Below are positions 1-64,000 of a DNA stretch of 64,000 nt, one piece after another; within the stretch, counting starts at the first letter, position 1; each line of letters opens with the position of its first letter. The position numbers and the translations under genes are program-made. This stretch comes from an uncultured Flavobacteriaceae bacterium (lineage in GTDB: Bacteria > Bacteroidota > Bacteroidia > Flavobacteriales > Flavobacteriaceae). The notes beneath the pieces were generated by a model. It saw only the letters and a list, made by a program, of their open reading frames with translations. It made no database searches and was not told the origin of the DNA. Location of the stretch: positions 1 to 64,000 of the forward strand of contig CANLCJ010000003.1 in assembly GCA_947489085.1 (NCBI GenBank), in the 5' to 3' direction.

Positions 1-94
1 AGTTCTTTTTTAAAGTCATTATGTGAGAATAACACTTTAATATACTGAATTCCAGTATTTTATACAACTAAATTAATACCTATTTGTTTGAAAA

Positions 95-340
95 TTAATG
101 ATTTATGTCATTTTTGTCATGTACTAAAAAAAACGAGTTACTTGTTTCTGTTATTTTGCTATAATGTAATTCTTTAATATTTTTAAATTCTTTAGCAAAA
201 TTTATAAGTTGTTGCTCTTCAAAATACCCATCTAAATGAACAGGGTATTTCCCGTTTTTGAATTCTTCACTTTCGTTCTTAAAATTTGATTTTTCATCAA
301 ATTGAACATATTGTTCACCTAAAAGACCCTTTAATGCCAT
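95..340 (-). CDS. Hypothetical protein, 81 aa
   Basis: I do not recognise this protein. It is 81 residues, soluble and rich in Glu, Lys, Asn and Phe, with no signal peptide or membrane segment. It starts with an ATG only 10 bases after the stop of a truncated reading frame (351..449) on the same strand, so the two look like the last two genes of a former operon. A small acidic protein directly behind a truncated frame is a common arrangement for an immunity protein left behind after loss of its toxin, but nothing in the sequence proves this. It may itself be incomplete. Confidence 0.45.
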   Translation of the reverse strand: MALKGLLGEQYVQFDEKSNFKNESEEFKNGKYPVHLDGYFEEQQLINFAKEFKNIKELHYSKITETSNSFFLVHDKNDINH

Positions 341-350
341 GTCTATATTA

Positions 351-449
351 TTAAAAGTTAATTTCTGGAAACTCTTTTGGAAGATTATATTTGTCTGCCA
401 ACTTTTCAGCTTCTTTAAAAAATTCTTGTAATTTTACTAGAGCTAAAAC
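351..449 (-). pseudogene. C-terminal remnant of an unknown gene
   Basis: The minus strand stays open for 32 codons before a TAA, with protein-like composition (segments such as KLQEFFKEAEKLADKY and LPKEFPEI). There is no start codon, and an in-frame TAA lies immediately upstream at 450-452. It reads like the amphipathic C-terminal end of a longer, lost protein. An open stretch this short can arise by chance in AT-rich DNA. The support is its composition and its tight spacing to the following 81-residue gene. Confidence 0.3.
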
Positions 450-579
450 TTAACAATACTTGTATATGCCTTAGATTGATGTCGTTTTATAGCAAACGTT
501 TGGCAAAATTAAGTGTAAACCTAAAAGAGATGCTATTTTTAGTACGCCCTCCTGAGCAGAGTTCTTATAACTCTATATG

Positions 580-1230
580 TTACGCTAGAATAGCCATTAA
601 ATCTAAAGGATGTTCTAAAATATGAGCAGCACCAACTTTTAAAAGTTCTTCCTTATCGCGAAACCCCCAAGACACTCCAACAGGAAGCATATTTGCATTT
701 TTAGCAACCAAAATGTCCACATCTGTATCGCCCACATAAATCGTTTCTTCGGGTTTAACATCTATAGATTCGCAAATTTCCAGCACAACTTTTGGGTTAG
801 GTTTCTTATGTGCTTCTACCTTTAACCCCAATACAGGACTTAAATATTCGGGCAGTAGTGCAGCAGATACTTTTTTTGTTAGTGTATTTTCTTTGTTGGA
901 AAGTATACTAAGTTTTATGTTTTTAGACTGTAATTGCGCGAGCAAATCTAAAATGCCATCGTATGGTATCGTCTTATTAATACAATAATCGCTATACACT
1001 TCCATCATGTCTTCGAGGCAGGCATCTACTTCGGCAGTAGTAGGTTGCTCTTGCGGTAAAGCTCTTACTACCAAACTCCTTACGCCGCTGCCTACAAAAG
1101 TTTTGTAAGTATCATAATTGTAAGTAGGGTAGTTGCGTCTTTCAAGAACAGTATTCATTGCATCTGCAATATCTTTTATAGAATCTACAAGAGTGCCATC
1201 TAAATCGAAAATAATAGCTTTATACGTCAT
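580..1230 (-). CDS. gph: HAD-family phosphatase, phosphoglycolate phosphatase-like
   Basis: A cytoplasmic haloacid-dehalogenase-superfamily phosphatase of 216 residues, close to the usual Gph length. Motif I, DLDGTLVDS, is at residues 9-17, with the nucleophile Asp9 and acid/base Asp11. Motif II is the Ser of SILSN near 110, the motif III Lys lies in the HKKPNP segment, and motif IV is VGDTDVD near 167. The helical cap between motifs I and II fits the Gph/PGP subgroup, which removes phosphate from 2-phosphoglycolate formed during DNA end repair. HAD substrate assignments are soft, and pyrophosphatase or another sugar-phosphate phosphatase activity is possible. It is divergent from acs, with a shared 164-base upstream region. 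Confidence 0.8.
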   Translation of the reverse strand: MTYKAIIFDLDGTLVDSIKDIADAMNTVLERRNYPTYNYDTYKTFVGSGVRSLVVRALPQEQPTTAEVDACLEDMMEVYSDYCINKTIPYDGILDLLAQLQSKNIKLSILSNKENTLTKKVSAALLPEYLSPVLGLKVEAHKKPNPKVVLEICESIDVKPEETIYVGDTDVDILVAKNANMLPVGVSWGFRDKEELLKVGAAHILEHPLDLMAILA

Positions 1231-1394
1231 GTTTTTTGGTTAAAACTACTAATAAAAGTCGGTAAATAACAAAAAAAAATAATTTCGTCTGCAAAGCATT
1301 AAAAAATGAAACTCAAAAAATAAGGATGTATATTTAAATCGTACATAATTTGTTATTTTAGACCATTCAATACAATCAACAAGATAAATACTAC

Positions 1395-3302
1395 ATGAGC
1401 AATTACCATATAAAACACCTAGAAGAATACTACCAAGTATACCGCAAATCGGTAAGAGCACCAAAGCAATTTTGGGAAGAAATTGCCGAAGAGCACTTTC
1501 TATGGCATAAAAAATGGGATAATGTGCTTAGTTGGGATTTTAAAAAGCCAGAAGTAAAGTGGTTTGAAGGTGCTAAGTTAAATATTACAGTAAACTGTAT
1601 AGACAGGCATTTGGTTACAAAGGCGAATAAAACAGCACTCTTGTTTGAGCCTAACGATCCTAATAGCGAAGCGCAACATATAACCTACCAACAATTGCAC
1701 GATAGTGTATGCCAGTTTGCCAATGTATTAAAAGCTAAAGGCATTACTAAAGGAGATAGAGTTTGTATTTATTTGCCTATGATTCCAGAACTGGCTATAG
1801 CGACTTTAGCTTGTGCTAGAATAGGAGCCATACACTCTGTAGTATTTGCTGGTTTTTCGGCAACAGCATTGGCTACCAGAATAAATGATAGCGATTGTAA
1901 AATGGTAATTACAAGCGATGGTGCCTACCGAGGGGCCAAAACAATAGATTTAAAAGGCATTGTAGACGATGCATTAGAAAACTGTGCTGGTGTAGCCACA
2001 GTACTTGTCGCAAAACACATTAACACTGATATAGCAATGGTTTCTGGGCGCGATGAATGGTTGCAGCCATTATTAGATGCTGCCGCTACCACCTGTGCTC
2101 CAGAAATAATGGACGCCGAAGACCCTTTGTTTATATTATATACTTCAGGATCTACAGGAATGCCCAAAGGTATGGTGCATACTACAGGAGGTTATATGGT
2201 ATATACTGCTTATACGTTTAAAAATGTATTTCAATATAAGGAAGATGATGTGTACTGGTGTACGGCAGATATTGGATGGATTACTGGCCATAGCTACATC
2301 GTATACGGGCCATTAGCAAATGGAGCTACTACGCTTATGTTTGAGGGTGTACCTAGTTACCCCGATTTTGGCCGTTTTTGGCAAATTGTAGAGAAACATA
2401 AGGTAAATCAATTCTACACAGCGCCAACAGCGATTAGAGCTTTGGCTAAGGAAGGCTTAGAGCTGGTAGAACAATACGATTTATCTTCGTTAAAAGTTTT
2501 AGGCTCTGTGGGAGAACCTATAAACGAAGAAGCTTGGCATTGGTACAACGATAATATAGGCAAAAAACAAAGTCCTATTGTAGATACTTGGTGGCAAACC
2601 GAGACGGGTGGTATTATGATAACGCCCATACCGTTTGCAACTCCTACAAAGCCTACCTACGCAACGCTGCCATTTCCGGGCATACAACCTGCATTGATGG
2701 ACGATAAAGGAGTAGAGCTTAAAGAGAATCAAGTTTCTGGGCGTTTGTGTATCAAATTTCCGTGGCCCTCTATGGCACGAACCATTTGGGGGAATCACCA
2801 GCGTTATAAGGATACTTATTTTTCTGCTTTCGAAAATACTTATTTTACAGGAGACGGAGCGTTAAGAGATGAAGTAGGTTACTATAGAATTACAGGCCGT
2901 GTAGACGATGTTATTATTGTATCTGGCCATAACTTAGGCACAGCGCCTATAGAAGATGCTATAAATGAGCATCCAGCAGTAGCCGAGAGTGCTATTGTAG
3001 GGTTTCCTCATGATATTAAAGGCAATGCATTATATGGTTATGTTATTTTAAAAGATGTTGGCGAAAGTAGAAACCAAGACAATTTGCGTAAAGAAATCAA
3101 CCAGATAATTACAGAGCATGTTGGGCCTATAGCAAAATTAGATAAAATTCAATTTACCAGTGGTTTGCCAAAAACACGTTCTGGTAAAATAATGCGTCGT
3201 ATTTTAAGAAAAATAGCCTGTAACGATACTGCAAATTTAGGAGATACCAGTACATTACTCAATCCAGAGGTAGTAGAAGCTATTATGGCAAATGCCATTT
3301 GA
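1395..3302 (+). CDS. acs: Acetyl-CoA synthetase (AMP-forming)
   Basis: Activates acetate to acetyl-CoA through acetyl-AMP. It has 635 residues, near the usual ~650. The N-terminal acetyl-CoA synthetase domain is followed by the AMP-binding domain with the P-loop YTSGSTGMPKG near 250. The acetate-pocket segment with WWQTETGG is near 400, and the C-terminal motif TRSGKIMRR near 605-613 holds the catalytic lysine that is the regulatory acetylation site in characterised Acs enzymes. The ATG start gives a normal Acs N terminus. No acetyltransferase or deacetylase lies next to it. The M23 peptidase gene follows 26 bases later. Acetoacetyl-CoA synthetase is the main alternative, but overall similarity favours acetate. 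Confidence 0.9.
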   Translation: MSNYHIKHLEEYYQVYRKSVRAPKQFWEEIAEEHFLWHKKWDNVLSWDFKKPEVKWFEGAKLNITVNCIDRHLVTKANKTALLFEPNDPNSEAQHITYQQLHDSVCQFANVLKAKGITKGDRVCIYLPMIPELAIATLACARIGAIHSVVFAGFSATALATRINDSDCKMVITSDGAYRGAKTIDLKGIVDDALENCAGVATVLVAKHINTDIAMVSGRDEWLQPLLDAAATTCAPEIMDAEDPLFILYTSGSTGMPKGMVHTTGGYMVYTAYTFKNVFQYKEDDVYWCTADIGWITGHSYIVYGPLANGATTLMFEGVPSYPDFGRFWQIVEKHKVNQFYTAPTAIRALAKEGLELVEQYDLSSLKVLGSVGEPINEEAWHWYNDNIGKKQSPIVDTWWQTETGGIMITPIPFATPTKPTYATLPFPGIQPALMDDKGVELKENQVSGRLCIKFPWPSMARTIWGNHQRYKDTYFSAFENTYFTGDGALRDEVGYYRITGRVDDVIIVSGHNLGTAPIEDAINEHPAVAESAIVGFPHDIKGNALYGYVILKDVGESRNQDNLRKEINQIITEHVGPIAKLDKIQFTSGLPKTRSGKIMRRILRKIACNDTANLGDTSTLLNPEVVEAIMANAI

Positions 3303-3328
3303 TAAGGTAAATTTATTGAAGCCCGATA

Positions 3329-3814
3329 TTGAAAAAAAGAAGCGTATTTTTTATAAGTGTCTGTAGTTGTATCTGTTTGGGATTTTTAATCCCACAGCGT
3401 TTGCAAATGCCAGTTGTTGGTGCTAATGCATCCGATTTTAATGCTGCATCTTTTTGGTATTACCCTTGGGGGAAATCGGTAACTCATAAAGGCGTAGATA
3501 TTTTTGCTAAAAAAGGCACTACAATTCGTGCCGCTACAACGGGTATTGTTTTAGCTGCTGGACAAGCCAAAAGAGGAGGTAAGTTTATTGTAATATTAGG
3601 CCCAAAATGGCGGTTGCATTATTACGCACACTTAGAAACATTAACTCAAGAGGCGTGGTATTTAACCAATCATGATACTGAGTTAGGAACTGTGGGTACT
3701 AGTGGAAATGCCAAGGGAAAACCACCGCATTTACATTATGCTATTGTGTCTTTGTTTCCTTATTATGGTGTGCAGATTCCAGCATACAAGGTTGGAAAAA
3801 AATGTTTTATTTAA
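3329..3814 (+). CDS. M23-family (LytM) metallopeptidase, membrane-anchored
   Basis: A murein-hydrolase-type zinc endopeptidase of 161 residues. Residues 4-21 form a hydrophobic N-terminal segment (signal anchor or signal peptide). The LytM core carries all expected ligands: His53 and Asp57 in HKGVD, His101 in YAHLE, and His134/His136 in PPHLHYA. With these intact it should be an active peptidoglycan endopeptidase, unlike degenerate LytM activators. The only upstream start that keeps the signal segment is TTG at 3329. It lies 26 bases after acs and ends before a strong terminator, so it may be co-transcribed with acs. It lacks a long coiled coil or LysM domain. Confidence 0.8.
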   Translation: MKKRSVFFISVCSCICLGFLIPQRLQMPVVGANASDFNAASFWYYPWGKSVTHKGVDIFAKKGTTIRAATTGIVLAAGQAKRGGKFIVILGPKWRLHYYAHLETLTQEAWYLTNHDTELGTVGTSGNAKGKPPHLHYAIVSLFPYYGVQIPAYKVGKKCFI

Positions 3815-3844
3815 ATCCCATAACATACCTAACCCAATAAGCCT

Positions 3845-3882
3845 AAAAAAACGCGTTTTTAGTAAAGAAAACGCGTTTTTTA
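3845..3882 (+). terminator. Rho-independent terminator after the M23 peptidase gene
   Basis: Two copies of a palindromic AAAACGCGTTTT block form an inverted repeat with a short AT spacer, ending in a T-run. It lies 30 bases after the peptidase stop codon and should end the acs-peptidase transcript. The symmetry would let it work in either direction. Confidence 0.7.
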
Positions 3883-4039
3883 TATTGTATTTATGGATAA
3901 GAATTTTGTAGAGACGTATTGAAGTGATTTTAGCTAGTCCAAGACAAAAAACTTAGCCGTAGTTAAGGTTTTAATTTTTAAGGTAAGCATAGTAGAAAAA
4001 GAAACGACATATCTCTACGATTTTTATTTGCAAACCGTA

Positions 4040-4654
4040 TCAAATCAATTTAAAATCTAAAAGCAATTCGCCTTCAATAGAAGCCTGTAGGCGGTCGCCT
4101 TTAACGTTTAAACCAGCACCAGAAGCAGGTGTTCCTGTAAAAATGAGATCTCCAGGTTCTAAAGTCATAAACTGGGATACAAAAGCAATAATTTCATTAA
4201 AATTATAAATCATGTGGCTAGTGTTGCCTGCTTGTTTTGTTTCACCATTAATAGTTAAACTAAAGTTTATACTATTAATGTCTGCAAACGCTGTAATTGG
4301 TTTAAAACCAGCCACAGGAGAAGCGCCATCAAAGCCTTTAGCCAATGCCCACGGGCCTTTACTATTTCTACTTGCAGTTAACACATCTTTAGCTGTGTAA
4401 TCGATACCGATACCTATTTCTGCTATGTGTTTTGCAGCATCTGCAACAGCAATATCTTTGCCTGTAGTTCCAATTTTGGCTACAAGCTCAACCTCGTATA
4501 TCAGTTCGTTTGTAATTTTAGGAAATACAATATCTTTATTATCTGTAACCAAAGTGCTTTCTGCTTTAAGAAAAATAAGCTGATGTCCAGTTTTAAGATC
4601 GGCAATTTCGCTAGTTGCATTCACATAGTTTTTACCTATACCTATTATTTTCAT
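4040..4654 (-). CDS. Fumarylacetoacetate hydrolase (FAH) family protein
   Basis: A compact 204-residue member of the FAH family, which hydrolyses, hydrates or decarboxylates C-C bonds next to a keto group using a divalent metal. The metal-ligand Glu pair is in the YEVELV segment and the third ligand, Asp, is in GIDYTAKD. The conserved substrate-loop region KGPWALAKGFDG is also present. The start MKIIGIGKNY is typical of the short bacterial form related to YcgM and human FAHD1, so acylpyruvase or oxaloacetate decarboxylase activity is likelier than aromatic degradation. It stands alone on the minus strand, with no catabolic neighbours to reveal a substrate. Confidence 0.75.
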   Translation of the reverse strand: MKIIGIGKNYVNATSEIADLKTGHQLIFLKAESTLVTDNKDIVFPKITNELIYEVELVAKIGTTGKDIAVADAAKHIAEIGIGIDYTAKDVLTASRNSKGPWALAKGFDGASPVAGFKPITAFADINSINFSLTINGETKQAGNTSHMIYNFNEIIAFVSQFMTLEPGDLIFTGTPASGAGLNVKGDRLQASIEGELLLDFKLI

Positions 4655-4794
4655 GGATGTGTTTTTATTGAAAAATTAAGAGCTAAAAATACTAAAATTG
4701 CCTATTGTATTTAGGGCTTTTTCAATTTTATTGTGCAATACAGAACATTTATACCACTAACTTTACTGTGTTTAATTAAAACATAAATTGAGAT

Positions 4795-5802
4795 ATGAAA
4801 ACAGTAAATGCTTTTGCGGCTCATGCGGCAGGTGAATCCTTAAATAAAATGCAATACGAGCTTCCAGAGTTAGATGGCGAACATGTTGATATTAAAGTTC
4901 ATTATTGTGGCTTATGCCATTCTGATTTAAGTATGATTAACAACGATTGGGGCATGTCGCAATACCCACTGGTACCAGGTCATGAAATTGTAGGCGAAGT
5001 ACAGGCTGTTGGGAGTGATGTTAAAAACTTGAAAGTTGGAGATAAGGTAGGAATGGGTTGGAATTCTGCATCCTGCATGCATTGCAACCAATGTATGGAT
5101 GGTAAACAGCATTTATGCAACACTGTAGAAAGTACAATTGTAGGCAGGCATGGTGGGTTTGCAGATGTGGTACGCGGACATTGGTCTTGGGTAACACCTT
5201 TGCCAGATGGTATAGAATTGTCTAAAGCAGGGCCTTTGTTTTGTGGTGGAATTACAGTGTTTAGTCCTATTGTTTTATCTAATGTAAGCCCTATGGATAA
5301 AGTGGGCGTTATTGGTATTGGCGGTTTGGGACATTTGGCAGTAAAATTTTTAAATGCATGGGGATGCGAGGTCACAGCCTTTAGTTCTAATGCCAGCAAA
5401 AAGGAAAGTATTTTAGAAATGGGAGCACACCAGGTTGTAAATTCTAAATACCCTGAAGCGTTAAAGCGTATTGCAGGCAGTTTGGATTTTATACTCAATA
5501 CCACTAATGTAAGCTTAGATTGGGATGCTTACCTAACTACTTTGGCGCCTCAAGGGAAATTACATACTGTTGGTGCTGTACTTGAGCCTATGGCGATACC
5601 TGCGTTTAGTATGATTTCTGGAGAAAAATCGGTAGGAGGTAGTCCCCTTGGTAGTGTTGCACTAACTAGAAAAATGTTGGAGTTTTGCGTAAGGCATGAT
5701 ATTTATCCAACCGTAGAAACTTTTAAAATGGATGCTGTAAATGATGCCTTAAAACATTTAGAAGAAGGCAACGCGAGATATAGAGTGGTTTTAGAAGCGT
5801 AA
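4795..5802 (+). CDS. Zinc-dependent NAD(P) alcohol dehydrogenase (MDR family)
   Basis: Medium-chain dehydrogenase/reductase of 335 residues that interconverts alcohols and aldehydes. The catalytic zinc site shows Cys41 (GLCHSDL), His63 and Glu64 (PGHEIVG) and a Cys near 150. The structural zinc cysteines are at 94, 97, 100 and 108. The Rossmann nucleotide loop GIGGLGHLAVKF is near 174. The CAD/YahK-type pattern indicates preference for NADPH and broad aldehyde reduction. The ATG at 4795 gives the usual N terminus. It is monocistronic and bounded by a strong terminator downstream. The in vivo substrate cannot be deduced from context. Confidence 0.82.
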   Translation: MKTVNAFAAHAAGESLNKMQYELPELDGEHVDIKVHYCGLCHSDLSMINNDWGMSQYPLVPGHEIVGEVQAVGSDVKNLKVGDKVGMGWNSASCMHCNQCMDGKQHLCNTVESTIVGRHGGFADVVRGHWSWVTPLPDGIELSKAGPLFCGGITVFSPIVLSNVSPMDKVGVIGIGGLGHLAVKFLNAWGCEVTAFSSNASKKESILEMGAHQVVNSKYPEALKRIAGSLDFILNTTNVSLDWDAYLTTLAPQGKLHTVGAVLEPMAIPAFSMISGEKSVGGSPLGSVALTRKMLEFCVRHDIYPTVETFKMDAVNDALKHLEEGNARYRVVLEA

Positions 5803-5861
5803 ATAGTTTCTATATTGCTAAAGTAGTCAGTTGATGCACTAACACATTTAAACAAAGACAT

Positions 5862-5907
5862 AAAAAGAGCAAGTTTCAGGAAACTATACTGAACTTGCTC
5901 TTTTTTT
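5862..5907 (+). terminator. Strong hairpin terminator between convergent genes
   Basis: The arms AAAAAGAGCAAGTT and AACTTGCTCTTTTT form a near-perfect stem with a T-run. It lies between the alcohol dehydrogenase and the convergent DUF3857 gene. The A-run on one side and T-run on the other make it suitable for both strands. Confidence 0.8.
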
Positions 5908-5987
5908 CAAGAATAATGCCTTAAACTGTAATGATTTCAGTTTATAGACTTTAATGTATTGCTATTATTAGCATTAGTCGATTTAGA

Positions 5988-7925
5988 CTATATTTTTTTG
6001 AATAAGATACTTTTCTTACTGAAATCGAACGCAGCGTTTATAACATCTTTGTAAGCTTCGTAATGTTCTATATCCATATAAATTTTGTTGTATACTTCTG
6101 TAGCATTAATAATTACAAAACCATCTTCTATTTTAGAATGAGATACAAAGCTACATGCTAACTTGTCTTCTATATGTACTGCTTTATCAATAGCAGCATC
6201 TTCTACGTTTTTGGCTTGGTAACCTTCTGGAATTTTAATTTTAATTTCATATTGGTACGTAATTAAATCGCCAAGCTCAATAGGATTAACGCGTTTAGCT
6301 TCTTGATAAAATTCGTTTTGAGTACCTATAACTTTACCAAAATTTAAGATAAAACGTTCTCCTAAATCTTCAACAAGACTTTCCGCAGTATATGTGTAAT
6401 TTAATTTAAAAGGAATATTTTCAGAACTCAAAGATAAGGCTTCGTCTGCCACTTTAAAATCTAAAAACTCTGCATCTTCAATACCATTAGCGGCTGTAAA
6501 ATTTTTAAATTCGTTAAGATCTTTATGTTTTAAATATTTGTAAGCACCACGAGAATTAGTACCTCTGTATCCCGTTGTTAGATGGTTGCATTGTACCGTT
6601 GGAAGTGCGCTCTCTGTATCTAAAGTGATTAAAAAATCGCGTTGTACTACATTTTCAGAAGCATCTGGAACATCGATAATTTTAAAGCGTCTGCCTTCAG
6701 CATTAATAAAAATAGCATTGTTGGAAATCGTGGATGATGGCGCAAAATTTAAACGGGAATCGAAGTACGTAGGCCTTAAATACTTTTGTTCTTCAATAAA
6801 ATAGAATAATGCAATTTGCAAATTAGAATTTGAGAAAAAATCGGCATCAAATTTATGATTGTTTCTATCTGATGTTAAAACAATTTCATAATCTAAGTTT
6901 TCATGGTTAAAGAGGCATGAAAATAATTTGATAATACCTTGTTCTGTAGCTTGTTTACTTTTAATTATGTATTTTAAATTAGATAAATTGTAATTCTCTC
7001 CACTTCGTTTTATATTGTAATTACCATACACGTATTCGCAAATATTATTTATAATTTGAATATTAGTTTCTCTTGGTTTGTTTTCGATGTACTTTGTATA
7101 GTCTTTAATTAATGGCTTAAACTTTGAGGGATTAATGGCAACGTAAGTGTTTTTTATATTAGCTTCTAAATTACTCCACATAGCGTAATCGTCTACATAA
7201 CTGCCAATAACTTGGTAAGAGACTTTCATTCTATTGGCTTGAGGGCTTGCAGAAGCCTCTTCCGTCATGGCTTCAATGTTTTTTATAGTAGCAGTTAAAG
7301 CTTCTTTGCCACCGTCTACTTTTTTAAAGCTCATGTCTGGAAATCCGTTATAAGGTTTTAATCTATAACTTCTTGAAGGTGGTTTTCTAATTATTACCTC
7401 TGCTTCTTTAACTTTATAATCTTTTTGGACAACTACAGCGCCTAAACTACTGGCATTACGCTCTAGAGTATAAATATATTCTAATTGAGATGCGGTAGTA
7501 ACGCCTTCGATAGCAAAAATTTTAAAGTTGCCGTAGTCTTTTACATTTTTAAGCTCTTTTATATTGTTTTTATCGAGGTATTTAACACTACCATCTTTCT
7601 GTATAACACGAGCCTTTATGTCTATTACTTTTACAACATTTCGAGTAGGGATGTAAACTCTATTGTGTTTTTTTATACCCTTATCTGTATTTATTCGTAT
7701 AATGTTATGTTTTGTTTCGAATAAGCGAATTTTGTTGCCAAGAGTTGCAATATAATATTGAATTAAATATTTTTCTTTAATAGCAACAGAAGGTAATTTG
7801 CTTTCTTCTTCAGAGAGTTCTACAAAAGCAGGAGTTTTATTCCAATCATGGTATTTGTATAGCTGTGCGCTAGCAGTAAAGGTAAATATTGTAAATAGAA
7901 AAGATATTAGCACTAGTGGTTTCAT
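5988..7925 (-). CDS. DUF3857 protein with degenerate transglutaminase-like core
   Basis: An exported 645-residue protein with a signal peptide (first ~20 residues, ending ASAQ). The family layout is an N-terminal beta-rich DUF3857 domain (to ~250), a transglutaminase-like fold (~280-400) and a C-terminal DUF2569/3858-like beta domain. Compared with the neighbour it follows (7925..9829), the Cys-containing GDCKD segment is replaced by a KQATEQG segment near residue 325, and the catalytic His segment is not conserved. It is therefore probably a non-catalytic paralogue. Its ATG overlaps the neighbour's stop codon as TAATG, implying translational coupling and possibly a complex. Function unknown. 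Confidence 0.75.
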   Translation of the reverse strand: MKPLVLISFLFTIFTFTASAQLYKYHDWNKTPAFVELSEEESKLPSVAIKEKYLIQYYIATLGNKIRLFETKHNIIRINTDKGIKKHNRVYIPTRNVVKVIDIKARVIQKDGSVKYLDKNNIKELKNVKDYGNFKIFAIEGVTTASQLEYIYTLERNASSLGAVVVQKDYKVKEAEVIIRKPPSRSYRLKPYNGFPDMSFKKVDGGKEALTATIKNIEAMTEEASASPQANRMKVSYQVIGSYVDDYAMWSNLEANIKNTYVAINPSKFKPLIKDYTKYIENKPRETNIQIINNICEYVYGNYNIKRSGENYNLSNLKYIIKSKQATEQGIIKLFSCLFNHENLDYEIVLTSDRNNHKFDADFFSNSNLQIALFYFIEEQKYLRPTYFDSRLNFAPSSTISNNAIFINAEGRRFKIIDVPDASENVVQRDFLITLDTESALPTVQCNHLTTGYRGTNSRGAYKYLKHKDLNEFKNFTAANGIEDAEFLDFKVADEALSLSSENIPFKLNYTYTAESLVEDLGERFILNFGKVIGTQNEFYQEAKRVNPIELGDLITYQYEIKIKIPEGYQAKNVEDAAIDKAVHIEDKLACSFVSHSKIEDGFVIINATEVYNKIYMDIEHYEAYKDVINAAFDFSKKSILFKKI

Positions 7926-9829
7926 TATATCGTTTTTTTGAATATGAGACTTTGTTTATTCGATTTGTTTAATAGTTTTATAAACGCATTCCAAGCTTCT
8001 ATTTGGTTAGGGAAAATACGCAAAGATTTTATGCTTAGCGTTTTATCTATAGCTATAGCAGCTTTGTTTTCTAAAAGTTTGTAATTAATACGTAAATCGA
8101 ATGCATCGTTTTCTAAACTCACATTTTTAGGAAGCGCATCTAACGTGTAGCCTTCTGGAATATGAAGGATAGTTTGAAAGATCTTATTTAATTTGTAGTC
8201 TATTTTTTTATCAAAAGCTTTGCTTTCATGCTTAACAGCTTCTTTTTTTAGATTATAGTCAAAATTGGGTTTTACGTAAATCTCATTGCCAATTTTTTTT
8301 ACATAATCTTTTGTTTCAGTATTAAAAGTTATGTCTAATTGTTGTTGTGCTATATTCAAATTTTTATGCTCAATTGTGTTAAAAGCCGTTTGTTTGGTGC
8401 CAAACTTTAAAGTAAAATATAAAAAACTAAAATTCTTATCATCTTTTCGCTCTAGCTTGTGTAAATACTCTAATTTCTCGTAACCAGATAATGTTGCTTT
8501 GTGAGTGCCTTTTAATGCTAGATGAGCTGTTTCAATTTCCATTTCCGATACAATTTTAGTCACATTTAAATTGGCATCGACTTCAGGTACTTTAACGATT
8601 TCAAAATCGAATTTTCCTTTACTTATTAAGGCTTCTTTACCTTGCGTAAAAGGAGAAGGTAATCCATAAGTTAAGTATTTGGCAGTAGCATCGAGAAAAG
8701 TATATTTTCCATTGGAGTTAACCGCAGTAATCATATGATTGTCTGCTATTGGGGTTGGTACATCGTAATAGCTATAGGGTTTTCTTCTGGTGCCAATCCA
8801 AGTAAGTCTAGAATCGATGCCAGCGTAATGAAGCATTTCATTTAAAATGTTGGCCATGTCTTTACAATCGCCATACTTTTTTAAATAAACCTGAAAAGCA
8901 TCTCTTGGTATAAAACCATTTAAACCATCTTCGAAAGCAATGTAATTAATGTTGTTTTGTACGAAATAGTAAATACGTTCAATTTTCTCTCTATCGGTAT
9001 TGTCGTTTTTTATAAGATCTAATGTTATTTTTTTCAAGTCATTATTCGAATAATTGTTTTTTTCGATAAGACTAGTGTACCAACGGTATAGGTCTTTGGG
9101 TTGAGATAATACATTAGTTACAGTTTCTTTATGCGAATAAGATTTTATGTGAATTATAATTTGAGGAATGTAGTACAATGGCGAAAAATCGTAATGCCTA
9201 TTAATTTTTGGCGTATCTTTTATATGCCATACATAGGTTGTGTTTTTAGTATCTTCTATAACCTTAAAGGTAGTCTTAGTACTATCTAAATGAAACGTTT
9301 TAAAGGCAACCTCTACATTTTTCGGGAAACTAACACTGTATTGGCCGTTTATAATGGGTGTATTCGATCCTATAATAAAAGCAGGGATAAAGTGTGGATC
9401 GTTAACCTGTTTAATATAATTTAAATGCGTTGTAGCTCCTTTTTTTACGTTAGGAAACACAAAACTTTTTTCTTTTTGATCGTTAAAGAAAATGCCATTT
9501 ATAACAACATCTTTGCTTGTAAATCTTTGAACATAATTATATTTTCCTTCTTCTGGATTAAAAGTAGAGGCCTTAATGCTTTTAATGGTATTAAAGGTGT
9601 TGTAGCTCACACTTTCGTTGGCCATAGACAAGCTATTATTGGTAAGAAAAAGATTTTTCTTGGTAACCTCTTCGGTTATGTTAAGTTTACCTTTCTTAGT
9701 GTCTATTTTAATATGTTTGGTAAGCGAAAGAGTTAAAACATCTTCATTGGGGTATAATTTGGCGTAATTTTGAGCAAACAGAAGTGTACTAGTAAATAGA
9801 GCGCTAAACAATAAAGTTTTTTTAAGCAT
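7925..9829 (-). CDS. DUF3857 and transglutaminase-domain exported protein
   Basis: A 634-residue protein with an N-terminal signal peptide (LLFSALFTSTLLFAQ). It has a DUF3857 domain in the first ~230 residues and a transglutaminase-like cysteine-protease fold in the middle. The likely triad is Cys near 321 (YGDCKDMAN), His near 364 (DNHMI) and Asp near 379 (FLDATA). A beta-rich C-terminal part follows. Such proteins are common in Bacteroidota and act in the periplasm or on the surface, but substrates are not established. It is the first gene of a two-gene unit with the degenerate paralogue, coupled by a TAATG overlap. Confidence 0.8.
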   Translation of the reverse strand: MLKKTLLFSALFTSTLLFAQNYAKLYPNEDVLTLSLTKHIKIDTKKGKLNITEEVTKKNLFLTNNSLSMANESVSYNTFNTIKSIKASTFNPEEGKYNYVQRFTSKDVVINGIFFNDQKEKSFVFPNVKKGATTHLNYIKQVNDPHFIPAFIIGSNTPIINGQYSVSFPKNVEVAFKTFHLDSTKTTFKVIEDTKNTTYVWHIKDTPKINRHYDFSPLYYIPQIIIHIKSYSHKETVTNVLSQPKDLYRWYTSLIEKNNYSNNDLKKITLDLIKNDNTDREKIERIYYFVQNNINYIAFEDGLNGFIPRDAFQVYLKKYGDCKDMANILNEMLHYAGIDSRLTWIGTRRKPYSYYDVPTPIADNHMITAVNSNGKYTFLDATAKYLTYGLPSPFTQGKEALISKGKFDFEIVKVPEVDANLNVTKIVSEMEIETAHLALKGTHKATLSGYEKLEYLHKLERKDDKNFSFLYFTLKFGTKQTAFNTIEHKNLNIAQQQLDITFNTETKDYVKKIGNEIYVKPNFDYNLKKEAVKHESKAFDKKIDYKLNKIFQTILHIPEGYTLDALPKNVSLENDAFDLRINYKLLENKAAIAIDKTLSIKSLRIFPNQIEAWNAFIKLLNKSNKQSLIFKKTI

Positions 9830-10004
9830 ATCTCAGATTTGAATTTATAGGAGACAAACATAATAAATTATGCTAAAGCTTATGCGGCTTGTTAACTTAT
9901 TACTTCATTTTGTAATTCGAATACTGTTTGGTCTCTTACTATTTGTATTAAGGGAACTTAAAACGTTACATAGATAAGGCGCTATTTGCATTTACGTTTA
10001 AAAA

Positions 10005-11378
10005 CTATTTACGCTTATTACGTTTATTGTAATTTTTATCTCCTTTGGTTTTTGGTTTTTTGTATTTTTTAGCAATTTCGCGACGGTAAGAGCCACCTAA
10101 ATTCTCTTTTTGGTTTTTTTCTTTCTTTTCATGGAAAGCTGGGCCAGGTGCATCTTCGTCACGGCGTTTAGTGGGGTTATTACGTTCTTTTATTTGTGGG
10201 CGCTCTTCTTCGATAAGTTCCGTAGAAATTTCTACAACTTCAGGTAAAGCCATCACAGGAATTTCCATGTGCATTAATTCCTCAATACCATTAATAGCTT
10301 CTGCTTCTTTTTGGGTAGAAAACACAAGTGCTTCTCCCTTACGCTCTGCACGCCCCGTTCTACCAATACGGTGCATGTAATTCTCGGGATATTCGGGAGT
10401 ATCAAAATTAATAACATGGCTTACGTTATCAATATCTAAACCACGAGCCATTACATCTGTAGCAATTAAAATACGGTTTACACCTTCTTTAAATTGCTCG
10501 ATGCTACGCAAACGGTAATTTTGTGTTTTATTAGAATGTATAACGCAAAGTTCTTCTTTAAAAAAAACGTCCAACTGATCGAATAAACGATCTGCCATAC
10601 GTTTGTAAGCAACAAAAATTAGAACACGGTGGTAGTGCTCTGTATCTCTAAGCAAATGTACCAACAAATTTACTTTTGTGTAAAAATTAGGTACTTCGAA
10701 GCGTTGTTGGCTAATATTTTCTAGAGGAGTACCCGATACGGCAATAGAAATACGTTCTGGATTCCTAAAAAAATCGGTAATTAAAACATCAACATCCTGC
10801 GTCATAGTGGCAGAAAACATTATGTTTTGTCGGCGTTCTGGTAAAAGGTCGAAAATATTTATAAGCTGGTGCCTAAATCCAAGATCTAGCATAACATCTA
10901 CCTCATCTATAACTAACTTCTGTATCGATTTTAGTTGTAAAACTCTACTAAGCGCCAAATCGTATAAACGCCCCGGTGTAGCTACCAAAATGTCTAAACC
11001 TTCTGCAATAGCCTGTTTTTGTGTGTTTATATTTGTACCACCATAAACACCCAATACACGATTGTTAATGTATTTGGATAGTTTTTTAATCTCATCGACC
11101 ACCTGAACTACAAGTTCTCGTGTTGGTACTAATATTAAAACACGTGGATTTTCTTGCTTAGAGTACTTTAAATGCTTTAAAATAGGCAACATATAGGCAA
11201 AGGTTTTACCTGTCCCTGTTTGTGCTATACCAACAACATCTCTACCAGAGGCAACAATATTAAAAGCTTGGTCTTGTATTGGCGTTGGCGTAGTAAACCC
11301 TAAATCTTCTAAGGCATTGTATAACGGCGTATTTAAATTTAGATCTTGAAAGCTCAAATGTGTAGTGTTTTGCTGCAA
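10005..11378 (-). CDS. DEAD-box-type ATP-dependent RNA helicase (DEVD motif)
   Basis: A 457-residue RNA helicase. It has a Q-motif (residues ~9-37), Walker A AQTGTGKT at 52-59, motif Ia PTRELV at 85-90, motif III SAT at 189-191, motif V ATDVMARGLD and motif VI HRIGRTGR. Motif II reads DEVD (158-161) instead of DEAD. The Asp-Glu pair needed for Mg-ATP is kept, so it should be active. The C-terminal ~75 residues are charged and end in a Lys/Arg/Asn-rich tail typical of RhlE-like RNA binding. Likely roles are rRNA maturation, RNA turnover or cold adaptation. It sits alone on the minus strand. Confidence 0.88.
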   Translation of the reverse strand: MQQNTTHLSFQDLNLNTPLYNALEDLGFTTPTPIQDQAFNIVASGRDVVGIAQTGTGKTFAYMLPILKHLKYSKQENPRVLILVPTRELVVQVVDEIKKLSKYINNRVLGVYGGTNINTQKQAIAEGLDILVATPGRLYDLALSRVLQLKSIQKLVIDEVDVMLDLGFRHQLINIFDLLPERRQNIMFSATMTQDVDVLITDFFRNPERISIAVSGTPLENISQQRFEVPNFYTKVNLLVHLLRDTEHYHRVLIFVAYKRMADRLFDQLDVFFKEELCVIHSNKTQNYRLRSIEQFKEGVNRILIATDVMARGLDIDNVSHVINFDTPEYPENYMHRIGRTGRAERKGEALVFSTQKEAEAINGIEELMHMEIPVMALPEVVEISTELIEEERPQIKERNNPTKRRDEDAPGPAFHEKKEKNQKENLGGSYRREIAKKYKKPKTKGDKNYNKRNKRK

Positions 11379-11477
11379 AGTTACACTTATTTTTGTGTTG
11401 GTAAGGTTTAGAGAAATGTAAACTACAATTAAGTGTTAACAGCAGGGTTTTCGAGTTAGAAAAGCATAAAATACTAC

Positions 11478-11494
11478 TACTATTTTTAATAGTA
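11478..11494. repeat. Short perfect inverted repeat, possible weak terminator
   Basis: Seven-base arms TACTATT and AATAGTA are separated by TTT, between the aldose epimerase stop codon and the helicase start on the minus strand. It is AT-only apart from one C and one G, so the hairpin is weak. It could be a terminator or a chance palindrome. Confidence 0.25.
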
Positions 11495-11575
11495 TTTTAA
11501 TAGGTGCGAAAGCAGGTTTATCGACTTCTAGAAGGTAGTCTTATAGAAGCCATAAGCCAAAAAAAATGTTTTAAA

Positions 11576-12469
11576 TTACAAAAAAGCATCGTTAATTGTA
11601 ATACTGTATGTTGCACTAAACGTTTCTTCAGGCTTTAAACTTAGCATGCCCTCCTTTTGTTCTAAGATTTGGTTAGAGTTTACATGATCTGTAATGCCTA
11701 GCCAAGGCTCAATACAAACAAAATTACCATTAGGTTTTGCCCAAATCCCTAAGTAATTAAAATCTGGAAAATCAACAGAAACTACAGCCCCTTTAGTATT
11801 GTTGTTAAGAGTTACTCTTTTAGATTTTAAGCTTTTAAAGATAAGCGCGTCGTTATCAAAAAGCTCGTGTTGCAAAGGTAAAGTCTCTGTATGGTCTAAA
11901 ACTAATAAAGTATCGTCTGTAACAAGTCCAGTTTTAGCATCTAATATATAAGTAACAGCATGTTCTACAGTTTCAAATTTTAAACTGTAGTCGCTATACG
12001 CTTCGCCTTTAAAAAGAGGGCATTTAAAAGCAGGGTGTCCACCAAGGGAGAAATACATGGTTTTAGAGTCGCAGTTTTTTACAGTATGAGAAACAATGAT
12101 TTTGTTATCTGCTAAAGTAAACTGTATTTCAAATTCAAATTCAAATTTAAAAGGGTATAACTTTAGAAGCTCATCACTATAAGTAAGTTTATATACCAAG
12201 CTATCTTTTGTTTGTGCAGTAAGAGCAATGGCTTTAGAGTGTCTTATCAAACCATGTTTAGGTACAGCGTAACTATTAGTGTTATATTTAAAAATACCAT
12301 GTTTTAAACCACCAATTATAGGAAATAGATTAGGCGCAAAACTGCCCCAAATTTTAGGGTTGGCATCCCACATAAATTGAGTGCCCTGTTGTACAGCTTT
12401 AATTTCGCAAAGCTCTGCACCTATATCTTGAACAGAAATTTTTAATTTATCGTTTTGTAAACTATGCAT
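11576..12469 (-). CDS. Aldose 1-epimerase family protein
   Basis: A galactose-mutarotase-like beta-sandwich enzyme of about 297 residues, closest to the LacX/YeaD-type short aldose epimerases. Family features seen are the RHSKA segment after HGLI, the catalytic-region GGHPAF, and a Glu in the late CIEPWLG segment that matches the catalytic base. An upstream ATG at 12508 would add 13 residues, but MHSLQNDKLK at 12469 matches the normal N terminus and is preferred. It is divergent from pabB. The physiological sugar is not evident and there is no sugar operon around it. Confidence 0.8.
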   Translation of the reverse strand: MHSLQNDKLKISVQDIGAELCEIKAVQQGTQFMWDANPKIWGSFAPNLFPIIGGLKHGIFKYNTNSYAVPKHGLIRHSKAIALTAQTKDSLVYKLTYSDELLKLYPFKFEFEFEIQFTLADNKIIVSHTVKNCDSKTMYFSLGGHPAFKCPLFKGEAYSDYSLKFETVEHAVTYILDAKTGLVTDDTLLVLDHTETLPLQHELFDNDALIFKSLKSKRVTLNNNTKGAVVSVDFPDFNYLGIWAKPNGNFVCIEPWLGITDHVNSNQILEQKEGMLSLKPEETFSATYSITINDAFL

Positions 12470-12554
12470 AACAAAATCTTTTGTAGTCAGTTCTACGACA
12501 AAAATCATAAAATTTTAAGTATTCTAAGTAACTTTGCAACTTTAAAATTTTCTC

Positions 12555-13859
12555 TTGAGGACACAGCAGCGTTTTACCATTACCAATACCAAAGCATTTA
12601 AAGATAAATTAGTGTTGTGGGCACAGCAATTCGACGATGTAGTTTGGTTAGACTCTAACAATTACCAACACCAATATGGCAGTTACGATGCTATTTTAGC
12701 TGTAGATGCTTTAACGAGCATACAAACAGATGTTAAAGACGCCTTTAAGGATTTAAAAGACTACCAGAGCCTTACAAACGATTGGATTTTTGGTTGCCTT
12801 ACTTACGATTTAAAAAACGATACCGAAGCCCTAAGTTCCAAAAATTTTGATGGTTTAGAATTTCCAGACCTGTATTTCTTTCAGCCCAAAAAACTATTTC
12901 TCTTAAAGGGCGCTACTTTAATTATTAAATATTTAAGTGGCGTAGAAGACGAATTAACATCAGATTTTAAAGCCATATCTCAATTAGAGGAAAACACCTC
13001 TAAGCCAGATAAATGTGGAGATGTAAAAATAAAACTTCGCATACATAAAGACGATTATTTTAATAAAGTTACCCGTATGCTGGCGCATATTCACCACGGT
13101 TCTATTTACGAAGCTAATTTTTGCCAAGAATTTTATGCAGAAAACACTTGTATTAACCCTGTACAAACGTATAGAAACTTAAACGCAATATCTAATCCGC
13201 CATTTGCAGCCTTTGTAAAACAGTTTGACAAATACATATTATCAGCCTCTCCAGAGCGTTACATAAAAAAAGAAGGCTTAAAAGTAATTTCTCAACCCAT
13301 AAAAGGTACAGCTAAACGCTCGAAGCACATTGAGGAAGACCACAATTTAAAAACCCATTTAGCAGAAGACGAAAAGGAACGTAGCGAAAATGTAATGATA
13401 GTAGATTTGGTGCGTAACGATCTTTCTAAAACGGCTACAAAAGGAAGTGTTAAGGTAGAAGAGTTGTGTAAAATCTACACGTTCGATCAAGTACATCAAA
13501 TGATTTCTACAGTAACGGCCAATGTAGATAAGACTACGCACCCTGTAGATATTATTAAAAGTACCTACCCAATGGGAAGTATGACAGGTGCGCCTAAAAT
13601 TTCTGCAATGCAAATTATAGAACACCTTGAAGAAACCAAGCGCGGCATGTATTCTGGCGGTATAGGTTACTTTACTCCAGAAGGCGATTTCGATTTTAAT
13701 GTTATTATTCGTACCATTTTGTACAACGAAACCAAACAGTACATTTCCTATTCGGTAGGCAGTGCCATAACTGCAAAAAGCGAACCGCTTAAAGAGTACG
13801 AAGAATGTTTAGTAAAAGCAAAAGCCATGCGAGATGTTTTAGAAGGCAAAGCGTTGTAG
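12555..13859 (+). CDS. pabB: Aminodeoxychorismate synthase component I
   Basis: A chorismate-utilising enzyme of 434 residues that makes 4-amino-4-deoxychorismate for p-aminobenzoate and folate. The PIKGT motif near residues 248-252 carries the Lys characteristic of PabB, where anthranilate synthase TrpE has PIAGT. The metal/chorismate region DLVRNDLSK and the GAPKISAMQIIE segment are intact. Translation appears to start at TTG 12555, because no ATG lies early enough to keep the N-terminal beta strands. No glutamine-amidotransferase (pabA) gene is adjacent, so the partner must be elsewhere. The next gene follows after 89 bases on the same strand. Confidence 0.85.
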   Translation: MRTQQRFTITNTKAFKDKLVLWAQQFDDVVWLDSNNYQHQYGSYDAILAVDALTSIQTDVKDAFKDLKDYQSLTNDWIFGCLTYDLKNDTEALSSKNFDGLEFPDLYFFQPKKLFLLKGATLIIKYLSGVEDELTSDFKAISQLEENTSKPDKCGDVKIKLRIHKDDYFNKVTRMLAHIHHGSIYEANFCQEFYAENTCINPVQTYRNLNAISNPPFAAFVKQFDKYILSASPERYIKKEGLKVISQPIKGTAKRSKHIEEDHNLKTHLAEDEKERSENVMIVDLVRNDLSKTATKGSVKVEELCKIYTFDQVHQMISTVTANVDKTTHPVDIIKSTYPMGSMTGAPKISAMQIIEHLEETKRGMYSGGIGYFTPEGDFDFNVIIRTILYNETKQYISYSVGSAITAKSEPLKEYEECLVKAKAMRDVLEGKAL

Positions 13860-13948
13860 TAGGTTAGAGTTTTAAATAAAGCGTTTACCCCACACGCAAT
13901 ACTTTAAGAAACATTTAAGTACTGGTTTAAAAATTGTAATTTTGTAAT

Positions 13949-14590
13949 ATGAAGAATACATTTTACTTACTAATAGTAGTTGTCCTGTTAAGTGCTTGCA
14001 ATAAAAGCAAAGGAATACCAGAACATTTCGATTATGGCCATGTAGAAAATGGTGTTTACGACAATGCATTTTTTAAGTTTAAATTTCCAGTAGATACCAC
14101 TTGGAGTGTTTTAAACGAAAAAGAGAACGCAGCTATTTACGAGTTAGGAGAAAAATACATAGCCAAAGATAACGATGCTTACCAAAAGGAACTTAAAAAA
14201 GCAATCGAAATTAACGTCGCTAAAATGTTAGCAGTTTTTAAATATAAGCTAGGCTCTACAACCAATTTTAACCCTTCAATAGTTATTAATGCCGAAAATC
14301 TTAGAGAAAACCCCGATGTAAACACTTCTATAGATTATTTAAGGTTTGCAAAAAAGGCTTTAGACCAAACCGCTATGCAAATTGAATATGTAGAAGAAAA
14401 ACACAAGGTTAAATTAGGAACAGAAAATTTTGGGTTTTTAAAGCTTAAAAACACCTTAAATGGCTATGAAATAACACAAGATTATTATGTGCTACTGCGG
14501 CATGGTTTTGCAGTATCCTTCACACTGTCTTACACCAATGCAGAAGATAAATCAGAAATTTACGGGATGATCGATAAGCTAAAAATTTAA
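13949..14590 (+). CDS. Predicted lipoprotein, unknown function
   Basis: A 213-residue protein with a lipoprotein signal peptide: a hydrophobic stretch (residues 4-16) and lipobox LLSAC with the lipidated Cys17, followed by NKSKG. The rest is a soluble alpha/beta domain without a family I can name. It has regions (PVDTTWSVLNEKE, LLRHGFAVSFTLSY) resembling small periplasmic ligand-binding or stress lipoproteins. Its stop codon is four bases before the likely ATT start of tilS, so the two should be co-transcribed and possibly coupled. Confidence 0.7.
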   Translation: MKNTFYLLIVVVLLSACNKSKGIPEHFDYGHVENGVYDNAFFKFKFPVDTTWSVLNEKENAAIYELGEKYIAKDNDAYQKELKKAIEINVAKMLAVFKYKLGSTTNFNPSIVINAENLRENPDVNTSIDYLRFAKKALDQTAMQIEYVEEKHKVKLGTENFGFLKLKNTLNGYEITQDYYVLLRHGFAVSFTLSYTNAEDKSEIYGMIDKLKI

Positions 14591-14594
14591 ACAG

Positions 14595-15926
14595 ATTACT
14601 GACTTCCAATCACATATAAACCAACATCTAAGCTTTTTAAGTGAAAGTAAACTGCTTATAGCCATCTCAGGAGGTATAGATAGTGTTGTGCTAACACATT
14701 TGTGCCATAAATTACACCTTAATGTCACACTAGCCCATTGTAATTTTAGCTTAAGAGGTGTAGAGAGCGATGGGGATGAAACCTTTGTAAAAGCATTAGC
14801 AGAAACACTAGATATAGCAGTATATACAAAACGTTTTAATACCGCAGCGTATGCCAAAGCACACAAATGTTCTATACAAATGGCAGCACGAGAATTGCGT
14901 TACAACTGGTTCAGTACTCTGGCTGAACAGAAAGGGTTTGACTTTATTTTAACAGCCCACCATGCCGACGATAATTTAGAAACATTTTTAATTAATTTTA
15001 CAAGAGGCACAGGTTTAGAAGGACTTACGGGGATACCAGAAACCAATGGTAAATTTGTAAGGCCATTATTGCCCTTTTCAAGTCATGCCATAGCCAATTA
15101 TGCCAAATCACATAGCATTACATGGAGAGACGATAGCAGTAACGCCTCGGTAAAATATTTAAGAAACAAATTAAGACACGAAGTCGTACCTATCTTAAAG
15201 GCAATAAACCCCAGTTTATTACAAAGTTTTCAGTCTACATTAGGAAATTTAAAAGATACAGCAGACATTGTTACAGAAAGTACTAATGCCGTATTAAAGC
15301 GAGCCATTACAACTATAGACGACACACATATTGCTTTTAAAATTTCAGAATTTAAAAAAGTGAATAACCCCAAAGCCTACCTGTTCGAAGTTTTTAAAGA
15401 TTATGGTTTTACAGAATGGAACGATATGGTGGCACTTTTAGATGCTGAAACAGGTAAACAACTGTTTTCGAACACACACCGTTTAATTAAAAATAGGGCA
15501 GAACTTTTACTAACACACATACAGAAAAGTGAAGATGAAGTTATTAAAATTGCTCACAGAGAAAGCATTACACAAACTCCAATGGGCACATTACATATAA
15601 AAACGGGTGATGAAGTTACAGAAACACCAGCCCAAAGTATTCACGTAGATGCTGATAAATTACAGTTTCCTTTATACTTGCGAAAAAAGAAAACAGGAGA
15701 CGTGTTTTACCCTAAAGGCATGCAAGGAAAGAAAAAATTGAGCAAATATTTTAAGGATGAAAAATTCTCCCTAATTGCCAAAGAAAATACATGGCTTTTA
15801 TGCGATAAAAAAAATAGCATTATTTGGGTAGTAGGCAGGCGGGCAGATGCACGTTTTACTGTAGACAAAAATACCACCAAAATACTAACTATAGCACTAC
15901 AGGCTAATACGGTTTATGACCAATAA
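14595..15926 (+). CDS. tilS: tRNA(Ile)-lysidine synthase, apparent ATT start
   Basis: Modifies C34 of tRNA-Ile(CAU) to lysidine, an essential reaction that lets it read AUA codons. The ATP-pyrophosphatase P-loop SGGIDS is at residues 25-30. The HCNFSLRG and HHADDNLETFL segments follow, and a C-terminal substrate-binding domain ends near 443 residues, close to E. coli TilS. The first canonical start, GTG at 14688, lies after the P-loop and would abolish activity. An in-frame TAA sits at 14580-14582. Between them the only codons able to start are ATT (14595), ATA (14616) and CTG (14652). ATT gives the normal family N terminus and sits four bases after the previous stop. Confidence 0.85.
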   Translation: MTDFQSHINQHLSFLSESKLLIAISGGIDSVVLTHLCHKLHLNVTLAHCNFSLRGVESDGDETFVKALAETLDIAVYTKRFNTAAYAKAHKCSIQMAARELRYNWFSTLAEQKGFDFILTAHHADDNLETFLINFTRGTGLEGLTGIPETNGKFVRPLLPFSSHAIANYAKSHSITWRDDSSNASVKYLRNKLRHEVVPILKAINPSLLQSFQSTLGNLKDTADIVTESTNAVLKRAITTIDDTHIAFKISEFKKVNNPKAYLFEVFKDYGFTEWNDMVALLDAETGKQLFSNTHRLIKNRAELLLTHIQKSEDEVIKIAHRESITQTPMGTLHIKTGDEVTETPAQSIHVDADKLQFPLYLRKKKTGDVFYPKGMQGKKKLSKYFKDEKFSLIAKENTWLLCDKKNSIIWVVGRRADARFTVDKNTTKILTIALQANTVYDQ

Positions 15927-15982
15927 TAGTGTGAAAAGAAACCACACGTGCTCCAAATTTTTGTTTATAAACGAAATGTATT

Positions 15983-16333
15983 TTAAGGCTGCTTAATACA
16001 ATTATTAGCCACGTAGACGCCCCAATCTGCAATAGATTTTATTACAGGAATTAGTGTTTTTCCAAAGTCTGTTAAAGCGTACTCTACCTTTAATGGCGGT
16101 TTAGAAGTGTACACTGTTCGCTTAATAATACCATCCTTCTCCAAAGTTTTTAGCTGTAAACTTAAAGTACGTTCTGTAACAGATGGAATCGCTTTTCTTA
16201 ACTCGTTATAACGCAAAGTTTCCTCCATTAAATGGTATAGAATAACAGTTTTCCACTTACCGCCAACAATACCCATGGTTAAACTGGCACAACAAGGGTA
16301 AGATTTTCCATTAAAATTATACATAAAACTCAA
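15983..16333 (-). CDS. HxlR-family winged-helix transcriptional regulator
   Basis: A 116-residue MarR-like winged-helix repressor of the HxlR/YodB/HypR type. The signature GGKWKTVILYHL is near residues 23-34, with RYNELRKAIP and the LTDFGKTLIPV ending. A Cys14-Cys15 pair precedes the helix-turn-helix, in the area where redox- or electrophile-sensing members carry their conserved Cys. It is divergent from a nitroreductase gene with 92 bases between them. That matches the common arrangement in which the regulator controls itself and a quinone/nitro-detoxifying flavoenzyme. Confidence 0.88.
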   Translation of the reverse strand: MSFMYNFNGKSYPCCASLTMGIVGGKWKTVILYHLMEETLRYNELRKAIPSVTERTLSLQLKTLEKDGIIKRTVYTSKPPLKVEYALTDFGKTLIPVIKSIADWGVYVANNCIKQP

Positions 16334-16377
16334 AAAAATTATACTATCATTTATAACCGTTATTGCAAAGGTAAAAT

Positions 16378-16412
16378 ACTATACTTAAGTTTACAACTAT
16401 AAAAAGTATAGT
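16378..16412. promoter_or_regulatory. Candidate HxlR operator
   Basis: Perfect 9-base inverted arms ACTATACTT (16378-16386) and AAGTATAGT (16404-16412) are separated by 17 bases. They lie in the divergent interval between the HxlR gene and the nitroreductase gene, 13 bases before the nitroreductase ATG. A related ATACTAT sequence is also seen near 16341. The position and symmetry suit a dimeric winged-helix repressor. No binding data exist. Confidence 0.5.
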
Positions 16413-16425
16413 TAAAAAACAAGAT

Positions 16426-17100
16426 ATGGATACACCTAATATTTCAGAAGAAAAATTTTTAGAAGCCTTTAATTACAGACATGCCACCAAAGAGTTTGAC
16501 ACCACTAAAATCTTATCTAAAAATGATGTTGATTTTATATTAAAAACAGCAAACCTATCGCCAAGTTCTTTTGGTTTCGAACCGTGGCATTTTATAGTTG
16601 TACAAGATAAAGCCTTAAGAGAAGCTTTAAAACCAGTAGCCTGGGGTGCGCCAGCAAAACTAGATACTGCAAGCCATTTTATTTTGGGTTTAAGTATGAA
16701 AGCACCAATGACTAAATGGGATGCCGATTACATTTCATATATGATGACTGATGTAAAACAATTTCCAGAGGAAGTAAAGGAAATGTATTCTAAGTTTTAT
16801 AGAGAATTTCAAGAGCGCGATTTTAATTTAGATACAGATAAAAAATTATTCGACTGGGCATCTAAGCAAAGCTATATTGCTTTGGCAAATATGATGACGG
16901 CAGCGGCATTAAGAGGTATAGACAGCTGCCCGATCGAAGGGTTTCACCAAGAAAAGACAGAAGCACTTTTAAAAGCACAATTTGGTGTAGATACCGATAA
17001 ATATGGCTTGTCTTACATGGTTGCTTTTGGATATCGAAAAGAAGATCCAGAGCACCCAAAAACAAGACGAAATCTAGACGATATTGTAACCTGGAAGTAA
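16426..17100 (+). CDS. NAD(P)H-dependent nitroreductase family flavoenzyme
   Basis: A 224-residue FMN-binding oxidoreductase of the NfsB/NfnB group, which reduces nitro compounds, quinones or other electrophiles with two-electron hydride transfer. The FMN-binding N-terminal segment YRHATKEFD and the SPSSFGFEPWHF segment are intact, as is a late IEGFHQEK segment. It belongs to the NfsB-like branch acting on small aromatics. It is controlled in all likelihood by the divergent HxlR gene through the inverted repeat just upstream. A strong terminator follows, so it is a single-gene transcript. Confidence 0.87.
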   Translation: MDTPNISEEKFLEAFNYRHATKEFDTTKILSKNDVDFILKTANLSPSSFGFEPWHFIVVQDKALREALKPVAWGAPAKLDTASHFILGLSMKAPMTKWDADYISYMMTDVKQFPEEVKEMYSKFYREFQERDFNLDTDKKLFDWASKQSYIALANMMTAAALRGIDSCPIEGFHQEKTEALLKAQFGVDTDKYGLSYMVAFGYRKEDPEHPKTRRNLDDIVTWK

Positions 17101-17142
17101 TCCGTTATTAAAATAAAACGTTTCTTTTAGATAAAACAATTT

Positions 17143-17192
17143 AAAAAAAGCAGAAAGGCATACTACTACTTGTATGCCTTTCTGCTTTTTTG
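17143..17192 (+). terminator. Strong rho-independent terminator after nitroreductase
   Basis: Perfect 20-base arms (AAAAAAGCAGAAAGGCATAC and its complement) around an 8-base loop end in a T-run. It ends the nitroreductase transcript and shows that the adenine deaminase gene must have its own promoter between this point and 17283. Confidence 0.92.
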
Positions 17193-17282
17193 CAGAGTAA
17201 AAGGCTTTATTTTAGTAAACACAGAACACTAACTTTACTTTTATTCCTTATTTTTACACGTCTATTCCAGAACAACATACGA

Positions 17283-18902
17283 ATGACGATACAAGGTAAT
17301 ATTGTAGATGTAAAAAATAAACGCATCTTTAAAGGTGCAATTACAATACAAAAAGATACCATAAGCCACGTCGTGGAACAAGATCACGACATAGAACACT
17401 ATATTTTACCAGGATTTATAGATGCGCATATACATATAGAAAGCTCTATGTTAGTGCCTAGCGAATTTGCTAAAATAGCAGTAACACATGGTACAGTAGC
17501 TACAGTATCCGACCCACATGAAATAGCAAATGTATTAGGTATTAAAGGTGTAGAATTTATGATAGAGAACGGACAACAAGTACCGTTTAAATTCTATTTT
17601 GGAGCGCCCTCTTGCGTGCCAGCTACTAATTTTGAATCGGCAGGAGCAGAGGTAGATGCAGAAGCTATAAAGCAACTCTTAGAGCGCCCAGACATTCTGT
17701 ACCTTGCAGAATTTATGAATTACCCAGGCGTGTTGTTCGACGATCCAGAGGTATTACAAAAAATAGAATGGGCAAAACACTTCAATAAACCCATAGATGG
17801 GCATGCACCCGGAGTTCGAGGTGCAGATATTTCAAAATATATTAAAGCAGGCATAACCACAGATCACGAATGTTTTACATACCAAGAAGCTCTAGAGAAG
17901 TTACAAAAAGGCATGAAAATCCTTATTAGAGAAGGCAGTGCCGCCAAAAACTTCGAAGCCTTAATAGATTTATTACCCGAACATTATGAAACTATGATGT
18001 TTTGTAGTGACGATAAACACCCAGACGATTTAATTCTGGGACATATCAATGAGATATGTAGAAGAGCAGTGGCAAAAGGTATAGATGTATTTAAAGTATT
18101 GCAAGCCGCATGCATAAACCCAATAAAACACTATAATCTAGACGTAGGCATGTTGCAAGTGGGAGACAAGGCCGACTTTATTGTGGTAGATAATCTGGAA
18201 ACCTTTAAAACACTACAAACCTATTCTAACGGTACTTTGGTGTTTAATAATAACCAATCGCTGATACCTACAGTAACCTTCGATGTTTTAAATAACTTTA
18301 ATTGTAAAGCAAAAACAGTAACCGATTTTCGTTGCGAATCTCAGGCTAAAAATATTCGAGTTATCGAGGCCTTAGAAGGCCAATTGGTAACAAACGAATG
18401 CATAGAACCAGCTAAAAACGAAGCAGGCAATTTAGTGTCGAATACAGAAACGGATGTGTTAAAAATGGCAGTGGTAAACCGTTATAAAGATGAAAAGCCT
18501 GCCATAGCTTTTATTAAAAATTTTGGTTTAAAAACGGGCGCAATAGCCTCATCCGTAGGTCACGACTCTCATAATATTATAGCCGTAGGTACTACAGACG
18601 AAGCAATTTGTAAAGCAGTAAACCTTATAATTAAACACAAAGGGGGTATTTGCGCAGTGTCTCCAACAGATACGCAATGCGTACCGCTCCCTATAGCAGG
18701 TATAATGAGCGCAGAAGATGGTAAAACGATAGGCGATAGTTATGCCAAACTAGATCTTATGGCAAAATCTTTGGGTTGCACATTAAACGCACCTTACATG
18801 ACTTTGTCGTTTATGGCATTACTCGTAATACCAGCACTAAAATTAAGTGATAAAGGCCTATTTAATGGCAAAACATTTACGTTTACAAGCTTAGAAGCAT
18901 AA
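17283..18902 (+). CDS. ade: Adenine deaminase
   Basis: Converts adenine to hypoxanthine and ammonia in purine salvage. It is an amidohydrolase-superfamily protein of 539 residues, typical for bacterial AdeC. The metal motif HIHIESSM is near residues 48-55, later ligands are in DGHAPG and TTDHECF, and [10 protein letters not shown] is typical of the enzyme. The C-terminal AdeC domain contains SVGHDSHNI and ends after SFMALLVIP. An upstream reading frame extends to 17190, but that would start inside the nitroreductase terminator, so the ATG at 17283 is preferred. The YheT-like hydrolase gene follows after 25 bases. Confidence 0.92.
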
Positions 18903-18927
18903 GAGACTAAAAGTAAAATAAAAAAAT

Positions 18928-19881
18928 ATGCCCGTACTAAATGCCACCTACAAACCAAGTTTCCTATTTAAAAAAGGATTTATATCTACAGTGTATTCAG
19001 GTTTAGCAAGACGTGTGGTGTTAGAACAAGAACGCGAACGCATAACGCTACAGGATGGCGATTTTCTAGATTTAGATTGGAGTTTTTCTCAAGAAAAGAG
19101 TAAAAAGCTTATTATATTATTACACGGTTTAGAAGGTCATGGGCAAAGGCCTTATATAACCGGAGCAGCAAAGTTATTTAATACAAATGGAGTAGATGCG
19201 GTATGTGTTAATTTTAGAGGGTGCAGTGGAGAAGATAATTTAAAATATTACAGCTACCACTCTGGTGCTACAGGAGACTTAGAGGCTGTAATACAACATG
19301 CCATAACCAATAAAGGTTATAATGATATTTATTTAAAAGGCATTAGCTTGGGGGCTAACATTATTTTAAAGTATTTAGGAGAGCGAGATGCCCTACCAGA
19401 AGCTATAAAAGCAGCAGTAGCAGTGTCGGTTCCGTGCAATTTAGCCGGAGCGGCAAAAGCCCTACATACTTTAAAAAATAAACTATATCACGATAGGTTT
19501 TTAAAGCACTTAGTAAAACGCCTTTATAAAAAACAAGAGCGTTTTCCAGAGCATATTTCTAAAGCAACCATAGCCAGTATAAAAACACTAAACGATTTCG
19601 ATGAGGTGTACACGGCAAAAGCGCATGGTTTTAAAAATGCACAAGACTATTATGCCAAATGTTCAAGTTTACAATTTTTACAGTACATCAAGATACCAAC
19701 GCTAATTATAAATGCCCTAAACGATTCGTTTTTGTCCCCAGAATGTTACCCAGTAAAAATGGCTAAAACAAATCCTAACTTGCACTTAGAAATGCCCAAT
19801 TTTGGAGGCCACTCAGGTTTTGTTTCGAAAAACAATATATACTACAACGAGAAGCGTGCTTTAGAGTTTTGTGTAGGATAA
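18928..19881 (+). CDS. YheT-family alpha/beta hydrolase
   Basis: A 317-residue alpha/beta-hydrolase of the UPF0017/YheT (ABHD1/3-like) family, probably an esterase or lipase of unknown substrate. The oxyanion motif LLHGLEG is near residue 71, the nucleophile elbow GISLGAN has its Ser near 142, and the final histidine lies in GGHSGF near 294. It is likely in an operon with adenine deaminase (25-base gap), though the functional link is not obvious. No signal peptide is seen, so it is cytoplasmic or peripherally membrane-bound. Confidence 0.82.
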   Translation: MPVLNATYKPSFLFKKGFISTVYSGLARRVVLEQERERITLQDGDFLDLDWSFSQEKSKKLIILLHGLEGHGQRPYITGAAKLFNTNGVDAVCVNFRGCSGEDNLKYYSYHSGATGDLEAVIQHAITNKGYNDIYLKGISLGANIILKYLGERDALPEAIKAAVAVSVPCNLAGAAKALHTLKNKLYHDRFLKHLVKRLYKKQERFPEHISKATIASIKTLNDFDEVYTAKAHGFKNAQDYYAKCSSLQFLQYIKIPTLIINALNDSFLSPECYPVKMAKTNPNLHLEMPNFGGHSGFVSKNNIYYNEKRALEFCVG

Positions 19882-19923
19882 TTCCTTTATTGATCTTTTA
19901 ATTCGTTAAGCGATTGTTAAAAA

Positions 19924-19950
19924 AGAACTTGCAAACGTTAAATTAGTTCT
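19924..19950. promoter_or_regulatory. Candidate operator upstream of molybdenum-hydroxylase operon
   Basis: Six-base perfect inverted arms AGAACT (19924-19929) and AGTTCT (19945-19950) are separated by 15 bases, 34 bases before the iorA ATG. The position suits a regulator site. The arms are short, so chance is possible. Confidence 0.3.
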
Positions 19951-19983
19951 AATTTTAATACCTTGATGCTAAAAATTGAGGTT

Positions 19984-20460
19984 ATGCCAACATACAACTT
20001 AAAAATTAATGGTAAATCGCATACTGTTAATGCAGATGAAGACACTCCCTTATTATGGGTATTACGAGACCAATTAGATTTGGTAGGTACAAAATTTGGC
20101 TGTGGTATTGGTCAATGTGGTGCCTGTACCATCCATGTCGATGGACACGCTACTCGCAGTTGCTTGACACAAATTTCTGAGGCAGAAACCATGGAAATAA
20201 CAACTATAGAAGGGCTTTCTAAAACAGGAGAACATCCAGTACAACAAGCCTGGAAAACAATAGATGTCCCGCAATGTGGGTATTGCCAGTCTGGACAAAT
20301 CATGACGGCTGCTGCATTTTTAAAGAGCAATACAAACCCTAGTAACGAAGCCATTCGAACCGCTATGAACGGTAATATATGCAGATGCGCATCCTACAAT
20401 AGTATTGAAGATGCAGTAAAACTAGCTTCGGAGCAAATCAATAACCCACAAAAGGCTTAA
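19984..20460 (+). CDS. iorA: (2Fe-2S)-binding small subunit of an IorAB-type molybdenum hydroxylase
   Basis: The electron-transfer subunit, about 158 residues. The plant-type [2Fe-2S] cluster cysteines are in FGCGIGQCGAC and in RSCL. The second, alpha-helical cluster has CGYCQSGQIM and ICRCAS. Such two-cluster subunits pass electrons from the molybdenum site to an outside acceptor. An in-frame TTG/ATG pair at 19963-19968 would add seven or fewer residues, but the ATG at 19984 starting MPTYNLKING fits the family. It is the first gene of a four-gene operon with the catalytic subunit four bases downstream. Confidence 0.9.
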   Translation: MPTYNLKINGKSHTVNADEDTPLLWVLRDQLDLVGTKFGCGIGQCGACTIHVDGHATRSCLTQISEAETMEITTIEGLSKTGEHPVQQAWKTIDVPQCGYCQSGQIMTAAAFLKSNTNPSNEAIRTAMNGNICRCASYNSIEDAVKLASEQINNPQKA

Positions 20461-20463
20461 ACC

Positions 20464-22623
20464 ATGTCATCTTCAAAACAAATAACATTTAACAGACGTT
20501 CATTTTTAAAAACCTCTGCTTTAGCGGGAGGCGGTATGCTTATTGGGTTTAACCTCTTTAATGCTTGTTCTAATAACGCAAAGCTTCCTGTAGACATAAG
20601 TAAGCTTAATTATAACGATTTTAATGCCTTTATTAAAATTTCAGATGAAGGTAAAGTCACTATATTTTCGCCCAATCCAGAAATAGGTCAAGGTGTAAAA
20701 ACAGCAATGCCTATGCTAATTGCAGAAGAATTAGACGTGGCATGGGAAGACGTATACGTGCAACAAGGTAAGCTAGATACCAAAAATTACACAAGACAAG
20801 TTGCGGGAGGCAGCCAGTCTATAAGAAGAAGTTGGCAACCATTACGAGAAGTAGGAGCAACAGCACGACAAATGCTAGTTAATGCAGCAGCAGCGCAATG
20901 GGGTGTAGATGCCTCTACATGCAAAGTAGATAAAGGTATAATTACTAATGCCAAGGGCGAACAACTAACCTATGGCAATGTGGTAAAAGCAGCAGCGTTA
21001 CTTGATATTCCTGAGACAATTCAACTAAAAGACCCTAAAAATTTTAGTATTGTAGGTAAAGGAAAAGGTAATGTAGACATAGATAAGATTATTACAGGGC
21101 AGCCTCTGTTTGGTTTAGATTATAAAGCAGAAGGCATGCAGTATGCTTCGGTGTTAAGGCCACCAGCATTTGGAAAAACACTTGAGACTTTTGATGCTAC
21201 AGCAACTAAAGCCGTAGCAGGTGTAACAGATGTGATAAAGTTTGGAGATAAAATAGGTGTTATTGCAACCAATACATGGGCGGCAATGAAAGGCAAAAAA
21301 GCCCTTGTAGCCCAATGGAAACAAACCAAACCAGCCGAAAGCACAGCAGATCATGATAAAAAATTAGTAGCGCTTTTAAATAGTGACGATTTAAAAATAC
21401 GTCGCAAAGATGGTAATGTAAAACAAGCTTTCGCAACTGCAGATAAAATTATAGAACGTACATACGAAGCACCGTTTTTGCCTCACAATTGTATGGAGCC
21501 TATGAACTTTTTTGCTAATGTAACCCCAGAAAAAATTTATTTGGTAGGGCCAATACAAACACCAGAAGGAACGGCAAGAGGCGTGGCCAAAAAGTTAAAT
21601 AGGGATGAAAGTGAAGTAGACCTACAAATGACGAGAATGGGAGGTGGTTTTGGAAGACGTTTAAGAGGGGATTTCGTTTTAGAAGCCGCAGAACTATCAC
21701 ATAGAACTAAAAAACCCATTAAATTAGTATACTCTAGAGAAGATGATATGACGGCGGGTGTTTACAGACCCTCTTCTAAATATAAACTTACCGCTTCCAT
21801 TAAAGATGGAGCGCTAACGGGATACCGTTTACAAGAAGCCTGTGTAAATGCAAATATGTACGGATTAATTCCTAACTTTTTTCCTGCAGGTGCATTAGAG
21901 CATTATCAAGTAGAAAGTGGACAAATAAAAAGCAACATTTCTACAGGCGCATGGAGAGCCCCTTATACAAACTTTTTAGCCAGTGCAGAACAAAGCTTTT
22001 TCGACGAGTTGGCTGAGGCTTTAGGAACAGATCGTGTGGCGTTACACATGCAATTGCTAGATAAGGTAAAGCAAAACCCAAATCCAAAAATTAAATACAG
22101 TCCAGAACGTTTGCAAGGCGTATTACAAAGTGTTGCAAAGGTTTCCAATTGGGGAAATGCTCCAGAAGGGGTATACCAAGGTTTATCGGTATATTATTGC
22201 CACAATACTCATGTGGCTGAGGTTGCAGATATTATTATGGATAATGGTACGCCAGTAGTTAAAAAAGTAAGCTGTGTGGTAGATTGTGGTATCGTAGTAA
22301 ACCCTTTAGGAGCTATGAACCAGATTAAAGGTGGTATTTTAGACGGTATAGGGCACACCATGTATGCCGATTTTAGTTTTAAAGATGGCACACCAAGCTC
22401 TAAAAACTTCGATACCTATAAACTTATACGCATGGCACAAACGCCACGTATAGACGTGCATTTTATAGAAAGTCAAGAAGATCCTACAGGCTTGGGTGAA
22501 CCTACATTACCACCAATTGGTGCAGCAGTAGCTAATGCCATATACAAAGCCACAGGGCAACGGTTAACCAAACAACCTTACGAGAAAGCTCTACTGGAAA
22601 ATAAGGCTAAGGTACTAGGATAG
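20464..22623 (+). CDS. iorB: Molybdopterin-binding catalytic subunit, IorB type (Tat-exported)
   Basis: A 719-residue xanthine-dehydrogenase-family catalytic subunit similar to isoquinoline 1-oxidoreductase beta, hydroxylating a heterocycle or oxidising an aldehyde with water as oxygen donor. A twin-arginine signal (NRRSFLKTS, Arg11-Arg12, then GGGMLIGF) predicts folded export of the IorA-IorB complex to the periplasm. Cofactor segments GGGFGRR and GAWRAPYTN are present. The catalytic Glu lies in GLGEPTLPP near residue 679. There is no FAD (CutM-like) subunit in the operon, as expected for the Ior group, which uses cytochromes or quinones. The real substrate is unknown. Confidence 0.88.
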   Translation: MSSSKQITFNRRSFLKTSALAGGGMLIGFNLFNACSNNAKLPVDISKLNYNDFNAFIKISDEGKVTIFSPNPEIGQGVKTAMPMLIAEELDVAWEDVYVQQGKLDTKNYTRQVAGGSQSIRRSWQPLREVGATARQMLVNAAAAQWGVDASTCKVDKGIITNAKGEQLTYGNVVKAAALLDIPETIQLKDPKNFSIVGKGKGNVDIDKIITGQPLFGLDYKAEGMQYASVLRPPAFGKTLETFDATATKAVAGVTDVIKFGDKIGVIATNTWAAMKGKKALVAQWKQTKPAESTADHDKKLVALLNSDDLKIRRKDGNVKQAFATADKIIERTYEAPFLPHNCMEPMNFFANVTPEKIYLVGPIQTPEGTARGVAKKLNRDESEVDLQMTRMGGGFGRRLRGDFVLEAAELSHRTKKPIKLVYSREDDMTAGVYRPSSKYKLTASIKDGALTGYRLQEACVNANMYGLIPNFFPAGALEHYQVESGQIKSNISTGAWRAPYTNFLASAEQSFFDELAEALGTDRVALHMQLLDKVKQNPNPKIKYSPERLQGVLQSVAKVSNWGNAPEGVYQGLSVYYCHNTHVAEVADIIMDNGTPVVKKVSCVVDCGIVVNPLGAMNQIKGGILDGIGHTMYADFSFKDGTPSSKNFDTYKLIRMAQTPRIDVHFIESQEDPTGLGEPTLPPIGAAVANAIYKATGQRLTKQPYEKALLENKAKVLG

Positions 22624-22632
22624 AATAGTTGT

Positions 22633-23649
22633 ATGACGCACGAGTTTAGAGACATAATTACAGCGGCACAGGCAGCAACATCCCAAGGCCTAGCATCGGT
22701 TTTGGCTACAGTTGTAGATCTGGAAGGCTCATCCTACCGAAAGCCAGGTGTACGCATGTTAATTTTAGAAACTAACGAAAGAATTGGAGCCGTTAGCGGT
22801 GGTTGCGTAGAAAAAGAAGTGGTACTACAAGCGCAAGACGTATTTAAAACAGGTGTTTCTAAAATGATGACTTACGATGGGAGGTACCGTTTAGGTTGCG
22901 AAGGTGTGTTGTACATTCTTTTAGAACTTGTAACTTTAACACCTTTATTTTTAGAAATTTTTAGTAAATGTTTGGCGCAGCGCAAAACCTTTAAATTACA
23001 ATCGTTTTATAAAAAAGAAGTCGGTACACATCCAAACATAGGTTCTGTACTACAGGTAGATAATTGTTTTTACCCACTAGGGAGTTTATCTCAGACTAAT
23101 GGAATACCACTTAATTTTACTCAAACCATGCCGCCATGTTTTAAATTACTAATACTGGGCGCCGAACACGACGCGGTACAGTTGTGTAATTACGCGGCAC
23201 TAACGGGTTGGGATGTAACCGTAGTAGCAGGCATTAAAGAGGCCAAGCACCAAAGCGATTTTCCTAATGCCAAAACTTTGTTATCTATAATACCAGAGCA
23301 ATTAGATACTGCTACAATAGATGAGTTTACAGCTGTGGTGTTAATGACTCATAATTTTGCTTACGATTTAAGATATTTAGTGGCGTTGCATAAAACATTG
23401 CCATCTTATATAGGGGTTTTAGGGCCTAAAAAGCGGCGCGAAGATTTATTATCTCAGTTATTAGAATATTGTCCAGATGTAGAAGATTTATTTTTAAATA
23501 CCATACACGGCCCAGCAGGTTTAAATATAGGTTCGGTAACCCCACAAGAAATAGCATTATCTATAGTTTCAGAAATCTTGGCAGTTACCCGAAATGAAAC
23601 TCCTATTGCTTTAAGCGAGAAAAAAGACACTCAGCACTCAAAACCCTAA
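22633..23649 (+). CDS. XdhC-family molybdenum cofactor insertion protein
   Basis: A 338-residue XdhC/CoxI-family chaperone that binds molybdenum cofactor, promotes its sulfuration and hands it to hydroxylases. The N-terminal XdhC domain shows SYRKPGVRML, AVSGGCVEKE and GCEGVLYI. The C-terminal Rossmann domain has LILGAEHDAVQL and VLMTHNF, and ends with the family's GLNIGSVTPQEIA. It is nine bases after the catalytic subunit, in the proper order for a maturation factor of this operon. Confidence 0.88.
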   Translation: MTHEFRDIITAAQAATSQGLASVLATVVDLEGSSYRKPGVRMLILETNERIGAVSGGCVEKEVVLQAQDVFKTGVSKMMTYDGRYRLGCEGVLYILLELVTLTPLFLEIFSKCLAQRKTFKLQSFYKKEVGTHPNIGSVLQVDNCFYPLGSLSQTNGIPLNFTQTMPPCFKLLILGAEHDAVQLCNYAALTGWDVTVVAGIKEAKHQSDFPNAKTLLSIIPEQLDTATIDEFTAVVLMTHNFAYDLRYLVALHKTLPSYIGVLGPKKRREDLLSQLLEYCPDVEDLFLNTIHGPAGLNIGSVTPQEIALSIVSEILAVTRNETPIALSEKKDTQHSKP

Positions 23650-23654
23650 TCGCT

Positions 23655-24266
23655 TTGTCTCATATTTCTAAAACAGCTATCGTTATTTTAGCCGCAGGTG
23701 CAGCTTCTCGTATGGGGCAGCCCAAGCAGTTATTAGAATGGGGTAAACACACATTATTAACAAAGGCTATAGAAACAGCAAACGCCACAACCGCAGCAGC
23801 CATTTATGTGGTATTGGGGGCTAATTACGACACCATACACCCAACTATTAAAACAAAAGCCGTACAAATTATAAAAAACGAATATTGGGCTAAAGGTTTG
23901 GGCAAATCTATAGCCTGTGCCGCAGAATTTATTTTAAAGGACAAAGAAACGTATGGCAATGTTCTGTACATTTTGGCAGATCAACCCTTTGTGTCTGCAA
24001 CCTTCTTAAACTCGCAAATGCATGCTTTTAAAAGGAATGCCAAACACATTGTAGCTACACATTATTCTAATACAAAATTAGGTGTACCTGTTTTATTCGA
24101 TGTTTGGTATTTAAAAATACTTTCTCAACTCGAAGCGGATGATGGCGCTAAAGCTTTACTAAAAACCTACAAGCCATTTGTGGAAGCTTTACAACCCGAG
24201 TTTAAGCCTGTAGATATTGATACCGTAGAAGATTATAATAAGTATTTGCCACATTCGAAGCATTAG
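23655..24266 (+). CDS. MocA-like molybdenum cofactor nucleotidyltransferase
   Basis: A 203-residue NTP-transferase protein (MobA-like fold) that by family attaches CMP to molybdopterin (MocA activity). It has the nucleotide signature LAAGAASRMGQPKQLL at residues ~12-27, LADQPFV near 112 and a C-terminal DVDTVEDY-like end. IorAB enzymes characteristically use the cytosine dinucleotide cofactor, so its place here fits. It begins with TTG five bases after the xdhC stop. A terminator follows, closing the four-gene operon. Confidence 0.83.
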   Translation: MSHISKTAIVILAAGAASRMGQPKQLLEWGKHTLLTKAIETANATTAAAIYVVLGANYDTIHPTIKTKAVQIIKNEYWAKGLGKSIACAAEFILKDKETYGNVLYILADQPFVSATFLNSQMHAFKRNAKHIVATHYSNTKLGVPVLFDVWYLKILSQLEADDGAKALLKTYKPFVEALQPEFKPVDIDTVEDYNKYLPHSKH

Positions 24267-24356
24267 GTCATGATTTTGCTATTTAAAATGCGAACAGATT
24301 TTAAATTAAAAGCGTCTGTTTCTAGTAGGGTAGACCTATACTAGTATCTAAACAAA

Positions 24357-24395
24357 CAAAAAGCGCTTTGAATAAAAATTCAAAGCGCTTTTCTA
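24357..24395. terminator. Bidirectional terminator between convergent operons
   Basis: The stem AAAAAGCGCTTTGAAT / ATTCAAAGCGCTTTT with an AAAA loop has A- and T-runs on its two sides. It separates the molybdenum operon from the convergent glutamine synthetase gene and can serve both. Confidence 0.88.
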
Positions 24396-24417
24396 GATTT
24401 AACTAATTTATTAAGAA

Positions 24418-25431
24418 TTAAACCTTAGCAGATTTAACAGTTTTAATAATTCTTCCAGCAATCTTGTATGGATCTCCGTTAGAAGCAGGTCTTCTATCTT
24501 CTAACCAGCCTTTCCATCCTTTTTCTACCGTGATGATAGGAATACGGATAGAAGCACCACGATCTGAAATTCCAAAAGAGAATTCGTTTATAGATTGTGT
24601 TTCGTGTTCTCCAGTTAAACGTTGGTCGTTGTAAGCACCATAAACAGCAATATGCTCTTTAACTACAGGACGGAACGCTTCACATATTTTCTCGTACGTT
24701 TCTTTAGAACCACAAGTTCTTAATACTTCGTTAGAGAAGTTAGCATGCATACCAGATCCATTCCAATCTGTAGCACCTAAAGGTTTTGGATGCCAGTTGA
24801 TAGCTAATCCATAATCTTCAGTTAAACGCTCTAATAAATAACGAGCAATCCATATTTCATCACCAGCTAATTTAGCACCTTTAGCGAATAATTGGAATTC
24901 CCATTGTCCAGCAGCAACTTCAGCGTTAATACCTTCAAAGTTTAATCCAGCATCGATACATAAATCAGCGTGCTTTTCTACGATTTCTCTACCGAAAGCA
25001 TTTTTACCACCTACAGAACAGTAAAACTGACCTTGAGGTGTTTGGTCTCTTGGGAAACCTAATGGTAAGTTAGTTTCTGGATCCCAAAGGAAATATTCTT
25101 GCTCAAAACCAAACCAGAAATCATTGTCATCATCATCAATAGTAGCTCTACCATTAGTTTCATGTGGAGTACCATCTGCATTTAAAACCTCAGTCATTAC
25201 TAAGTATCCATTTCTTCTTGCTGGATCTGGATAGATAGCTACAGGCTTTAAAATACAATCTGAAGAACCACCTTCAGCTTGTCTTGTAGAAGACCCATCA
25301 AAAGACCAGTTTCCTATTTCGTCTAAAGTGCCTTTGAAATCTTCATGCTCTTCTACTTTTGTTTTACTTCTAAGATTAGCAGTTGGCTCATATCCATCCA
25401 GCCAAATGTATTCTAATTTAATTTTTGCCAT
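24418..25431 (-). CDS. Glutamine synthetase, GSII-like (beta-grasp) short form
   Basis: Makes glutamine from glutamate, ammonia and ATP. At 337 residues it is far shorter than GSI (~470) and matches the eukaryote-like GSII form found in Flavobacteriia. Seen motifs are NWSFDGSSTRQAEG near 42, the ATP/glutamate segment AAGQWEFQ, the ammonium-site region NWHPKPLGATDWNGSG, and NEFSFGISDRGASIRIP. The in-frame ATG at 25473 would add 14 hydrophobic residues. MAKIKLEYIW at 25431 is the family start. It is divergent from a GSIII gene with 266 bases between them, containing an inverted repeat. Confidence 0.9.
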   Translation of the reverse strand: MAKIKLEYIWLDGYEPTANLRSKTKVEEHEDFKGTLDEIGNWSFDGSSTRQAEGGSSDCILKPVAIYPDPARRNGYLVMTEVLNADGTPHETNGRATIDDDDNDFWFGFEQEYFLWDPETNLPLGFPRDQTPQGQFYCSVGGKNAFGREIVEKHADLCIDAGLNFEGINAEVAAGQWEFQLFAKGAKLAGDEIWIARYLLERLTEDYGLAINWHPKPLGATDWNGSGMHANFSNEVLRTCGSKETYEKICEAFRPVVKEHIAVYGAYNDQRLTGEHETQSINEFSFGISDRGASIRIPIITVEKGWKGWLEDRRPASNGDPYKIAGRIIKTVKSAKV

Positions 25432-25545
25432 AATTAATATAATGTTATTAAATATCTTATTTGAAATCCTCACAAATATATATGTTTAGATAAATACTTT
25501 AAATTTTATGGGGGTCTTTTCTTGAAAAGTGTTGTTATTTTTATT

Positions 25546-25569
25546 TATACCCCATTTTTTTAAGGTATA
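25546..25569. promoter_or_regulatory. Inverted repeat in divergent glutamine synthetase promoter region
   Basis: Arms TATACC (25546-25551) and GGTATA (25564-25569) are separated by 12 bases. The symmetry extends outward with one mismatch (ATTTATACC / GGTATATAT). It is centrally placed between the two divergent glutamine synthetase genes and could bind a nitrogen regulator of both. A TATATTTG box, matching TAnnTTTG, lies on the minus strand before the GSII-like gene. Confidence 0.4.
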
Positions 25570-25697
25570 TATTAAAAAAAGTATAGTAATTTTTGCAAAT
25601 AGTGAAATATTGTCAATGGTAAAAAAACACTTTTTATGCCATCAATTTACAGCTATCAACTATTTTTGTAATTCATTTACTATAAAGAAACGCGGCA

Positions 25698-27884
25698 ATG
25701 GCAATTTTAAGATTTCACGCATTAAAAACATCTATAAACAACAACATAACACCTGTAGTAAAACAAGGTAAACGTTCTGAGGTATTTGGAACAAATGTGT
25801 TTAATAGGCGCACAATGTTGCAATACCTAACGCGAGATGCTTTTAAAAGTGTAATTAGTGCTATAGAAGAGGGCAAAAAAATCAATAGAACTGTGGCCGA
25901 TCAAGTTGCATCGTCAATGAAAGATTGGGCACTATCTAAAGGCGTAACACATTATACACATTGGTTTCAACCCCTAACAGGAGCTACAGCAGAAAAGCAT
26001 GATGCTTTTTTTGAGATTTTAGAAAACGGAGATGCCATTGAGAAATTTGGAGGCAGCCAATTGGTACAGCAAGAACCAGATGCCTCTAGTTTTCCAAGTG
26101 GAGGCATTAGAAATACGTTCGAAGCCAGAGGTTATACCGCATGGGATCCCACATCTCCTGCATTTATATACGAAACAACACTATGTATACCCACTATATT
26201 TGTGGCCTATACAGGAGAAGCCTTAGATTATAAAACCCCTCTGTTAAGGGCTTTAAATGCTTTAGATGCCGCAGCAACAGATGTTTGCAAGTACTTTGAT
26301 AAAAACGTAAAAAAAGTAACCACCTCTATGGGCTGGGAGCAAGAGTATTTTTTAGTAGATAAAAATTTGGCAGCTTGCAGACCAGACATACTGTTAACGG
26401 GAAGAACATTATTAGGGCATTCGCCAGCAAAAGGGCAGCAGTTAGACGACCACTACTTTGGCTCTATCCCCACACGCGCCCTAAATTTTATGCGCGATTT
26501 AGAGCACCAGTGCATGCTTTTAGGTATACCAGCAAAGACACGACATAATGAGGTAGCTCCAAATCAATTTGAAATTGCACCAATACACGAAGAAGCTAAC
26601 TTGGCAGTAGACCATAACTCGCTTTTAATGGACGTTATGAGTAGGGTAGCACTTAAACATAATTTTGAAGTATTGCTTCATGAAAAACCATTTGCAAACA
26701 TTAACGGTTCTGGTAAACATAACAATTGGTCCATGTCTACAAATACAGGCACAAATGTGTTAAAACCAGGAAAAACGCCCATGAGTAATCTGCAGTTTTT
26801 AACCTTTTTTGTAAATACCATAAAGGCGGTTTATGAGAATGAAGAACTTCTAAGAGCATCCATAGCCTCTGCAAGTAACGACCACAGATTAGGTGCTAAC
26901 GAGGCCCCACCAGCTATTATTTCGATATTTATAGGCGAACAACTTACAAAAGTGTTGCAAGATCTAGAAGGCGTAACAAAAGGAAAATTATCTCCAAAAG
27001 AAAAAACAGATTTAAAGCTTAATGTTGTTGGTAAAATACCAGATGTGTTATTAGATAATACCGATAGAAACAGAACCTCTCCCTTTGCATTTACAGGCAA
27101 TAAATTCGAATTTAGAGCCGTGGGATCTATGGCCAATTGTGGTAAGCCGCTAACCATACTTAATACCATCGTAGCAAAACAACTAAAGGCATTTAAAGAA
27201 GAAGTGGATGCTTTGGTAGATGGTAAAAGCTTTAAAAAAGACGAAGCTATTTTTAACGTATTGCGAGAGTACATAAAATCGTCTAAAGACATTTTATTTG
27301 AAGGTAACGGGTATGGCCAGTCTTGGGAATTAGAAGCCAAAAAGCGTGGTCTTAGTAATAATAAAACCACTCCAGAAGCCCTAAAAGTAAATCTACATAA
27401 AAGTACCATAAAGCTTTTCGAGCAAATGGGCGTAATGAGTAAAGTAGAAGTAGAAGCGCGCTACGATGTCGAAATGGAAGCGTACATCAATTACATTCAA
27501 ATAGAAAGTAGAGTTATTGGCGATATTGCCAGAAACCACATTGTACCTACAGCTGTAAAATATCAAAACATACTAATAGACAACGTAAAAGGATTAAAAG
27601 TAATTTTCGATAAAGATTACAAATCGCTGGCAAAAGAACAGCTTAATTTAATAAAAGCCATTTCTGCACACATCGATGGTATAAACAGTAATGTTACTAA
27701 AATGATAGGCGCTAGAGACGTGGCGCACCAAATAGAAGACGTTACAGCAAGAGCAGAAGCATATAGCAATAACGTAAAACCTTTTTTCGAAGAAATAAGG
27801 ACGCATTGCGATGGTTTAGAATTATTAGTAGACGACGAGCTTTGGCCGTTAACAAAATATAGAGAATTATTGTTTATAAGATAA
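25698..27884 (+). CDS. glnN: Glutamine synthetase type III
   Basis: The large (728 residues) GSIII class of glutamine synthetase, first known from Bacteroides and cyanobacteria. Motifs include WFQPLTG near 90, the active-site segment MGWEQEYFLV near 210, RHNEVAPNQFEIAP near 294, NINGSGKHNNWS near 334 and RNRTSPFAFTGNKFEFRAVGS near 455. The long C-terminal helical domain is complete. The ATG at 25698 gives MAILRFHALK, a usual start. It is divergent from the GSII-like gene, and purM follows after 59 bases. Confidence 0.93.
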   Translation: MAILRFHALKTSINNNITPVVKQGKRSEVFGTNVFNRRTMLQYLTRDAFKSVISAIEEGKKINRTVADQVASSMKDWALSKGVTHYTHWFQPLTGATAEKHDAFFEILENGDAIEKFGGSQLVQQEPDASSFPSGGIRNTFEARGYTAWDPTSPAFIYETTLCIPTIFVAYTGEALDYKTPLLRALNALDAAATDVCKYFDKNVKKVTTSMGWEQEYFLVDKNLAACRPDILLTGRTLLGHSPAKGQQLDDHYFGSIPTRALNFMRDLEHQCMLLGIPAKTRHNEVAPNQFEIAPIHEEANLAVDHNSLLMDVMSRVALKHNFEVLLHEKPFANINGSGKHNNWSMSTNTGTNVLKPGKTPMSNLQFLTFFVNTIKAVYENEELLRASIASASNDHRLGANEAPPAIISIFIGEQLTKVLQDLEGVTKGKLSPKEKTDLKLNVVGKIPDVLLDNTDRNRTSPFAFTGNKFEFRAVGSMANCGKPLTILNTIVAKQLKAFKEEVDALVDGKSFKKDEAIFNVLREYIKSSKDILFEGNGYGQSWELEAKKRGLSNNKTTPEALKVNLHKSTIKLFEQMGVMSKVEVEARYDVEMEAYINYIQIESRVIGDIARNHIVPTAVKYQNILIDNVKGLKVIFDKDYKSLAKEQLNLIKAISAHIDGINSNVTKMIGARDVAHQIEDVTARAEAYSNNVKPFFEEIRTHCDGLELLVDDELWPLTKYRELLFIR

Positions 27885-27943
27885 TGGATGAAAATAGTTA
27901 AAACCCATCAAAAAAATTAAATTTGCAGCTTAATTTAGTACCT

Positions 27944-29122
27944 ATGAGCCAAGAAGTAAGTAAACGTTATGCCCAACGAGGGGTATCAGCATCAAAAGAA
28001 GATGTACACAATGCCATTAAGAATATAGATAAAGGCCTGTTTCCTAAAGCATTTTGTAAAATCGTTCCAGATTACCTTACAAACGACGATGCCTATTGTT
28101 TAATAATGCATGCAGATGGCGCAGGTACAAAATCGTCCTTAGCCTACATGTACTGGAAAGAGACGGGAGACGTATCTGTTTGGAAAGGCATAGCTCAAGA
28201 TGCTTTAATTATGAATGTTGACGATTTGCTATGTGTTGGTGCAACAGATAACATTATGCTATCTTCAACAATAGGGAGAAATAAAAATAATATTCCAGGT
28301 GAAGTTATATCTGCCATTATAAATGGAACAGAAGAATTAATAGCCGATTTAAAATCCTTTGGCGTAACGATACATTCCACAGGAGGAGAAACAGCAGATG
28401 TTGGCGATTTGGTACGCACAATAATTGTAGACTCCACAGTAACAGCGAGAATAAAGCGTAGTGAGGTTATAGATAATGCTAATATAAAAGCAGGAGATGT
28501 TATAGTTGGTTTAGAATCTTTTGGGCAAGCCAGTTACGAAAAGGCCTATAATGGAGGTATGGGAAGTAATGGTTTAACCTCTGCAAGACATGATGTATTT
28601 AGCAAGTACTTGGCAGAAAAATATCCAGAAAGTTTTGATGCCGCGGTACCAGAAGATTTGGTTTACTCTGGCGCTGTAAAGTTAACAGATAGCGTAACTG
28701 ACGCACCAATAGATGCAGGAAAATTGGTGTTATCGCCAACAAGAACTTATGCGCCAATTATAAAAGCTATACTTTCCAAATACAAAAGCGATACTGTACA
28801 TGGCATGGTGCATTGTTCTGGAGGCGCACAAACAAAAATTCTTCACTTTGTAGATAATCTACACATCGTAAAAGACAATATGTTTGCAATACCACCATTG
28901 TTTAAACTAATACAAGAGCAATCTAAAACAGATTGGAAAGAAATGTATCAAGTTTTTAATTGTGGGCATAGAATGGAATTGTATGTATCCCCAGAAATAG
29001 CAGAAGACCTTATAGCGATATCTAAATCGTTTAATGTAGATGCTAAAATAATAGGTCGTGTAGAAGCAAGTGCGCAGAAGAAGTTAACGATAGAAAGTGA
29101 ATTTGGTACGTTCGAGTATTAG
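27944..29122 (+). CDS. purM: Phosphoribosylformylglycinamidine cyclo-ligase (AIR synthase-related)
   Basis: Makes aminoimidazole ribonucleotide, the fifth step of purine synthesis, using ATP. It has 392 residues, the longer Bacteroidota form of AIR synthase. The nucleotide/Mg region HADGAGTKS is near 46, the NVDDLLCVGA segment is typical of PurM/PurL folds, and HSTGGETADVGDLVRT is the substrate loop. The N terminus MSQEVSKRYAQRGVS at 27944 is preferred over a TTG seven codons upstream. Its closeness to the glutamine synthetase gene could be for coordinated nitrogen supply to purines, but this is inference. Confidence 0.85.
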   Translation: MSQEVSKRYAQRGVSASKEDVHNAIKNIDKGLFPKAFCKIVPDYLTNDDAYCLIMHADGAGTKSSLAYMYWKETGDVSVWKGIAQDALIMNVDDLLCVGATDNIMLSSTIGRNKNNIPGEVISAIINGTEELIADLKSFGVTIHSTGGETADVGDLVRTIIVDSTVTARIKRSEVIDNANIKAGDVIVGLESFGQASYEKAYNGGMGSNGLTSARHDVFSKYLAEKYPESFDAAVPEDLVYSGAVKLTDSVTDAPIDAGKLVLSPTRTYAPIIKAILSKYKSDTVHGMVHCSGGAQTKILHFVDNLHIVKDNMFAIPPLFKLIQEQSKTDWKEMYQVFNCGHRMELYVSPEIAEDLIAISKSFNVDAKIIGRVEASAQKKLTIESEFGTFEY

Positions 29123-29260
29123 AGGAATAGAATAGTAGAAAGCACATTTTTATACCTTTAAATTTAACCATTTTCTAAAAATAGAAGGGCTACACTTTAT
29201 GTTAAAATTGTGGAATGGTTTTTGTTAAATTTAGTGCTTTCAAACCAATTGTAAAGCATT

Positions 29261-30226
29261 ATGAAAATACCGGTTTTAATTGTTTTTATGCTTTTAACAG
29301 CATACGCCGTAGCGCAACCAGACTCGCTGTACCTTAAGGAGAAAAAGGTGTATACAGGGCCCCAATGGAAACAAAAGCAAAATGCTAGTGTAGATATTAG
29401 TCAAGTAAGTTTTACAAATTGGAATGCAGGAGGTACCAACTCTATATCGGCACTTTTAGGCTATAAATTTACCGCAGATTATAAAGATAAATTTTTCTCT
29501 TGGAAAAATAATTTACGTGTAGGTTATGGTTTAAATAAACAGCAAGATAGAGCCGTTAGAAAAACCGATGACATTTTTGAAATAACGTCTAACTTAGGCT
29601 ACCAACCCACAAAAGTTTCTAAATGGTTCTACTCGGCAAGGTTTAGTTTTAAAACACAATTAACAGATGGCTTTAAAGCGTCTGATGTAGAAAACGAAAA
29701 CCCAATATCGACTTTTTTGGCACCAGGCTATCTGTTTTTTGGGGGAGGTATGGAATATGGAAGAAACATAGACCGTTTGTCTCTATACCTATCGCCACTT
29801 ACACTTAAAGCCACATTTGTTTTAGATCAAGAATTAGCAAACCAAGGTGCTTTTGGTGTAACTCCAGCTGTTTTAGATTCAGAAGAGAATGTTATAACCG
29901 AAGGCGAAAATACACGTCAAGAATTAGGGATACTCGTTACTAATAGTTACGATTTAAAACTGGCTAAAAATATTACAGCAAAGCATATATTGAGTTTATA
30001 CTCCGACTACATTAATAATTTTGGAAACGTTGATGTAGACTGGCGTTTAAATTTCGATTTTAAAGTAAACAGTTTTGTAAGAGCGACATTAGAGTCTCAC
30101 CTAAGGTACGACGACGATGTAAAAACACTACAACCTTCGGAGACAGAAGAAGGGGAATTTGACGAAGCAGGTGCAAGAGTGCAATGGAAACAATTTTTAG
30201 GCGTAGGTTTTGCAGTAAATTTTTAA
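29261..30226 (+). CDS. DUF3078 outer-membrane-type protein
   Basis: An exported 321-residue protein with a signal peptide (residues 1-18, VFMLLTAYAVAQ) and the DUF3078 domain. The core SQVSFTNWNAGGTNSIS is near residues 46-62, and alternating beta strands of 9-11 residues end in a terminal aromatic (AVNF), as in beta-barrel outer-membrane proteins. The family is common in Bacteroidota and has no established function. It stands alone after purM (138-base gap) with nothing recognisable in the next 313 bases. Confidence 0.8.
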   Translation: MKIPVLIVFMLLTAYAVAQPDSLYLKEKKVYTGPQWKQKQNASVDISQVSFTNWNAGGTNSISALLGYKFTADYKDKFFSWKNNLRVGYGLNKQQDRAVRKTDDIFEITSNLGYQPTKVSKWFYSARFSFKTQLTDGFKASDVENENPISTFLAPGYLFFGGGMEYGRNIDRLSLYLSPLTLKATFVLDQELANQGAFGVTPAVLDSEENVITEGENTRQELGILVTNSYDLKLAKNITAKHILSLYSDYINNFGNVDVDWRLNFDFKVNSFVRATLESHLRYDDDVKTLQPSETEEGEFDEAGARVQWKQFLGVGFAVNF

Positions 30227-30539
30227 TACTGCAGTATGCTATTAATGTGTGATAATACAATTTATAAACATTTAAAAAATTGATTTTTAGTATTTTAAGT
30301 CGCAATCATGGACTCTTTTTAATATCTTATTTTAATTTAACGTAATTTTTTTCGTTGTTTTAGGTCTTGAAATAGAATACTCATTTTAATTTAAGAATTA
30401 GTGAGACTCTAAATTTGGAATGATTTTTAGATTTTAAAACCAAAGTTTATATCGTTTCTAGAAGAAAAGAAAGTAAAAGTTATACCCTAAAAATTAAACG
30501 CTCTAGTTTTATAGAAATCTAGATTTTAGACGTTGTAAA
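30227..30539. other. Intergenic region before the B12-dependent RNR gene
   Basis: This stretch of 313 bases is about 75% A+T and has no open frame of note. I looked for a cobalamin riboswitch (conserved GCCACTG B12 box) because the downstream gene is B12-dependent, and saw none. Only a short ACTGCAGT palindrome right after the DUF3078 stop stands out. Confidence 0.5.
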
Positions 30540-33104
30540 ATGGAAAAAGTCGCCTGTAAAGAACAAGTTTTCACTCAAGATGAAGTTTTTAAAACCACAC
30601 TAAAGTATTTTAAAAATGATGAACTTGCAGCAAATGTTTGGATTAACAAATACGCATTGAAAAATGCAGACGGAGCGCTTTTAGAACTGTCTCCAGACGA
30701 TATGCACAAACGCATAGCTAAAGAGATTGCTAGAATTGAACTAAACTATACCAATCCACTTGAGGAAGAAACCATATATAACCTTATAAAAGGATTTAAA
30801 TATATAGTACCCCAAGGCAGTCCCATGGCAGGCATAGGCAATCCTTATCAAATAGCGTCCCTATCCAATTGTTTTGTAATAGGTAATGAGGGCGATTCCG
30901 ATTCTTATGGCGGCATCATGAAAATAGACCAAGAACAAGCACAGCTTATGAAGCGAAGAGGCGGTGTAGGTCACGATTTATCCCATATACGTCCAAAAGG
31001 ATCTAAAGTTAAAAATTCAGCTCTAACATCAACAGGTATAGTGCCGTTTATGGAGCGCTATTCAAACACCACTAGAGAAGTAGCACAAGACGGTCGCAGA
31101 GGCGCCTTAATGCTATCGTTAGCTATAAATCACCCAGATGCAGAAGATTTTATAGATGCAAAATTAGAAACCGATAAAATAACAGGTGCTAATGTTTCTA
31201 TTCGTATAGATAATGCTTTTATGGAAGCTGTTAAGAAAGGCAAAACTTACCAGCAAAAATATCCGATACATCAAGAAAAGCCAAAAACTTCGAAGACTGT
31301 AGACGCCCAAACACTTTGGAAAAAAATAGTGCATAACGCATGGAAATCGGCAGAACCAGGCATTTTATTTTGGGATACCATAATTAAAAATTCTGTGCCA
31401 GATTGTTACGCAGATTTAGGCTATAAAACGCTATCTACCAATCCCTGTGGCGAAATACCACTTTGTGCTTACGATTCTTGTCGCTTATTGGCTATCAATT
31501 TGTTCTCTTATGTAGACCAGCCATTTACAGAGCATGCAAATTTCAACTTTAAACGTTTTAAAACGCATGTAGCCTACGCACAGCGAATTATGGACGATAT
31601 TGTAGATTTAGAGTTAGAGAAAATAGACAGTATTCTTAGAAAAATAGAACAAGACCCAGAAGCAGAAGCCCTAAAAGCAGTAGAACACAATTTGTGGCTA
31701 CGCATTAGGAAAAAAGCCAAAGAAGGCAGAAGAACAGGTGTAGGTATTACTGCCGAAGGCGATATGCTTGCCGCATTAGGTCTAACCTATGGAAGTGAAG
31801 CCGCAAATCAATTTGCAGAACACATACACAAAACATTGGCAATAGAGGCTTATAAAAGCTCTGTTAATCTGGCTAAAGAAAGAGGTGCGTTTGCTATTTA
31901 TAATGCAGAAAGAGAAGAGAAAAATCCGTTTATACAACGTTTAAAATTGGCAGACGAGACTTTGTATAACAACATGGTAAAATACGGAAGACGAAATATT
32001 GCACTTCTTACCATAGCGCCAACGGGTACAACAAGTTTAATGACGCAAACAACATCTGGCATAGAACCTGTGTTTTTACCAGTATATAAAAGAAGACGAA
32101 AGGTAAACCCTGGCGATAAAACTGCCAATGTAGATTTTACAGATGCGGTTGGAGACTCTTGGGAAGAACACACTGTTTTCCATCACAAATTCAAACAATG
32201 GATGGAAATTAGTGGCATAGATACAACGAAAACTTATACCCAGGAAGCACTTGATGCTTTTGTAGCGCAATCTCCATATTTTAAAGCGACTTCTAACGAT
32301 GTAAATTGGTTGGATAAAGTACAAATGCAAGGTGCCGTACAAAAATGGGTAGACCACTCTATTAGTGTTACCATAAACTTGCCAAACACAGCAACAGAAG
32401 ATTTGGTGGGCGAATTGTATTTTAAAGCATGGGAGGTGGGCTGTAAAGGTGTTACTGTATATAGAGAAGGGTCTAGGTCAGGTGTGCTAGTTGCGGCAGA
32501 GGATACCTTAAAAAAAGAACAAGACCATAAAACCATAGGAAACAATGCTTTAAAATTTCCTAAAAAACGACCACAATCTCTAAAAGCACATGTGGTACGT
32601 TTTCAAAATAATAAAGAAAAATGGATCGCCTTTATAGGTTTGATAAACGATAAGCCTTACGAAATTTTTACGGGCTTAGCAGACGATGAAGATGGTATAC
32701 TATTGCCAAGATGGGTAAGCGAAGGTGTAATTATAAAAAATAAAATTGAAGGTGGTACGACGCGCTACGATTTTCAATATAAAAACACAAGAGGGTACAA
32801 AACTACCATAGAAGGGCTGTCTCATAAATTTAATCCAGAGTTTTGGAATTATGCAAAGCTTATATCGAGCACATTACGCCATGGCATGTCTATAGATAAG
32901 ATTGTAGATTTGGTAAATAGTTTAGAATTAGATAGCGCATCCATCAATTCTTGGATAAATGGTGTTGGCCGTGCTTTAAAACGTTACGTGGAAGATGGTA
33001 CAGAAGCTAATGGACAAACATGTAGTAATTGCGATTCTAAAAACTTAGTGTATCAAGAAGGGTGTTTAACTTGTAAAGATTGTGGCTCCTCAAAATGCGG
33101 TTAA
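30540..33104 (+). CDS. nrdJ: Adenosylcobalamin-dependent ribonucleotide reductase (class II)
   Basis: Reduces ribonucleotides for DNA synthesis by a radical made from coenzyme B12, with no oxygen need. It has 854 residues and no N-terminal ATP-cone. The N-terminal redox Cys is in SLSNCFVIG near 119. The NPCGEIPLC segment near 301 holds the Asn, radical Cys and Glu of the catalytic site, and APTGTTSLM near 490 binds phosphate. The C-terminal part carries a cysteine-rich zinc-ribbon-like end (CSNC...CLTCKDCGSSKCG, near 829-854), which normally includes the cysteines that re-reduce the active site. No radical-generating subunit gene is nearby, as expected for class II. Confidence 0.92.
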   Translation: MEKVACKEQVFTQDEVFKTTLKYFKNDELAANVWINKYALKNADGALLELSPDDMHKRIAKEIARIELNYTNPLEEETIYNLIKGFKYIVPQGSPMAGIGNPYQIASLSNCFVIGNEGDSDSYGGIMKIDQEQAQLMKRRGGVGHDLSHIRPKGSKVKNSALTSTGIVPFMERYSNTTREVAQDGRRGALMLSLAINHPDAEDFIDAKLETDKITGANVSIRIDNAFMEAVKKGKTYQQKYPIHQEKPKTSKTVDAQTLWKKIVHNAWKSAEPGILFWDTIIKNSVPDCYADLGYKTLSTNPCGEIPLCAYDSCRLLAINLFSYVDQPFTEHANFNFKRFKTHVAYAQRIMDDIVDLELEKIDSILRKIEQDPEAEALKAVEHNLWLRIRKKAKEGRRTGVGITAEGDMLAALGLTYGSEAANQFAEHIHKTLAIEAYKSSVNLAKERGAFAIYNAEREEKNPFIQRLKLADETLYNNMVKYGRRNIALLTIAPTGTTSLMTQTTSGIEPVFLPVYKRRRKVNPGDKTANVDFTDAVGDSWEEHTVFHHKFKQWMEISGIDTTKTYTQEALDAFVAQSPYFKATSNDVNWLDKVQMQGAVQKWVDHSISVTINLPNTATEDLVGELYFKAWEVGCKGVTVYREGSRSGVLVAAEDTLKKEQDHKTIGNNALKFPKKRPQSLKAHVVRFQNNKEKWIAFIGLINDKPYEIFTGLADDEDGILLPRWVSEGVIIKNKIEGGTTRYDFQYKNTRGYKTTIEGLSHKFNPEFWNYAKLISSTLRHGMSIDKIVDLVNSLELDSASINSWINGVGRALKRYVEDGTEANGQTCSNCDSKNLVYQEGCLTCKDCGSSKCG

Positions 33105-33267
33105 AAATTACAGGCGCGTATAACTATAATTTAACCTATATTTTTTTATGCTTTTTCACTTGAGGTAATACTATTTAAAAATATTTTATATATTTACATA
33201 TCAGTTTATAAGAGAATTAACGTGAAATTGTGTTACATTTTCTTCATAATTAATTAATGTTTCTTTA

Positions 33268-33486
33268 ATGAAACGCGTTATGGATAAACTTCAAATTTAT
33301 ATTATTTGCGACGATATCTCAATCTTGCATCAAATTAACACAGATGGTGTACAACTCATAGAGAATTCTCTGGAAGTTAAAAATGATAAATTCTATATTA
33401 AAGCTATAATAGAATCGCACGTTATTAAAAGCATCAAAACCATTTGTGATATTGAAATTATAGAAAACGTAGAATTCGAAGCCTAG
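33268..33486 (+). CDS. Small hypothetical protein, 72 aa
   Basis: An unrecognised acidic, isoleucine-rich protein of 72 residues (or 68 if it starts at the second Met, 33280). It has an alternating hydrophobic pattern that suggests a small beta-alpha-beta fold, with no signal peptide. It is 163 bases after the RNR gene on the same strand, with its own AT-rich upstream. A real gene is likely from its composition, but it could be lineage-specific. Confidence 0.5.
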   Translation: MKRVMDKLQIYIICDDISILHQINTDGVQLIENSLEVKNDKFYIKAIIESHVIKSIKTICDIEIIENVEFEA

Positions 33487-33859
33487 TAAGTTAAATGCTT
33501 ATTAAACAACTTAAATTTAAATATTAGGTTCTAGTTTTTCTATTGTGTCTACTTTTCCGAGTATAATTGTTTCTCCAATACCCCTTGTTATTAATATAAT
33601 ACTACGTGTCGTGTTTGCTCTATTTTTTGAATAGTAGGGTTACACTAGCCAAGCAATACTTTATTAATTGATAAATTATCGTATTTTTGGAATCCAATTT
33701 ACAGGCATGTTGAAACAGATTTAAGGAATTGATTTTAAGAATTGATTTTCAATACGTTATAAGCATACATGTTCTTTGTATTGGTATAAACCTTCTTTCG
33801 AAGTAAACATAACAGCACTATCAAAACAAATTTTGGTAGTGTTTATATTAAAAAAGCAG
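33487..33859. other. Intergenic region with one weak coding-like remnant
   Basis: These 373 bases lie before prfA. On the minus strand, 33517..33639 stays open for 40 codons ending in TAA, with protein-like composition (segments SIILITRGIGETI and LGKVDTIEKLEPN), but has no start and is flanked upstream by a stop. It may be the tail of a decayed gene. Chance is a real alternative. Nothing else is recognisable. Confidence 0.25.
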
Positions 33860-34936
33860 ATGTTAGATAAATTACAGATAGTAAAACAACGTTTTGATGA
33901 GGTAAGTGATTTAATCATTCAACCAGATATCATAACAGATCAAAAACGTTACGTCTCACTAAACAGAGAATATAAAGATTTAAGGCTCTTAATGGAAAAG
34001 CGAGAAGCTTACATAGAGTTTACAGATAATCTAAAAGAAGCCGAAGAAATTATTGCAGATGGCAGCGATCCGGAAATGGTGGAAATGGCAAAAATGCAGT
34101 ATGATGAAGCCAAAGACGGGATTCCTAAGTTAGAAGAAGAAATCAAAGTACTTTTAATACCAAAAGACCCAGAAGATTCTAAAAATGCTGTAGTAGAATT
34201 ACGTGCAGGTACAGGAGGAGACGAAGCTAGTATTTTTGCTGGAGATTTATTTAGAATGTATACTAAATATTGCGAAGGCAAAGGATGGAATGTAAGTACA
34301 GTAGATTTTAGTGAGGGTACCAATGGAGGCTTTAAAGAAATTCAATTTGAAGTTTCTGGAGAAGACGTTTACGGTACACTTAAGTTTGAAGCAGGGGTAC
34401 ACCGTGTGCAACGTGTGCCACAAACAGAAACACAAGGTCGTGTGCATACCAGTGCTGCTACCGTTATGGTGTTTCCAGAAGCAGAAGAGTTTGATGTAGA
34501 GATTAACCCTAAAGATGTACGTATCGATTTTTTCTGTTCTTCAGGGCCAGGAGGGCAATCGGTAAACACAACCTATTCTGCAGTGCGTTTAACACACGAG
34601 CCCACAGGCTTAGTAGCGCAGTGCCAAGACCAGAAATCCCAACATAAAAATAAAGAAAAAGCATTTAAGGTATTGCGTTCGCGTTTATACGATTTAGAAT
34701 TAGCAAAGAAGAATGCCGAAGATGCTGAAAAACGTGGAAGTATGGTATCTTCTGGAGATAGAAGTGCTAAAATTAGAACCTACAACTACCCGCAAGGGCG
34801 TGTTACAGATCATAGAATAGGATTAACATTGTACGATTTATCTAATATTGTAAATGGGGATATTCAAAAAATTATAGACGAATTGCAATTGGCTGAAAAT
34901 ACAGAAAAGCTAAAAGCAAGTGATGAAACCATATAA
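33860..34936 (+). CDS. prfA: Peptide chain release factor 1
   Basis: Terminates translation at UAA and UAG codons. It has 358 residues, the standard RF1 length. The GGQ motif that triggers peptide release is in [11 protein letters not shown] near residue 232. The stop-codon-reading PxT tripeptide reads PQT in [10 protein letters not shown], a variant of the E. coli PAT. An upstream extension to 33776 is open but unlike RF1, so the ATG at 33860 ([12 protein letters not shown]) is chosen. The pyrF gene follows after 44 bases and is probably co-transcribed. Confidence 0.95.
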
Positions 34937-34980
34937 CACGAAGTACAATTTCTAGTTTTAGTTGAATTAAAACCACAATA

Positions 34981-35808
34981 TTGACAACAGAACAACTTAT
35001 CTCCGAAATTAAAAGAAAGCAATCCTTTTTATGTATTGGATTAGATGTAGACCTCACTAAAATACCAGAGCATTTATTAGCAGAAGAAGATCCTATTTTT
35101 GCTTTTAATAAAGCAATTATAGATGCCACACACCATCTATGTGTGGCCTATAAACCTAATACCGCTTTTTACGAGGCTTATGGTATAAAAGGTTGGAAAG
35201 CTTTAGAAAAAACAATAAGGTACCTTAACACAAAGTACCCAGAAATTTATACTATAGCAGACGCTAAACGTGGAGACATAGGCAATACGAGTACAATGTA
35301 CGCTAAAGCTTTTTTTGAAGACTTAGCATTCGATTCTGTTACTGTAGCGCCCTATATGGGTAAAGATTCTGTAGAACCTTTTTTGGCCTTTAAAAACAAA
35401 CACACCATAATGTTGGCATTAACCTCTAATGCTGGAGCTTTCGATTTTCAAACCAAAACAATAGAAGGAAAAGAAGTCTATAAACAGGTTTTAGAAACCT
35501 CTAAATCTTGGGAAAACGCACAAAACCTTATGTATGTTGTTGGAGCTACTAAGGCAGAGTATTTGGCTGAGGTAAGAGCCATTGTACCAGACAGTTTTTT
35601 ACTAGTGCCAGGCGTAGGCGCACAAGGTGGCAGCTTAGAAGCTGTGTGCAAATACGGAATTACAAGTACTATAGGACTATTGGTAAACTCCTCTCGAGGG
35701 ATTATTTATGCCTCTAAGCATGCCGATTTTGCAGAAGCAGCAGCAAATAAAGCCACACAATTACAACAAGACATGGCTTCTGAGTTGTCTAAGTATAAGC
35801 TTTTGTAA
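34981..35808 (+). CDS. pyrF: Orotidine 5'-phosphate decarboxylase
   Basis: Last step of UMP synthesis. A 275-residue protein of the longer bacterial PyrF (type 2) group. The catalytic DAKRGDIG is near residues 93-100, the CIGLDVDL substrate segment near 18-25 and the VPGVGAQGG phosphate loop near 212. Translation starts with TTG 34981, as no ATG precedes the first beta strand. The gene is in a two-gene unit with prfA. Confidence 0.92.
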
Positions 35809-36248
35809 CATATTTAAAGCACACTCTTTAACATAAATCATGTTCGAGTAGCCTTTTAGTTTTAAAATAGAGTATGATGGAGTTTTACCCTGCATACAAT
35901 AAAAGTACGAGTTTAACCATGTGTAATTTTAATCTTTAAGAAGGTAGCATAAAACTAGTTTATTCTTTCGAAAAAAATTCTACATAAAAACAAGAATAGA
36001 AGAACCAAAATAATAGACGTAACGTACATCTTAATAGCTTAAGTTTTCAAACGCTAGTATTTTTATTGCCATATAAAATTATCTCTATGTTTTAAAGCAC
36101 AGATTTTAGAGCTTAATTTCGAGTGTTTAGAATGTATTTATAAGCTTTGGTGAAGCTATTTATAAATTCGTAGTTGTTTAATACAAGTATAACCGTTGTT
36201 ACAATAGACCTATTAAATAAAGTAGGCAATTTTTAGAAAATCATTTAT
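35809..36248. other. 440-base intergenic region without a recognised feature
   Basis: Very AT-rich with stop codons in all frames. I saw no hairpin terminator, tRNA or coding remnant that I could support. It precedes bshB1 and should contain that gene's promoter. Confidence 0.4.
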
Positions 36249-36965
36249 ATGAAGCTAGATATATTGGCCATAGGAGCGCATCCTGACGATGTAGAACTGG
36301 GTTGCGGAGGCACCATAGCAAAGGAAGTTGCTAATGGAAAAAAAGTAGGTATAATAGACCTAACTAAAGGCGAACTAGGCACGAGAGGCACTGTAAAAAC
36401 TCGAGCCACAGAGTCTATAAATGCGGCAAAAATATTAGGTGTATCTACACGGGTAAACATGAGCTTTGCAGATGGTTTTTTTACCAATAGCAAGGCGCAC
36501 CAATTGGCGTTAATAAAAATGATACGCAAGTTTAGACCAGAAATTGTATTGTGTAATGCTATAGAAGATCGACATATAGATCATGGAAAAGGTAGTAAAC
36601 TAGCCAGCGATGCTTGTTTTCTTAGTGGGCTTGTAAAAATAGAAACTCAAAACAACGGAGAGATTCAAGACGTATGGAGGCCAAAATATGTTTACCACTA
36701 TATACAATGGCAAGATATTAAACCAGATGTTGTTGTTGATATCTCTGGATTTACGCAAAAGAAAATGGACGCTGTATTGGCTTACGAAACCCAATTTTTT
36801 AACCCGAAAAGCGAAGGGCCTCAAACACCAATATCTAGTAAGAATTTTACAGATAGTGTTATATATCGAGCCAGAGATTTAGGTAGGCTAATCGGGACAG
36901 AAGCAGGAGAGGGGTTTACGGTAGAACGCTACCCTGCGGTAAATAGTTTGTTCGATTTGAAGTAG
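36249..36965 (+). CDS. bshB1: Bacillithiol biosynthesis deacetylase BshB1
   Basis: Deacetylates GlcNAc-malate in the synthesis of bacillithiol, the main low-molecular-weight thiol of Bacteroidota and Firmicutes. A PIG-L/LmbE-family zinc enzyme of 238 residues. The metal and catalytic motif AHPDDVELGCGG is at residues 9-20, the third ligand His is in DRHIDHGKG near 102, and the BshB1-type KGELGTRGT and YETQFFNP segments are present. BshA and BshC genes are not in this window. It lies alone, 60 bp or more from neighbours. Confidence 0.92.
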   Translation: MKLDILAIGAHPDDVELGCGGTIAKEVANGKKVGIIDLTKGELGTRGTVKTRATESINAAKILGVSTRVNMSFADGFFTNSKAHQLALIKMIRKFRPEIVLCNAIEDRHIDHGKGSKLASDACFLSGLVKIETQNNGEIQDVWRPKYVYHYIQWQDIKPDVVVDISGFTQKKMDAVLAYETQFFNPKSEGPQTPISSKNFTDSVIYRARDLGRLIGTEAGEGFTVERYPAVNSLFDLK

Positions 36966-36998
36966 TTATAAAAATTATTTAATTTTTTTTAAAAAGTC

Positions 36999-37030
36999 TT
37001 TGTAGATAAGACTTAAAACGTATACATTTG
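36999..37030 (+). promoter_or_regulatory. Bacteroidota-type promoter for tRNA-His
   Basis: TTTG (36999-37002), a 20-base spacer and TACATTTG (37023-37030) match the flavobacterial consensus TTTG-N19-21-TAnnTTTG. It ends 60 bases before the tRNA, as expected for a stable-RNA promoter with a short leader. Confidence 0.7.
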
Positions 37031-37089
37031 CACACGCATTACAAAATGCACACTAAATAAAGGCGATTATAGCTTTTATTTTTTAAAAT

Positions 37090-37164
37090 GGTGGTTGTAG
37101 CTCAGTTGGTTAGAGCATTGGTTTGTGGTACCAAGGGTCGCCGGTTCGAATCCGGTCTTCCACC
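37090..37164 (+). tRNA. tRNA-His (GTG anticodon)
   Basis: A full cloverleaf can be drawn. The D-stem is GCTC/GAGC, the anticodon stem TTGGT/ACCAA with loop TTGTGGT (anticodon GTG, 37125-37127), and the T-arm GCCGG-TTCGAAT-CCGGT. A G at 37090 can serve as the extra G-1 typical of tRNA-His, opposite C73. In the acceptor stem, positions 5-68 and 6-67 are two adjacent U-U oppositions. The CCA end is not fully encoded. A good promoter precedes it and a terminator follows. Confidence 0.93.
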
Positions 37165-37171
37165 CAAAAAT

Positions 37172-37204
37172 AAAAGCCTTTCAGGATTCTGAAAGGCTTT
37201 TTTT
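37172..37204 (+). terminator. Terminator after tRNA-His
   Basis: The stem AAAAGCCTTTCAG / CTGAAAGGCTTTT with loop GATT and a T-run starts 8 bases after the tRNA. It probably also serves the convergent M28 peptidase gene. Confidence 0.92.
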
Positions 37205-37222
37205 GTGGCTATAAAAAGTATT

Positions 37223-38248
37223 TTAATTATCTAAAGCAACACGATTTGCTCTATTAGCAAGTTCCCAAGCAGTATAAAAAATTAAACGTGCTCTTGTTTC
37301 TAATAAATCGTAATTTATTTTATCTGGAGTATCACTTGGTTTGTGGTAATCTTCGTGAGTACCATTAAAGTAGAAGATTACAGGCACTTTGTGCTTGGCA
37401 AAGTTGTAATGGTCTGATCTATAATAAAACCGATTAGGGTCATTTTTCTTATTAAACTCATAACTTAGATTGATATTTACGGTGGCTTTGTTTATAGAAT
37501 CAGATACGTTGTGTAGCTCCGTACTTAACCGGTCAGACCCTATTAAATATAAATAATTAGGTTGCGTTTCATGCTTTTCGTCTACACGACCAATCATGTC
37601 TATATTAAGATTAGCAATAGTATTTTTTAAAGGAAAAATAGGATCTTCATCTGTATAATACCTAGAGCCAAATAAACCAATTTCCTCTCCTGTTACGTGA
37701 AGAAATGCAACAGAACGTCTAGGGCGAAATCCATCGTTAACAGCAAGCTTAAATGCTTCTGCAATTTCCATGATACCTACTGTACCAGAGCCATCATCGT
37801 CGGCACCATTGTTAACTTCCCCCTTTTTTGTAATGCCCAAATGGTCTAAATGTGCAGATATAATAAGAACCTCATTCGGTTTCTCACTACCTTCAATATA
37901 AGCAATAACGTTTTCAGATCCATTTTCAACCCTACCTTTAAAGTATTTGGCTGGTATTTCCTGAAAATAATCATCCTTAGCTATAGGAGATGCGATACCA
38001 TTATCTACATAATGTTGTTTGATAAAATTTATAGCTTTTTTTTGACCAGCGTCTCCTGTTCTTCTGCCTTCAAATTCATCTGATGCATACGTATATAACA
38101 TGTCTTTAAGCTCTTTAGCCGTAATAGACTCTGCATAGCGTTGGGGTTTGGTATGAACAAAAGTTTTCTTTGTACCAGACCTGTTTTGGGAATTTATACA
38201 ACTATTTAATAAGGAAGATATAAGTAATAAAGTACCTATGAGTTTCAT
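37223..38248 (-). CDS. M28-family metallopeptidase lipoprotein
   Basis: A zinc aminopeptidase of 341 residues with a lipoprotein signal (lipobox LLNSC, lipidated Cys17), so it works on the outer face of a membrane. The M28 core shows the metal ligands in SAHLDHLG (His near 132), NGADDDGSGT (Asp near 144) and TGEEIGLFGS (Glu pair near 182). A late HYNFAKHKVP-type segment and a His in GTHEDYHKPSD complete the site. It probably removes N-terminal residues from extracellular peptides. It converges with tRNA-His. Confidence 0.87.
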   Translation of the reverse strand: MKLIGTLLLISSLLNSCINSQNRSGTKKTFVHTKPQRYAESITAKELKDMLYTYASDEFEGRRTGDAGQKKAINFIKQHYVDNGIASPIAKDDYFQEIPAKYFKGRVENGSENVIAYIEGSEKPNEVLIISAHLDHLGITKKGEVNNGADDDGSGTVGIMEIAEAFKLAVNDGFRPRRSVAFLHVTGEEIGLFGSRYYTDEDPIFPLKNTIANLNIDMIGRVDEKHETQPNYLYLIGSDRLSTELHNVSDSINKATVNINLSYEFNKKNDPNRFYYRSDHYNFAKHKVPVIFYFNGTHEDYHKPSDTPDKINYDLLETRARLIFYTAWELANRANRVALDN

Positions 38249-38325
38249 TTGTAAGTTTGTTTAATGTTTAGCTATAAATTTTTTAAATATTGAAATATAA
38301 GAAAGAACAATTTAGGATGCAATGC

Positions 38326-38631
38326 CTAGTTTTTTAATGCTTTAGAGGGTTCAATAGGCGTAGTTTTTTCTTTTGAAATTTCAACACTTGAAGCAGAACT
38401 GTAGCTCACTTTAGTTACAATAAGGCAAAGCGTTATTGCAGATAGGTAAAATACAAAAGGGATAAGTTTCTTAGGCATTTCATTCTGTTTTTTAGAGCTA
38501 AACCAAATAAAGCCAGAAAAAATAAAGGCAATCACAGTAGGAAATATGGCAAAATCAAATTTTGAAAAAACAGCAAAAAATAGTCCAGTAATACCAGCTA
38601 AAAGCGCCATGGTTGTAAAAAATTGTTTCAT
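38326..38631 (-). CDS. Small membrane protein, unknown
   Basis: A 101-residue protein with three predicted membrane segments (residues ~6-24, ~27-44 and ~57-75) and a hydrophilic Lys/Ser/Pro-rich tail. No family is recognised. It is 77 bases upstream of the M28 peptidase gene on the same strand. It could be co-transcribed with it, but there is no evidence of joint function. Confidence 0.6.
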   Translation of the reverse strand: MKQFFTTMALLAGITGLFFAVFSKFDFAIFPTVIAFIFSGFIWFSSKKQNEMPKKLIPFVFYLSAITLCLIVTKVSYSSASSVEISKEKTTPIEPSKALKN

Positions 38632-38847
38632 CTGTTTAAATGTTATTATCTATACATTTATTAGTTTTAAAAGCCATTACTTAATCAAGTATTAGACTCA
38701 TTTTATACAACTAAAATACAATGCTATATTTAAACTTAAGGCTTAAAATACATTATTTTAAAATTTTATAGAAAAAATGTAAAACCACACCTTTTTTTTT
38801 TTCGTAGGTATCGTAAAAGTAGTAAACTGCAAAAACTAAAATTAAAA

Positions 38848-41082
38848 ATGGTAAAAAACATAGTGATAGTTATAGCTCTATTTATGGCAACTATAGCTAG
38901 CGGACATAACTTTAAAGGTATAGTAACTGCTGTTAACGATGGTGTGCCTCTGGAAGGCGTTAGTGTTTATAACAAAACAACAGGAGCTTATGTGTATACA
39001 GAAGTATCAGGCAAATTCGAACTGGGAGATGTTTCTCTGGGAGACACTGTTATTTTTTATCACATCGGTTACGAAAACTTTAAGCTCGTTATAAACAATT
39101 CCAATATAAATGTTACAGTGCCAATTGCTTTAAAAATTGCAAATGCATCTTTAGATCAAGTGCTTATATCTTCTAAAAGTAATGTGTTAAGTAATTTGGT
39201 TAATGTGGATTTAAAAACAGATCCTGTAAAATCGTCTCAGGAATTATTAAGAAAAATACCAGGGCTTGTTATCGGCCAACATGCAGGTGGAGGTAAAGCA
39301 GAACAAATTTTTTTAAGAGGTTTTGATATAGACCACGGTACAGATATAGCTATTAATGTAGATGGTTTACCTGTAAACATGGTGTCTCATGCTCATGGGC
39401 AGGGCTATGCCGATTTGCATTTTATTATTCCAGAAACCATAGATAATATAGATTTTGGTAAAGGTGCCTACTATGCAGATAAAGGTAATTTTAATACTGC
39501 GGGATATGTAGATTTTAAAACCAAAACAACATTAAAAGAAAATGTAGTTTCTCTAGAAGCAGGACAATTTAATACTGTTCGCGCTTTAAGTATGTTAAAA
39601 TTGCTAACGTCTAAAAAGAGTAATGCTTATGTAGCGAGTACCCTAAATTTAACAGATGGTGTTTTCGAGTCGCCACAAAATTTTAACCGTTTTAATATTA
39701 TGGGACGTTACAATTTTAATAACTACAAAGATCAAGAATTAAGTGTAACGCTATCTCATTTTCAAAGCAAATGGGAAGCTTCTGGGCAAATTCCAGAACG
39801 TGCTGTATCTCAGGGACTAATCAATCGTTTTGGAGCTATAGACGATACAGAAGGTGGTAATACCAGCAGGTCTAATATATGGGTTAATCATAAAAAGCAA
39901 ATTGATGCTAATTCGAATTTAACAACTACGGCATACATATCTAAATACGATTTTGAGCTGTTTTCTAACTTTACCTTTTTTTTAGAAGATCCTGTTAATG
40001 GAGATCAAATTAGACAGTTTGAAGACCGTACACTTATTGGAGCACATACAACTTACAAACATACATTACATATAGATGACCACAACGCGCGCTTAAATTA
40101 CAAATTAGGAGCAGGTTTTAGGTACGATGATGTTAATGATGTGCAACTCTCCAGAACACTAAACCGTAGAACATTATTAGAGCGGTTGGCATTTGGAGAT
40201 ATAGATGAAACAAATGCTTTTGCATTCGCAGATTTGAGTTATAGAAAAAATAATTGGACAATTAACCCAAGCTTGCGTTTAGATTATTTTACTTTCGATT
40301 ACGTAGATTTTCTATCAGAAACTTTTGATAGCAGAAGTGAAAATGAGAGCTTATTAAGTCCTAAACTTAATTTTACTTATGCAGCATCACCACAAACACA
40401 ATTTTACTTAAAAACAGGACTAGGATTTCACTCTAATGACACAAGGGTAGTTACAGCAAATACAGGTGAAGACACGCTACCAAGAGCATTTAGTGCAGAT
40501 CTAGGAACAGTTTTAAAGCCTACAACCAAATTGGCTATTAATGCGGCTATATGGAGTTTGTTTTTAGAACAAGAATTTGTGTATGTTGGAGACGCAGCTA
40601 TTGTAGAGCCAAGTGGAGAGACACAACGTTTGGGCGTAGATTTTGGTGTGCGTTATCAAATTACAAATTGGTTGCATTTAAATACAGATATAAACTATAC
40701 GTATGCTAGAAGTATTGATGCGCCAAATGGAGAAGATTTTATACCTCTAGCACCAGATTTAACGTCTACGGGAGGGATAACAATTAAAAATTTTAAACGC
40801 TTTTCTGGTGGATTAAATTACCGTTATATAAAAGATAGACCTGCAAACGAAGACAATTCTATAGTTGCAGAAGGGTATTTTGTTACAGATTTTAATTTAA
40901 ATTACAATTACAACAAATGGACTATTGGTCTCATTATAGAAAATTTATTGGATACCGATTGGAATGAAACGCAATTTGCAACAGAAAGTCGTTTATTTAA
41001 TGAGGAAAACCCTGTAGAAGAAATCCATTTTACGCCTGGTACACCGTTTTTTCTTAGAGCCAAAATAGCAGTTCGTTTTTAA
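38848..41082 (+). CDS. TonB-dependent outer-membrane receptor
   Basis: A 744-residue receptor. It has a signal peptide (to ~19), an N-terminal carboxypeptidase-regulatory-like domain (~20-98), a plug domain (~110-220) and a 22-strand barrel ending in IAVRF with the usual terminal Phe. The plug contains the segment HAHGQGYADLHFIIPE with a His-rich loop, typical of a receptor subgroup without a firmly assigned ligand. There is no SusD partner, so it is not a polysaccharide-utilisation pair. A metal chelate or small molecule is more likely. No Fur-like site was evident by eye. Confidence 0.85.
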   Translation: MVKNIVIVIALFMATIASGHNFKGIVTAVNDGVPLEGVSVYNKTTGAYVYTEVSGKFELGDVSLGDTVIFYHIGYENFKLVINNSNINVTVPIALKIANASLDQVLISSKSNVLSNLVNVDLKTDPVKSSQELLRKIPGLVIGQHAGGGKAEQIFLRGFDIDHGTDIAINVDGLPVNMVSHAHGQGYADLHFIIPETIDNIDFGKGAYYADKGNFNTAGYVDFKTKTTLKENVVSLEAGQFNTVRALSMLKLLTSKKSNAYVASTLNLTDGVFESPQNFNRFNIMGRYNFNNYKDQELSVTLSHFQSKWEASGQIPERAVSQGLINRFGAIDDTEGGNTSRSNIWVNHKKQIDANSNLTTTAYISKYDFELFSNFTFFLEDPVNGDQIRQFEDRTLIGAHTTYKHTLHIDDHNARLNYKLGAGFRYDDVNDVQLSRTLNRRTLLERLAFGDIDETNAFAFADLSYRKNNWTINPSLRLDYFTFDYVDFLSETFDSRSENESLLSPKLNFTYAASPQTQFYLKTGLGFHSNDTRVVTANTGEDTLPRAFSADLGTVLKPTTKLAINAAIWSLFLEQEFVYVGDAAIVEPSGETQRLGVDFGVRYQITNWLHLNTDINYTYARSIDAPNGEDFIPLAPDLTSTGGITIKNFKRFSGGLNYRYIKDRPANEDNSIVAEGYFVTDFNLNYNYNKWTIGLIIENLLDTDWNETQFATESRLFNEENPVEEIHFTPGTPFFLRAKIAVRF

Positions 41083-41203
41083 CGATACTTCTTTTTGTTT
41101 TCAGGGATCAAAATACATGTAGTGTATTTGGGTTTTTAAGACGTTTGTAGCATAAAACCCAACGCTAAATTAAGCTGTTTAAACCAAACTAATCTTACGC
41201 AAA

Positions 41204-41292
41204 AAACGTATGACTCATAAGGCTTGAGGCGATCCATAACGGATCAGTCAACAAGGCGTATAGCCGTTGGTCTGTCGGCACTCCGTACGTTT
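41204..41292. repeat. Structured GC-rich element: outer stem with three inner hairpins
   Basis: The outer inverted arms AAACGTA (41204-41210) and TACGTTT (41286-41292) enclose three small hairpins: CTCA/TGAG (41214-41228), GATCC/GGATC with loop ATAAC (41231-41245), and CAAC-GGC/GCC-GTTG with loop GTATA (41249-41269). The block is about 49% G+C by hand count in a region near 33%. It lies directly beside a frameshifted gene remnant. It could be a repeat or MITE end, a cassette recombination site or a structured RNA. I could not identify it. Confidence 0.45.
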
Positions 41293-41311
41293 AACTATTG
41301 TATGTCGTTTT

Positions 41312-41592
41312 TTATTCAATAACTTTACTTATAATTAATTCTATATCAGTTGTTCCATTTGTGGAAACCGCTGATTCGATCCATTCTTGTTGTGTCATTT
41401 CATTAAAAACATTTAGATTATTCTTGGCTTTAAAATTTACTCCGCTAATATGTGTTTTTATTTCTTCTTTAATATCTGAGTAGTCGTTAATTTGAAACTC
41501 AGCAGGTAATTGAAATTCACTTCCTTAACAACCTCTAAAGTTGTTACAACTGTTGAATTTAATGGTTTGGAGCAATAAAAATGTAAAATCAT
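41312..41592 (-). pseudogene. Frameshifted remnant of an unknown gene
   Basis: On the minus strand an ATG at 41592 opens 24 protein-like codons (ending TTLEVVKE). The coding signal then moves to another frame, which runs 69 codons (EFQLPAEFQIND ... IELIISKVIE) to a TAA at 41312-41314. A two-base insertion or one-base deletion near 41519 would join them into one protein of about 93 residues with acidic, soluble composition. I do not recognise the family. It sits between the TonB receptor gene and the FAD oxidoreductase, next to the structured element. Confidence 0.45.
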
Positions 41593-41639
41593 TATACAGG
41601 TTTAACGTGTTGAAGCCTTATTTTTGCAAAAAGCAGATT

Positions 41640-42881
41640 ATGGAAAAACAGATAGTGATAATTGGTGCGGGTGTAAGTGGCTTAGTAGCAGCTTTGCAAT
41701 TGGAAGAAAAAGGATATAAAGCTCAAATTTTCGATGGCGACGGTAAAATAGGAGGTAGGGTACAATCTGATAGTGTAGATGAATACGCACTAGATAGAGG
41801 ATTTCAAGTGTTACTAACAGCTTATCCTCTAGCCAAAAAATATTTAGATTTTAAAGCTTTAGACTTGAAAACATTCCGTCCGGGTGCTTATATTTTTAAA
41901 AAAGACAAGCGGTATGCCATAGGCGATCCTTTAAGAGACTTTTCTTTGTTGTGGGGCACTCTATTTTCTAATGTAGGGACTGTTACAGACAAACTTAAAA
42001 TATTTAAACTTACCTCAGAGTTAAAAAAGAAATCTATAGACGCTATTTTTAGCGAAAAGGGGAGTACTACGTTAGATTATTTAGTACAATACGGATTTTC
42101 TAAAGCTATAATTCAAGATTTTTTTAAACCGTTCTTCTCTGGTATTTTTTTAGAAACAGAACTCAACACACCTTCTGTAATGTTCGAATTTATCTTTAAA
42201 ATGTTTGGAGAGGGTAAAGCTGCAGTACCTAAAGCAGGCATACAAGCTATTCCTAATCAATTAGCATCTAAACTAAAGCAAACGCGTATAGAAACAAATA
42301 AAAAAGTAAATACTGTAATAGGTACGACACTTACTTTTGAAGATGGAACAACTCAGGATTTCGACTATTGCATTATTGCTACAGATGCAGCACAACTTAT
42401 CCCCAATTTAGCAGGTAATGATTTAAAATGGAAACACACGCAAACATTATATTTTACTGTAAACACTAATGATGTGTTTGAAAAACAGATGATAGGTTTG
42501 GCTAGTACAACATTAAATACCTTAATAAATTCTGTTTGTTTTCCTGAAGCCCAAAAAACTAACTTAAAGTTATTATCAATAAGTGTTGTAAAGTCTCATA
42601 ACAAAACACCAGAAGATCTAGTAACTCATATTAGTAAGGAATTAGAAACGCACTTTAATATAAAAGTGGTTCAGCATTTAAAAACCTATACCATTTCTAA
42701 GGCATTGCCAGATTTAGAAGATGTAAGGTATACCATGCGCCCGTCGGTAAGCCAACTAACAAGCACAGTGTTTTTAGCTGGAGACACCTTACTCAATGGT
42801 TCTTTAAATGCAGCAATGCTTTCGGGTGAATTGGCTGCTAAGGCCGTGCATGAAAAAATTACTGGAGATTTTATGGATTAA
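41640..42881 (+). CDS. FAD-dependent amine-oxidase/phytoene-desaturase-like oxidoreductase
   Basis: A 413-residue flavoprotein with an N-terminal dinucleotide-binding motif (IVIIGAGVSGLVAALQLEE) and the GG doublet IGGRVQSD. It has a C-terminal FAD closing segment (FLAGDTLLNGSLNAAMLSGELAA) of the amine oxidase/protoporphyrinogen oxidase/carotene desaturase superfamily. Its short length and lack of a membrane tail make the substrate uncertain. An upstream extension to 41541 overlaps the decayed remnant and is unlike the family, so the ATG at 41640 is chosen. It converges on the photolyase island and could belong to it functionally, but has its own promoter. Confidence 0.78.
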   Translation: MEKQIVIIGAGVSGLVAALQLEEKGYKAQIFDGDGKIGGRVQSDSVDEYALDRGFQVLLTAYPLAKKYLDFKALDLKTFRPGAYIFKKDKRYAIGDPLRDFSLLWGTLFSNVGTVTDKLKIFKLTSELKKKSIDAIFSEKGSTTLDYLVQYGFSKAIIQDFFKPFFSGIFLETELNTPSVMFEFIFKMFGEGKAAVPKAGIQAIPNQLASKLKQTRIETNKKVNTVIGTTLTFEDGTTQDFDYCIIATDAAQLIPNLAGNDLKWKHTQTLYFTVNTNDVFEKQMIGLASTTLNTLINSVCFPEAQKTNLKLLSISVVKSHNKTPEDLVTHISKELETHFNIKVVQHLKTYTISKALPDLEDVRYTMRPSVSQLTSTVFLAGDTLLNGSLNAAMLSGELAAKAVHEKITGDFMD

Positions 42882-43050
42882 TCCTAAACCTATAGCAAAT
42901 GGATTGCTGGTTGGTATTTCATTTTTGTTGGTAACTCTGGGGTTAAAATCTGAATGCTCACTCAGACATTAACCACTTACGAGTCTATAGATTTGTATGG
43001 TACTATATTTTAATACATGCAAGGGGGGCGAAAAAAGAAAATAAGGCGCC

Positions 43051-44364
43051 TTAATTTAAGGCACTCTTGTAGGTGTCTAAACACCTTTCGCGTGCAAATT
43101 TATGCTCTACAATTGGTTTTGGATAGGTTAATTCTTGGAAATCGGGTACCCATTGTTTAATGTAAGCCAAATCTTTATCAAATTTTTGTATTTGAGTGGT
43201 TGGGTTGAAAATTCTAAAATAGGGCGCAGCGTCTACACCACTGCCAGCAACCCATTGCCAATTGCCTATATTACTTGCCATTTCGTAATCGTGTAATTTT
43301 TCGGCAAAATAGGCTTCGCCCCAACGCCAATCTATAAGTAAGTGTTTGCATAAAAAACTACCAACTAACATTCTAATTCTATTGTGCATAAAACCTGTTT
43401 CGTTAAGTTGTCTCATGCCTGCATCTACAAGCGGATACCCTGTGTTGCCATTGCACCAAGCTTTAAAATCTGCTTCGTCATTACGCCAAGCAATGCCATC
43501 GTATTTTGCTTTAAAACTTTTGTGAGATGTATGTGGAAAGTGCCATAAAATTTGCATAAAGAATTCACGCCAGATAAGTTCTTGCCAAAAGATTTCATTG
43601 ACCTCAGCTATAGCTTTATTTACCATATTTCTAATACTAACCGTTCCAAAACGCAAATGTGGACCAAGTTTAGAAGTAGCATCTTTCGCTGGAAAATTAC
43701 GTGTGTCTTCGTAGTTTTTAATTAAAGAGGGCGTAACGGTATAAGGCTCAATTTTTTGTTTAGAAGGCGAAAAACCTATAGCTTCCAGTTCAAGGTTTGG
43801 TAAGTCTACACTCTTGTGTAATTTATCTAGGTGCTTTTTTGAGGTATAGCTGGCGCTGAAATTTTCATTTGTTTTAAATTTGGCTTTCCATGTTTTCATG
43901 TAAGGCGTATACACTACGTAAGGGTTGCCGTCTTTTTTAACAACTTCGTCTTTTTCGAAAATAACCTGATCTTTGTAGGTTAAAAATTCTATATCTTTTG
44001 TCTTTAAAAACGAAGCTATTTCATAATCCCTATCTTTAGCGTAAGGTTCGTAATCTCTGTTTGTGTATACCGCATTAATGCTGTATTTATCTAATAAAGT
44101 CTTGTAAACGTCTAAAGGTTTACAATGAAACATGGCGATGCCCGATTCATGGTTTTGCTCTAAATAGGAGCGCATTTCTTGTAATGTATTGTAAATAAAG
44201 TTTACTCTAGCGTCATCTTTAGGCAGTTTATCTAAAATTTCAGAATCGAAAATAAAAATTGGCAGTACAGGAATATCACTTTGTAAAGCTTCGTATAAGC
44301 CTACATTATCTTCCAACCTTAAATCTCTTCTAAACCAAAAAATGTTAACAGTTGTGTCAGTCAA
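43051..44364 (-). CDS. phrB: Deoxyribodipyrimidine photolyase, class I CPD type
   Basis: Repairs UV-made cyclobutane pyrimidine dimers with light energy. A 437-residue photolyase with an N-terminal antenna-binding alpha/beta domain (starts NIFWFRRDLRLEDN) and a C-terminal FAD domain. The FAD loop ASNIGNWQWVAGSG keeps the Asn facing flavin N5 and the electron-transfer Trp pair. WREFFMQILWHFP, DAGMRQLNETGFMHNR and PYFRIFNP are standard. It is the last gene of the 43.05-57.5 kb island, 18 bases after the SRPBCC gene. Confidence 0.92.
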   Translation of the reverse strand: MTDTTVNIFWFRRDLRLEDNVGLYEALQSDIPVLPIFIFDSEILDKLPKDDARVNFIYNTLQEMRSYLEQNHESGIAMFHCKPLDVYKTLLDKYSINAVYTNRDYEPYAKDRDYEIASFLKTKDIEFLTYKDQVIFEKDEVVKKDGNPYVVYTPYMKTWKAKFKTNENFSASYTSKKHLDKLHKSVDLPNLELEAIGFSPSKQKIEPYTVTPSLIKNYEDTRNFPAKDATSKLGPHLRFGTVSIRNMVNKAIAEVNEIFWQELIWREFFMQILWHFPHTSHKSFKAKYDGIAWRNDEADFKAWCNGNTGYPLVDAGMRQLNETGFMHNRIRMLVGSFLCKHLLIDWRWGEAYFAEKLHDYEMASNIGNWQWVAGSGVDAAPYFRIFNPTTQIQKFDKDLAYIKQWVPDFQELTYPKPIVEHKFARERCLDTYKSALN

Positions 44365-44382
44365 TTTAAATGTGTTTTAATG

Positions 44383-44844
44383 TTAGTATTTACCAAAAAT
44401 AGCTTCTAGTTTTTCTGTCCTGTAATTAAATATTTCTTCCAATTTTGGTTTTACTATAATGGGGTGTGCTAATTGGCCTAAAATGCCAAAAGGGACTTTG
44501 TAATCAATAATATCTTCCATTTCCACACCACCATCAATTTCTTTAATAAAATGCTTGTGGTGCCATAATGCGTAAGGGCCAAAACGTTGTTCGTCTACAA
44601 AATAGTGTTTGTCCACACGATGCGTAATTTCTGTAACCCATTTGGTTTTAATGCCTAAAACAGGTGTTACAATGTATTGTATAATTTGTCCAGCGTACAT
44701 AGGTCTGTCTGCGCCAGATAGTATTTCGAAGCCCATATAATCTGGTGTTATCGTTTTTAGATTTTTCGGATCCGAAAGGAAATCCCAAGCTTTATCTAAC
44801 GTTATGGGAAGCTTTTGCGTTTTATGTAATCTGTATATTTTCAT
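44383..44844 (-). CDS. SRPBCC-family (START-like) ligand-binding protein
   Basis: A 153-residue helix-grip protein (polyketide cyclase/SRPBCC type) with a hydrophobic pocket for lipids or other small molecules. The start (LHKTQKLPITLDKAWDFLSDPKNL) and the ending of the YndB/COG4276-like group are complete. Members of this group are often neighbours of photolyase genes in other bacteria, but their biochemical role is not known. It is 32 bases after tspO and 18 before the CPD photolyase gene, so clearly within the same transcription unit. Confidence 0.82.
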   Translation of the reverse strand: MKIYRLHKTQKLPITLDKAWDFLSDPKNLKTITPDYMGFEILSGADRPMYAGQIIQYIVTPVLGIKTKWVTEITHRVDKHYFVDEQRFGPYALWHHKHFIKEIDGGVEMEDIIDYKVPFGILGQLAHPIIVKPKLEEIFNYRTEKLEAIFGKY

Positions 44845-44876
44845 TATAGAAGGCTCTATGTATTAGCGTAAAGGAT

Positions 44877-45338
44877 TTAGTTGTATATTAAAATGTAGGC
44901 ATTTAAAGAACTGGCAATTAGTAGCCAAACCCAATAAGGCAGAATACATAATGTAGCGTAACCCATGGTTTTTTTATAGTTGAACATGAAAATGCTAACA
45001 ACAAAAGTTAGACTAAGTATGCATACCAAGCCCAAAGCTATTAGATGTTTATTGAAAAAAATGTAATTCCAAATTACATTTAAAAAAAATTGAATGCTAA
45101 AATGTACAATTACTCTTTTTTTATCGCCCAAGATAAAAAGCTTGGCCATGTAATAAGAAAAACAAAGCATTATGGTGGACCATGCCACACCGAACACCCA
45201 TCCTGGTGGCGTCCAAGGGGCTTTATTTAAGGTTGTATACCAGGAGCTTGTAGGACCATTGTCCATTAGATAGCTGCCAATAGCTAAAGCTCCAAAATTT
45301 ATAAGTAAGAATATAAAAAAATATTTAAGCAACCTCAT
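44877..45338 (-). CDS. tspO: TspO/MBR-family membrane protein
   Basis: A tryptophan-rich sensory protein of 153 residues with five predicted membrane helices. It has the family's TLNKAPWTPPGWVFGVAWS segment near 36-54 and the PYWVWLLIASSLNAYI ending. TspO proteins bind porphyrins. In Rhodobacter TspO affects light- and oxygen-dependent pigment gene expression, and others break down protoporphyrin IX in light. Its position among four photolyase-type proteins supports a light-stress role. Its start overlaps the end of the preceding small gene by 14 bases. Confidence 0.9.
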   Translation of the reverse strand: MRLLKYFFIFLLINFGALAIGSYLMDNGPTSSWYTTLNKAPWTPPGWVFGVAWSTIMLCFSYYMAKLFILGDKKRVIVHFSIQFFLNVIWNYIFFNKHLIALGLVCILSLTFVVSIFMFNYKKTMGYATLCILPYWVWLLIASSLNAYILIYN

Positions 45339-45501
45339 TGTTGTATTTACTCAGTTTTTCCGATATTTCTTGAGCTTCTGCATATTTAGCATCGCTGGCA
45401 GCTCTGTTTGTAGAAGATAAAGCATGCCATTCTTCCATAAGCTTTTTAAATTGATCTTCTAACTTTTCTTTTTCCGATTTTTTTTTGAAAAAACTAAACA
45501 T
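45325..45501 (-). CDS. Lacal_2735 family (DUF6435) small protein, 58 aa
   Basis: A highly charged 58-residue protein, MFSFFKKKSEKEKLEDQ onward, with the LMEEWHALSSTNRAASDAKYAEAQEI core of the Lacal_2735/DUF6435 family found in Flavobacteriia and marine bacteria. It is predicted to be a two-helix hairpin. The function is unknown. The ATG is 7 bases after the glutathione peroxidase stop and its TAA lies 14 bases inside tspO, so it is a coupled member of the island. Confidence 0.82.
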   Translation of the reverse strand: MFSFFKKKSEKEKLEDQFKKLMEEWHALSSTNRAASDAKYAEAQEISEKLSKYNNEVA

Positions 45502-45508
45502 AGCGTAT

Positions 45509-46045
45509 TTAATTTAAGTGTTTTGTTATTTTAGAACTTTCTGGTTTTGTAGCAGAATAAAAATAATCTACTAGGTTACCAGTTTCATCCACCAAGTATT
45601 TTTGAAAATTCCATTTTACAGATGAATCTTTTACACCGTTGTTGATTTTTTGAGTGAGCCATGTGTAAAGTGGATGTTGGTGTTTGCCTTTAACATCTGT
45701 TTTTTCTGTTATAAGAAAACTAACTCCGTAGTTCACTTCACAAAAAGATGTTATTGTATTAGCGTCTCCAGGCTCTTGCTTTCCAAATTGATTGCAGGGT
45801 ACGCCTATTATTTGCAATTTATCTTTATAAGTATCATAAAGTGATTGCAAGTCTTTATACTGTGGCGTAAACCCGCACTTGGAGGCGACATTAACAAACA
45901 GAATATGTTTTCCCTTAAATTGAGATAGGTCTATCGGAGTTCCATTAATAGCATTTATTTTAATATTGTAAATGCTATCTACCTTCATTTTTGTAGGTTT
46001 GGTTTTTGTAAATAAAGTTGCCATAAAAGCTTTTATAGGATTCAT
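45509..46045 (-). CDS. Glutathione peroxidase-family thiol peroxidase
   Basis: A 178-residue thioredoxin-fold peroxidase. The catalytic Cys is in NVASKCGFTPQY (Cys rather than selenocysteine), with the other tetrad residues Gln in CNQFGKQEPG, Trp and Asn in VKWNFQKYL. Bacterial Cys-type members mostly use thioredoxin. The N terminus has a short basic extension with no clear signal. It would remove lipid or hydrogen peroxides, fitting the photo-oxidative theme. It is 7 bases from the Lacal_2735 gene and 6 from the SDR gene. Confidence 0.88.
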   Translation of the reverse strand: MNPIKAFMATLFTKTKPTKMKVDSIYNIKINAINGTPIDLSQFKGKHILFVNVASKCGFTPQYKDLQSLYDTYKDKLQIIGVPCNQFGKQEPGDANTITSFCEVNYGVSFLITEKTDVKGKHQHPLYTWLTQKINNGVKDSSVKWNFQKYLVDETGNLVDYFYSATKPESSKITKHLN

Positions 46046-46051
46046 GTGTAA

Positions 46052-46735
46052 CTATATTTTAAAACTTACGATACCAGCGTCTAACTCAAAGATTTGACCA
46101 GATATACTAGATGCCTTATCAGACATCAAAAATTCGGCGGTATCGGCTACATCTTGAGGCGATAGGTATTTTTTAAGTGGATGGCGTTGTTTCATGTTTT
46201 CTTCCATCTTTTCGTTACGAAGTATTTTGGAAGCAAGTGTGGTATCTGTAACTGTTGGTGCAATGGCATTTACACGAATGGTTGGAGCTAGTTCTGCACC
46301 TAAAGATTTTGTTAAACCTTCTACACCAGATTTTGCTGTGGCAACACTGGCATGAAATGGCATGCCCAACTTGCAAGCTACTGTGCTAAAAAGTAAAATG
46401 GAAGGTGTTGTACCCTTCTTTAGTATATTAAGGTATTTTTGTATGGCTTTTACAGCACCGAGAACATTGATTTCAAAATCATTTTTAAAATCGTCTATGC
46501 TCAACCTCGATATGGGCTTTAAATTGATGCTTCCTGGGCAATAAATTAAGCCATCGGCTGCGTCTATATCTGGTAGTTCCTCTGCAGTAACATCACAACT
46601 GTAGTGTGTTAAATTATCGTGTGATACATCAGGAGTGCTTCTACTAATGTTAATAACATTTGTATGCACTAATAAGTTTTGTAAAATGGCTTTTCCAATG
46701 CCCTTACTTCCACCAACTACAATTATTGTTTTCAT
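46052..46735 (-). CDS. Short-chain dehydrogenase/reductase
   Basis: A classical SDR of 227 residues. The coenzyme loop is GGSKGIGKAI near 8-17, with CPGSINL in the place of NAG. The catalytic Ser is in LLFSTVA near 113-120. The usual YxxxK is not present: the segment reads HASVATAKSGVEGL, with His/Ala at the Tyr position and Lys kept. Activity may thus be altered or lost. It is in the middle of the island, 6 bases before the glutathione peroxidase gene and 22 after a small gene. Confidence 0.83.
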   Translation of the reverse strand: MKTIIVVGGSKGIGKAILQNLLVHTNVINISRSTPDVSHDNLTHYSCDVTAEELPDIDAADGLIYCPGSINLKPISRLSIDDFKNDFEINVLGAVKAIQKYLNILKKGTTPSILLFSTVACKLGMPFHASVATAKSGVEGLTKSLGAELAPTIRVNAIAPTVTDTTLASKILRNEKMEENMKQRHPLKKYLSPQDVADTAEFLMSDKASSISGQIFELDAGIVSFKI

Positions 46736-46757
46736 AGGTTTCAGGGCATGTTTAATA

Positions 46758-46973
46758 TTATGGCCTGCCCTTTAGCCGTTTTTCTATTTTTTGTTTAATA
46801 ACAGTCAAACGTTTCATCAAATCCATAATTTCTGGATCTTTCTGTTCTTTATAGACTGTGTTTAAACTTAATATTAAATTTTTAACTTCTCTAGACGATT
46901 CGATACGCTCACTAGTAGTCTTAAAAGTGTGCTTGCGCTGCTCGAATTCTAAAGCTTTATCAATAATCTCCAT
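46758..46973 (-). CDS. Small helical protein, tandem paralogue B (71 aa)
   Basis: A 71-residue, very charged all-helical protein, about half identical to its neighbour at 47135..47359: both share KALEFEQRK/KALEFEKRK, a SREVKNLIL/SREAKALIL segment, IMDLMKRLT/IMDIMKRLT and a KRLKG ending. I do not recognise a named family. Size and charge suggest a small adaptor or nucleic-acid-binding protein. It has its own 161-base upstream region containing a 15-base perfect inverted repeat. Confidence 0.65.
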   Translation of the reverse strand: MEIIDKALEFEQRKHTFKTTSERIESSREVKNLILSLNTVYKEQKDPEIMDLMKRLTVIKQKIEKRLKGRP

Positions 46974-47080
46974 AGTTCTCTTTAATCTTTATTCTAAATT
47001 TAATTGGAACAAATTAATATACCAATATTTTACAATTTGGCAATATAGTGAAATATGTGAGACTAACTATTTTAAATTAA

Positions 47081-47117
47081 GTTTATTAGACGAAATTCGA
47101 TGTTTCGTCTAATAAAC
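47081..47117. repeat. Perfect 15-base inverted repeat between paralogous small genes
   Basis: The arms GTTTATTAGACGAAA and TTTCGTCTAATAAAC enclose the loop TTCGATG. On the minus strand it starts 18 bases after the stop of the first small paralogue and 108 bases before the start of the second. No T-run follows on the transcript strand, so a classic terminator is doubtful. It may be a regulator site, an RNA processing/stability hairpin or a partial terminator. Confidence 0.7.
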
Positions 47118-47134
47118 ACGTTGTTAACCAGTAA

Positions 47135-47359
47135 TTATGCTGTTAAAGGCGCGCCCTTTAAGCGTTTTTCTACCTTGCGCTTTATTGCAGTAAGACGTTT
47201 CATGATGTCCATAATCTTTTCATCTTTTTTAATCTTATAAATTTGGTTTAAATCTAAGATTAAAGCCTTGGCTTCACGAGATATTTTCACCCTGTCGCTG
47301 GTAGATAAAGATCTCATTTTTCTTTTTTCAAATTCTAATGCTTTTTCTATTAAATCCAT
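47135..47359 (-). CDS. Small helical protein, tandem paralogue A (74 aa)
   Basis: A 74-residue charged helical protein, the paralogue of 46758..46973 (shared motifs KALEFEKRK, SREAKALIL, IMDIMKRLTAIKRK and KRLKG). The family and function are unknown to me. It starts four bases after the folE stop codon, so it is translated with GTP cyclohydrolase. The pair probably arose by local duplication, with divergence now strong enough to suggest that both copies are kept. Confidence 0.65.
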   Translation of the reverse strand: MDLIEKALEFEKRKMRSLSTSDRVKISREAKALILDLNQIYKIKKDEKIMDIMKRLTAIKRKVEKRLKGAPLTA

Positions 47360-47363
47360 AATG

Positions 47364-48059
47364 TTAGCTATTTAAATAATTCTGTAATTCAGTGATCTTT
47401 TCTGTAGTATTAAATTTTCCACCATAGTAAGCAGTTACGGTAGAGGAAGTGTCGTCTTTTATACCTCTAGATGAAACACAAAGGTGTTTAGCATCTATAA
47501 TAACTGCAACGTCTTCTGTATCTAAAACAGACTTTAATTCGTTTGCAATCTGGTTTGTTAAACGTTCTTGTACTTGTGGTCGTTTGGCATAGTATTGCAC
47601 AATTCTATTTAATTTAGAAAGTCCAATTACCTTACCAGAGGATATGTAAGCGACATGGGCTTTACCTATAATTGGTACAAAATGGTGCTCACAGTTTGAG
47701 TAGAACGTTATGTTTTTTTCAACCAACATTTGGTTGTATTGGTATTTATTGTCAAAGAGTGCTACTTTAGGCTTATTCTCAGGGTTTAGTCCAGAGAAAA
47801 TTTCGTCAATATACATCTTTGCCACTCTTTTAGGTGTTCCCTTCAAGGAATCGTCTGTTAAATCTAACCCCATAACATCCATAATTTCCTCAAATAAAAT
47901 AGCAATACGCTTTTTCTTTTCGTCATCCGAAATTTTAAATGCATCAGATTTCATAGGGGTATCCAAGCCTGTGTACATATGGTCGTCTCCTATATCTTCT
48001 AGAGTAAAACCGTTTAATTTATTACCGTTGACTTTTTGTTGTAATTTTTCTAATTGCAT
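47364..48059 (-). CDS. folE: GTP cyclohydrolase I
   Basis: Opens GTP to 7,8-dihydroneopterin triphosphate, the entry to folate and pterins. It has 231 residues. Zinc ligands are Cys in SNCEHHFVPI and in KHLCVSSRG, and the ERLTNQIA and GLSKLNRIV segments are typical. The long N-terminal arm (to ~55) is usual in Bacteroidota. Many photolyases use methenyl-tetrahydrofolate as light antenna, and folE is a recurrent member of light-induced gene sets in other bacteria. Its presence inside the island therefore makes sense, whether or not it is the cell's only copy. Confidence 0.93.
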   Translation of the reverse strand: MQLEKLQQKVNGNKLNGFTLEDIGDDHMYTGLDTPMKSDAFKISDDEKKKRIAILFEEIMDVMGLDLTDDSLKGTPKRVAKMYIDEIFSGLNPENKPKVALFDNKYQYNQMLVEKNITFYSNCEHHFVPIIGKAHVAYISSGKVIGLSKLNRIVQYYAKRPQVQERLTNQIANELKSVLDTEDVAVIIDAKHLCVSSRGIKDDTSSTVTAYYGGKFNTTEKITELQNYLNS

Positions 48060-48109
48060 ATTTTCTTTTTTATGTGCTGTCTTAACACTTTAATATTAAT
48101 CAAAGCACG

Positions 48110-48382
48110 TTAGCGTTTCGAGATTTTATTATGGGTTATTTGCCGTTGTCTGCTGCATTTAAACCTGCCTTTATCAAAAACTCTTAATTTTTCATGTTTT
48201 GTTTTTCTACCTTGAACGCGTTTTCGCCAAAGCCTAAAGCTGCTAGGTTTCATTTCTCTTCGCATTAAGTCTATAACTTCTTGCTCTTTTAGTCCAAACT
48301 GAAATTGAATAGCATCAAACGTTGTACGGTCCTCCCAAGCCATTTCAATAATTCTATCTACGTCGCGTACAGATAAACTCAT
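48110..48382 (-). CDS. TIGR03643 family protein
   Basis: A 90-residue basic protein of the TIGR03643 family, with the conserved RIIEMAWEDRTTFDAIQFQFG, RREMKPSSFRLWR and RVQGRKTKH segments. The fold looks like a helix-turn-helix, and the Lys/Arg-rich tail suggests nucleic-acid binding. The function is unknown. The family is repeatedly found near DUF2256 and photolyase/cryptochrome genes, as here. Its ATG overlaps the upstream gene's stop by four bases (ATGA). Confidence 0.88.
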   Translation of the reverse strand: MSLSVRDVDRIIEMAWEDRTTFDAIQFQFGLKEQEVIDLMRREMKPSSFRLWRKRVQGRKTKHEKLRVFDKGRFKCSRQRQITHNKISKR

Positions 48383-48828
48383 GTTTTATAGAAATTATAT
48401 TGTTCGTCGTATTTTATCTTTTTATCCCACAACTTGCTGAAAAAGGATTTGTTTTCCTTAAAAGTTTTGTTGTTTTTAAAGTGTATGTATTTGCCTTGAC
48501 CATGTATGCTCGTACCACTAGTTTTGTATATTACCAATTGGTAATAGGGTATGGCCCATGTAAAATTTTGTAACCCTTTATTTATATAAATAAGTATGCC
48601 ATCTGTTCTAAGCTCTATATTGGCATAGTTTAGATCTGAGGTTGTATTTAGATATGTATAGAGATTAGGGCTTACCTCTTCGATAATCATTCTTTTAGAT
48701 CCAACACCTTTCATTTTTATTGACTCTAAAAAAGAAAAGGGTTTGCCAACCAAGTCCGTAAGGATTTGCTTTTCTTCTTTGTTGTGATATGTTGAATTTA
48801 GTATCATTTCTACTGCTTTACATATCAA
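48379..48828 (-). CDS. Hypothetical protein, ~142-149 aa
   Basis: A soluble protein with alternating strands (LYTYLNTTSDLNYANIELR, GILIYINKG, YYQLVIYKT) and no family I recognise. The start may be ATG 48828 or, more in line with composition, ATG 48807 (MILNSTYHNKEE). It is coupled to TIGR03643 by an ATGA overlap. The 104-125 bases upstream are the longest clear promoter-like gap in this part of the island. They hold a TTGTTAAACA sequence also found before the TetR gene. Confidence 0.65.
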   Translation of the reverse strand: MICKAVEMILNSTYHNKEEKQILTDLVGKPFSFLESIKMKGVGSKRMIIEEVSPNLYTYLNTTSDLNYANIELRTDGILIYINKGLQNFTWAIPYYQLVIYKTSGTSIHGQGKYIHFKNNKTFKENKSFFSKLWDKKIKYDEQYNFYKT

Positions 48829-48858
48829 ATATACAAAACGTTTAATCTATATTGAAAT

Positions 48859-48868
48859 TTGTTAAACA
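48859..48868. promoter_or_regulatory. TTGTTAAACA box shared with the TetR promoter
   Basis: TTGTTAAACA here is the exact complement of TGTTTAACAA at 57552-57561, before the TetR gene. Both lie 30-60 bases upstream of a start codon in the same island. A 10-base match could be chance in AT-rich DNA, so this is only a candidate regulator site. Confidence 0.3.
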
Positions 48869-48931
48869 AAAAAATACATATTACTATTTAATAAATCTAT
48901 GGCGAGGTTTAATGATTTGTATGTTAATGTT

Positions 48932-50413
48932 TTAAGTGTTTTTTCGGAGCCTTTTTTGAGTGTGTTTTTTTAGAATTCGCTTACTTTCGTTAATAACAGT
49001 CTTATCTTTTCTTAATTCCCAGAGCGTATCTCCTGCTTTTTTACGCGAAGATTCTAATTCTACAATAGGGTGTGGATAGTCTTCTCCTAGTTTGAAGTTT
49101 GCAAATTGTTGCTCTAGCTCTGTCATTAAATAAGGCTGATGTGCGAATGGTGTGTCTAACTCTCTAAGTTCTGGTAACCATTTTTTAATAAAGCTGGCTT
49201 CTGGGTCGTGCTCTAGGCTATTTTTAATCGGATTATAGATGCGTAGCATATTGATACCTGTTTCTCCTGCTTGCATTTGCAGTTGTGGAAAGTGGATGCC
49301 GGGCTCAAAATCCAGAAACATCTGAGATAGATGGGTGGTTGCGGCTTGCCAGGGTTGCCAAAGGTTATGCGTAAAAAACGAAACTACTAGAGCGCGCATT
49401 CTAAAATTAAGATAACCAGTTTCGTTCAAACATCTCATACAGGCATCTACCAGAGGGTAACCTGTTTCTCCTTTTTGCCATTTTATTCTGTAATTTTCGG
49501 AGATGTTTTTCTTTAGTTTATGAAAACCTTTATTTATACTGGCTTCTTCCATTGTATGTTCCATCTCAAACTTTTGTATAAAGTGTGTCTGCCAGCGTAA
49601 CCTAGACATAAAGGCTTCTAATGCTTTTTTATGTTTAGAAGTTTCTTTAAGATGGTAGGCTTGGTGGTATACTTCTCTAACCGAAAGGTTTCCCCAGGCA
49701 ATGTAAGGCGATATTCTGCTACAGCTTGTTCTTGCTAAGTTTGGTTTGGAGATGTTAAACATGTAGTTAGGGTAACGTTTTGCAAAAAAGGAGTCTAAAT
49801 ATTTAAGCCCTATTGTTCTGCCTCCTTTTTGAAAATTTTTGGAAAGAGGGGTTTCTAAGCTAGGTAAAGAAAAATACGTTTCTAAATCTTTAATAGCTGT
49901 AATGGACAGTAGCTGGTTTGTTTTTGGACGAAAAGGGAGGGGTTCTACAGCATAAAACGCTTCTACTAAATCAATCCAATTTTCATGATCTTTTAAGCCT
50001 CGCTGTACACCATTATTTGTATTTTCATGCCAAACAATGAGATTGTTTTTGCAAAAGCGCTTAAATGTTTTATCTCTGTTATATGTTACCAAAACGCCTG
50101 TTTCTTGGTGCGAATAGATATGTTTTACATGGTAAGAATTGAGCAATTGGTTTATGGTGGGGATGATATCTGCTTTAACGGCAAGTATTTTAGAATTGTA
50201 TGCTGCTAATTGTGTGTTAAGGTCTGCTATAGATTGTTTTATAAAATTCCAGTGCCTTTCGCTGTAATGCACGTCGTTAAGTAAGAGGGGTTCGAAGCAA
50301 TAGAGTATGACTACGGGCGTGGCAGATTGCAGGGCATTATAAATTGCCTCGTTGTCTTGTAAACGCAGGTCTCGCTTAAGCCATACTACTCGTAATTCTG
50401 GTTTAGTACTCAT
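48932..50413 (-). CDS. Cryptochrome/photolyase-family flavoprotein, unassigned subgroup
   Basis: A 493-residue photolyase-fold protein. The N-terminal antenna domain begins VVWLKRDLRLQDNEAIY. The FAD domain has SRISPYIAWGNLSVREVYH, GYPLVDACMRCLNETG and MLRIYNPIKNS. In the FAD loop, where photolyases have ASN-x-GNWQW, it reads PGIHFPQLQM: the flavin-N5-facing Asn seems replaced by His (near 374) and the Trp pair is lost. Repair and electron transfer may therefore differ from classic photolyases, and a signalling cryptochrome is possible. A basic tail (KRILKKHTQKRLRKN) follows. It overlaps the next upstream gene by 11 bases. Confidence 0.82.
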   Translation of the reverse strand: MSTKPELRVVWLKRDLRLQDNEAIYNALQSATPVVILYCFEPLLLNDVHYSERHWNFIKQSIADLNTQLAAYNSKILAVKADIIPTINQLLNSYHVKHIYSHQETGVLVTYNRDKTFKRFCKNNLIVWHENTNNGVQRGLKDHENWIDLVEAFYAVEPLPFRPKTNQLLSITAIKDLETYFSLPSLETPLSKNFQKGGRTIGLKYLDSFFAKRYPNYMFNISKPNLARTSCSRISPYIAWGNLSVREVYHQAYHLKETSKHKKALEAFMSRLRWQTHFIQKFEMEHTMEEASINKGFHKLKKNISENYRIKWQKGETGYPLVDACMRCLNETGYLNFRMRALVVSFFTHNLWQPWQAATTHLSQMFLDFEPGIHFPQLQMQAGETGINMLRIYNPIKNSLEHDPEASFIKKWLPELRELDTPFAHQPYLMTELEQQFANFKLGEDYPHPIVELESSRKKAGDTLWELRKDKTVINESKRILKKHTQKRLRKNT

Positions 50414-51935
50414 CTTGATTTGCTATAATGTGCTGTGCTTTTTTCTTTATATTTTGTAAATCTTTGGCATCCATTTTATCTAAGAGGCTGTACATCATGC
50501 CCATTCTATAATTATTGCCTAGTTCGCTTCGCTTTTCATCTAAAAAATTCCAATACAAACTATTAAAAGGGCAGGCATCGTCCTCTATTTTCTTTCGTTT
50601 GTTGTAGGTGCAAGCCTCGCAATAATTACTCATTTTATGTATATAAGATCCAGAAGACACATAGGGTTTAGTGGCAATTTTTCCACCATCTGCAAACTGG
50701 CTCATTCCTCTGGTATTGGTAAGCTGTACCCATTCTACAGCATCTACATATATGCCCAAATACCAACTGTCTACCTCATCTGGATGTGTTTGAGTTAGTA
50801 ATGCGTAGTTGCCCGTTATCATTAAGCGCTGTATGTGGTGTGCATAGCCATTGTCTAAAGAATTGGTTATGGCATGTTTTAAACAGTTCATCTTGGTTTT
50901 TCCTGTCCAAAAGAAATTGGCCAAAGTGTTGGTGTTACCTAAAGCATTTAACTTTTTGTAGTCTGGCATAAATGCCCAATACATGCCTCTCATGTATTCT
51001 CGCCATCCAATTACTTGTCTTACAAAACCCTCTACTTGAGAGATGTTGATATTTTCGCCGTGTTTTCTGTAATAGTTTAAAATTGTATTTACAACGTCTT
51101 TTGGGCTTATAAGTTTTAAATTCATTGCAAAAGATAACCTTGAATGAAAGAGGTAATCTTCGTTAGTATGCATGGCATCTTGGTAGTCTCCAAAATGTAC
51201 TAATAAATGTTCGCAAAAATATTTTAATTGCTCTAAGGTTTGCGCTCTTGTAATGGGGTAAGTAAATGTTTTGGTTTCGAACCTTCCAATAGTTTCTACT
51301 TCTACATTTTTTAGATCTTCTACAATTTCAACAACATTATTTTTAAAGTGCTTGTAGCTTGGTATCTCTGCTTGACCTTTCCATTTGTTACGGTTGCTTT
51401 TATCGTAATTCCATTTACCGCCTTCTGGTTGATCTCCAACCATTAGAATATCGTGCTTTTTACGCATGTCTCGGTAAAAGTTTTCCATAAGATATTGTTT
51501 TTTACCTTCGAAAAAAATGCCCAAGTCCTCTCGTTTTGTGTAGAAGTGTTCTGTGGAAAATGCTTTAGAAGCGATGCCTAAGGTATCGCAAAAGGCACTT
51601 AATGCCTTGTCAAGTCTATATTCGTCGGGCAACAAATACTCAAAACGCTCTATATTATGTGTTTTAATAATAGAGGACAGATTATTGGTAAGCGACTGTG
51701 TATTGTGTTCTGCATTTATCTTAAAGTAGATAACATTATGTTGCTTCGTATTTAAGGTATTGCAAAACTCTCGCATGGCAGCAAAAAAGCCTATTACTTT
51801 TTGGATGTGGTGTTTTACATAATCTGTTTCCTGTCGCATTTCGAACATGCAGTAAGTAACATCTTTGTTTATTGTATCGAACCAAGAGTGTTTAATGTTG
51901 AGTTGATCTCCAAGAATTAGTCTTAACGTTTTCAT
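50403..51935 (-). CDS. Iron-sulfur (6-4) photolyase / FeS-BCP cryptochrome
   Basis: A 510-residue member of the bacterial FeS-BCP group (PhrB of Agrobacterium, CryB of Rhodobacter), which repairs (6-4) photoproducts or signals. It starts with the group's LRLILGDQLN. The four [4Fe-4S] cysteines appear to be conserved near 350, 438, 441 and 454 (MNCLKHA, YCEACTYN, DDACPF), the same spacing as in Agrobacterium PhrB. Characterised members use 6,7-dimethyl-8-ribityllumazine as antenna. The EGFVRQVIGWREYMRG and NYALLTQTHPDEVD segments are typical. Its stop overlaps the start of the next gene, implying coupled translation. Confidence 0.92.
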   Translation of the reverse strand: MKTLRLILGDQLNIKHSWFDTINKDVTYCMFEMRQETDYVKHHIQKVIGFFAAMREFCNTLNTKQHNVIYFKINAEHNTQSLTNNLSSIIKTHNIERFEYLLPDEYRLDKALSAFCDTLGIASKAFSTEHFYTKREDLGIFFEGKKQYLMENFYRDMRKKHDILMVGDQPEGGKWNYDKSNRNKWKGQAEIPSYKHFKNNVVEIVEDLKNVEVETIGRFETKTFTYPITRAQTLEQLKYFCEHLLVHFGDYQDAMHTNEDYLFHSRLSFAMNLKLISPKDVVNTILNYYRKHGENINISQVEGFVRQVIGWREYMRGMYWAFMPDYKKLNALGNTNTLANFFWTGKTKMNCLKHAITNSLDNGYAHHIQRLMITGNYALLTQTHPDEVDSWYLGIYVDAVEWVQLTNTRGMSQFADGGKIATKPYVSSGSYIHKMSNYCEACTYNKRKKIEDDACPFNSLYWNFLDEKRSELGNNYRMGMMYSLLDKMDAKDLQNIKKKAQHIIANQDEY

Positions 51936-51997
51936 AAATGGATTCGTAAGTGTGCGTTAATTGATGTAAGATTTTATGTGTTTGGTGTGTTATACCT

Positions 51998-53305
51998 TTA
52001 AAACAAACTGGGTTGTAACCATAAATTTTGAAACTTGCCATTGGGATCGTAACGTTCTGCTTGAAGTTTTACGTTAAATTTCCGATCTCTAGGATCGTTG
52101 CCAACTCCAGATACGTACATCCAGTTGCCGTAATTGCTATGCACATCGTAATCTATTAACAACGCTTCGAAATAAGCTGCACCAATACGCCAGTCTAAAC
52201 ACAAATCTTTAGCAAAATAAGAAGCAACGTTTTGCCGTCCTCTATTGCTCATCCATCCAGTTTTTTTTAGTTCTATCATGTTTGCATTAACAAAATCGGA
52301 ATTTGTTTCTCCATTAATCCATTTCTCTATTTGAGATGTGGTATTATCCCACTGGTACGACTTGTTTAAAATACCTCCAATTTTAAAGATGTTATTGCCA
52401 TGTTTTAGAGCTATATATTTAAAATAATCGCGCCATATAAGTTCGAAAATTAACCAATATGTGGATTGGTTTTTAAAGTGCTCTTCCTCAAAAGCTTTGA
52501 GCTTCCAGTAAATGGTTTTTGCAGAGATAGAGCCGTTGGCCAACCAAGCAGAGAACTTAGAGCTAAAGTCTTTACCTATAAGGCCATTACGTGTTTTTTT
52601 ATATACGCCAATTTTTTTAGTTTTAAAGAAGTAATCGTCTAGGCGTTCTAGAGCTTTAGTTTCTCCTCCTTTAAAGGGGAAAGCGCTATTGGCTGGCGTC
52701 TTAAAATCTTTATAACCTAAATCTTGGAGCGATGGTATTTTGGTAGTATTGGTGAGTTGTTGTTTACTTTTAGTGTTACAGGAAATTAAAGGGCACACTT
52801 TTACTTCTTTTTCAACATGTTTTCTAAAATTTGTAAATACTTGCGGGATTTTGGCCAGAGGCAACTTTATATCGTCTGGATGGTATAAAAATTGAGCGTA
52901 GGTAGTTTTAAAGTGTACCGTTTTGGCAGTGTGTTGTTTTACACTGTTAGATACATTATTTTCTTCTTCTGTCCACTCTTTCTGCAGATATACTGTATTA
53001 ACATTATAATCGATACAGAGCTTGGGGATTACAATTTCTGGTTTTTCCTGAAAAACAAAAAGCGGTATGTTGAGAGCATCGAGATTTTGTTTTAAGTCTG
53101 TAATGCTTTCTATTAAAAATTTGGCGCGGTATTGTGCCGTTTTTTTAAACCCATAACTGGTAGTTTTAAAATGTCTGGGATCGAAACAATACACGGCAAT
53201 TGTATTTTCGTGCTGGCATAAAGCCGTGCTTAAACTAGTGTTGTCGCTTACTCTTAAATCGTTTCTAAACCATACTAAGCTTGTGTCGTTTTCTGTCTTC
53301 TGCAT
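51998..53305 (-). CDS. DASH-family cryptochrome
   Basis: A 435-residue Cry-DASH flavoprotein. In the N-terminal domain the start [14 protein letters not shown] and YCFDPRHFK are characteristic. The FAD domain has [31 protein letters not shown] and [22 protein letters not shown], in which the N5-facing Asn is kept. DASH proteins repair dimers in single-stranded DNA and bind folate antennas. The stop lies 62 bases before the FeS-type gene. The N terminus overlaps the DUF2256 gene by 31 bases, so expression is linked. Confidence 0.93.
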
Positions 53306-53421
53306 TTTTCACTACAATATTTAACGTTATCCCAATTTTTTTCCCACTTTTTGCGCCATGCAAACGGCCGTTTACATATTGGACATATTTTCTGCGGTAA
53401 GTGTTGTTTTTTGTGCGTCAA
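53275..53421 (-). CDS. DUF2256 small zinc-ribbon-like protein, 48 aa
   Basis: A 48-residue protein of the DUF2256 family. It has CPIC and CSEKC pairs ([28 protein letters not shown]), giving four cysteines expected to bind one zinc, and aromatic/basic residues in between. The function is unknown, but it is regularly a neighbour of cryptochrome/photolyase genes. It starts with TTG at 53419-53421, since no ATG is available. It overlaps the end of the SDR-DUF2867 gene by 50 bases and the start of the DASH gene by 31. Confidence 0.87.
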
Positions 53422-54841
53422 CTTTAACCAATTTATTTATCATTCCTGTAAAAATAAAACCGTGAAAGGGGAGTACTGCATACCAGTACAATCTGCCCCA
53501 AAGCCCTCTAGGTCTAAATGTTGCAGTTTGTTTAAGGGTTTTATTTTCTATTTTAAATTCTAACCAAGCTTCTCCAGGTAATCGCATTTCTGCGTAGAGT
53601 AAAAGCTTTTGTTGTTTTTTATCTGCAAATATTACACGCCAGAAATCTAAAGCATCTCCCGCATCTAGATCGGTTGGGCTTGTTCTTCCTCTTCTAAGGC
53701 CTATGCCTCCAAAAAGCTTGTCTATATAGCCTCTTATACGCCAAAGAATAGTGCCGTAATACCATCCGTTTTTGCCGCCAATACTCCATATTTTATTGAG
53801 CGTAAGATCTACATTGCTAACAGGGCGTTCTTTATAATCTTTAAAGCAACCAAATTTTGGTACGTTTATGTATTTGTACAGATTGTCGCGTAGCCTACCG
53901 CTGCTTACCATAGAATCTTTCCAGCTGGAAATAATACCGTTTTGTTCTGTTTTTTCGAAAGCCAGTTCTACGGCTTCTTTGTAAGTTAGTGGATGTATTT
54001 CGAGTATTTTATTAATAGCACTAGGTTTGCCTATTATTTGAACGCCCATACTGTCTACCAAAGCTGTTGCGAGTTTGTAAGATGTAGAAGTTACAAAATA
54101 GAGCCAATAGGAGGACAATTTCGGCGTCATTAAAGGTACTGTTAGTATGTAGCGCTTTAGCCCCCTAACCTTAGAAAATTGCAAAAGCATTTCTTTATAA
54201 GTTAAAATTTCGGGGCCAAAAACATCAAAACTTTTATTATAAAGTTCTCTTTTGCCTACTGCTTTGTGCAAAAAGCCTAATACATCTCTTACTGCTATGG
54301 GTTGTGTTTTTGTATTTAACCATTTAGGCGCGATCATAAAAGGAAGTTTTTCAACCAAATCTCTTATAATTTCAAATGAAGAACTGCCCGAACCTACTAT
54401 AATACCAGCTTTAAATATGGTTAGGTTGTAATGTGGCGATGCTAATATTTGCTCTACGTTTTTTCTAGAGCGCAGGTGTTTTGAGAGTTTATCTTCGTTG
54501 GTTATACCACTTAGATAGATAACTTGTTCAACTTGAGTTTTTTCTAAGTAATTTTTGAAGTTTATTGCGCAGGTTTCTTCTAAACTTTCGAAATCTTTAG
54601 AAGAGTTGGACATGGAATGTATAAGGTAATAGGCCACGTCTATTTTCTTCGGAATATTTTCTAGCGTAGCACTTTTTAAAAAGTCTGCTTCGACAACGAT
54701 AACATTTTTTTCTTCAGCATAGCTTTTATCTGCCCTAAGCTTATCTCTAACTACGCATATTACAGTATGGCCTTCGTTTATTAAAAAGGGGATAAGGCGT
54801 ATACCTATGTATCCAGTTGCACCTGTTACAAGAATATTCAT
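53372..54841 (-). CDS. NAD(P)-binding SDR with C-terminal DUF2867 domain
   Basis: A 489-residue two-domain protein. The N-terminal atypical-SDR Rossmann domain starts [16 protein letters not shown] and has YYLIHSM and YLSGIT segments (to ~300). The C-terminal DUF2867 domain (~330-480) includes [17 protein letters not shown] and DFWRVIFAD. YbjT-like SDR-DUF2867 proteins recur in light-induced gene sets of other bacteria, but no reaction has been shown. It lies 63 bases after the flavin reductase gene and overlaps DUF2256. Confidence 0.87.
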
Positions 54842-54904
54842 TATAATTTGTTTTAGTTAAACGAACTATTACACTCTAAATACTCCTAAACAAGATGCTT
54901 AGAA

Positions 54905-55540
54905 CTATTTAATTTTTGTTGCTAATGGTTTTGGTCTTTGGTAGCCAAAACGTGTTTGATTTGTAGAAACTGCATAACCATCCAACCCATTTATGGCGGC
55001 TACTTCTGCTTTGGCTAAATTTAAAAAGCCATCGTCTTCTATAAGTTGCTCTTTTACATACAAGCCCACAACTTTACCAATTACTAGTATAGTGTTGTTT
55101 ACTTTTATAGGGTATTCCTCCACAAACTCCATGGCTAATTGTACTGGAGCGTCTTTAACAAAAGGCGCTTTAAACTCTGGTTTGTATTCTGAATTTAGAT
55201 TTGTAGCATCGAATTCTGAAATAGAGGTATCGTATTTAGCAGATGTGTGGTGTGCATCTTCTAGTATCGCTTTATGGATGTGATTTATGGTATATACACC
55301 AGTGGCTTTTATATTTTCGTAAGTATTACGAATTACGGTTGTTGGACGTAGAAAAAAACCAAGTACTGCTGGGCTGGACCCAATATGCGTTATAGAACTA
55401 AATACGGCTACGTTTTCCTGACCTGTTTCTGATATGGACCCAATTAGGTTTGCAGATTTATAGCCAGAACAGCTATTCATAAGGTTTATTTTATATATGT
55501 GTTCTAAATTATGGATATCTTCTGCACTAAAATATGTCAT
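54905..55540 (-). CDS. Flavin reductase family protein
   Basis: A 211-residue FMN-binding split-barrel protein of the flavin-reductase-like domain family. The N-terminal half has the flavin segment GSISETGQENVAVFSSITHIGSSPAVLGFFLRP, with Asn/Ser residues that bind FMN phosphate. It may supply reduced flavin or act as an FMN-dependent reductase. Given the neighbours, supply of reduced flavin to flavoproteins is an attractive but unproven idea. It starts just two bases after the ABC1 kinase stop. Confidence 0.83.
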   Translation of the reverse strand: MTYFSAEDIHNLEHIYKINLMNSCSGYKSANLIGSISETGQENVAVFSSITHIGSSPAVLGFFLRPTTVIRNTYENIKATGVYTINHIHKAILEDAHHTSAKYDTSISEFDATNLNSEYKPEFKAPFVKDAPVQLAMEFVEEYPIKVNNTILVIGKVVGLYVKEQLIEDDGFLNLAKAEVAAINGLDGYAVSTNQTRFGYQRPKPLATKIK

Positions 55541-55542
55541 GT

Positions 55543-56856
55543 CTAGGATAGCTTTAGGTAGTTGTTAATTTTTATATCCTGCGCTTTTAAATCGAACATC
55601 AAATTGTATAATCCAAAAAACGTTCTGTTAATGTATATAAAGTGTTTCGAACCTCGATTACCGTTCATTTTTTTAAGATCTGTGCTTTTAGAGTAGCGCT
55701 CTCCTAATTCTGCAATTTTTCCAAAAAAATCGGCATCAGAAAAATCGAAAGTATCGTTATTAAAGGGCTGCGTAAACAGACTTAACATTTCGTGAAACAT
55801 TTCTGTGAAAAATTCCAATTCTTGTTTGCTATCTTCAGCTTTAAGAATTTCCAGTTGGTAGAGTTTATCTGTAAAATAGGCTCTATTTGCAATGTTTTCT
55901 TTTTTAGCGAGTTCAAAATAAGGATTGTAGAATTCTAACGGAATGGTTTTCATACAGCCAAAATCTAATGCGATAAGTTCTGCATTTTCAGAAACTAAGA
56001 AGTTTCCGGGATGCGGATCGGCATGCACTTTTTTAAGGTTGTGAATTTGGTACATGTAAAAGTCCCAAAGTGCTTGCCCTAATTGATTGGCTGTATCCTG
56101 ATTTGTATTTACAGCAGTAAATTCCGAAAGGTGTTTACCTTCCATATAATCCATAGTTATAATACGCTCTGAGGATAATGTTTCGTAATATTTAGGGAAT
56201 TTGAGGTTCGCTATGTGGCTGCAGGCTTCAGATATTTCCTTACTTTGTTCTACTTCTAAAATGTAATTTGTTTCTTCAACAAGTTTGTGTTCTACCTCCT
56301 TAAAGTATTTATCTGAATCTTTGCCTTTTATATTGAACATGCTCATAGCTATTGGTTTTACCATAGCCAGATCTGTAGCAATACTTTCTGCAACACCGGG
56401 ATATTGAATTTTCACAGCAAGTTTTTTCCCATCTTTTTCGGCTATATGCACTTGGCCAATACTGGCGGCATTTACAGAGGTGGTGTTGAAAGCATCGAAC
56501 AAATCGTTAGGATGTTTTCCAAAATATTTTTTAAATGTTTTAACTACTAAAGGAGGCGATAATGGCGGTACAGAAAACTGTGCCAGAGAAAATTTCTCTA
56601 CATAGGCTTGTGGAAGGATACTTTTTTCCATACTTAGCATTTGTGCTACCTTAAGTGCACTGCCTTTAAGTTGCTTTAAGCCATCATAAATATCTGTAGC
56701 ATTATTTTTATTGAGGCGTTCTTTGGCTTCTTCTTCTGTTTTTGTAAGCTTGTCGCCATAATATTTCAAGTAATTAACGCCCACTTTAGCTCCTGTTGAA
56801 ACTAATTTACTGGCACGTTGTATTTTCGATGTAGGTATACTGTCTATAGTTTTCAT
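55543..56856 (-). CDS. ABC1/AarF (UbiB/ADCK-like) atypical kinase
   Basis: A 437-residue member of the ABC1 atypical kinase family. The N-terminal KxGQ motif reads KVAQ (LKVAQMLSM) and the Ala-rich loop reads NAASIGQVH. The ATP Lys is in LAVKIQYPG. The catalytic and metal motifs HADPHPGN and LDFGCM are intact. Family members such as UbiB/COQ8 support quinone synthesis through ATPase activity. Flavobacteria use menaquinone, so the client here is unknown. It is 6 bases after the TetR gene and 2 before the flavin reductase gene, in a tight three-gene block. Confidence 0.88.
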   Translation of the reverse strand: MKTIDSIPTSKIQRASKLVSTGAKVGVNYLKYYGDKLTKTEEEAKERLNKNNATDIYDGLKQLKGSALKVAQMLSMEKSILPQAYVEKFSLAQFSVPPLSPPLVVKTFKKYFGKHPNDLFDAFNTTSVNAASIGQVHIAEKDGKKLAVKIQYPGVAESIATDLAMVKPIAMSMFNIKGKDSDKYFKEVEHKLVEETNYILEVEQSKEISEACSHIANLKFPKYYETLSSERIITMDYMEGKHLSEFTAVNTNQDTANQLGQALWDFYMYQIHNLKKVHADPHPGNFLVSENAELIALDFGCMKTIPLEFYNPYFELAKKENIANRAYFTDKLYQLEILKAEDSKQELEFFTEMFHEMLSLFTQPFNNDTFDFSDADFFGKIAELGERYSKSTDLKKMNGNRGSKHFIYINRTFFGLYNLMFDLKAQDIKINNYLKLS

Positions 56857-56862
56857 AGGCTA

Positions 56863-57519
56863 TTAATTATTTTGGAATCTTTCTTTAAATAAAAACTTAC
56901 CTAAATCTAACACACTTTTAAGTGGAGCAACATCTAAAACATCAAAAGTTGTATTTACAGATTTCTCAATAAATATGTCTGTTTTTTCGAAGGCCGCAGA
57001 GGTGTCATCCAACCAAAATTTCATTGTTAACAACAATTGTAACCAGGCTGATTCTTTTAGCGCTTTTTCTTGAATTTTTTCAAATTGTTCCTGCTTAATG
57101 TCTAACATTTGTATCCCTATATCTGTAATATATTTAGTAAAATGTTGCTTTAAACCAGATAGAATTTTTAAGCCCTTTAAATCTTTTTTATATTTATCTA
57201 AAACATGTTTAACGTAACTTCTATTTGCCGTTAAGTTTTCAAAAAAGGTGTAGTAGAAGCTTAATAATTTGTTTCGAGCATCAAAAATTTGATAGTCTTC
57301 ACTTTTATGTAAGGCTTCTATTGAGTTGGAGAAAAATGCCTCGAAAATGCCTTTTTCAATAGCCTCGAAAGATGCAAAAAAATCGTAAAATTTGGCTTCT
57401 TCAAAATTATTCATTTTAGCAAAAGCAAACACCGATTTAGGGTTTTGGTCATGTTCTAGGACATAATCCATGTAGTATGTAATTATATCGTTTCTTGAAA
57501 CTGATTTCTTCTTTGCCAT
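56863..57519 (-). CDS. TetR-family transcriptional regulator
   Basis: A 218-residue TetR-like protein with an N-terminal helix-turn-helix region (residues ~8-55) diverged from the consensus (VFAFAKMNNFEEAKFYDFFAS) and a helical ligand-binding C-terminal domain. The reading frame extends upstream to 57561, but MAKKKSVSRND at 57519 is the natural start. It is the first gene of a 14.5-kb same-strand series with the ABC1 kinase 6 bases downstream, and probably regulates itself and at least the first genes. A TGTTTAACAA box is 33 bases upstream. Confidence 0.8.
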   Translation of the reverse strand: MAKKKSVSRNDIITYYMDYVLEHDQNPKSVFAFAKMNNFEEAKFYDFFASFEAIEKGIFEAFFSNSIEALHKSEDYQIFDARNKLLSFYYTFFENLTANRSYVKHVLDKYKKDLKGLKILSGLKQHFTKYITDIGIQMLDIKQEQFEKIQEKALKESAWLQLLLTMKFWLDDTSAAFEKTDIFIEKSVNTTFDVLDVAPLKSVLDLGKFLFKERFQNN

Positions 57520-57551
57520 AATATGTTTATATTTATGGTAAAGATAATAAA

Positions 57552-57561
57552 TGTTTAACAA
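57552..57561. promoter_or_regulatory. TGTTTAACAA box before the TetR gene
   Basis: Sits 33-42 bases upstream of the TetR start. The same 10-mer occurs reversed at 48859-48868, and a shorter TTTAACAA lies before the aquaporin gene (near 58397). It is a candidate autoregulatory site, weakly supported. Confidence 0.3.
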
Positions 57562-57650
57562 TTATTATAAAAAGCTAAACAAAATAATTCTAAAGGTAAT
57601 GTTAAATACATTTTAGAATAAAAATTGTAGAAATACAGTGTTTTTTTAAA

Positions 57651-58307
57651 CTAGCAACACTTATCGTCCTTAACGAGTTTGCAACTAGATACAGCGGTTA
57701 TAGTACCCAAGATGGGCGCTATAATATACAACCAGAGGTCTTTAAAATTTCCTGTAAATAGGGCAGGAGCAATAGAGCGTATGGGATTCATAGAGGCTTT
57801 CGTCATTGGGCCAGCAAACATAGCTTCTAACAGTATAACGCCACCAACGGCAATGGCTGCCATTGTACCAATTTCTTTACTTCCTGTAGATACGTTTATA
57901 ATAACTACCATTAAAAAGAACGTGAGCAAAAACTCAAGAATTGCTGCTTTATAAGGCGGAAAATTAGCGGCTGGTGTGGTTTCTCCCAAAAAATCACTCT
58001 CGGGAAACAAAAACCATAATACAAAAAGTGCAAAAATACCTCCAATGCTTTGTGCTAATATATATGAGGGTACCTTTTGCCAAGGAAATTTTTTGGCAAA
58101 TGCAAAGCCTATAGTTACTGCTGGGTTAAAGTGTGCTCCAGAAATTTCTCCAAAAGCATAAATCATGGCCATTACAATGAGTCCCCAAGTTATGGCAACA
58201 CCAACGTGAGAAATACTGCCTCCAGTAATTTCGTTAATCGTCATAGCACCGCAACCGCAAAATAATAAAGCGAAAGTACCAATAGCTTCTGAGATGTGCT
58301 GTTTCAT
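57651..58307 (-). CDS. MIP-family aquaporin, second NPA motif altered to NPI
   Basis: A 218-residue membrane channel with six helices and two pore half-helices. The first pore motif is HFNPAVTIG near 61-69. The second reads SMNPIRSIAP near 172-181, Ile replacing Ala, with the selectivity-filter Arg kept. Size and sequence suit the AqpZ-like group, conducting water or small neutral solutes such as glycerol or ammonia. The C terminus ends in DDKCC. It lies 131 bases upstream of the TetR gene on the same strand and is probably a separate transcript. Confidence 0.83.
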   Translation of the reverse strand: MKQHISEAIGTFALLFCGCGAMTINEITGGSISHVGVAITWGLIVMAMIYAFGEISGAHFNPAVTIGFAFAKKFPWQKVPSYILAQSIGGIFALFVLWFLFPESDFLGETTPAANFPPYKAAILEFLLTFFLMVVIINVSTGSKEIGTMAAIAVGGVILLEAMFAGPMTKASMNPIRSIAPALFTGNFKDLWLYIIAPILGTITAVSSCKLVKDDKCC

Positions 58308-58555
58308 ATATAGTATTTAAAGCGTTTTTTTAAGATGTATAGTAGTAATACAATGTTTAAACACAGCAAAGATACAACGTGCTAGTTTAAGCTTTTGTTA
58401 AATATGCAATTGCAATATAAAATAGAATACTATTTAGAGAAGTTGCTGCATTTACTATTCAAACACCAGTTTATAGCGGCTTATAAATACGAATTGCATA
58501 AAAAGTTTACATCCTTTTTAGAATTTAACTAACACTATAAAGGTTTTGTTACGGT

Positions 58556-59461
58556 TTAACCAAGTAACTGTTGCATAGCTGCTTCTAGTTTATGGTATTT
58601 AAAATCGAAGCCTTTATCTTCAATTTTTTTAGAGCTTACGCGCTGACTTTCAAATAGTATAATGTGCATCTCTCCTAGAGCGAGCTGCATAGCAAATTTT
58701 GGAATATTTGGAAGAAATAATGGTTTTTTAAGCGTTTTTGCTGCAACTTGAGTTAATTCGCTATTTGTTACAGGGTTGGGTGCTACACCATTGTAGACTC
58801 CGGGTAATTTAGCTTCTAGAACGTAAATAAAAATACGGGCAAGATCCTCTACGTGTATCCAGGATTGCCATTGTTTACCACTACCAAATGCAGCTCCCAA
58901 ACCAAATTTCATAGGTTTAATAATTTCTTTTAGCGCCCCACCATCTTTGGAGAGTACCAAGCCTATACGCACTTTAGAGACTTCGATTCGCAATGCTTTA
59001 AAGTTATCTACCGCTTTTTCCCACAGTTCGACAACTTCTCCTAAAAAAGATGTGCTTGTCGTATTATGTGTTTGGTCGTAATATTTTGTTAGAGAGTCTG
59101 GGTATATGCCAATAGCACTGGCAGATACAATTTGCTTAACATTATGCGGAATTTGCTTTAAGGTTTCCACTAATAATGCTGTGCTATCTGTACGACTGCT
59201 AATAATTTCCTGTTTATAGCTTTCGGTCCATCTTTTCGAAATAGAAGCACCAGCAAGATGTATTATAGCGTGTACACCTTCGAAACACGAACTATCAATT
59301 TCTTTTTCTGCCACATTCCATAGAAATCCTTTGTAATTATCTTTTTTAGAAATTTTGGATGCTCTGGTCGTTAAATAACTAACATTTATGCCTTTAGAAT
59401 GGCATTGTTTTACAATTTCTTGGCCTACAAGCCCTGTAGCTCCAGTTATTAGAACACGCAT
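58556..59461 (-). CDS. TIGR01777-family NAD(P)-binding epimerase-like protein
   Basis: A 301-residue atypical SDR (YfcH/TIGR01777 family, related to SulA/SDR39U). The Rossmann start is VLITGATGLVGQEIV, followed by IIHLAGASISKRWT, the SASAIGIYP strand and VRIGLVLSKDGGALKE. The C-terminal DUF1731-like end is complete. The function is unknown; related proteins are annotated as nucleoside-sugar epimerases. The gene is about 250 bases upstream of the aquaporin gene and 86 after mnmD. Confidence 0.87.
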   Translation of the reverse strand: MRVLITGATGLVGQEIVKQCHSKGINVSYLTTRASKISKKDNYKGFLWNVAEKEIDSSCFEGVHAIIHLAGASISKRWTESYKQEIISSRTDSTALLVETLKQIPHNVKQIVSASAIGIYPDSLTKYYDQTHNTTSTSFLGEVVELWEKAVDNFKALRIEVSKVRIGLVLSKDGGALKEIIKPMKFGLGAAFGSGKQWQSWIHVEDLARIFIYVLEAKLPGVYNGVAPNPVTNSELTQVAAKTLKKPLFLPNIPKFAMQLALGEMHIILFESQRVSSKKIEDKGFDFKYHKLEAAMQQLLG

Positions 59462-59547
59462 ATTTTTTTATTAAAATTACGAAAAGGTTAGATAAGAGTA
59501 CTGTTATTTATATTGTTTTTAACAGAAACCGAAATACAAATACCTTG

Positions 59548-60240
59548 TTATAGCTTACTACCGCGCAGCATTTCTCGTTTACCAGGAGGGCCAGGTAGGC
59601 GCTCTACAGTAAAACCAACAGCTTGCATGGCGCGCCTTACACTGCCTTTGGCCGCATAGGTAACCAGAACACCATTTGTTTTTAATGCGTTATACATAAT
59701 TTCGAAAATAGAGACTGTCCATAATTCTGGTTGAACTCGGGCACCAAAAGCATCGAAATAGATAATATTATGGGTATCCTTGCTGTTTATTTCGTGAAAC
59801 ATTTGTTGCTTTTTTACAATGGCAAAATTATCGTGTACGAGATGTTTCTCCTCCCAAGATGTTTCGTGCAGTTTTAAAAACAAAGCCTCGTTACCATTTG
59901 TATTTAATTGAGATGTGTAATTAAGTGTAGCAGCTTCTTTTAGATCTACAGGATAAGCTTCTATACCTGTATAATCTATGTATATATTGTTAGAGATAGC
60001 CTCTAATAATGTAATGTATGCATTTAAACCAGTACCAAGCCCAATTTCTAGTATGTTTACAGGTAAACTATTGTTATTTTCTAAGGTATTACATGTGTCT
60101 AAATAATATTGCAAACCATGTGTTATAAATACGTGGTAAGCTTCTTGTATTGCGCCATGTTTGGAATGGTATTGTTCGTTCCAATCTGGCAAGTGAATGG
60201 TTGTAGAACCGTCTGCTGTTTTAATTATTTCTCGTTTCAA
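59548..60240 (-). CDS. mnmD: tRNA (mnm5s2U34) methyltransferase MnmD
   Basis: The SAM-dependent methyltransferase for the last methylation in making 5-methylaminomethyl-2-thiouridine at tRNA wobble position 34. A 230-residue stand-alone MnmD, equivalent to the methyltransferase half of E. coli MnmC without the oxidase half. The segments YHSKHGAIQEAYHVFI, ILEIGLGTGLNAY (SAM loop), DAFGARVQPELW and the GPPGKREML ending are typical. It should act on substrate from MnmE/MnmG encoded elsewhere. Confidence 0.9.
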   Translation of the reverse strand: MKREIIKTADGSTTIHLPDWNEQYHSKHGAIQEAYHVFITHGLQYYLDTCNTLENNNSLPVNILEIGLGTGLNAYITLLEAISNNIYIDYTGIEAYPVDLKEAATLNYTSQLNTNGNEALFLKLHETSWEEKHLVHDNFAIVKKQQMFHEINSKDTHNIIYFDAFGARVQPELWTVSIFEIMYNALKTNGVLVTYAAKGSVRRAMQAVGFTVERLPGPPGKREMLRGSKL

Positions 60241-60567
60241 TATATTTGGTGCGTTTAAAATGGAATGTACAACCCTATCTTGATATTTAATTTTCGTAAG
60301 TGTTCAAAACTATAGTCACTTAATTTTATTTCTAAAAATAGATGGTATTTTTTTAAGTAACCACCATATGTGGTAATTCGCTGTAGTTCTTGGGGTTTGT
60401 AACGTTAAAATTAGATTTAAATTATGCCGCTGTTTCTAGCTAAATAGCAGATTAACAGTGAGATTCTAAATTTATTAATAGAAAAGCTTTTTTTTTAAAG
60501 CATTTATGTAAATATAACATTATTTTGGCGATGAATTTTATAAATTTGTAGGCTAAAATAGCAAGAC
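60241..60567. other. Divergent intergenic region mnmD / ilvE
   Basis: 327 bases, AT-rich. It contains a small hairpin ACCAC-CATAT-GTGGT near 60360-60374 and a TAAATTTG box (fits TAnnTTTG) near 60542-60549, about 20 bases before the ilvE start. No reading frame of note is present. Confidence 0.4.
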
Positions 60568-61632
60568 ATGAGTACTATAATCAAAGACATTGAGATTATA
60601 AGAACAACATCTACTACCATTAACGAAGTAGATTTTGACAATTTAACGTTTGGAAGTGTATTTTCAGACCACATGCTTGTATGCGATTATAAAGATGGTG
60701 AGTGGCAGATGCCTAAAATAATGCCATACCAACCTGTAACTTTAGATCCATCGGCTAAGATTTTCCATTATGGGCAATCTGTCTTTGAGGGCATGAAAGC
60801 TTATAAGGATGCCGATGAAAATGTCTGGTTATTTAGACCTGAGCAAAATTGTAAGCGTTTAAATATTTCGTCTCACAGATTAGCTATTCCAGAATTGCCA
60901 GAATCTTATTTTATGGAAGGTTTAAAGGCTTTGCTAGAGTTAGATAAAGACTGGATACCAACAAAAGATGGGAGTTCTCTATATATTAGACCGTTTGTTT
61001 TTGCATCTGGTAATGGATTTCATGCCTCTCCTGCAGATGAGTACAAGTTTATAATTTGCACAGCACCTTCTGGCGCTTATTTTTCTGGAGATGTAAAGGT
61101 ATTAATAGAAGAGACTTATTCTAGGTCGGCAGATGGCGGTGTAGGTTTTGCAAAAGCAGGGGGTAATTATGCAGGACAATTTTACCCAACGCAATTAGCC
61201 AAAGAAAAGGGATACCAGCAGGTTATTTGGACAGACGACCATAAACATGAGTATATAGAAGAAGCTGGCGCCATGAATATTTTTGTTCGTATTAACGATA
61301 CACTAATAACTGGGCCAACTAGCGACCGTATTTTAGATGGTATTACACGTAAAAGTATTATAGAATTGGCTGAAGCTGAAAATATTCCTGTAGAGGTTAG
61401 AAAAATTACAGTTAAAGAAGTTGTAGAAGCAGCCAATAATGGCTCCTTAAAAGAGATGTTTGGGGCGGGAACAGCGGCTGTAATTTCGCCAATATCGGGC
61501 TTTGGTTACAAGGATAAAGATTACGAATTGCCCAAACTAGAAAAAACGTACGCTTCTTATTTAAAGCAGCGCATAACAGACATACAAACCAATAAGGTAG
61601 AAGACCCTTTTGGATGGCGTTATAAGGTTTAA
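60568..61632 (+). CDS. ilvE: Branched-chain amino acid aminotransferase
   Basis: Transfers amino groups between glutamate and the keto acids of Val, Leu and Ile. A PLP fold-type IV enzyme of 354 residues, the longer BCAT form. FHYGQSVFEGMKAYK is near 67-81 and LYIRPFVFASG near 141-151. The PLP Lys is most likely in GFAKAGGNYAGQ near 195. EEAGAMNIFV and the C-terminal FGAGTAAVISPI complete the site. It is monocistronic with a terminator 90 bases downstream. Confidence 0.93.
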   Translation: MSTIIKDIEIIRTTSTTINEVDFDNLTFGSVFSDHMLVCDYKDGEWQMPKIMPYQPVTLDPSAKIFHYGQSVFEGMKAYKDADENVWLFRPEQNCKRLNISSHRLAIPELPESYFMEGLKALLELDKDWIPTKDGSSLYIRPFVFASGNGFHASPADEYKFIICTAPSGAYFSGDVKVLIEETYSRSADGGVGFAKAGGNYAGQFYPTQLAKEKGYQQVIWTDDHKHEYIEEAGAMNIFVRINDTLITGPTSDRILDGITRKSIIELAEAENIPVEVRKITVKEVVEAANNGSLKEMFGAGTAAVISPISGFGYKDKDYELPKLEKTYASYLKQRITDIQTNKVEDPFGWRYKV

Positions 61633-61723
61633 TGCCCAACAGTTTCAATTATATATCGCTTTATATAAGTAAAATTTAATTCTTAAAACATAGCGTTATA
61701 TGAAACACATTAGAAATTTTAAT

Positions 61724-61757
61724 AAAAAAAGGCTATCTAAACAAGATGGCCTTTTTA
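61724..61757 (+). terminator. Terminator after ilvE
   Basis: AAAAAGGCTATCT and AGATGGCCTTTTT form a stem with one G-T wobble around loop AAACA and end in a T-run. It fits the end of the ilvE transcript. Confidence 0.78.
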
Positions 61758-61882
61758 ATTTTCCTTTTAGAGAATACCTATAAGTTTACCAGCAATGGGT
61801 AACCTAAATAGGGAAGTCAATTCGCTTAAGTTTTTATCATTTTGCTTATTTATCTAACTTTATATTAAGATATAGAAACAGA

Positions 61883-62269
61883 TTATTTTTCCAGTATAGC
61901 TTTTATATTAGGTTTAAAGTAATTGGGGCCTTTTAAAACTTTGCCATCTTCCCTGTAAATTGGCTCGCCATCGTTTCCAAGTTTACTCATATTACTTTGT
62001 TGTATTTCGTTAAAAACATCTTCTATTTTGTGTTGCATGCCGTGCTCTATAATAGTGCCGCATAAAATGTAAAGCATGTCTCCCAATGCATCGGCAACCT
62101 CTACTAAATCGTTGTTACTTGCTGCTTCAAGGTATTCTTCATTTTCCTCTTTCATAAGGTTGAAACGTAGTGTGTTTTTGGCATTGCCTAAATCTGCCTT
62201 AGGCGCATCTCTGTGTCCGATTTTAAATGCTGTATGAAACGCTTTTACAGCTTCTATTTTATCTTTCAT
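61883..62269 (-). CDS. MazG-like nucleoside triphosphate pyrophosphohydrolase
   Basis: A 128-residue all-alpha NTP-pyrophosphatase-like protein. The Mg-binding pattern KEENEEYLEA followed by EVADALGDMLY (ExxE...ExxD) is near residues 35-64, which predicts cleavage of NTPs or modified dNTPs to monophosphate and pyrophosphate. The C-terminal GEPIYREDGKVLKGPNYFKP is typical of the phosphoribosyl-ATP-pyrophosphohydrolase-like branch (HisE-like fold). It probably cleans the nucleotide pool. It is a single gene, converging with ilvE. Confidence 0.83.
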   Translation of the reverse strand: MKDKIEAVKAFHTAFKIGHRDAPKADLGNAKNTLRFNLMKEENEEYLEAASNNDLVEVADALGDMLYILCGTIIEHGMQHKIEDVFNEIQQSNMSKLGNDGEPIYREDGKVLKGPNYFKPNIKAILEK

Positions 62270-62442
62270 ATTGTAAATGTGTTTTAAGGGTTTACGATCT
62301 GTAATTGTTACTTTTTATTTCAATCATTAAGATAAAAATAAGAAGTAGGTCGAATTATAGACCATTTGATTTTTTTCAGAAATTAGATAGAAATCTTGTT
62401 GGTATTGTCTCATCTCAAAATTTTAATTGTATTCCATCTATT

Positions 62443-62682
62443 TTATAATAAATTTTCTAAAATAGAAATATCTTTCTCGCAGACAGCACTATTATTGTAT
62501 TTTTTTAGCCAAATTTCTAATCGCTTGGGAAGTTATAAGGAATTTAACCACAGGGGAATCGCTAAAGTATAATATTCGCCATCATATTTGTTTGTTGCAA
62601 CTATCTTGAAATAAGAATTTCTGTTTTTACCAACAATTAAAATTGATTTATAATGTAAATACTTTATTTCCTCCTTGCAAGT
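62443..62682 (-). pseudogene. Decayed gene remnant with internal stop
   Basis: The minus strand holds an 80-codon reading frame with one internal TAA (62533-62535). Before the stop it reads KYLHYKSILIVGKNRNSYFK and further to PLWLNSL. After it the same frame continues LPKRLEIWLKKYNN and ends SILENLL-TAA. The continuous coding character on both sides of the stop suggests a nonsense mutation in a former gene whose start is lost. I do not recognise the family. Confidence 0.45.
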
Positions 62683-62767
62683 TTACGTAGTATAAAAAGC
62701 AGTATAGGTAATGATAAGAGCTGCAGCAATAAAAAAGTAAAACTACCATTGCTTTAGGTTCAGTTAA

Positions 62768-62899
62768 CACTTTTGTTCTTATTCACTGTCTAGTAAAACG
62801 GGACATTATGAGCCTGAGACATGGTTTCTTACTGAAATACGTTTTAATGAAGTTACAAACAAGCTTATAGGGATGAAGTTAAGGCGTTTAACTTTATAA
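62768..62899 (+). pseudogene. C-terminal remnant of an unknown gene
   Basis: A 43-codon plus-strand open stretch ends in TAA, without a start codon. It reads SLSSKTGHYEPETWFLTEI then RFNEVTNKLIGMKLRRLTL. The composition is clearly protein-like, and an in-frame TAA precedes it at 62765-62767. It looks like the tail of a longer gene lost by deletion. Lying next to another remnant (62443..62682), it marks this 0.7-kb gap as a site of decay. Confidence 0.4.
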
Positions 62900-63002
62900 G
62901 AGCTTTCGAATAAATACTGGTGGTTACAGGGGGCTACAAACGAATGTAAATCTGTGTTTAGCATTTCTCTAGATTTCCTTAAATTTGCAAAAAAATAACC
63001 AT

Positions 63003-63185
63003 ATGTTTAGTAAAGGTCAAATTATTTTTGGAACTGTCTTTTTTATTGTTTTTGCTATCGTTATCGGTTATACCTATCGGAAAGACTTAAAACTACATAA
63101 ACGTTTTTACAGCGGTAGTATTTGGGTTTTGCTGGCATTTATTAGTTTTATCGCATTTATTGCATCTATCAAGTTTTTGTTGTAG
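63003..63185 (+). CDS. Small two-helix membrane protein
   Basis: About 60 residues (MFSKGQIIFGTVFF...), with membrane segments at ~7-23 and ~38-58 and a short basic loop (YRKDLKLHKRFY) between them. It is likely an inner-membrane protein of unknown function, common in Flavobacteria. The ATG at 63003 is preferred over the TTG at 62985. Confidence 0.6.
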   Translation: MFSKGQIIFGTVFFIVFAIVIGYTYRKDLKLHKRFYSGSIWVLLAFISFIAFIASIKFLL

Positions 63186-63307
63186 TTTTAGGAAAATGCT
63201 ATTTTAGACAGGTATTTTTAATGATTTAACTGTTTTATTATAAAATATAATGATAATACGCAACCATTTCGTAAATTCCACATCTAAATAATAAATACAA
63301 CTAAGCC

Positions 63308-63394
63308 ATGAAGATTTTAACAGTAATTTGCCTACTCATTTTGTTAAACATAATATTACTCATTTTTAGTGTCAATAAGAAAACAGATCCTTGA
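63308..63394 (+). CDS. Possible 28-aa hydrophobic peptide
   Basis: ATG at 63308 opens 28 codons: MKILTVICLLILLNIILLIF and then a short polar end. It is one membrane helix or signal-like segment. Small transmembrane peptides of this kind exist, including type I toxins, but there is no antisense RNA signal I can point to. It may also be a chance frame. Confidence 0.3.
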   Translation: MKILTVICLLILLNIILLIFSVNKKTDP

Positions 63395-63571
63395 AATTTA
63401 AATTTTAGTTCAAAATACTCAATATTACTCCTCAAGGCTTTCTCTCAAAATATGAGCCCTTCAAAAAAATAAGTTTATTATAACAATCTCTAATTTTAAG
63501 GCACACTTAAAATAACACAACGCGAGCTCTACAATTAAAAAAGTATATTTGTATCTCAATTTTGTCAGTGT

Positions 63572-64000
63572 ATGAAGGTTTTTAAAAATTTTGTAGTTTT
63601 AGCTTTAATAGCTACGATTATACTATCTGTTTACATTGCCATACAACCTAGTCGTTTTAAAATATCTAAAACCAAAATTATAAATGCACCTGTAGCAACA
63701 GTATATAATACAGTTGCTAATTATAACAATTGGACATCTTGGTTTATTTGGTACAAAAACGCCAATAATTCTAAAGCTAAAGGCAAAGATAAAACACCAT
63801 CTCAAGAGGAATATAACTGGCAAGATACCCACGGAGTAGGCACAATTAGTACACTAAAAACTTACCCCAATACATCAATTGAACAAGATGTGGTGTACTC
63901 TGGTTTTTCTAATTCTAAGGCCAACTGGACATTTGTTGCTTTAACAGACACTAAAACTCAAATTACTTGGGATATTGAGGTTAGCAACTTAACCTTTAAA
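63572..64000 (+). CDS. SRPBCC-family protein with N-terminal membrane anchor (cut by window end)
   Basis: The first 143 residues of a protein starting MKVFKNFVVLALIATIILSVYIAIQ, a membrane anchor, followed by an SRPBCC/polyketide-cyclase-like domain. The INAPVATVYNTVANYNNWTSWFIW segment is the typical first helix with the AxVxNTVxxxxNWxxW pattern. It runs off the window, so its C-terminal part is unknown. Bacteroidota often have such anchored START-like proteins with an added AraC-effector-like domain. Confidence 0.75.
   Translation, partial: MKVFKNFVVLALIATIILSVYIAIQPSRFKISKTKIINAPVATVYNTVANYNNWTSWFIWYKNANNSKAKGKDKTPSQEEYNWQDTHGVGTISTLKTYPNTSIEQDVVYSGFSNSKANWTFVALTDTKTQITWDIEVSNLTFK

Follow-up and report, generated by a model that had tools for sequence, protein, structure and literature searches.

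The window analyzed here, a 64,000-nucleotide stretch from an uncultured Flavobacteriaceae bacterium, contains a long run of minus-strand genes in which photolyases and cryptochromes of several kinds stand behind a TetR-family regulator, raising the question of which regulator controls them and by which signal. The original prediction described 19 same-strand genes with five overlapping junctions and a longest gap of 161 bases, all of which are present at 43051-57519. Checking of open reading frames and translations, together with profile matches, confirmed 19/19 genes, with overlaps of 14 bases (TspO/Lacal_2735), 4 bases (TIGR03643/the gene of unknown family, u149), 11 bases (cryX/Fe-S photolyase), 31 bases (DUF2256/DASH), and 50 bases (SDR-DUF2867/DUF2256), and with the longest intergenic gap at 46974-47134. 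Gene families were assigned with Pfam and NCBIfam profiles, which support the families named previously apart from SRPBCC, for which only a weak match was obtained, while sp1, sp2, and u149 gave no Pfam or NCBIfam match. The genes are listed below in order of transcription, together with the two operators (P1 and P2) and their predicted -7 boxes, which were called from TAnnTTTG, taken here to be the -7 consensus.

57553..57580, minus strand: P1 operator GTTTAGC-N14-GTTAAAC, before TetR
57539..57546, minus strand: predicted P1 -7 box TATCTTTA, 6 bases past the right box (presumed consensus)
56863..57519, minus strand: TetR-family regulator, first gene (TetR_C_23 match)
55543..56856, minus strand: ABC1/UbiB-like atypical kinase (ABC1 profile match)
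54905..55540, minus strand: flavin reductase-like protein (profile match)
53372..54841, minus strand: SDR with DUF2867 (DUF2867 profile match)
53275..53421, minus strand: small DUF2256 zinc-ribbon-like protein (PF10013)
51998..53305, minus strand: DASH cryptochrome (TIGR02765)
50403..51935, minus strand: Fe-S (6-4)-type photolyase, FeS-BCP (PF04244, PDB chain 7ykn)
48932..50413, minus strand: cryX, cryptochrome-like, subfamily unassigned, without repair residues (PF03441, PF00875)
48840..48867, minus strand: P2 operator GTTTAAC-N14-ATTAAAC, before the 142-aa gene u149
48826..48833, minus strand: predicted P2 -7 box TATATTTG (presumed consensus)
48379..48807, minus strand: u149, conserved protein, probably 142 aa, predicted PH-like fold
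48110..48382, minus strand: TIGR03643/DUF2805 protein (profile match)
47364..48059, minus strand: folE, GTP cyclohydrolase I (profile match)
47135..47359, minus strand: small paralogue sp1
46758..46973, minus strand: small paralogue sp2
46052..46735, minus strand: short-chain dehydrogenase (profile match)
45509..46045, minus strand: glutathione peroxidase, GPx (profile match)
45325..45501, minus strand: Lacal_2735 family protein (profile match)
44877..45338, minus strand: TspO/MBR protein (profile match)
44383..44844, minus strand: SRPBCC-like protein (Polyketide_cyc, weak: 22.4 bits against a cut-off of 23.4)
43051..44364, minus strand: class I CPD-type photolyase phr, last gene (PF03441, PF00875)

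The four kinds of photolyase/cryptochrome proposed for the island (CPD-type, DASH, Fe-S, and the cryptochrome-like cryX) were all recovered, and the genome gave three PF03441 matches, all of them inside the island. The Fe-S photolyase is placed in FeS-BCP by its DPRP domain (PF04244, 250.9 bits) and by an essentially full-length alignment over residues 3-500 with its nearest PDB chain, 7ykn (E 2.3e-156). Cys residues, judged by eye, are located near the C-terminus of this protein, a predicted 4Fe-4S binder by family. The DASH cryptochrome passes the TIGR02765 cut-off of 317.05 with 500.9 bits, whereas cryX, at 159.4 bits, is not a DASH protein by the same cut-off. cryX does not have the residues of a DNA-repairing class I photolyase: the active-site Glu, Asn, and Met and the Trp pair are all replaced (relative to phr of the window: Glu to Arg, Asn to Phe, Met to Ala, one Trp to Leu/Ile/Phe, and the other to Met), both in the protein itself and in 28/28 relatives.

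It had been supposed that, with a TetR gene at the head and no MerR gene in sight, the input might differ from that of known light-induced sets. This is not supported at the level of the genome, which has one CarH/LitR-type MerR-B12 gene, at the head of a carotenoid (crt) operon on another contig; among the open frames of 79 sampled Flavobacteriaceae loci, no LitR was found. Its product (P0001) has a MerR-type N-terminal HTH (PF13411, 50.1 bits against 21.6) and a B12-binding helical bundle (PF02607, 34.3 bits against 23). The C-terminal B12-binding (Rossmann) region gives no PF02310 match at E 1e-5, and its ExHxxG aligns with that of CarH. Wx9EH and E/DxHxxG are presumably the cobalamin motifs of the CarH/LitR family, and Wx9EH and ExHxxG are kept both in the alignment to Thermus CarH and in 30/30 close LitRs. 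At the position of His132, which we take to be the light-state ligand of Thermus CarH, 30/30 close LitRs carry Gln, and P0001 scores 64.9 bits against the cut-off of 400 of the NCBIfam CarH equivalog NF052513, falling outside that class. The genome also encodes a cob(I)alamin adenosyltransferase, making a supply of adenosylcobalamin for the predicted LitR photoreceptor plausible.

The crt operon and both island promoters share an operator of two boxes, GTTTAAC-N14-GTTAAAC, found in the litR-crtI gap, upstream of TetR, and upstream of u149. Across 3.65 Mb the bipartite motif occurs at 4 places, three of which are the litR-crtI gap, P1, and P2, with one further match; the pattern used for this count is a looser one, and its reversed control gives 2 matches. 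Neither island operator fits the strict pattern, P1 because of a single deviating base (GTTTAGC) and P2 because its right box is followed by a G. In 59/65 sites the distance between a box and the -7 box is constant at 6 bases, and only 3/64 sites have a TTG where the -33 element would normally lie. At the crt promoter the predicted -7 element and the right box overlap; at the island promoters the box pair lies just upstream and no recognizable -33 element is present. Same-strand genes continue upstream of TetR (an aquaporin at 57651-58307 and further), and the operator between the aquaporin and TetR points to a new start at TetR despite this longer run. Since the listed TTG start of u149 (48828) falls inside the predicted P2 -7 box, its start is probably the ATG at 48807, giving 142 aa. 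Of the TetR-headed unit proposed previously, the leading position of TetR and the gene order stand, but the island is probably not one unit transcribed from one promoter, as the operator at its head recurs upstream of the 142-aa gene.

The original prediction had set a scattered arrangement in all relatives against the idea of a common system, and comparison shows a conserved order, kept in 33/33 TetR-headed units among the 79 sampled loci and in 69/73 units of the named genome set, with a modular composition in which the photolyase block is present or absent among relatives. The operator is conserved with it. Allowing at most one mismatch, it precedes TetR in 30/33 and u149 in 27/33 orthologous loci (shuffle controls, 0 and 0.15 percent), and in the named genome set it is found at TetR in 73/73 and at u149 in 78/80 (shuffles, 3/1530); it also occupies the litR-crt gap of 29/30 close LitR loci. 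Its presence depends on LitR: in 249 genomes of the family, the strict operator occurs anywhere in the genome in 183/200 with a close LitR, 2/20 with a distant LitR, and 0/29 without LitR (Fisher 3.6e-25 and 6.6e-15), and is missing in 17/200 of the close-LitR genomes. LitR-less genomes may have lost the operator targets too. In one genome (G181), litR directly precedes TetR with the operator in between.

A change from Ile to Lys in the LitR recognition helix accompanies a change of the box from GTTTAA to GTCTAA. With this box base left open, sites flanking litR read T in 33/34 Ile loci and C in 13/13 Lys sites, counts that allow 2 mismatches, with a shuffle control (0/800) that covers at most 1. 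One site (L126) reads A, and the L126 and L183 sites are poor matches; 3/16 Lys-type litR flanks are without a site. The GTCTAA variant is found in 7/20 distant-LitR, 0/13 LitR-less, and 0/9 close-LitR genomes. In Lys-type genomes, 4/6 TetR promoters have the C box (C/G boxes in G035, G225, and G226, and C on the left in G197), while no site was found at the TetR promoter of G013 and G037, which carry the TetR module. The match between helix and base could have arisen by a single switch on the LitR tree, and the 46 sites are thus not independent.

Taken together, these observations make it probable that the island forms a photoprotection regulon whose regulator acts in trans, namely the only CarH/LitR-type MerR-B12 protein of the genome, which also controls its own crt operon. 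From sequence we infer that LitR contacts these operators directly, that it acts there as a repressor, and that it responds to light. LitR would bind GTTWAAC box pairs 21 bp apart at P1, P2, and the litR-crtI gap; in the dark, the adenosylcobalamin-bound form would keep these promoters shut, and in the light the cobalamin would break and LitR would release the DNA, upon which carotenoids, photolyases, folE, the peroxidase, and the remaining products would be co-expressed. The position of the box pair just upstream of island promoters that have no recognizable -33 element would also allow an activator role there. It is accordingly conceivable, albeit rather unlikely, that LitR acts in two geometries, as a repressor at crt and as an activator at the island (where LitR, or a light-made form with Gln for the bis-His ligand, would be needed), with the Ile/Lys to T/C change as a natural specificity switch.

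Other readers of the boxes deserve consideration. As TetR leads all 33 sampled units and has the operator just upstream, it might be the main switch, responding to a different light or redox signal, with the motif as its own operator. This is very improbable, since the motif is found in eight genomes that gave no TetR match (G010, G016, G017, G019, G040, G046, G058, and G063; among 20 listed of 70 TetR-negative genomes, 8/8 with a close LitR carry the strict motif), before photolyase units without TetR, and in the litR-crt gap, whereas the LitR-less G052 keeps TetR-ABC1 and lacks the motif at TetR; moreover, the box base follows the LitR helix. Nothing here makes TetR the main switch of the island, and TetR-ABC1 may be a separable head module providing feedback or a second input.

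The boxes could also be read by some other factor, such as an ECF sigma factor or a regulator not seen here, with LitR merely co-occurring, and the fixed distance to the -7 box and the rarity of the -33 TTG could mark a special promoter class. Such a factor would need to be missing from just the 29 genomes that have no LitR and to have changed specificity within the lineage of LitR. Box pairs at a 21 bp spacing fit a bound regulator well, and Pseudomonas LitR has an operator of similar two-box form (PMC9758184), so this explanation appears improbable. Least credible of all is that the genes lie together because of related functions, with a number of promoters working independently and without shared light control; the optional photolyase block would fit it, but the conserved order and the recurrence of one operator at two fixed places argue against it.

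Control by LitR would give a B12-type light regulator of a large, sunlit marine family a concrete candidate operator and would place carotenoids and photolyases in one predicted regulon, making the light response of this bacterial group testable; no paper naming such an operator was found in the open-access literature searched. The single helix residue and single operator base that change in step offer a ready test of how MerR-B12 proteins read DNA. Within the island, cryX without repair residues and u149, a conserved protein of predicted PH-like fold for which a separate light-type promoter is predicted, merit study.

The regulator resembles CarH/LitR of Thermus thermophilus and Myxococcus xanthus in its MerR HTH, B12 helical bundle, Wx9EH, and ExHxxG, and in heading carotenoid genes, but differs in having Gln for what is presumably His132, in its C-terminal B12 domain giving no match at E 1e-5, in its operator, and in a predicted regulon that takes in a remote 19-gene photolyase island. 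The proposed likeness to light-induced LitR/CarH-type sets holds: Pseudomonas class II LitRs (PplR/PmlR) target phrB, cryB, folE, a short-chain dehydrogenase, and an FAD-dependent oxidoreductase, overlapping with the island, and use two palindromic boxes, TGTACA-N12-TGTACA as opposed to GTTWAAC-N14-GTTWAAC here; these LitRs are described there as retaining a single B12 domain out of two, which implies an absence of B12, and PmlR2 as acting through a LOV partner (PMC9758184). In Chryseobacterium lacus, placed in Flavobacteriaceae, crt genes are light-induced, and the authors of that study reported no car or lit operon genes and suggested a new regulator, unlike the genome here with its MerR-B12 gene (PMC7064467). 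A photolyase proximity cluster, with photolyase and related genes near each other and enriched in proteorhodopsin-bearing strains, has been described in marine Flavobacteriia, in the accessible sections without a regulator or operator (PMC5932025), to which the present analysis adds gene order and a predicted mode of control.

The gene island that the original prediction described is correct: 19 minus-strand genes lie between 43051 and 57519, with overlaps at five junctions and a longest gap of 161 bases, and the gene families named are matched by family assignments. In the window's genome (135 contigs, 98.61 percent complete), all three PF03441 matches fall inside the island, and the single PF04244 match is its Fe-S photolyase. 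The relevant features are as follows.

41643-42881, plus strand: FAD-dependent amine-oxidase-like protein converging on the island end, with weak HpnE/CrtI-like matches
43051-57519, minus strand: island, from the TetR gene to phr (class I CPD-type photolyase)
47081-47117, minus strand: perfect 15-bp hairpin between the small paralogues sp1 and sp2, as such not kept in relatives
48840-48867: predicted operator P2, before the gene for a 142-residue conserved protein (u149)
48932-50413: cryptochrome-like gene cryX
57553-57580: predicted operator P1, before TetR
57651-58307, minus strand: aquaporin gene directly upstream of the island, adjoining it in a number of relatives too

PF04244 occurs in 133 of 249 family genomes, from which 79 loci were sampled (73 high-scoring ones and 6 of the other kind). 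A TetR-headed unit is present in 33 of the 79, and the proposed comparison of gene order found all 33 colinear with the window. All 19 genes are present in eight of these units; TetR, ABC1, the Fe-S photolyase, u149, SDR and phr each occur in 33/33, cryX in 23, sp1 in 22 and sp2 in 20. In a partly overlapping named set of loci with the 142-residue protein (the best 80 of 395), TetR and u149 occur together in 73, of which 69 are colinear. A further 20 loci centred on TetR include ones that lack the photolyase block and keep much of the remainder, and the island is thus modular. CryX falls below the DASH cut-off, and in 28/28 relatives the phr active-site residues Glu, Asn and Met are replaced by Arg, Phe and Ala, and the phr Trp pair by Leu/Ile/Phe and Met. 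CryX probably does not repair CPDs by the established mechanism, and may have a light-sensing, partner or flavin role. The fold predicted for the 142-residue protein is a PH-like barrel followed by a C-terminal helix (mean pLDDT 91), and its matches are modest.

No MerR gene was seen in the window, but the suggestion that the light or redox input may therefore be different is not supported, since the genome has a MerR-B12 gene elsewhere. Three proteins match MerR_1, one of which also has a B12-binding domain; its gene, litR, is on contig C1 and is followed by genes for phytoene desaturase, phytoene synthase, a hydroxylase (matched only as FA_hydroxylase, with CrtZ assigned by position) and lycopene cyclase, here termed crt. 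LitR aligns with Thermus CarH (E 1.1e-13) and retains the cobalamin motifs Wx9EH and ExHxxG, but has Gln at the place of His132, the light-state ligand of CarH. Because its score lies below the NCBIfam CarH cut-off, it is named CarH/LitR-type rather than CarH. The genome also encodes a cob(I)alamin adenosyltransferase, and another B12-binding gene, with a 914-residue frame, is probably methionine synthase. In this genome and many related ones, one lone GTTTAAC box stands a short way upstream of the litR start (e.g., L036 near 10191, minus strand), which makes autoregulation possible. Past crt, on the opposite strand (G000:C1:84022-87106; L036), lie genes named by eye as an HTH regulator, two small membrane proteins, a DUF393-like protein and a TIGR01777-like epimerase.

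The litR-crtI gap and the island promoters have a pair of boxes in common. The pattern GTTTARC-N14-RTTAAAC occurs at four places in the genome, namely the litR-crtI gap, P1, P2 and contig C33, and a reversed control pattern matches twice; by themselves, four places would be weak evidence, and the case rests on location and conservation. The C33 match (G000:C33:19827-19854; L146:3828-3855) is flanked by a CIA30-family gene (minus strand) and by a gene for a TonB-dependent receptor; its minus-strand reading, ...TTATTTGTTAAACA, resembles the crt promoter, and it may drive the CIA30-family gene. Across relatives, the boxes hardly change and the spacer is more variable. With at most one mismatch, the boxes precede TetR in 30 and u149 in 27 of the 33 TetR-headed loci, and in the named set (best 80 of 395) they precede TetR in 73/73 and u149 in 78/80, against 3/1530 shuffles. 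They also stand in the gap that follows litR at 29 of 30 close LitR loci, and where TetR is missing, a number of loci have them ahead of other first genes of photolyase units. In G181 (L168:42-1881), litR is directly upstream of TetR-ABC1, with the operator between. Of nineteen other operator-matched regions hand-chosen in relatives, with genes named by eye except in L135, L138 and L148, 11 contain fasciclin-like genes, four GLPGLI-like genes, one a CrtW-like gene and one Lacal_2735. The fasciclin-like secreted proteins adjoin the operator in L132, L135, L137, L139, L140, L142, L143, L147, L149, L150 and L151; that of L135 matches PF02469, and the other ten were recognized by eye.

Across the family, the operator follows LitR, which was matched in 220 of 249 genomes and not in 29. 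A strict pattern, TTGTTTAAY-N14-RTTAAACA, counted anywhere in the genome and from which P1 and P2 each differ by one base, occurs in 185/249 genomes, and its reversed control in 13 (counted from the table). It is found in 183/200 genomes with close LitR (E below 1e-60), 2/20 with distant LitR (E above 1e-50) and 0/29 without LitR (Fisher 3.6e-25 and 6.6e-15 for the split by LitR class). Among 20 listed of the 70 TetR-negative genomes, the motif is present in 8/8 with close LitR, 0/2 with distant LitR and 0/10 without LitR. LitR-less G052 keeps only TetR-ABC1, and no operator site was found there.

At one recognition-helix position, distant LitRs have Lys in 16 cases and Ile in 4. When LitR-flank sites were counted with the third box base open and up to two mismatches, nearly all Ile loci had T at this base (33 of 34; the other had A) and 13/13 Lys sites had C, with three Lys loci lacking a site. 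The full variant pattern occurs in 7/20 distant-LitR, 0/13 LitR-less and 0/9 close-LitR genomes. Across the TetR promoters of six Lys-type genomes, G035, G225 and G226 have C/G boxes, G197 has C on the left box only, and no site was found in G013 and G037. As the tree allows one Ile/Lys change, the match between base and helix represents one event seen at two promoter kinds. The TetR promoters of L032 and L053 have asymmetric boxes (T left, G right), as if intermediate between box types.

A spacing of 21 bp sets the boxes two helical turns from each other. In the crt promoter, the right box and the -7 box overlap; at P1/P2-type promoters, both boxes are further upstream, 6 bases from the -7 box in 59/65 sites, and a TTG at the usual -33 spacing occurs in 3/64, the -7 and -33 elements being called by the promoter consensus. 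By analogy with CarH, LitR would repress in the dark and be released by light; as a bolder reading, the geometry leaves room for activation at the island. The targets suit light stress because of their gene families: carotenoids act against singlet oxygen and photolyases against UV lesions, FolE leads to pterin or folate (a photolyase antenna), TspO relates to porphyrins, and peroxidase removes hydroperoxides. According to PMC8243069, TSPO has been linked to expression under light control in Dokdonia, a flavobacterium. The light theme originally proposed is probably correct. In comparison with known systems, this is probably a known kind of light regulon in another group, in which the new elements are the predicted operator and a putative natural change in its specificity.
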